DNA from: Phormidesmis priestleyi
GTDB lineage: Bacteria > Cyanobacteriota > Cyanobacteriia > Phormidesmidales > Phormidesmidaceae
DNA length: 20,474 bases
Assembly: GCA_003242115.1 (NCBI GenBank)
Contig: QBMP01000039.1
Location: forward strand, 1-20,474
Direction of reading: 5' to 3'
Part shown: positions 1 to 20,474 of the stretch, piece by piece
Layout of the letters: every line of letters starts with the position of its first letter
Position numbering within the stretch: position 1 is the stretch's first letter
Program-made: the position numbers and the translations under genes
The notes under the pieces: generated by a model
Database searches by the model: none
What the model saw: only the letters and a program-made list of their open reading frames with translations
Told to the model about the DNA's origin: nothing

Positions 1-212
1 GTATCCGCTCTAAATTTAGCATCGCTGGCCTCAGATATAGTTGCTTTATACTACCGTCTATTTCCCAACAGGTCTACTGTTCGCCACGTTTCAAGTAGGC
101 GCGTTCTTGCATTGGGCGCATACCAAAGGCGTTTGGTGTAGTGGAGGTGCCGTTCTGGGTGTAGGTGACGGAAACGGCGGGAACAGCGATGGGTTTGCGC
201 ATAAGTATTTTT
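1..212. other. Left edge, no supported gene
   Basis: I see no convincing gene here. An open frame on the plus strand runs from 41 into the PIN toxin gene, but its translation looks like random sequence and it overlaps that gene antisense. No hairpin, palindrome or telomere-like end is visible at base 1, so the window edge is not obviously a natural replicon end. Confidence 0.5.
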
Positions 213-623
213 CTATTGGAGCTGGTTTAAGAGTTCGGTGGGAGAGTAGATAGGAAGAGGGCTACCGGCAAAGTCTTTACGGTCGCGGGTAACGATGCCA
301 TCGAGTTGAGCAAGCGTAGCGCAGGCGAGTTGAACGCTGTCTTCAAAGTCTTTCAAGTTAAGCCTAAGCGCCGTTTCGACCGTCTGGCGATCAACCGCAC
401 AGAACTGAAGGCCGGTTAATAGTCGGCCAGTGACAGCAAGGGCAACTTCACGTCCCTCAGTCTTACGAATAATGTAAAAAATATTGGTGATAGTCGTAGC
501 AGCGATATAGCCTATCAATTTGCCGTACTCAATCTGCTCGAAAAGCGCGATCGCACTCTCGACAAAGGGTTCTCGTTCTAGAAGCAGATCGAGAACGATG
601 TTGGTATCAATCAGAACTTTCAA
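213..623 (-). CDS. PIN-domain (VapC-like) ribonuclease toxin
   Basis: This 136-residue protein has the size and layout of a single PIN domain, a metal-dependent RNase fold used by VapC-type toxins. The N-terminal VLIDTNIVLD carries the first acidic residue (D6) and conserved T7 and N8. The central DFEDSVQ (about 92-98) supplies the second acidic cluster, and the C-terminal IVTRDRKDF (about 110-118) supplies the last acidic residue. The start is TTG at 623, eight bases after the stop of the upstream antitoxin gene; no better start lies next to the conserved first strand. The pair therefore forms a two-gene operon with antitoxin first, the usual VapBC order. The expected role is plasmid maintenance by toxin-antitoxin addiction. 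The PIN fold is clear; the RNA target cannot be told from sequence. Confidence 0.88.
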   Translation of the reverse strand: MKVLIDTNIVLDLLLEREPFVESAIALFEQIEYGKLIGYIAATTITNIFYIIRKTEGREVALAVTGRLLTGLQFCAVDRQTVETALRLNLKDFEDSVQLACATLAQLDGIVTRDRKDFAGSPLPIYSPTELLNQLQ

Positions 624-631
624 TGGAATAC

Positions 632-871
632 TTACTGGTATTTCTGGGTTAGATAGTCGGTATATTCTGCTTGCAGTTCAGAGTCGCTAGGTACTGGCCC
701 AGAGCGTTTGGCGATTCCCCGCAGTCCGGTGAGGGTGCCGGGGGGGATGGTTTGTGGTTGGGAGGGAAGGAATTGCTTTTGATGGAGAAATTCGGCGAAG
801 TTGAGGATTTCGTTGATTTGGCTTTCTGGAAGGGCTTGGATAAGCTGATGTAGCCTTTCGGCGGCTGTCAT
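632..871 (-). CDS. Antitoxin of the PIN toxin pair (DUF2281-like)
   Basis: This 79-residue protein starts at an ATG and ends 8 bp before the toxin start. Its N-terminus, with ERLHQLIQALPE followed by EILNFAEFLHQKQ (about residues 5-33), is the pattern of the DUF2281 family, small proteins commonly encoded just upstream of PIN toxins in cyanobacteria. The C-terminal half (TGLRGIAKRSGPVPSDSELQAE) is the likely toxin-binding tail. I infer that it neutralises the downstream PIN protein and represses the operon. The family assignment comes from the residue pattern and context, not from a search. Confidence 0.8.
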   Translation of the reverse strand: MTAAERLHQLIQALPESQINEILNFAEFLHQKQFLPSQPQTIPPGTLTGLRGIAKRSGPVPSDSELQAEYTDYLTQKYQ

Positions 872-947
872 GATTTTTTCAGGGGTGAATGGGCTTGTAC
901 TTGTATTATGGCTGGCCTTTACGCTTGGCGAGGTTTTGCAGAGATTG

Positions 948-3692
948 CTATGTGGTCATCTTGGTATAAAGCTCAAAGAGTTTTTCTAACCGCTCTGTAT
1001 CGTTTTTGAATCGGCGACCAATGTAAATGCGCTCGATCACTTCGTCATTGCGATCATGGGCTGCTCGCAGGTTGGCGGGCATTTTATCAGGGGCATAGAG
1101 ATCGGCGATCGTGGCTGGGAAGTGCGCTTCCCGCGCTAGCAGGATGTCTTCAGCGCAGCGGGTGAGGTCGGTTTTGTTTTGCTCGGTGAGCTTGGGGACA
1201 GGGAAGGTGTTCCAGCCGAGGGTGTTGGAGTAGCGATATCGGGTTTCTAGCTTGCCACAGACGGTTGCGATCCAGACTAGGTGGATGCGCGAGGCGATTA
1301 AAGCCATGTTCCAGAGAGGCGCGTCGAAAAGGGCGAATGCGAGATCACTAACGATGGAGCTTGGTCTCAGTAACCCGACAGGAAGATACTCGCGCGTTTC
1401 GGATGAAACTTTCGGCACAATTAGGACAACTTCATTTCCAGCTTGACGAACTTCGCCAAATCTAAATGGGACTTTGGCTAGTTCCTTTGTGGTTGCCCGC
1501 CTAGACTTATCACGCTGCTGTTTGACGGCTTCAAAACGGTCGTTTAGCCATTTGTTTTCGATGGCTTCTGAATAATCTGATTCTAGTACCCAAATACATC
1601 GCCTCTCAAGACCACGAATGTACTCCCGAGAGCCAAAAAACGGACGGATGTATGACGAATCTACATTAAATTCATTTATTGCTTTTTCTGCTTCAGAAGC
1701 ATTAAGGATAAGAAAACCTCCGTCGTTTGCCATGTTGCCGAAATACATTTCTCCTATATGAGACAGTGGCGCACTTGCTTTTTTAACAACAACATTCGGT
1801 GCGGCTGCTAGATAAGCATTTATGTTTGCTGTCTCCTTGAGCGTTACACCACCGTTTTCATCAATAGAAAATATTTTCTGAACTTTACCAACGGCGGCTG
1901 AAATCCCGACGATTACCACTGTCACACCGGCATTATGACTGGCAAGATTTGCCCATTTAAAGCTTGTATAGGCAAACTTGATTTCTTGCCCTGTCTCAAA
2001 AATCAGCGGCCAAAGGTTCTCAACCTGGCGACCTTGGCAAATTGAATTGGTTGCTACGAATGCTGCTGCGGAATTGGTGTGAAGTCCGTAACTGGCAGCT
2101 TTCATAAACCAACCTGAAACATAATCAAGAGATCCCCACGTTTTAGTTAGATTTTCAAAGATTCCCTTGATGTCATCTTTTTGATCCGCAGTTTGCCACT
2201 GACTTCCTCTATACGGTGGGTTCCCGCAGATATACGTCTCCCCACCCTCATTCTCAAAATCAATCTCCGCCTGCTCCAGCGGGGTACTAAACAAGTCATC
2301 CTCAACCAATCTCACCTCCTTTCCTGTGGATGGGCAAAGGCTCAGCCAATCAAGCTCTAAAGCATTGCCGCAGGTGATCCAGTTATCCCTCTCTAACGGA
2401 AGGAAAATGAGCATTGCTTCCTGCTGACCTAAATAAAGGACATCGCACTGAAACTTTGCAATTACAAGCGCCAACCGAGCAATCTCAGCAGAAAAGTGGC
2501 GCAGCTCAATCCCTCGAAAATTTGTGATTAGGATATCGGAGCGGCGACCAGCCTCACCACGGCGACGGTTAATCTCGTCCTCAATAACCCGCATCTCCTT
2601 GTAAGCAATAACAAGGAAGTTACCAGAGCCACAGGCAGGGTCGAAGACACGAATATGGGCCATCCGCTGCCGTAGATTCAGCAGCTTGCGGCCATTGTTC
2701 TCCGCTGCCTCTAGCTGAGATCGCAAGTCATCCAAAAACAGCGGATTCAGCACCTTAAGAATATTTGGCACACTGGTGTAATGCATCCCCAGCGCACCGC
2801 GTTCCTCATCGTCCGCTACTGCCTGAATCATCGAGCCGAAAATGTCGGGGTTGATCTTCGTCCAGTCAAGATTGCCAACGTGAAGCAGGTAAGAGCGGGC
2901 AATCTTACTAAATCGGGGCACCTCTACATCACCCGAAAAAAGGCCACCGTTTACATAGGGAAACTCATTTGCCCAGTTGCGAATCTTGGCAGCTTTTCGC
3001 GCTTCGAGAGCGGTACTCATTGCCCGAAATAGCTCAGAGATTATCTGATGAGTATCTGATGAGTCACTCGAACTCATGCGGTCAACGGTGGTCGTGAATA
3101 GACTATCGCTGCGAAATATATTCGTGTCTTCTGCAAAAAAGCAAAAGATCAGCCGAGCCATGAAGTGGTTCAGCGCCTCTCGTCGCTCTGCCTTGTCCCA
3201 GTCTGGGTTCTCCTTCAGCAGCTCAATATAAAGACGGTTAAGGCGACCCGTCGCCTTAATGTCAAAGGCGTTTTCACGAATCTGCTTAACTGTCGTAATG
3301 CCTGCCAGTGGCAGAAAAAAGCCAAAGTGGTTATGAAAGTCGGGGTAGTCACAGGAGATCGTCTCGCCATCGACAAGGTTTCCAGCCTCAAAGCCTTTGC
3401 CATCGGTAGCAAGGATAAGCTTGGCCTTTTGCTTAGCCGTCGCTGGACTATCTTGCAGGGCGCTGAACGTGGCGCTGACTTCCCCTTCAGCGCAAACCTT
3501 TATGTGGATATTATTGCGCTGGAGGACGCCGCCGATGTCAGATTTATTTGAGCTACTGCGATCGCTTCTGAGCTTTTTAATCGTAGTTGGCTTATTGCCA
3601 AAGGCTTCAAGGAAGGCAAACGGGAAAGCCGCTGGGTCAAAGGGCGCTTCGGCTAGCTGAGAAATGGCTTCTTCGATTTCGACTGCATTCAT
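948..3692 (-). CDS. MmeI-like adenine-specific DNA methyltransferase
   Basis: This 914-residue protein is close in length to MmeI-type (type IIL) single-chain restriction-modification enzymes. The AdoMet-binding motif FDPACGSGNFLVIAYKE lies near residues 350-366 and the catalytic NPPY of N6-adenine methyltransferases at 491-494. Before them, a segment near 178-194 (MARLIFCFFAEDTNIF) resembles the helical spacer of MmeI proteins. The last 400 residues would carry target recognition. At the N-terminus (about 1-130), where MmeI carries a PD-(D/E)XK nuclease, I cannot find a D...ExK arrangement, so this may be an orphan methyltransferase or one with a degenerate nuclease. It starts at an ATG and stands alone on the minus strand, 76 bp from the toxin-antitoxin operon. 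No separate restriction gene lies beside it. The target sequence is unknown. Confidence 0.85.
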   Translation of the reverse strand: MNAVEIEEAISQLAEAPFDPAAFPFAFLEAFGNKPTTIKKLRSDRSSSNKSDIGGVLQRNNIHIKVCAEGEVSATFSALQDSPATAKQKAKLILATDGKGFEAGNLVDGETISCDYPDFHNHFGFFLPLAGITTVKQIRENAFDIKATGRLNRLYIELLKENPDWDKAERREALNHFMARLIFCFFAEDTNIFRSDSLFTTTVDRMSSSDSSDTHQIISELFRAMSTALEARKAAKIRNWANEFPYVNGGLFSGDVEVPRFSKIARSYLLHVGNLDWTKINPDIFGSMIQAVADDEERGALGMHYTSVPNILKVLNPLFLDDLRSQLEAAENNGRKLLNLRQRMAHIRVFDPACGSGNFLVIAYKEMRVIEDEINRRRGEAGRRSDILITNFRGIELRHFSAEIARLALVIAKFQCDVLYLGQQEAMLIFLPLERDNWITCGNALELDWLSLCPSTGKEVRLVEDDLFSTPLEQAEIDFENEGGETYICGNPPYRGSQWQTADQKDDIKGIFENLTKTWGSLDYVSGWFMKAASYGLHTNSAAAFVATNSICQGRQVENLWPLIFETGQEIKFAYTSFKWANLASHNAGVTVVIVGISAAVGKVQKIFSIDENGGVTLKETANINAYLAAAPNVVVKKASAPLSHIGEMYFGNMANDGGFLILNASEAEKAINEFNVDSSYIRPFFGSREYIRGLERRCIWVLESDYSEAIENKWLNDRFEAVKQQRDKSRRATTKELAKVPFRFGEVRQAGNEVVLIVPKVSSETREYLPVGLLRPSSIVSDLAFALFDAPLWNMALIASRIHLVWIATVCGKLETRYRYSNTLGWNTFPVPKLTEQNKTDLTRCAEDILLAREAHFPATIADLYAPDKMPANLRAAHDRNDEVIERIYIGRRFKNDTERLEKLFELYTKMTT

Positions 3693-3890
3693 ATCTCAAC
3701 CATCAGTAGCTCAGCAATAGCAGCTCAAGAGCCTGATTAGCCCCTCTTACCGCAGCCTGAGAATCTTACCTGATTTTTGATAGGTAGGGCGTGATCTCGA
3801 TGGAAACCGGCTACGTGGGAAAGTAGTGAAAAATAACCGTTATTTGACGTAGAAAAACCGCCCACTAACTGGGCAGCTCGGTGAACGGTG

Positions 3891-3978
3891 CATTCTTCAA
3901 TCAAACTGTTATCGTTCTTCAATCAAACTGTCATCGTTCTTCAATCAAACTGTCATCGTTCTTCAATCAAACTGTCAT
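3891..3978. repeat. Four tandem copies of a 22-bp repeat
   Basis: Four head-to-tail 22-bp units (3891-3912, 3913-3934, 3935-3956, 3957-3978) share the pattern CGTTCTTCAA then TCAAACTGTCAT. The last three are identical and the first differs at two positions. Each ends in the CTGTCAT half that is also the core of the 11-bp array that follows without a break, so 22 bp is two units of the same period. Confidence 0.93.
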
Positions 3979-4198
3979 AAAAGTGACATAAAACTGTCAT
4001 AAAAGTGCAATAAAACTGTCATAAAAGTGACATACGACTGTCATAAAACTGTCATAAAACTGTCATAAAAGTGACATACGACTGTCACAAAACTGTCATA
4101 AAAGTGCAATAAAACTGTCATAAAAGTGACATAAAAGTGACATAAAAGTGACATAAAAGTGACATACGACTGTCATAAAAGTGACATACGACTGTCAT
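3979..4198. repeat. Twenty tandem 11-bp units (phased iteron-like array)
   Basis: Exactly 220 bp can be cut into twenty 11-bp units. The variants are AAAACTGTCAT, AAAAGTGACAT, ACGACTGTCAT and AAAAGTGCAAT, plus ACGACTGTCAC once. The core TGTCA alternates with its reverse complement TGACA, so a binding site would appear on alternating strands of one helix face, and A4 tracts recur about once per helical turn. With the preceding 22-bp repeats the array spans 308 bp, or 28 units. Such arrays are typical of plasmid origins (iterons) or centromeres. Which one applies here, and which protein binds, is inference. Confidence 0.93.
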
Positions 4199-4245
4199 AT
4201 TTCCTAGAGAAAGCGCGAGCAGACAAAACTACCCATTACCCTCTC

Positions 4246-4280
4246 TCCAGAAAATAGCAAGATATGGCAAAGTGACCCCC
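4246..4280. repeat. Dispersed repeat R, copy 1 (short)
   Basis: This is the first of four copies of a sequence whose core is AGCAAGATATGGCAAAGTG. Copy 1 contains only the first part (TCCAGAAAATAG, the core, then ACCCCC). The other copies lie at 4830-4918, 5130-5233 and 5430-5533. On the minus strand copies 1, 2 and 4 read as TLPYLA followed by I/V/AV then FW, but copy 3 has a stop there. This suggests a DNA repeat or an eroded coding remnant, not a live gene. Confidence 0.85.
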
Positions 4281-4316
4281 CACTCGCTAGAAAGCGCCGG
4301 ATAATCACACGGGCAC

Positions 4317-4351
4317 AAAAAAAATGCCCTCTCTGTGTGGTCGCAGAGAGG
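4317..4351 (-). terminator. Intrinsic terminator, minus strand
   Basis: Read on the minus strand, CCTCTCTG, an 8-nt loop and CAGAGAGG form an 8-bp perfect stem, followed by GCA and eight T residues. It lies 24 bp beyond the stop of the resolvase C-terminal fragment at 4375-4596, so the fragment appears to have kept the terminator of its lost gene. Confidence 0.75.
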
Positions 4352-4374
4352 ACGGGCAAACATTTTTGAACGGG

Positions 4375-4596
4375 CTATGGGTATAGGGCAATGGCGTTGG
4401 CAACTCGCCACTGATATTCTCCATAAGCTTCTTGATTCCATTTGACAACTTCTCTAGGCTCAGGCTTACCCACGTTCTGACGTGAGCCGTGCCTTAGCGC
4501 ATCAGTGTGGGCTAACAGCTCACACTGATACTCAGCCATCCACTCGTTAACCTTGTCCGGTTTAACGCCCTGCATTGCCCTAGCAGATACTGCGGC
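4375..4596 (-). pseudogene. Telomere resolvase C-terminal fragment (decayed paralogue)
   Basis: The minus-strand reading aligns with the end of the 550-residue resolvase encoded at 17835-19487. VKPDKVNEWM matches VKPDKVKEWM (498-507), RQNVGKPEPREVVKW matches QQNKGKADIRTVIKW (526-540), and EAYGEYQW matches EAAYGAYEW (542-550). Upstream of the first ATG the match continues in frame for a few codons (SARAMQG against SLRQMTK) and then meets a stop at 4597-4599. Only about 70 codons remain, with nothing of the catalytic core. It runs about 12 residues past the end of the intact protein. The divergence suggests a paralogue, not a recent copy. A short expressed DNA-binding peptide cannot be excluded, but relic is more likely. 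Confidence 0.8.
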
Positions 4597-4654
4597 TCAG
4601 ACCTCTCAGGATGGCGATAGAAAGGCACTAGACAGATGAAGATGGTTAGAACAC

Positions 4655-4686
4655 AAAAAAAAGCTCCTCATGATGGCGAGAAGCTT
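4655..4686 (-). terminator. Terminator-like hairpin, minus strand
   Basis: On the minus strand AAGCTTCTC, an 8-nt loop and GAGGAGCTT form a 9-bp stem with one G-U pair, followed by a run of T residues (A-run at 4655-4662 on the plus strand). No intact gene ends just upstream, so it probably belonged to a gene now decayed, perhaps the one that left the fragment at 4944-5012. Confidence 0.6.
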
Positions 4687-4829
4687 ACTGTGGCCGGTGC
4701 TGGAACTTAGAGAGCTACGCCCTAGCCTTTCGATTAAGTATTCAGCCAATGAGATGGAACGATTCTGTGACAATTTCGCACCAAGTTCATCACAGTCTAA
4801 GCCGCTTTCCTTGAAGCAATTTTGCTCCC

Positions 4830-4918
4830 TCCAGAAAACAGCAGCAAGATATGGCAAAGTGGGCCTACTGGCCGTATTTTTCAAAAGTGATCTTGACTAT
4901 CGTGCCAACGCTGCCGCC
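4830..4918. repeat. Dispersed repeat R, copy 2
   Basis: This copy contains the AGCAAGATATGGCAAAGTG core with a 3-bp insertion before it (AGCAGCAAG). It continues into the second half shared with copies 3 and 4: GGCCGTATTTTTCAAAAGTG, then a segment ending CGTGCCAA. It lies just left of the second resolvase fragment (4944-5012). Confidence 0.82.
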
Positions 4919-4943
4919 GATATTTGCAATATGTCCGACTGCT

Positions 4944-5012
4944 CTACTTGATAACCTCACGCAAGTCAGGCTTACCTAGATTCTGGCGTGTCCCAATCCC
5001 AAGCTCCTTAGC
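4944..5012 (-). pseudogene. Second telomere resolvase C-terminal fragment
   Basis: A minus-strand reading of about 22 codons, AKELGIGTRQNLGKPDLREV then IK and a stop, matches the other fragment (GSRQNVGKPEPREVVK) and the intact resolvase (SYQQNKGKADIRTVIK, 524-539). It is bounded by a stop at 5013-5015 and by TAG at 4944-4946, so it is far too short to be a gene. With the fragment at 4375-4596 it shows that this region once held at least two resolvase-type genes or C-terminal modules in the same orientation. Confidence 0.72.
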
Positions 5013-5046
5013 TCAGCTTGCTGTCGTGTTATTTTTCCGTGCCAAA

Positions 5047-5090
5047 ACGTCTAAAAAACGTCTAAAAAATGCCTAAAAAATGCCTAAAAA
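5047..5090. repeat. Four tandem 11-bp units with A5 tracts
   Basis: ACGTCTAAAAA occurs twice and ATGCCTAAAAA twice, head to tail, with a degenerate fifth unit (ACGTTCTTTAG) after them. The A5 tracts are exactly 11 bp apart, the geometry that gives static DNA bending. The unit differs from the arrays at 3979-4198 and 5263-5394 but has the same period. Confidence 0.9.
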
Positions 5091-5129
5091 ACGTTCTTTA
5101 GACAGTATCCAAGTCGTCTGATTTACACT

Positions 5130-5233
5130 CTTCAGAAAATAGCAAGATATGGCAAAGTGACCCCTGGTCGTATTTTTCAAAAGTGGTCTCGACCGTCGTG
5201 CCAAAATTGAGCACAGAAAACCGCCTTGTTGGA
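5130..5233. repeat. Dispersed repeat R, copy 3 (full length)
   Basis: This is about 104 bp and differs from copy 4 (5430-5533) at only about ten positions. It contains the AGCAAGATATGGCAAAGTG core, then CCCCTGGTCGTATTT, AAGTGGTCTCG and CAAAATTGAGCACAGAAAAC, ending CGCCTTGTTGGA. The 11-bp array at 5263-5394 lies between copies 3 and 4, exactly 300 bp apart start to start, as in a duplicated module. Confidence 0.9.
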
Positions 5234-5262
5234 ACTTGGTCTCTCGCAAAGCAGAAAGCATA

Positions 5263-5394
5263 ATTATCCGTATAGTATCCGTATATTATCCGTGTAGTAT
5301 CCGTATATTATCTGTATATTATCCGTATATTATCCGTGTAGTATCCGTATATTATCTGTATATTATCCGTGTAGTATCCGGATAATTATCCACC
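5263..5394. repeat. Twelve tandem 11-bp units (TATCCG array)
   Basis: The segment cuts into 11-bp units ATTATCCGTAT, AGTATCCGTAT, ATTATCCGTGT and ATTATCTGTAT, with degenerate last units AGTATCCGGAT and AATTATCCACC. There are eleven clear units and a twelfth partial one. It is AT-rich with a C/G step each turn and could be an unwinding element or a protein array near the replication gene (3' end at 5652). Confidence 0.93.
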
Positions 5395-5429
5395 CACCAT
5401 CAGGCTTTTGACAGTTCTTTTATAGCCCC

Positions 5430-5533
5430 TCCAGAAAACAGCAAGATATGGCAAAGTGACCCCCTGGTCGTATTTGTCAGAAGTGGTCTCGGCCATCGTC
5501 CCAAAATTGAGCACAGAAAACCGCCTTGTTGGA
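5430..5533. repeat. Dispersed repeat R, copy 4 (full length)
   Basis: This near-identical partner of copy 3 lies about 120 bp beyond the stop of the replication gene. Like copies 1 and 2 it begins with CCAGAAAA, followed by CAGCAAGATATGG. No transposase, terminal inverted repeat or target duplication is visible around any copy. Confidence 0.9.
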
Positions 5534-5651
5534 GCGGCTCTTCTGTTTGGACTCGCCACAATTTAATTAATCTACCGACTCAAAATAGACAGATGCGCCC
5601 AGGCAGCGGCCAGCCCTTGCGGGCTTCATTGTCGGTTTGGGCAGAATCGGC

Positions 5652-8600
5652 TTAAGAATTTAGTGGTATCGGTGGGGGTGGCGGTGCCTTCGCCCCTATC
5701 AAAGCCATCTGATTTAGATTTTCTGGCGGATCATCGGTACCCATTTTGAGGGCGTCACCCAGTTTAGTAAGCCAATCTTCATACAAAACTGCATGACGCC
5801 CCTTGATGGCCTTGATCGCTTTTTCGACTTCACCCCCCGCCTTTTCGGAAACCCAAGCCAAAGCCTTCGCGATAACCTGGCTCTTTGCAGCCGCGTCTAT
5901 GCTTGCGCGGGTTTGCGCCCTGATGACCCTCAGCTCAGCTCTAAACCGCTTCAGCCCGTCCTCACCGTCTTGTTTAAGCCGGTTGAGTGAAGAGATCGCA
6001 TCGACCTCTATTTCGAGCCGATAGACGTTTAGCCGGTCGCCAGTGCCCTCTCGCTTGTCCTTCGTGGGTCTGTAGCCCATGACTTCAAGTGCCTTGTTAA
6101 ATAGCGCTGCGGGAGCCATCTGCTCAGAGAACTGAGCGCCCCTCACTAAGCCTGATTTTTTCGTATTGGCGGCGATCTGCTGCCGGTGTGCGACTAAATA
6201 AAGCCCTGCGGCGATGACTTGCGGATCTTGATTTGTCCAGGTTTCAGTTTTGCCGTCGATAACCTCAGCCACGCCAGGGCAACGCGCCATGATGCCGACT
6301 AGCTCAATATCGCGGGCGGCGGCTGGTAGCTCTGGCAAGTTCCAAAACAGATCGCTATCGGCGTCTGGCTTGCCCGCCAGGAACTTTAGCGCCTTCATGT
6401 GCTCAATTTGCTGCCAGCAATCCGGGTCACTGATGGCAATTTTCAGCAGTTGAGCGCGCACGATTGAGCGAACACCGGGATTATTGGCGCTCTTATCGGC
6501 TGACCATGCGGTGAAAAATTCGCTGTTCTGTTGCGCTAAGTAGTCTTTGCCTAGCAGTTTTTCGAGCTGAGCTTTAGCCGCCCGCGCCGCCTGGAACGGA
6601 TTATCAATCTCATCTAGCTCGCCTTCAGCCGCTCGTGTCTGCGTTTTTTTGAGCGTTCGGCCTTGCTGCTCAATCAGGCCGATGCGAACTTTATCGCAGA
6701 AGAGATGTAGCTGATGGGCCTGATCAGCTTCGTCTTTGCTCAGCGCTGGTGATGTCGATACCTCCCAGCCGTAGCGCTCCCAATCCTCATGCAGCAGCTC
6801 TTTTTTGAAGATAATTTCAAATGCTTTACTGGCCATGAAGTGAGGCAGGTTAGGTCGCATCCCTGCGAACTTTTCAGCTTCCTGCTGCATTGGCTTTAGG
6901 GCTTTTTCTGCGCCCAATGCTTTGGCTAATGCCGCCGCCGCGCCCATTGGGGCATTGGCTTCGTTTTCTAGTTCATCTGCCCAATACTGCCAGTCCAAGG
7001 CAGCAGGGTAGGCTTCGAGCGTGGGCGCTCCCTGCTGGCTGAAGTAGATGTGACGCTCGGTGATTGCGCCGTCACGACCAATTGCTAATCTAATTCGTTC
7101 GCCGCGCTGGCTGATGCTTTGCGCCCCTTCGTTCGGCGTGGCGTACTCGAACTGAATATCAAAGTGCTTGCCCTCGATGCTGACGCCGCTGTTAATGACG
7201 GGTGTAAAAATAAACCAATCTGGCTGAGCGACCGATAGGAAGGCATCGGGATCAGCTAAGAATTGGGAGCGTTGATTTTGCAATGTGGCCGCGCCATCAA
7301 TCACTAAGCCGCTTTTGTTCGGGAATATCGCCCGCAGTACCCGGTCAATCATGCGGCCTTTGCCACGACTGCCGACTGGAATCGCTACCCGCTGGCCGCT
7401 GTGCAAGGCGTTAATGATTTGCTGTAGCCAGTGATAGAAGTTGTCATACTCAATCACTTTCATCTGAGTAGCGGGTCTAGAGCGTCGCTGTAGCCGTAAC
7501 TCATCGGGCGTAAACCCGCCGATGGTCTGCACGGCTGTGAGTGTGCGCCCGCTCATTGCCGCCGTCGCGATCCCAATGGTGGGAGTCGTGGCTAACAGCT
7601 TTCTGAAGGCGGCTAAACTTTGCGGCCCTGCGTTGCCTAGTTCTGCGCTTTCGATGCGGTGTAAGACTTCGTTGCATTCGTCAATTTGAAGTAAATCAAA
7701 GCTCTGCCCCTTGAATTTGTAAGCCGATTCAGGGCAGGTGACGACAATCGCCGCGCTGTAGCATTTGGGATCTAAGTGAGTCGCGGCGATCGCTTCACCC
7801 GCCCGCTCATTGATCCGACCTTTGAATTCTTTGGCTAAGCCTCTGGTAGGTACGAAAATCAGCACCCGCCCGCCGTCTTTTGCTACTGCCAGCGCTGAGG
7901 GAATCAGCGCGTTATTCGATTTGCCGGTGCCCTGTGAGCAGTCGTAGGCCAGCAGCGATCTCCCGTCAGATGCTGGCGGCATCTCGCTAGCAAAGCCGCT
8001 GATGAGTGCGCCATGAGTTTCATATTTGAGATGCCGTTTGAGTGGCTGATAAAATAGCTCACGCGCCTGCTGCTGGTAGTTGTCCTCATCGGTATTGATG
8101 GCCGCTTTTATGCCGAGCAGTTTTGTGATTTGTGCGTATGACTGACCATCGCGCTTAAGCTTCTGTTCTGCCAGCCACTCAGCTTTAGTCTGCTTGCTTG
8201 AAACAGCCTGAGCCAAGGGCACTTTAGCTGTCTCAACCTCAATCAGCGCGGCTGGTTTTGGCGCAATCGCCACGAATTCAGCCCAGGTGATCAGCCGCGC
8301 CGTCTCAAATTGCTCATGGCTGATTTCATCAATATCGCCATCGGCCTTCGTCCGCTGCTCATACCAAAGCACTTTAAGTTCACGGCTCATGCCTATCAGC
8401 TCGGCATTGAGCGCCGCATACGAGCGCATGACGTGAGCGTTTTGAATTGCGCCAGCATCAGGGCAAAGCACTAAAGTTTTTGGCAACAGCGCACTTATAC
8501 ATTCGTGCAACTGTTCGGGGCTGCTGGCAAAATTTCCGCCACTTGCCCCGATGATATTTATGCGATGCTTTTCAGCCGCAACTATCGGCTTTAGAAGCCC

Positions 8601-9293
8601 TTCAGCAAAGTAGAGTGTTGAGCTATTGCCGCCGCGCACAACCGTTAAAGGCATCTCGCCATTTTGCAGGTTTGCAGGCGCTACGCCCGCCACTGAGAGC
8701 CACGGGTATTTGGGCTTGTCGCCGGTTCGATTGCGAATCTGAAAGCCTGTGATATTGCCGTCTAAATCAAACGCGGGTACTAAATAACCAGCCGTGCGAG
8801 TCAGCAGCTTACGACCGCCAAAGCCAGCGCCCGGAGCCTTGGGATTGATTGCGAGATCTAATGTCTGCCCTGGTTCGATTGAGCGGAATGATTCAATCGT
8901 TTCAGCAGACAGGCCGCGCCGCGTCAAATCAGCGCGATCCTCATCGTGCAAGGATAGTTGAGCCAAAAGCTGAGTATGCGCCGCGTGACGCTCAGCAGGG
9001 CTTAAGCCAGCCTGATAGATGGCTTTCTCTTCAGCTTCCCGCTGTGCCCGTCGCTGCTGCCTTTCCTCGTAGTCGATTTGGGGCTGAGCTTTATCAGGGG
9101 TAAAGGTTGCCCAGCCTTTAGAACCTAGCTTGATGCACTTCCAACCGTCTATCAAGTCGAATAGTTTAGCGTCGCCGTTGGTCATGCAAAGCACAAAACT
9201 TTGCCCACCGTCGTCCTTGGTTCGGCACTTGCCTTTAACGTTGCCGCATACGGGGCAATCATTAGATTCAGTAGTGGGAGTAAACTCTTTCAT
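5652..9293 (-). CDS. CyRepA-like plasmid replication initiator (primase/helicase)
   Basis: From ATG 9293 this is a 1213-residue protein that resembles the CyRepA family of cyanobacterial plasmid replication proteins. In order it shows an N-terminal zinc finger (CPVCG...C, then C in FVLCM), as in primase-like proteins; a TOPRIM-like DUF3854 segment with FAEGLLKP and LVLCPDAGA; and a helicase core. In the core are Walker A (CSQGTGKSNNA), VLIFVPTRGLAKEF, a DE box (LLQIDECNEV), an SF2-like motif V (FTPVINSGVSIEG) and motif VI (ISQRGERIR). The expected role is to open the origin and prime replication. A TTG 66 bp upstream could extend it, but ATG 9293 is preferred: it is preceded by GGGGGTG and overlaps the upstream gene's stop as ATGA, implying coupling. 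The C-terminal 450 residues have no motif I recognise. As with other plasmids of this type, antisense control of the 5' region is possible but not shown. Confidence 0.87.
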   Translation of the reverse strand: MKEFTPTTESNDCPVCGNVKGKCRTKDDGGQSFVLCMTNGDAKLFDLIDGWKCIKLGSKGWATFTPDKAQPQIDYEERQQRRAQREAEEKAIYQAGLSPAERHAAHTQLLAQLSLHDEDRADLTRRGLSAETIESFRSIEPGQTLDLAINPKAPGAGFGGRKLLTRTAGYLVPAFDLDGNITGFQIRNRTGDKPKYPWLSVAGVAPANLQNGEMPLTVVRGGNSSTLYFAEGLLKPIVAAEKHRINIIGASGGNFASSPEQLHECISALLPKTLVLCPDAGAIQNAHVMRSYAALNAELIGMSRELKVLWYEQRTKADGDIDEISHEQFETARLITWAEFVAIAPKPAALIEVETAKVPLAQAVSSKQTKAEWLAEQKLKRDGQSYAQITKLLGIKAAINTDEDNYQQQARELFYQPLKRHLKYETHGALISGFASEMPPASDGRSLLAYDCSQGTGKSNNALIPSALAVAKDGGRVLIFVPTRGLAKEFKGRINERAGEAIAATHLDPKCYSAAIVVTCPESAYKFKGQSFDLLQIDECNEVLHRIESAELGNAGPQSLAAFRKLLATTPTIGIATAAMSGRTLTAVQTIGGFTPDELRLQRRSRPATQMKVIEYDNFYHWLQQIINALHSGQRVAIPVGSRGKGRMIDRVLRAIFPNKSGLVIDGAATLQNQRSQFLADPDAFLSVAQPDWFIFTPVINSGVSIEGKHFDIQFEYATPNEGAQSISQRGERIRLAIGRDGAITERHIYFSQQGAPTLEAYPAALDWQYWADELENEANAPMGAAAALAKALGAEKALKPMQQEAEKFAGMRPNLPHFMASKAFEIIFKKELLHEDWERYGWEVSTSPALSKDEADQAHQLHLFCDKVRIGLIEQQGRTLKKTQTRAAEGELDEIDNPFQAARAAKAQLEKLLGKDYLAQQNSEFFTAWSADKSANNPGVRSIVRAQLLKIAISDPDCWQQIEHMKALKFLAGKPDADSDLFWNLPELPAAARDIELVGIMARCPGVAEVIDGKTETWTNQDPQVIAAGLYLVAHRQQIAANTKKSGLVRGAQFSEQMAPAALFNKALEVMGYRPTKDKREGTGDRLNVYRLEIEVDAISSLNRLKQDGEDGLKRFRAELRVIRAQTRASIDAAAKSQVIAKALAWVSEKAGGEVEKAIKAIKGRHAVLYEDWLTKLGDALKMGTDDPPENLNQMALIGAKAPPPPPIPLNS

Positions 9294-9565
9294 GCCGACA
9301 CCCCCGCGATCAATTCGACGAGCTGCTGAGATGAAAGACGTTGCTGTACTTGGTAGCAACGATTACAGCAGGTTGCCGCCGCGTGGCCTGACTCGCTTTC
9401 AAACTTGAATAGGGATTGCGAGGTCGAGCCGCACTTTTCACACGGATCGCACTTTTTAATGTTTGCCCACAGCAAAGGCAGTGATCTAAGGATGACAACG
9501 GATCGAGGTCTGGCCCCTGCCTGCTGACGCTGGCTATTTTTCCTGATTCTGGGTAGTATTGTCAC
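9290..9565 (-). CDS. Small zinc-finger ORF upstream of the replication gene
   Basis: This ORF of up to 91 codons ends in ATGA with the replication gene's ATG, so translation is probably coupled. It shows CDPCEKCG and later CCNRC, two paired-Cys knuckles of a small zinc ribbon. The GTG start at 9565 gives an Arg-rich N-terminus that looks non-native. In the neighbouring frame, from TTG 9498, the sequence starts SSLDHCLCCGQTLK, a natural-looking zinc-finger beginning, and reaches this frame only through a -1 shift at an A5 run near 9465-9470. So the gene may be frameshifted, use recoding, or start later. I recall that the CyRepA-type gene of Synechocystis pSYSA also follows a small ORF, which fits a leader or copy-control role. 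That role is inference. Confidence 0.55.
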   Translation of the reverse strand: MTILPRIRKNSQRQQAGARPRSVVILRSLPLLWANIKKCDPCEKCGSTSQSLFKFESESGHAAATCCNRCYQVQQRLSSQQLVELIAGVSA

Positions 9566-9651
9566 TATAAGAGCGCACTCACTATGCGCTTGAATCGACT
9601 TAAGGCCAGCCCGCCGAAAGTCATTTGCTGAAAGTGAAAGCCCGATTTCCC

Positions 9652-9723
9652 AAGTTTGACGACCGGGGGAAGTTGGGTTTTTCGCTGTTTATGCCTATCC
9701 GTTTGAAGGTTTGACGACCGGGG
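9652..9723. repeat. Two GTTTGACGACCGGGG repeats 55 bp apart
   Basis: The sequence A(A/G)GTTTGACGACCGGGG occurs at 9652-9668 and 9707-9723, exactly 55 bp (five 11-bp turns) apart, in the intergenic region upstream of the replication operon. The rest of 9566-9863 holds a weak hairpin (GAGGT...ACCTC, 9760-9775), a 10-bp palindrome ACTCGCGAGT (9808-9817) and no gene. The repeats are candidates for initiator binding or for transcriptional control of the replication operon. Confidence 0.75.
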
Positions 9724-9863
9724 ATTGGCTTTCAACAGCGCGACTAGGGTGCAGCCGCTGAGGTTTTAGCACCTCTTTATTAACCGTAACTCGTGAAAAC
9801 GCTTCTAACTCGCGAGTATTTCAACCCCTGCAATCCATACTGTGTAAGGGTTATTTAGATTAT

Positions 9864-10571
9864 TTAGGCTTTTAGTAAAAGTTTCTCGGTTTCTTTTTTC
9901 CTTAAGAAGGTAGCTATATCGCTTCTCGCATCCAAATATGGTTTATAGGCTTTCGCAGTAAAAAGATCCTCATCAGCTTTTGCCCCTGAACTCTTCTTAG
10001 CAATCTTTACAGCCTCATCAAATAATCGTTTTGTGTATGGCTTAGTGAAAGGGTTTTTCTGTCTTCTTAACGCCGCTGTAATCCCTTCGTAGTCGCTCAC
10101 ATAGTCCCTTTTCCATGATGGTGCATCTTCTTTGCTCTCATAGCGGACTATAGATGTGCATTCGCTTTTCAAGACGCAAACTAGCCACCAAAAGGCGGCG
10201 TGAAGATGATTCTGAGGATTTAGTAAGTGAACCTCAGAGACTAGATTGAGCAGCTTTGTTAGCAGCGCTCCCTCTTTCCGGACTAGCTCAAGCATCTTGC
10301 CTTCTAAAGGCTTGCCTCTTAGTGACTGCTGAATATTTGCCCCCCATTTTCTACGTGCAACGTTGGAGACAGCCCACCTCATAAACTGATAGAGAACCGC
10401 ACAATCGCGATTCTGACTTGGCTGATAAATATCTAAGTTCGTCAAGTAGTCGATGGATGCCGACAGAGGTGTTGAACTCATCCCTGTGATTAGCTCGCTA
10501 GAGAAAGGCCCAAATAGATCGGCTTGTCGTGGCATCCACATTTGCACTTTCGATTTGCGCCCCCTAACCAT
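9864..10571 (-). CDS. Hypothetical protein, third gene of XRE operon
   Basis: This 235-residue protein belongs to no family I recognise. It is basic at both ends (VRGRKSKVQ at the start, FLRKKETEKLLLKA at the end) and predicted soluble and mostly helical. A Trp-rich stretch (HLHAAFWWLVCVLK, about 122-135) is buried-helix-like but too short and mixed to call a membrane segment. Its ATG overlaps the stop of the upstream coiled-coil gene as TGATG, so it is the last gene of a coupled three-gene operon with an XRE regulator at the head. The basic ends could suit DNA binding, but nothing in the sequence proves it. Confidence 0.75.
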   Translation of the reverse strand: MVRGRKSKVQMWMPRQADLFGPFSSELITGMSSTPLSASIDYLTNLDIYQPSQNRDCAVLYQFMRWAVSNVARRKWGANIQQSLRGKPLEGKMLELVRKEGALLTKLLNLVSEVHLLNPQNHLHAAFWWLVCVLKSECTSIVRYESKEDAPSWKRDYVSDYEGITAALRRQKNPFTKPYTKRLFDEAVKIAKKSSGAKADEDLFTAKAYKPYLDARSDIATFLRKKETEKLLLKA

Positions 10572-10894
10572 CAGCTTGCTTGCTCTAAGTTATCAACGCG
10601 ATCGCTCAACCCAGCCACCGCGCCGTTAGTGCTATGCAGCTCTAAAAACAATCGCTGTAGAGTTTCCTGCATTGCTTCAAAGCGTCGATTGCTTTCTTCA
10701 AAGCGTTGGTCTGAGCGCTGCTGTCTTGCGATCGCTTCAGATCGCAGAATCTCAAAGCGCTGATTACTCTCATCAATACGCACCGTCAGCCCATCAACGG
10801 CTCTCAAGACATTGCCCGATAGCGTTATTAGATCAGCAATGTTGGCCGTGTTGGCCGCTTGCTGCGCTTCGATTCTGTCCAGTCGTTCAGTCAT
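10571..10894 (-). CDS. Small coiled-coil protein
   Basis: This 107-residue protein is dominated by heptad-like repeats. After MTERLDRIEAQQAANTANI come repeating QRFE/RRFE segments (QRFEILRSE, DQRFEESNRRFEAMQE) and a C-terminal GLSDRVDNLEQ. It resembles the short coiled-coil proteins common in cyanobacterial genomes, for which I know no fixed function. No signal peptide or membrane segment is visible. Its ATG overlaps the stop of the XRE gene by ATGA, and its stop overlaps the next start by TGATG, so the three proteins are made together. A role as an oligomerising partner of one of its neighbours is inference. Confidence 0.75.
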   Translation of the reverse strand: MTERLDRIEAQQAANTANIADLITLSGNVLRAVDGLTVRIDESNQRFEILRSEAIARQQRSDQRFEESNRRFEAMQETLQRLFLELHSTNGAVAGLSDRVDNLEQAS

Positions 10895-11178
10895 GCGCTT
10901 ACTAAGTCCTCCTCAATCTGTACCAGTTCGGAAAGCTTGCACTCACCATAGTTGGGAGAGCTGAGTTTATTGATAGCTGTACGAATACGCTCAATTTCCT
11001 CAGAGCCTATAGCCGGTAACTCATCTTGGCCTTTTAATCGGCTGATGCCTGTAGGGTGCTTTTCAAGATAATCCGCAAGACTTCTGTTAGTAATCTTTCG
11101 ATCCGCCATCACTTGACGCATTTTCCAAACGATACGAGCCATAGCGGTAGCGGGCTTTAAATCTGTCATTACGTCCAT
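10891..11178 (-). CDS. XRE-type helix-turn-helix regulator
   Basis: This 95-residue protein carries a Cro/CI-like helix-turn-helix in RQVMADRKITNRSLADYLEKHPTGISRLKG (about residues 21-50), where SLADYLEKHPTGISRLK has the usual spacing of recognition helices. It heads the minus-strand operon and faces the plus-strand operon starting at 11379. The 200-bp gap between them contains clear palindromes (11232-11289). I infer that it represses both divergent operons or only its own. ATG 11178 is the upstream start; an ATG three codons later is also possible. Confidence 0.8.
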   Translation of the reverse strand: MDVMTDLKPATAMARIVWKMRQVMADRKITNRSLADYLEKHPTGISRLKGQDELPAIGSEEIERIRTAINKLSSPNYGECKLSELVQIEEDLVSA

Positions 11179-11231
11179 AAGTTTACACGCGAGTGAGTTG
11201 ATGTGTTCATCGTAACCGCTACGTCATTAAC

Positions 11232-11289
11232 TATACACAATAAGTGTATATCTATAGCTTATCAATGTGTATGTGAAACATAAGCTATA
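11232..11289. promoter_or_regulatory. Divergent operator region with two palindromes
   Basis: TATACAC-AATAA-GTGTATA (11232-11250) is a perfect 7-bp-arm inverted repeat. Next to it TATAGCTTAT (11253-11262) and ATAAGCTATA (11280-11289) form a perfect 10-bp-arm inverted repeat with a 17-bp gap that contains another GTGTAT half. It lies midway between the divergent XRE operon and the eight-gene plus-strand operon, so it is the likely binding site of the XRE protein. AT-rich -10-like sequence (TATAAAAT, around 11299) follows on the plus side. Confidence 0.65.
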
Positions 11290-11378
11290 AGTATAGATAT
11301 AAAATATTCATTAATAGACTTAAAAGCTACAGTAGTCCTAACGGCAACCACCGCCGCCCACTACAAGGACTCAAAGCA

Positions 11379-11615
11379 ATGCCCACAGCCACAGCAGCCG
11401 AAACGATCGCTTACACGGATCTAGTTTGGTCTGAAATCATTCCTGATTTTTTCAAAGCCGACTATCTAGGAATCTCAATCGAGATAGATATTTGCGAAGA
11501 ATCAAATTGGGCTGTCTATGACGTTCGCGGCGATCTGTGGCTTGAAGGCTTTTGCCACGACTTGGCCGATGGAAAAGTAAAAGCCTTCAATGCGCTCAAG
11601 TCTGAAATTTCTTAA
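11379..11615 (+). CDS. Hypothetical small protein, first gene of plus operon
   Basis: This 78-residue acidic protein is preceded by AAGGA about 10 bp before the ATG. It has no motif I recognise. IDICEESNWAVYDVRGDLWLEGFCHDLADGKVKAFNALK reads like a small alpha/beta fold of the kind seen in many short plasmid and phage accessory proteins. There is no signal peptide or membrane helix. It is the first gene after the XRE-facing operator and is followed 29 bp later by the next gene, so it is probably expressed under that regulator. Function unknown. Confidence 0.65.
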   Translation: MPTATAAETIAYTDLVWSEIIPDFFKADYLGISIEIDICEESNWAVYDVRGDLWLEGFCHDLADGKVKAFNALKSEIS

Positions 11616-11644
11616 CTCACCTTTATCCATTACGGAAACATCCC

Positions 11645-12019
11645 ATGAACCGCAACGACTTTCACACCCTCGCAGCCCGTATAGAGAGAGCTTACAACGC
11701 CGCTCAAGCCTTCATCGCTAACGAGTGCCCTGTGCTTGAACAACGGCTTAAGACAGCCGCGCTAACCACCGCTATCAACGCCCTAACATTTGCGCTCACT
11801 GTCATTGATTGGGCATCGGCTCAACTCGAAAAAACTGACGAATACCGGCTCATCGCATCACTGGCTTACATCAATTCAAAGCGCTTTGCAGTTCGCCAGC
11901 TCATCGCCGTCGCCCGCTTCAATCAGTGCTACCAGCTCACTGCAAATACCCGCAAGCTATGGACTCGCAAAGGCGCGATCGCGCAGTCTGCACTAGATAA
12001 AGTTTTCGCGCTCAATTAA
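11645..12019 (+). CDS. Hypothetical helical protein
   Basis: This 124-residue, Ala-rich, mostly helical protein has many paired basic and acidic positions and no motif I know. It begins MNRNDFHTLAARIERAYNAAQAF and ends with a basic stretch (ANTRKLWTRKGAIAQ). The start is an ATG with a weak GGAA upstream. It is second in the plus operon, 29 bp after the first gene and 23 bp before a small membrane protein. It may be a DNA-associated or structural accessory protein, but the sequence does not decide. Confidence 0.65.
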   Translation: MNRNDFHTLAARIERAYNAAQAFIANECPVLEQRLKTAALTTAINALTFALTVIDWASAQLEKTDEYRLIASLAYINSKRFAVRQLIAVARFNQCYQLTANTRKLWTRKGAIAQSALDKVFALN

Positions 12020-12042
12020 CCAATTCTTAGGAGATTTTCAGC

Positions 12043-12186
12043 ATGGCAAAATTCACTATCAATTTTTTACGGGCGTACTGTCTTGTCGTTTGCCTAGTGC
12101 TGCTGACGATTGGCGGTCTTTCGGTCATCAACGAGCAAGCCGTTGATGATTCGGCTCCGACAGTAATTAGTAACCCGCGTCCATGA
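12043..12186 (+). CDS. Small single-span membrane protein
   Basis: A 47-codon ORF starts at ATG 12043, preceded by a good ribosome-binding site (AGGAGA, 12029-12034), and ends at TGA 12184-12186. It begins MAKFTINFLRAYC and contains one hydrophobic helix (LVVCLVLLTIGGLSVI, about 14-29), then a short polar tail ending NPRP. The basic start suggests a cytoplasmic N-terminus. It lies 23 bp after the second operon gene on the same strand, which supports a real gene despite its size. It could be a small partner of the membrane-anchored ATPase at the end of the operon, but this is inference. Confidence 0.6.
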   Translation: MAKFTINFLRAYCLVVCLVLLTIGGLSVINEQAVDDSAPTVISNPRP

Positions 12187-12252
12187 CCCCGTGGTACATG
12201 GCTTGCGTATGCCCATTGCAGGCAGAAAAGTGAACGTGCAGTAAATGCACAT

Positions 12253-12315
12253 GACCGGACATCTGACCGGACAACGACCGGACAACGACCGGACAATGAC
12301 CGCCCTAATGACCGC
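12253..12315. repeat. GACCGGACA iterons upstream of HTH gene
   Basis: GACCGGACA occurs exactly at 12253, 12265, 12276 and 12287, followed by two degenerate copies (GACCGCCCT at 12298, GACCGC at 12310). Steps are 12, 11, 11, 11 and 12 bp, so the sites sit on one face of the helix. Just before them GTGCA-GTAAA-TGCAC (12236-12250) is a perfect short inverted repeat. The array lies directly in front of the HTH gene at 12338, which suggests autoregulation or a second promoter inside the operon. Confidence 0.82.
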
Positions 12316-12337
12316 AATAAAACAACCACCTAAAACT

Positions 12338-12874
12338 ATGGAAAACCTACAGCCTCAAAGCATTACAGACTATCCACATACCCGCCGGTCACTCCAACTA
12401 GAGACCGGCACATCTGAAAAGACCGTTCGCCGTTGGATAAAAAAAGCTAACGTGACCGGCTGCCCCATCGGCAATATTGAGCGATTCAGTAACGAGCAAA
12501 GAGATGAAATTATCTCGCATCAGGCCAAGCCTAAACAGGCTGATGAAGTCGTAGAAGTTGAGCTGATGCCTGAGCCGGGCGCTATCACGCTCAGGGACAC
12601 ATCAGAGCAGGCTACCGGCCTAATGCGATTCGACATTCAGGCAATCGAATTAAACGCGCCTACAGCCGACATCGCCGCCTTGCAGGTACAGACAGCGCAG
12701 TTGGAACAGACCGCTCAACAGGGCGCTAACGCGATCGCCGCCTACTTTGGCGCTCGATTCGATGTGGGACTAGCTGAAATCGCCGCCAAACAAGACAACC
12801 TGCTTAAAGGCATTGAGGCCCAGGCGCTCAATGGTGCGGCTAGGTCGATAGCTCAGCCGGGAAAGCCGCGCTAG
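12338..12874 (+). CDS. Helix-turn-helix DNA-binding protein
   Basis: From ATG 12338 this is a 178-residue protein. Its N-terminus (about 16-39: RRSLQLETGTSEKTVRRWIK) fits a helix-turn-helix with GTSEKTVRRWIKKA as turn and recognition helix, followed by a short FSNEQRDEII element as in MerR-like or phage-type regulators. The second half (about 90-178) is Ala/Gln-rich and coiled-coil-like, suggesting oligomerisation. An in-frame ATG at 12245 would add 31 residues, but those codons lie inside the GACCGGACA repeats and give a repetitive, unnatural peptide (TGHLTGQRPDNDRT), so the later start is preferred. It probably binds the repeats in front of its own gene. Confidence 0.68.
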   Translation: MENLQPQSITDYPHTRRSLQLETGTSEKTVRRWIKKANVTGCPIGNIERFSNEQRDEIISHQAKPKQADEVVEVELMPEPGAITLRDTSEQATGLMRFDIQAIELNAPTADIAALQVQTAQLEQTAQQGANAIAAYFGARFDVGLAEIAAKQDNLLKGIEAQALNGAARSIAQPGKPR

Positions 12875-12929
12875 TGCTGCTGGGTGCGTCGATTCTCATT
12901 CTGTCCACTTATATTTACGGAGTTTTCTC

Positions 12930-13211
12930 ATGAACCTAGATTTTTCCGCTTTCGATACTGCTCTAAATCAGTTAGGGCAAAGCATTACAACCAATGCTCA
13001 CGGTGCGAGATCGCATCTTTCACAGTTAGCAGATTTGCAGGCAGAGCTAGACCGGCTGAAGGTTGAGGCCAGAGGTAAAACTAAAATCACTATCTCAATA
13101 GAGTTCGATGCACGGCCTTCGACTTCAGAGAGCATTCCTACCATTGCAGAAGCCCGCCGCGCATTCAACGCTAAAGCAGTGCTCTACCAGGAACGTCTTA
13201 AAAATGGCTGA
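12930..13211 (+). CDS. Hypothetical small coiled-coil protein
   Basis: This 93-residue protein begins MNLDFSAFDTALNQLGQSI at an ATG 8 bp after a GGAG ribosome-binding site. A helical segment (HLSQLADLQAELDRLKVEA, about 29-47) has heptad character, followed by a strand-like KTKITISIEF and a charged tail. Its stop overlaps the next gene's start by 8 bp, so the two are translationally coupled. No known motif was recognised. Confidence 0.62.
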   Translation: MNLDFSAFDTALNQLGQSITTNAHGARSHLSQLADLQAELDRLKVEARGKTKITISIEFDARPSTSESIPTIAEARRAFNAKAVLYQERLKNG

Positions 13212-13473
13212 GCTAGCGGATGAAGATAAGCAGCTAGCCTTCGACCTTCATTACGCCGCCTGCCTTCACGCGGTAGAGGATTTCACAGACGCACTGCAAA
13301 CGCTCTATGGAGCGATCTACATCTTGACTAGCGGTGATGAGGGAGAAACGGACAAGTTCTACGCCAAAGCCTACCAAGGGCTTTTAGACTTCCTAGCTCA
13401 AGATGCCGAAGACCTGACAGTTACAGACGAATTCAAAAAACAATACGAGGACTCGATCAATGCCCCAAACTAA
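13204..13473 (+). CDS. Hypothetical small acidic helical protein
   Basis: This 89-residue acidic protein begins at ATG 13204, inside the last codons of the preceding gene. An in-frame upstream ATG (13108) would overlap that gene by about 100 bp and is rejected. The sequence (LAFDLHYAACLHAVEDFTDALQTLYGAIYIL) is helical with a repeat-like, TPR-resembling alternation of small and aromatic residues, but it is too short to call a domain. Its end overlaps the next start by 14 bp, continuing the coupled chain of the operon. Confidence 0.62.
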   Translation: MAELADEDKQLAFDLHYAACLHAVEDFTDALQTLYGAIYILTSGDEGETDKFYAKAYQGLLDFLAQDAEDLTVTDEFKKQYEDSINAPN

Positions 13474-14200
13474 AGAACAGCAAGCCGCCGCCATTTTGGG
13501 CACTTCAAACACCCTATTAGATGAACTGAAAGGCAAAGCCACCGCCGAGCCCACCCGTAGCCGTCCAAAATCTCCCAAGAAAGGAGCGGCAAAAACGACA
13601 AAGACAGCCGCCAAAAAAACGCCCACTAGCACCGATACACCCGTCCAAGCTGAGCTGGTTCATGCGCCGGTAAGTGGTAGCGGTATCAATGGGGTTATTC
13701 GTGGCGACATCGGCCAAACTGACCCGCAAACGATGGCTCAAGCCCTGGTAGCGATTCAGCAGCAGCAAAACACAGTGCTAGTTTCTCAGGCGAATAAGAA
13801 GCTCGATAAAGAGGTCGCGGTAGATCAGGGGCTTGGCCTATCCGTACAGCTTCAGCAGGAAAAGAACGCCACGGTCAATGAGTCGATTTCCACCCAAGCC
13901 ATGAAGACCCGCCAGCAGGGCGCTAAGACTTCACTCGAAGGTGTCCGGCTGCAAGGTTTGAATATCGACTTAGAAGGTGAGGCCGCGCTATTGCCTCATC
14001 GTCAAGAAGGATGGTCTATCAAATCTGAAGGGATGGCCATTGACAATGAAGGCGCTCGGACTCTACTACAGCCGCGCCGTGAGCATTGGGCCGCTAAGTT
14101 GCAACTGGCTCATGTTGGCTTGCAACAGCTCAGCATCCAAATTCAGCAAGCGCAAAGCGAACTATACGCCCCAGTGGAAATCAATCAGTTAAACGACTAA
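13460..14200 (+). CDS. Hypothetical protein with basic N-terminus and 25-residue tandem repeat
   Basis: This 246-residue protein has a Lys/Ala/Pro/Thr-rich stretch at 25-60 (PTRSRPKSPKKGAAKTTKTA) like histone-H1 tails, suggesting nucleic-acid binding. A Gln-rich helical centre follows. Residues 166-190 and 191-215 are a direct tandem repeat of 25 residues with the pattern G(L/M)xID(x)EG..xLL..R.E.W...(K). A further helical Gln-rich tail ends the protein. It is preceded by GAGG 8-9 bp before the ATG and lies 80 bp before the FtsK-like gene. I do not recognise the family. Association with DNA or with the ATPase is inference from the basic tail and position. Confidence 0.68.
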   Translation: MPQTKEQQAAAILGTSNTLLDELKGKATAEPTRSRPKSPKKGAAKTTKTAAKKTPTSTDTPVQAELVHAPVSGSGINGVIRGDIGQTDPQTMAQALVAIQQQQNTVLVSQANKKLDKEVAVDQGLGLSVQLQQEKNATVNESISTQAMKTRQQGAKTSLEGVRLQGLNIDLEGEAALLPHRQEGWSIKSEGMAIDNEGARTLLQPRREHWAAKLQLAHVGLQQLSIQIQQAQSELYAPVEINQLND

Positions 14201-14280
14201 GGGGCCAGGGCGGCAACTTTAGACGGGAACCGCCCCCCCCACCTGTTCACGCAAACGCAAACATTACCCACAGGATACCA

Positions 14281-16389
14281 ATGAAGCTTAACCCTCACAT
14301 CGTTTTCTCTAGCCTTGGCTTAGCCTTCAGCCTGCCTTTATTGTTTATCCCTAACGTTCCTGCCATCTTTGCCGGTGGCATGGGTACAGCCGGTGCCGGT
14401 GGCTATCTAGCCGCGAATGTCGCCTTAGCCGCCGATACCCGCAAACGTCAAAAGGAAATTTCTGATAAAACCCGCCAGATCGATACCAGAGAACACGAAC
14501 TATCAAGCCGGTTCAAATCCGCAACGGCTGATCTCAATCGTCAACTTAATCAGGCAATTGCTGAGCGCGATCGCACTGCCTTAAGTGCCAAAGCTCACGT
14601 AACTGCCATCGAAGCCCAGCGCCGTCATTTGCTCGATGAAGCCAAAGCCGCTATGGGTGATGAGCTGCGCCGTGAGTTTGAGGCAGAATATCAGCGCCGG
14701 TTTGAGCAGTCCACCGCAGACTTTAGCCGCCGGGGTGATGAGTTCTATCACGCTGAAGGTGAGCTATGTGATCAGATTGAAGTCCTGCAAGCGGTACTGG
14801 CTCAGAATGAAACCTATCTGCGTGAGGAGTTCGGGAAAGAAGTCAACGCCCGCGCCGATAACTTCGCCGGTCGCTATCAAACCTTGCAAGGTCAACTAGA
14901 AAAGTACGGTCAAGTAATCCAGACGGCCAGCTCGGAAGCAATAGAGGATTTGAGGCAAAAAGACCTGATGATTGCCAAGCTCCAAGGACAGGTAGAGCTA
15001 CTGAACGCGCCTAGAAAATATCGGGGCAACTCGCAAGATGACAAGACGGCTAACAAAATCCTAGAGTTCTTCCTAAAGCGCTCGGTAGCGGTAGAGGCCG
15101 AAGACTGGGAACGTAAACTTAACCAGCTCATCGTCTGGCTATATCCCAAAGATGCCGCCCTGCCACAGCTTCAATTACTCATGGATGAATTGCAGCAAAG
15201 CTTGGGGCTATACGCCCGCCCGTCTGTCGAGATTGACCGTAGCTGCTTCAAAATCGTCTGTGATACCGATGCCAAAATCTCAATCAAAGCCACCATCACA
15301 GAGCCGCCTTTAAGCCGACTTGAGCGGGCAATCAGTGAGGCTATTCACGTTCGTATCGCCGCGCCGTCTGGTAGCGGTAAGTCGGTGCTACTTGGCAACC
15401 TAGTCAACTATCTGACTGAGAACTACCTAAGCAGCTATCAGCTTTACGATCCCAAAGTTACGGCTCGTAAGGTATGGGGAAATCTCACCCCTACCTACTA
15501 TTCAACCGACTGCCTACCGGCTTTATTCAGCTTGGCTAAAGAGTGCCTAAAGCGAATCGACTTGTGCAAAGTAGCCGCCGAAAACGATAAGCCAGCGCCA
15601 GACTTTAACCCTGAGTTTCACATTATTGATGAGCTTGAGTTTATGTACGGCTTGGTGGATATCATCGGCGATAGTGCCTACACATCTAAGAAGTTCGCAA
15701 CCAACGTAAAGGCCGGTTTGAAGGTAGGCCGTGAGCATAAAATTAAGCTGCTTTTCGTCACTCAATCGGCACTGTGTTCTGATGTGAATTTGAAGAAAAA
15801 CGACTTCTTTAATACCACTAGCCTATTCCTTGGTCAAACGATTATGGAAGCGTTAGACAGTGATTTGATGAGTGCAGTGAGTACTCAGAAGAAAGCCATC
15901 TTACGAGCTGAATACAAAGCCCGTTTAGCCCGTGGCGATAAGTACACAATCCTGGTATATGAGCCTGAAAAACCTACCGAGGCTTGGCTATGTGCGGCTC
16001 CCTCACCAGGGCATTATGCAGCCCTCGCCACCGCTAGCACTGCCAATACCGCCCAAAATGAAAACACTGATTTAGGGGGAGTAGACGCCCGCACGTCCGA
16101 AGGTGCTAAATCGGGTGAATCCCTCGCAGGTCAAGGGGTGCCACAGAAAAGCTCAGGCGAACTCAACACGCCCAAAAATGCCGACAGCACGCCCGCAGCA
16201 CTCGATGGGAACTCGTTGGAAGTTCTACTAAGACAGGGTACGCATTGCCCTGACTGTGGCCACCATTCAGCTAGCTACAGCCAGCGCCAACCTAACGGCT
16301 TAGGCAACGTTCGGCTCAAGTGCAAAAGTGACGAATGCAGCCCAAATAAACGCAAGCCAAAAACGTTTAGTTGGCAGGTAAGTAAGTAA
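14281..16389 (+). CDS. Membrane-anchored FtsK/HerA-like DNA translocase ATPase
   Basis: This 702-residue protein has an N-terminal hydrophobic region (residues 7-50, one or two membrane helices, Gly-rich turn), a long coiled coil (about 55-240), a P-loop ATPase and a C-terminal zinc ribbon. Walker A is IAAPSGSGKSVLLGN (359-373), Walker B is FHIIDE (446-451), and a later strand LLFVTQSA (490-497) matches the sensor TQ found in FtsK-type motors. C656, C659, C681 and C686 form the zinc ribbon. The HVRIAAPSGSGKSV context is like FtsK/SpoIIIE proteins. The likely role is moving double-stranded DNA at the membrane, in plasmid segregation, telomere-junction clearance or conjugative transfer. No relaxase or type IV secretion gene is visible, which weakens classical conjugation. 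It ends the eight-gene operon, before a shared terminator. Confidence 0.8.
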   Translation: MKLNPHIVFSSLGLAFSLPLLFIPNVPAIFAGGMGTAGAGGYLAANVALAADTRKRQKEISDKTRQIDTREHELSSRFKSATADLNRQLNQAIAERDRTALSAKAHVTAIEAQRRHLLDEAKAAMGDELRREFEAEYQRRFEQSTADFSRRGDEFYHAEGELCDQIEVLQAVLAQNETYLREEFGKEVNARADNFAGRYQTLQGQLEKYGQVIQTASSEAIEDLRQKDLMIAKLQGQVELLNAPRKYRGNSQDDKTANKILEFFLKRSVAVEAEDWERKLNQLIVWLYPKDAALPQLQLLMDELQQSLGLYARPSVEIDRSCFKIVCDTDAKISIKATITEPPLSRLERAISEAIHVRIAAPSGSGKSVLLGNLVNYLTENYLSSYQLYDPKVTARKVWGNLTPTYYSTDCLPALFSLAKECLKRIDLCKVAAENDKPAPDFNPEFHIIDELEFMYGLVDIIGDSAYTSKKFATNVKAGLKVGREHKIKLLFVTQSALCSDVNLKKNDFFNTTSLFLGQTIMEALDSDLMSAVSTQKKAILRAEYKARLARGDKYTILVYEPEKPTEAWLCAAPSPGHYAALATASTANTAQNENTDLGGVDARTSEGAKSGESLAGQGVPQKSSGELNTPKNADSTPAALDGNSLEVLLRQGTHCPDCGHHSASYSQRQPNGLGNVRLKCKSDECSPNKRKPKTFSWQVSK

Positions 16390-16421
16390 AGCTAGCAGGA
16401 AATTATTAGTTTTTTTGAGAC

Positions 16422-16451
16422 AAAAAACGGGCAATTATCGCCCGCTTTTTT
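16422..16451. terminator. Bidirectional intrinsic terminator
   Basis: AAAAAACGGGC, a 7-nt loop and GCCCGCTTTTTT form a GC stem flanked by A and T runs on opposite sides. It therefore can terminate the plus-strand ATPase operon (stop 16387-16389) and the minus-strand partition operon (last stop at 16496), which converge here. Confidence 0.82.
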
Positions 16452-16455
16452 GTGC

Positions 16456-16505
16456 CTAAATACTTAGATAACTAAATAATTGATTATCTAAATAGCTAAA
16501 TATTG
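16456..16505. promoter_or_regulatory. AT-rich partition-type box cluster, left of par operon
   Basis: The sequence contains CTAAATA, ACTAAATAATTGATTATC (16471-16488), TCTAAATAG and CTAAATA repeats. CTAAATAATTGATTAT (16472-16487) is identical to the centre of the 46-bp palindrome at 17728-17773. The cluster overlaps the end of the ribbon-helix-helix gene. Its presence on both sides of the partition operon supports a role as centromere-like sites for the encoded DNA-binding protein. Confidence 0.6.
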
Positions 16506-16798
16506 GGCGCATTTTTCTGAAGCCAAAGCCGTATTCCTTCCGCCGCAATCGCACTCATTTCTTCCCCGGTGATGGCGCTACCTATCTTTAGCTTTTGATG
16601 CAGTTCTCTAGGCAGATAGACGCCGATTTGAACATAATCAGGGTTTTTGGATTTGGGTACTTGCTTGGTAGCTTGGGGCTTGCTTTTTGCTTTAGCTTCC
16701 GTTATTTCCTTGACCTCATTAACGGCTGTAGTTGGTGCTTTCTTGTCGCTGCTACTTAACCCGCTCATTAGTCCGCTGAAACGATTTTCACTACTCAT
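16496..16798 (-). CDS. Ribbon-helix-helix DNA-binding protein (partition partner)
   Basis: In this 100-residue protein the first half is a flexible Lys/Ser/Ala-rich tail. The C-terminal half is a ribbon-helix-helix domain: strand YVQIGVYLP (about 55-63), helix RELHQKLKIGSAITG (64-78) and helix EEMSAIAAEGIRLWLQK (79-95). Architecturally it is like ParG-type proteins, which bind the centromere and stimulate ParA with their N-terminal tail. It is the last gene of the parA operon, overlapping the upstream gene by ATGA, and clusters of a repeated AT-rich box flank the operon. It probably binds those boxes, both segregating the plasmid and repressing parA and possibly the divergent resolvase gene. 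Confidence 0.78.
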   Translation of the reverse strand: MSSENRFSGLMSGLSSSDKKAPTTAVNEVKEITEAKAKSKPQATKQVPKSKNPDYVQIGVYLPRELHQKLKIGSAITGEEMSAIAAEGIRLWLQKNAPNI

Positions 16799-17037
16799 GC
16801 TACGAATGCCCCTTGCTTATTGAGCGGGACAATTATCAGCGGAGCTTTATTGTGTACATCATCAGACTCGCAAGTTCGAGTCAAGATCCTCGCTACATCG
16901 TTTAGCAGTTCGACAGGATCACTTTGGATACAACTCGACCCACATTTGGGGCAACTAATAATTGGAATACTTTGGGGCAGTGCTTCAGCAAATCTGAAGC
17001 CGCAACTGACTGAAGTAGTTATTTTGAACTTAGCCAT
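16795..17037 (-). CDS. Small Cys-cluster protein in the par operon
   Basis: This 80-residue protein begins MAKFKITTSVSCGFRFAEALPQ and carries a CPKCGSSC knuckle (about 29-36). With C12 (in SVSCGF) this could bind a metal or be a half zinc ribbon. The overlaps with parA (8 bp) and with the ribbon-helix-helix gene (ATGA) make it a fixed part of the three-gene operon. I know of no standard third gene of this kind in ParA/RHH systems, so its role is unknown. It may bridge or modulate the ParA-centromere complex. Confidence 0.65.
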   Translation of the reverse strand: MAKFKITTSVSCGFRFAEALPQSIPIISCPKCGSSCIQSDPVELLNDVARILTRTCESDDVHNKAPLIIVPLNKQGAFVA

Positions 17038-17623
17038 TTTTCAAAATTTCCTCACCTACTTTTTGATAGCAATTCCAGGCAATTCCAGCCATGCGATCAC
17101 CTGTAACTTTATTAACCGACACACCCTGTTCAGCCGCTTTTTTGAAAGCGTCAAGCTGCCTGATATCAGTCGAAAATACGGGTAAGTCTGCTGACTCTAA
17201 AGCTGCTCTAGCTTCAGCCCCTCGTTTACTCGGCTTAGCTGGAACGATAGTGAGCAGCACTCTAAATATTTGCTTATCTAAATAATCAACCATCTGAAGC
17301 ATGGCACCCATAGCCAAAGCATCCGGGCTAGTAGGCACTATCAGCAGGTCACAGCCGCCCGCTAGCGTCGCCAGTTCTTCAACGCTGGGCCTTGCTGGGG
17401 TATCTATAACGATATGTTCAGCATTGCGCGAAAACTTCACCGCTTGCCCTTCATCACAAACTTGAAAATCAAAGCCGCCGGTACCACTCCATTGCAAAGC
17501 CGAACGGTTTAGATCGCCATCGACTAAAAGCGTAGGTGCATCGGTTTGTAAAAACTCTGCCAGATGTATTGCGGTGGTTGTCTTCCCAACGCCCCCCTTA
17601 AAACTTGCCACGGTGATAATCAT
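17030..17623 (-). CDS. parA: ParA-family partition ATPase
   Basis: This 197-residue protein has the deviant Walker A of the ParA/MinD family (SFKGGVGKTTTAIH, residues 7-20, with the signature lysine K9), a Walker A' strand (LLVDGDLNRSAL, 33-44) and Walker B (IVIDTPA, about 71-77). It is short and has no N-terminal helix-turn-helix, as in type Ib ParA proteins, which pair with small ribbon-helix-helix partners; such a partner is encoded two genes downstream. It moves plasmid copies by forming ATP-dependent gradients on the nucleoid. A copy of the AT-rich box (TTATCTAAATAATCAA) lies inside its coding region at about 17273-17288. Confidence 0.92.
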   Translation of the reverse strand: MIITVASFKGGVGKTTTAIHLAEFLQTDAPTLLVDGDLNRSALQWSGTGGFDFQVCDEGQAVKFSRNAEHIVIDTPARPSVEELATLAGGCDLLIVPTSPDALAMGAMLQMVDYLDKQIFRVLLTIVPAKPSKRGAEARAALESADLPVFSTDIRQLDAFKKAAEQGVSVNKVTGDRMAGIAWNCYQKVGEEILKNG

Positions 17624-17653
17624 TGCCCTTTCTCAATGTTTCTAGGATTCTAC

Positions 17654-17701
17654 AGCTATCTAAATAATTCAATACTTGGTTATTGAGTTATTTAGATAGC
17701 T
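17654..17701. promoter_or_regulatory. Long inverted repeat in the parA-resolvase intergenic region
   Basis: AGCTATCTAAATAATTCAAT-A (17654-17674) and TATTGAGTTATTTAGATAGC-T (17681-17701) are 21-bp arms with one mismatch and a 6-bp gap (CTTGGT). Both arms carry the same TATCTAAATAA box as the palindrome at 17728-17773. It starts 30 bp upstream of the parA start, placing it over the likely parA promoter, so it is a candidate operator and centromere site. Confidence 0.8.
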
Positions 17702-17727
17702 AATTGTCTAAAACAATCAGCTATCTA

Positions 17728-17773
17728 AATAATTGGATATCTAAATAATTGATTATTTAGATATCCAATTATT
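17728..17773. promoter_or_regulatory. 46-bp near-perfect palindrome; candidate resolvase target or parS
   Basis: Left arm AATAATTGGATATCTAAATA-AT (17728-17749) and right arm ATTATTTAGATATCCAATTA-TT (17752-17773) are exact reverse complements, 22 bp each, separated only by TG at the centre. It ends 61 bp before the telomere-resolvase start codon and overlaps a probable -35 hexamer of that gene. Hairpin telomere targets of known resolvases are palindromes of this length beside or near the resolvase gene. However, its half-box is repeated nearby and flanks the par operon, so parS/operator is an equal or better reading. The asymmetric centre also counts against a resolution site. Confidence 0.75.
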
Positions 17774-17800
17774 GGCACCAGGGGACAAGTTATATTATTA
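17772..17800 (+). promoter_or_regulatory. Likely promoter of the resolvase gene
   Basis: TTGGCA (17772-17777) fits a -35 box, and the TATATTATTATAGG tract (17791-17804) supplies -10 hexamers at spacings of 15-19 bp (TTATTA at 17 bp). The -35 touches the right end of the 46-bp palindrome, so a protein bound there would block transcription of the resolvase gene. Confidence 0.5.
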
Positions 17801-17834
17801 TAGGAACAAGTTAAGTGCTTGAGAGATTCCCACG

Positions 17835-19487
17835 ATGCAAGTTATCGAGCCGATTACGATTGACACTTTTAAGCCATACGCCAAGCTCGGTAAAAGCAAT
17901 GGAAAAGTTCAAGACCGTATCTGCGGTCTGCTTTTCCGCCTGATCCAGACCACTAGCCCTGCTAAGGTAAAACAGCTTTGTCTAGACGAAGTGGCTTGGC
18001 TTGAGTCTGAATACAGCAATTCCAATACGCGAACTAGCTATATTACGGCTCATCGAAAAGCGCTGAAAGCTTACTTTGATGAGTTCCCGCCGCCCGCTAA
18101 TTTGCTGAGTGAGTATAAGGGCACTCGCCAACATTTAGCGCTCTGTCATCTATTTGCTGCTGCTGAGGACTACGCCCAAAAGTCAGCGGGTACTAAAGAG
18201 AAGACTGCAAAGCAGCGCGACAACCTAATTGGCTTTGATGCTGCCGCCGCGATCGCCATCACCGAAGAATTAATGCAATCTAACGATTGGCGTAAGCTAG
18301 CAGCCGGTTTGATTATGGCTAGTCAGTCCCGGCCTTCAGATATGCTCAAGTCTGGAGAGTTCAAAGCCGTCAGCAAATACAAGCTTTTATTCACAAGCCG
18401 CGCTAAAAAGAGAGGCAAGGCTGTTACAGGTGAAATATTCTGCTTGGTAGAGGCTGTGACATTTATTGATGCTCTTAGCTGGTTGCAGCGTGATGCCGAT
18501 GTGATGGAGCTGCAAAACTGGACACTTGCAGAAATCGACAGCGGTAAAAACAAAACTTTGAATCGCACCGTTAGACAAGTCTATGGTGATGTGATTCCGG
18601 TGCCCTTTGGTGAAGTTGAGCTAAGCTGCAAAAACTTACGCGCCGCCGGGGTGAACGCCGCCTATTGGCTTCATGGTCGCGACAATCAGAGCATAGGGCG
18701 CTTTGCTGAGCTTCAGCTACTGCACGACAATTCCGGTGCGGCTGCGAACTATGAGGACTACTACGCCGCCGATGCTAGCGGTAAGCGCCTGCAACAGGTC
18801 GGCATTTTAAAAGATGAGCCGCTAGGCACGAAGCCCCAAAGTGAGCAGCGTAGCTCTATCAGTGTTGACGCTCAACTCAGAGATATGATCGCCGATGCTG
18901 TGCAATGGGGTGAGGGGAGTCACGCCGATAGACTTGAGCGCATCATTGCAAGGGCGCATCAGGCTGATAAGTTAGAGCGACAGTTAGCCCGCGAGTGTGA
19001 AAAACGACAGCGGCTAGAGTTCGAGCTGAGACGGCTAAAAGCGGCTAACGCTGATAATTCCGATACGGAATATAAGCCGATTGAAGAACATGAATTTATC
19101 AGGTTAAAGAAGCCAGCAGCCGAGGTTAAGCCCGCCGCCACTGATGAGCCTACCGGCTTTGATTGGCGCAATGTTCCTAATGCTGAGCTAAAGGGGAATC
19201 GCCGCCGTGATGCCTATGCTGAAAAGCTGCGCCGGTCTGTAGAGGCTATTCAGGAATATAACGTAGGCCGTGAGCTGGTAGAGCAGTATGCAATCAATAG
19301 CTCATCGTTGCGACAGATGACTAAGGTTAAGCCCGATAAGGTCAAAGAATGGATGGATGAGCGCAATGCTGGGTTAGGTAGCTACAGCAACGCTCAAGGC
19401 CACAGCTATCAGCAGAATAAAGGCAAAGCCGACATTCGTACCGTCATCAAGTGGAGTGAGGCCGCTTACGGCGCTTATGAGTGGTAA
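17835..19487 (+). CDS. Telomere resolvase (protelomerase) family protein
   Basis: This 550-residue protein is in the size range of protelomerases (about 440-640). These enzymes cut a palindromic replicated telomere and reseal each end as a covalently closed hairpin. The catalytic pattern is complete: R166 (SQSRPSDMLKSG), K191 25 residues later (TSRAKKRGK), K266xxR269 (SCKNLRAAG), H297 (LLHDNSGAAA) and Y306, nine residues after the histidine. As I recall, TelK uses R275, K300, K380xxR383, H416 and Y425, so the 25- and 9-residue spacings and the K in place of the integrase HxxR histidine agree. Residues 365-405 are coiled coil. The tail (about 455-550) holds a helix-turn-helix-like YAINSSSLRQMTKVKPDKVKEWM. 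It is divergent from parA with a 46-bp palindrome between. Remote relation to ordinary tyrosine recombinases remains the alternative. Confidence 0.85.
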   Translation: MQVIEPITIDTFKPYAKLGKSNGKVQDRICGLLFRLIQTTSPAKVKQLCLDEVAWLESEYSNSNTRTSYITAHRKALKAYFDEFPPPANLLSEYKGTRQHLALCHLFAAAEDYAQKSAGTKEKTAKQRDNLIGFDAAAAIAITEELMQSNDWRKLAAGLIMASQSRPSDMLKSGEFKAVSKYKLLFTSRAKKRGKAVTGEIFCLVEAVTFIDALSWLQRDADVMELQNWTLAEIDSGKNKTLNRTVRQVYGDVIPVPFGEVELSCKNLRAAGVNAAYWLHGRDNQSIGRFAELQLLHDNSGAAANYEDYYAADASGKRLQQVGILKDEPLGTKPQSEQRSSISVDAQLRDMIADAVQWGEGSHADRLERIIARAHQADKLERQLARECEKRQRLEFELRRLKAANADNSDTEYKPIEEHEFIRLKKPAAEVKPAATDEPTGFDWRNVPNAELKGNRRRDAYAEKLRRSVEAIQEYNVGRELVEQYAINSSSLRQMTKVKPDKVKEWMDERNAGLGSYSNAQGHSYQQNKGKADIRTVIKWSEAAYGAYEW

Positions 19488-19501
19488 ATGCACTACACAA
19501 A

Positions 19502-19671
19502 CTACGTAGCCTGATTGACTGACAAAACATGCATTAAAAATGCTGAACCCCTTTTATATCAGTACTTTCAGCTCAGTCATAGGCGTAATCGCCCGATTTA
19601 GCCTGAAATCCTTACAGAGAGGGGCTTTCAGAAGTTTTTGTCAAACTTTTGTCAGTCAATCAGCTACGTAG
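19502..19671. repeat. 170-bp inverted-repeat element after the resolvase gene
   Basis: CTACGTAGC then TGATTGACTGACAAAA (19502-19527) is repeated in inverted form as TTTTGTCAGTCAATCA then GCTACGTAG (19647-19671). The arms are perfect except for one extra C in the left arm. The 119-bp interior contains its own hairpins: GCATT-AAA-AATGC (19531-19543), GGCG-TAAT-CGCC, TTTCAG...CTGAAA, and CCCCT...AGGGG. Thus the whole unit folds as nested stems. It begins 15 bp after the resolvase stop. It could be a structured RNA or terminator, a MITE-like element, or a recombination site (the ends are the palindrome CTACGTAG). No target duplication is apparent. Confidence 0.72.
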
Positions 19672-19744
19672 CTCATAACTAAGGGGTTTAATCTTGTCTA
19701 ATCGTTGCTTAAACAAAGCGTTGGCAATTAACAATAATTCGCTC

Positions 19745-20022
19745 CCATTTAATTGAATTCCCTAGCGAGTGAGGAGATTCAGTTTCTCGTGAGTCTCATA
19801 GAAGAAGCACAGGAAAAGCACTGAAAAAATTTCCATTCAATTAGTTTCTCAACGAATGGGGGAGGGATATTTTTGTACGGGAGAGAAAAAACTATATTCT
19901 CGAATCCCTTGGGTTTCCCCAGCGAGTGGGAAGTTGTGGAAGAGCCTGTAGCAAGGATAGCAAATTTCTATGCTTTTTGAGTAGGTTTCCATGAAAATGG
20001 TTTCCCCATTGAGTGTGGAGAG
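19745..20022. repeat. Four degenerate 34-bp CRISPR-like repeats
   Basis: Four 34-bp copies start at 19745, 19833, 19902 and 19989. They share the plan CCATnnAATnGG, then TTTCCCCAnCGAGTGnGGAG; the second half is a partial hairpin (TTCCCC...GGGGAA). The segments between them are 54, 35 and 53 bp and unrelated. On the minus strand this looks like cyanobacterial CRISPR repeats that begin with a CCCC...GGGG stem and end in ATTGAATGGAAAC. The copies differ at many positions and no cas gene is in the window, so this is at best a decayed array. The other non-coding sequence from 19672 to 20250 shows no gene. Confidence 0.42.
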
Positions 20023-20250
20023 TTCTATTTTTTACCCAACGGTAGCAATGTGTCTGGCCACCATTTGCGAGCAACCATCAAATTAGAACCTATCACCTCA
20101 AAAAAACCACCCAAAAAAGCTGAACCCATTACCTATAGATCTTTCGAGAGACCCAACTAACCCTTAAGCATTTCAGCCCCATTCTCCATCTCCCAGGATC
20201 AAACCACAATTGCTCTGGAGCTAACCTACTTATTTAAGCCCACACCCCGC

Positions 20251-20282
20251 CCGCTAGCTCTCCACAACTGAGCGGTTTTTTT
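20251..20282 (+). terminator. Terminator-like hairpin at right edge
   Basis: CCGCT (20251-20255) pairs with AGCGG (20271-20275), with a second inner pairing GCTC/GAGC possible, followed by seven T residues. It fits a plus-strand terminator, but no gene ends nearby, so what it terminates is unclear. From 20283 to the end I see no supported feature beyond a weak 7-bp inverted repeat (TGTCTAT...ATAGACA, 20435-20467). Confidence 0.5.
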
Positions 20283-20474
20283 CGTGCGCTGTGCTGGGTG
20301 CTTGCTGCTGTACCTGTTGAGATCGCACACTCAGCCAGTCTCAAAAACAGTGTTGCAGAACTTTAGTAGAGGTGAATATCTTAAACTGAAGTTATGCATT
20401 TGGCACTGGTTCCGTCAAGTGGGACAGGATAAAGTGTCTATATACATAGGATAGGAGATAATAGACAGCGAAAA

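Follow-up and report, generated by a model that had tools for sequence, protein, structure and literature searches.

The open reading frame at 17835..19487 (+) of a Phormidesmis priestleyi contig raises the question of whether this cyanobacterium harbours a linear plasmid with closed hairpin ends, served by a telomere resolvase. The contig, C332 (20,474 bp, analysed at its whole length and called the window here), belongs to a genome of 439 contigs that is 92.8% complete; the reading frame is intact, starts with ATG and encodes 550 amino acids. We consider it highly probable that the gene encodes a hairpin telomere resolvase (protelomerase) that maintains, in a Leptolyngbyaceae-type cyanobacterium, a linear plasmid with hairpin ends.

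The initial annotation had named a telomere resolvase from a residue pattern, and a profile search as well as a comparison with the TelK, TelA and ResT structures bear this out. PF16684 (ResT-TelK_cat) was the one Pfam family returned at E ≤ 1, with 67.8 bits (E 1.1e-18) against a cut-off of 27 and over profile positions 1-181 of 181. A profile built on the window's protein and 59 relatives (60 aligned sequences), run against all PDB sequences, matched only TelA, TelK and ResT entries at E ≤ 0.01, and in the fold comparison the protein lies nearer to these three than to other tyrosine recombinases. R166, K191, K266, R269, H297 and Y306 are all present at the positions and spacings originally claimed, and in a HMMER alignment inspected by eye they stand opposite R255, K286, Y363, R366, H394 and Y405, the six residues given for TelA in PMC3558466; against the catalytic set R, K, (Y/K/H)xxR, H, Y, the protein reads RKKRHY.

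Less can be made of the KxxR motif, which had been set against the HxxR of ordinary tyrosine recombinases and is no signature of the family. In the 60-sequence alignment R166, K191, R269 and Y306 are each conserved in 60/60 and H297 in 59/60, but K266 in only 52/60, with H in five and T in three sequences. Among 17 aligned PF16684 proteins the residue here is K, H, T or S, apart from an R in one doubtful alignment; for both TelA and ResT, PMC3558466 gives Tyr. As the position varies across the family, the KxxR argument is weak, and the family assignment rests on the whole domain, independent of KxxR. The protein shares 21-22% identity with TelA of Agrobacterium and 19% with TelK over the aligned part. 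The TelA equivalog NF052462 gave 24.7 bits, under its threshold of 800, and we therefore regard the window protein as a relative and not an orthologue of TelA. Its N-terminal helical part and catalytic domain are TelA-like over residues 11-320; in addition, and unlike TelA, it has a long helix (residues about 363-410) and a C-terminal helical part (about 449-550), with a low-confidence linker (411-439) between them. Profile, fold and catalytic residues together make the assignment to the telomere resolvases secure, hairpin formation itself being a predicted activity.

At E ≤ 0.001, 135 proteins among the 5.8 billion searched matched the resolvase, and all of those listed (120/120) carry PF16684. 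Matches occur in 25 of the 63 genomes of the same taxonomic family, among them that of the window, and 19 of the 27 matching plasmid records are cyanobacterial; matching loci include Leptolyngbya foveolarum, Phormidesmis priestleyi and a Leptolyngbyaceae MAG. Degenerate DNA scans found no relatives in viral contigs; in genome contigs they returned 0 loci with the single sequence and eight with the alignment. Plasmid records already list homologues as “protelomerase family protein” or “telomere resolvase”. A PF16684 match over the cut-off was also obtained in the Synechococcus elongatus control genome. In the window's own genome three PF16684 genes lie on three contigs, the other two (C91 and C387) likewise over the cut-off, and resolvase fragments occur elsewhere. 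One of these is found in the window at 4408..4590 (-), the remnant of a second resolvase C-terminus matching residues 490-550 (48% identity, E 1.5e-11). Another decayed piece is apparently present near 4920-5000 (frames judged by eye), and the pieces sit in an array of about 300-bp repeats (4821, 5122, 5427; region 4408-5533), which may be the remains of old telomere-proximal sequence.

The gene had also been described as accompanied by a CyRepA-like initiator and a ParA operon. The former is present as a CyRepA1-like replication protein of 1235 aa at 5652..9359 (-), but its NF042913 score of 82.9 bits is below the cut-off of 200, which makes it CyRepA-like only; it matches linear-type plasmids, best of all pNPM10 (E 2.3e-43). 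The ParA operon was recovered with a 197-aa ParA-type partition ATPase at 17030..17623 (-), over the cut-off for Pfam CbiA (47.6 bits) and below that for NF041546 (93.5 bits, cut-off 180). Its presumed partner is a 100-aa ribbon-helix-helix-like (RHH) protein at 16496..16798 (-) with a weak PF23807 match (13.5 bits, below cut-off), a homologue of which adjoins parA in contig C68 of genome G016 (G016:C68). Between the two genes, the ORF list holds a small ORF of 80 aa (16795..17037, -). A 702-aa protein at 14281..16389 (+), in which an N-terminal hydrophobic stretch, a coiled coil and a P-loop were recognised by eye, has weaker matches in NIES-22 plasmid8 and Calothrix PCC 7716 p8 and a strong one in G016:C68; it is a backbone gene common to the window and this related linear-type replicon; a 209-aa backbone gene at 12245..12874 (+) is common to G016:C68 as well. 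Iteron-like 11-bp tandem repeats adjoin the replication gene at 5263..5391, one of four such arrays of 11 (or 22) bp, the others lying at 3893-4199, 5044-5094 and 12253-12302, the last overlapping an ORF. A PIN-domain protein (213-623) lies near an MmeI-type restriction-modification protein with five MmeI Pfam domains (948-3692). No phage structural family was returned at E 0.001 among the window proteins scanned (seven against Pfam, seven against PHROGs, five against NCBIfam), weak PHROG tail/terminase matches standing at E 0.015-0.17; TelK, TelN and the PY54 enzyme are, in contrast, protelomerases of phage-plasmids.

Both edges of the contig are dispersed repeats, at which the assembly halted. 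The left edge (1..76) is the end of a repeat that, in 10 contigs of this genome including the window, lies at the contig end or no more than 10 bp from it (seven identical, three at 97%), and the right edge (20402..20474) is another, recurring on 14 other contigs at 94-100%. The edges are thereby ruled out as telomeres, the ends of the replicon are unseen, and its linear form has to be inferred; no telomere is visible within the 20,474-bp window. The inverted repeat 3' of the resolvase gene at 19502-19671 was likewise rejected as a telomere, since it is imperfect (70%) and two related genomes contain sequences like it (83% in G053:C85, 81% in G055:C14), and hence looks like a small mobile repeat. 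This element has CTACGTAG ends and is MITE-like.

The form of the replicon was judged from its relatives. Both ends were compared in 22 PF16684-bearing cyanobacterial plasmid records (all 19 that matched and three more found later), using 12-20 kb at each end for the larger plasmids; outside this set stand five Leptolyngbya boryana records, NC_011738, Xanthobacter and eight non-cyanobacterial records. Inverted or mirrored ends were found in 14 of the 22. The terminal repeats are identical over 8,629 bp in AP018283, 2,213 bp in AP018304, 1,491 bp in AP018305 and 1,340 bp in NC_020051, whose tips are palindromic (36 bp); they extend over 5,110 bp in NZ_CP046707, 2.8 kb in NZ_CP026690 and about 1.06 kb in NZ_CP026683 (98% each), 2,893 bp in AP018302 (99%), 0.7 kb in AP018215 (94%, with perfect palindromes of 98 and 146 bp at its two ends), 366 bp in NZ_AP014641 (81%) and 154 bp in NZ_CP026691 (92%), while the ends of NC_014535 are inverted at 76-85%. 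In NZ_CP063797 mirror ends are joined at one internal centre. NZ_CP040280 (44 kb, labelled linear) has two mirror-image copies of the resolvase gene and tip motifs at 14180 and 38104; it is an inverted dimer with a plasmid unit of about 24 kb and would represent either hairpin read-through or a replication dimer. Six of the 14 are labelled circular: NZ_CP026691, which its paper describes as linear, and AP018305, AP018302, AP018215, AP018304 and NZ_CP063797, which are probably linear plasmids with hairpin ends.

One further record, AP018284, has a palindrome at one end only, and the end signature is absent from seven of the 22, namely AP018300, NZ_CP119970 (where inverted matches lie inside the ends, not at them), AP017309 and AP025026, labelled circular, and NC_014534, NZ_CP040279 and NZ_CP040290, labelled linear. 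One of these four circular-labelled records, Calothrix PCC 7716 plasmid p8 (16.4 kb), lacks the signature despite an intact RKKRHY set. The controls were eight CyRepA-type records of 45 kb or less, a choice by size (not every such record being taken) from 60 listed of 77; two of them, AP018304 and NZ_CP063797, carry PF16684 and were moved to that group before counting, which left 0/6 with inverted or mirrored ends among CyRepA-type plasmids lacking PF16684, including NZ_LR882955, which is labelled linear. Odd catalytic sets were read in AP018304 (2240-3382, RKRYHY) and in NZ_CP063797 (24366-25865 and 30838-32340, RKHREY, with Glu at the His position); despite the inverted or mirror ends of these records, the proteins may be misaligned or divergent, or the plasmids served by a resolvase in trans. 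Among eight contigs of the same taxonomic family with both ends visible, draft ends that need not equal replicon ends, four have inverted ends (G054:C4, 19,479 bp at 99.96%; G047:C3; G045:C7; G016:C68), three have none, and one, G003:C2, was counted as neither, its end matches being both direct (93%) and inverted (96%).

The notion that hairpin replicons are well known only from a few phages, Borrelia and Agrobacterium did not hold: for pNPM8, pNPM9 and pNPM10 of Nostoc sp. N6, PMC5987646 deduces closed hairpins from reads turning back at the ends, and all three plasmids carry PF16684 genes. A linear hairpin form is thus well supported for the homologous replicons. For the window's own replicon, whose edges are dispersed repeats, that part of the original prediction is carried by the comparison of 14/22 plasmids with PF16684 against 0/6 without it, and by G016:C68; a linear hairpin form is the best inference from these relatives.

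Among the complete relatives found to share the parA-RHH-resolvase block, G016:C68 (37,573 bp) is the closest, and its ends are inverted over 1,074 bp at 99.3%. It shares five genes with the window, for the 702-aa protein (E 1.3e-101), ParA (1.1e-99), the RHH protein (1e-11), the 209-aa protein (2.5e-10) and the resolvase (4.2e-63), and holds no match to the window's replication protein. Its resolvase gene is transcribed towards the near end, as it is in Fischerella p7, p4 and p6, NIES-22 p8, pNPM8, 9 and 10, ATCC 53789 and C052_H, and also in P. priestleyi contig C13, of which only one end is seen; in Tolypothrix it points towards the mirror centre. The gene points inward in NC_014535, NC_020051, NZ_AP014641, G045:C7, G047:C3 and G054:C4 and has a central position in AP018283, seven replicons that appear from their scores to be more distant relatives. 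In the window, no ORF of 80 aa or more follows the resolvase gene, which is directed at the right edge. As in the relatives, it would be the last gene before one telomere and transcribed towards it, with this telomere lying beyond the right edge and past the inserted repeat. By analogy with TelA, ResT and TelK, the enzyme would bind palindromic junctions, cut via Tyr306 and reseal each strand on itself, leaving two linear monomers with closed hairpin ends.

Imperfect palindromes lie between parA and the resolvase gene (17653..17775). The most striking, at 17728-17773, is a near-perfect palindrome of 46 bp with perfect 22-nt arms and a TG centre, 62 bp before the resolvase start codon; repeats related to it lie at 17653-17710 and, across the par operon, at 16456-16506. 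As repeats also flank both sides of the parA-RHH operon in G016:C68 (judged by eye), we read these palindromes as a likely par centromere or operator. The 46-bp palindrome was judged unlikely to be a telomere, since the contig runs through it with different flanks.

That it is instead the resolution site, and the contig a circular or phage-like form cut in vivo, is very unlikely in our view. The position so close to the start codon would suit such a site, as in phage N15 the resolution site adjoins telN, and imperfect palindromes of about 90-125 bp also lie directly upstream of the resolvase gene in Calothrix PCC 7716 p8, Nostoc C052_H, C057_I and ATCC 53789; but the uninterrupted passage of the contig, the placement of related repeats around the partition operon, which fits a partition site, and the location of telomeres at the record ends in relatives speak against it. 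Even less credible, to the point of being nearly negligible, is an ordinary tyrosine recombinase, be it an integrase or a plasmid dimer resolvase; what speaks for it is the common tyrosine recombinase fold, lambda Int, Xer and Cre also turning up, lower down, in the fold lists.

An active resolvase on a circular or chromosomal replicon, acting in trans on a different, linear replicon in the same cell, is an unlikely reading with precedents: Borrelia carries resT on its circular cp26, from which the linear chromosome and plasmids are served (PMC4379921), and in Agrobacterium C58 the circular chromosome bears telA (PMC13293297). The three PF16684 genes on three contigs of this genome, the four circular-labelled PF16684 records lacking end repeats and the unseen ends of the window agree with it. 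Against it stand the terminal inverted repeats of G016:C68, which has the same gene block, the outward orientation that the gene shares with Nostocales and Leptolyngbya-type replicons having a visible end near it, and the replication and partition genes of the window's own. A resolvase maintaining the linear plasmid that encodes it is the reading we prefer.

The hairpin tips themselves differ between groups. Nostocales tips have AAATTAACRGAC in common, in agreement with PMC5987646, and it is read through as a palindrome in AP018215 and NZ_CP040280. The palindrome core TTGGAATTCCAA is common to Gloeocapsa pGLO7428.02 and G045:C7. In the window's own group, two contigs from different genomes, G052:C288 and the resolvase-bearing G053:C13, begin exactly with TATTTACAGTCA and then diverge; both were met while reading motif arrays, not by blind search. 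This 11-nt sequence has 21 exact matches in eight genomes, and two of the 19 placed relative to contig ends (leaving out two of G016, on C14 and C43) lie at tips. It is at no contig tip in G000, and in the window it has no match with 0-1 mismatches and one with two, no more than expected by chance. We regard TATTTACAGTCA as a candidate for the hairpin tip of the window's group.

Directly upstream of the resolvase gene, at 17781..17813 (+), two direct repeats, GGGGACAAGTTA and GGAACAAGTTA, 21 bp apart, form a candidate operator of the resolvase and hold the only two ACAAGTTA sites of the window. Relatives also have a GAACAAG pair in front of their resolvase genes; when used to locate telomeres across genomes, this pattern was rejected as not specific, its counts being no higher than those of a reversed-pattern control. 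The window's upstream TATAGGAACAAGTTAA matches TATCGGAACAAGTTAA, 30-45 nt from the tip of G053:C13, in 15 of 16 nt, a score reached by two of 376 control stretches; against the C288 tip the upstream region gave no match (p 0.61). For a wider comparison, the 160 bp before the start codon were scored against the tip region (200 bp; 300 for C13, a fragment), the null being taken from further 160-bp stretches of that replicon or of the part of it that was fetched. In seven of 17 replicons p was ≤0.008 (Fischerella p7 and p4, NIES-22 p8, pNPM10, G016:C68, Tolypothrix, whose resolvase gene lies inside the end repeat, and G047:C3, run with both tips), and in 10 of 17 p < 0.01 was missed: C13 (0.039), Cy782206 (0.067), pNPM8 (0.118), Fischerella p6 (0.31), pNPM9 (0.41), G045:C7 (0.66), G054:C4 (0.92), pLBY (0.93), and C052_H (0.12) and ATCC 53789 (0.39), the nulls of these last two containing end-repeat sequence. 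For pNPM8, ATCC 53789, G045:C7, G054:C4 and G047:C3 the null was a fetched stretch of 12-20 kb only. The AACNNGTT motif was picked after viewing the sequences, and its counts are therefore descriptive.

The recurrence of a telomere-region motif 5' of the resolvase gene suggests, at the level of sequence comparison, self-regulation. In the simplest reading, the resolvase or a partner would bind both telomere and promoter sites and so control its own gene, the motif beside the hairpin being AACNNGTT in Nostocales, GGAACAAGTTA in the window's group and others elsewhere. In the window, the GGAACAAGTTA repeats would probably be bound by the resolvase or a telomere-binding partner, tying expression to telomere dose. 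In the accessible portions of the open-licence PMC literature we found no link of cyanobacterial resolvases to such sharing of a motif between promoter and telomere. The combined proposal that hairpin plasmids are common and mislabelled in cyanobacteria, that the telomere motif serves as resolvase operator and that TATTTACAGTCA is the tip in Leptolyngbya and Phormidesmis is tentative, and we give it somewhat less than an even chance.

This kind of system is already known, also in cyanobacteria, from PMC5987646, in the main text of which neither “telomer” nor “resolvase” was found. Nostoc pNPM8, 9 and 10 resemble what is expected here in being plasmids of cyanobacteria whose inverted ends are described as closed hairpins, and pNPM10 also in its CyRepA-like protein; they differ in their resolvases, remote from the window's (22-31% identity over the matched part), and in their tip AAATTAACRGAC, as opposed to the candidate TATTTACAGTCA. 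New aspects may be how widely linear plasmids are mislabelled, the candidate tip and the telomere-like operator. The locus adds one more cyanobacterial group to those with a well-supported telomere resolvase and yields the testable idea that expression of a telomere resolvase is controlled by the telomere sequence itself; if this is true, the number of telomeres, and with it the plasmid copy number, would set the resolvase level. Studies of end replication and the toolbox for linear DNA would both profit from photosynthetic hosts that naturally carry hairpin plasmids and from resolvases with new site specificity.
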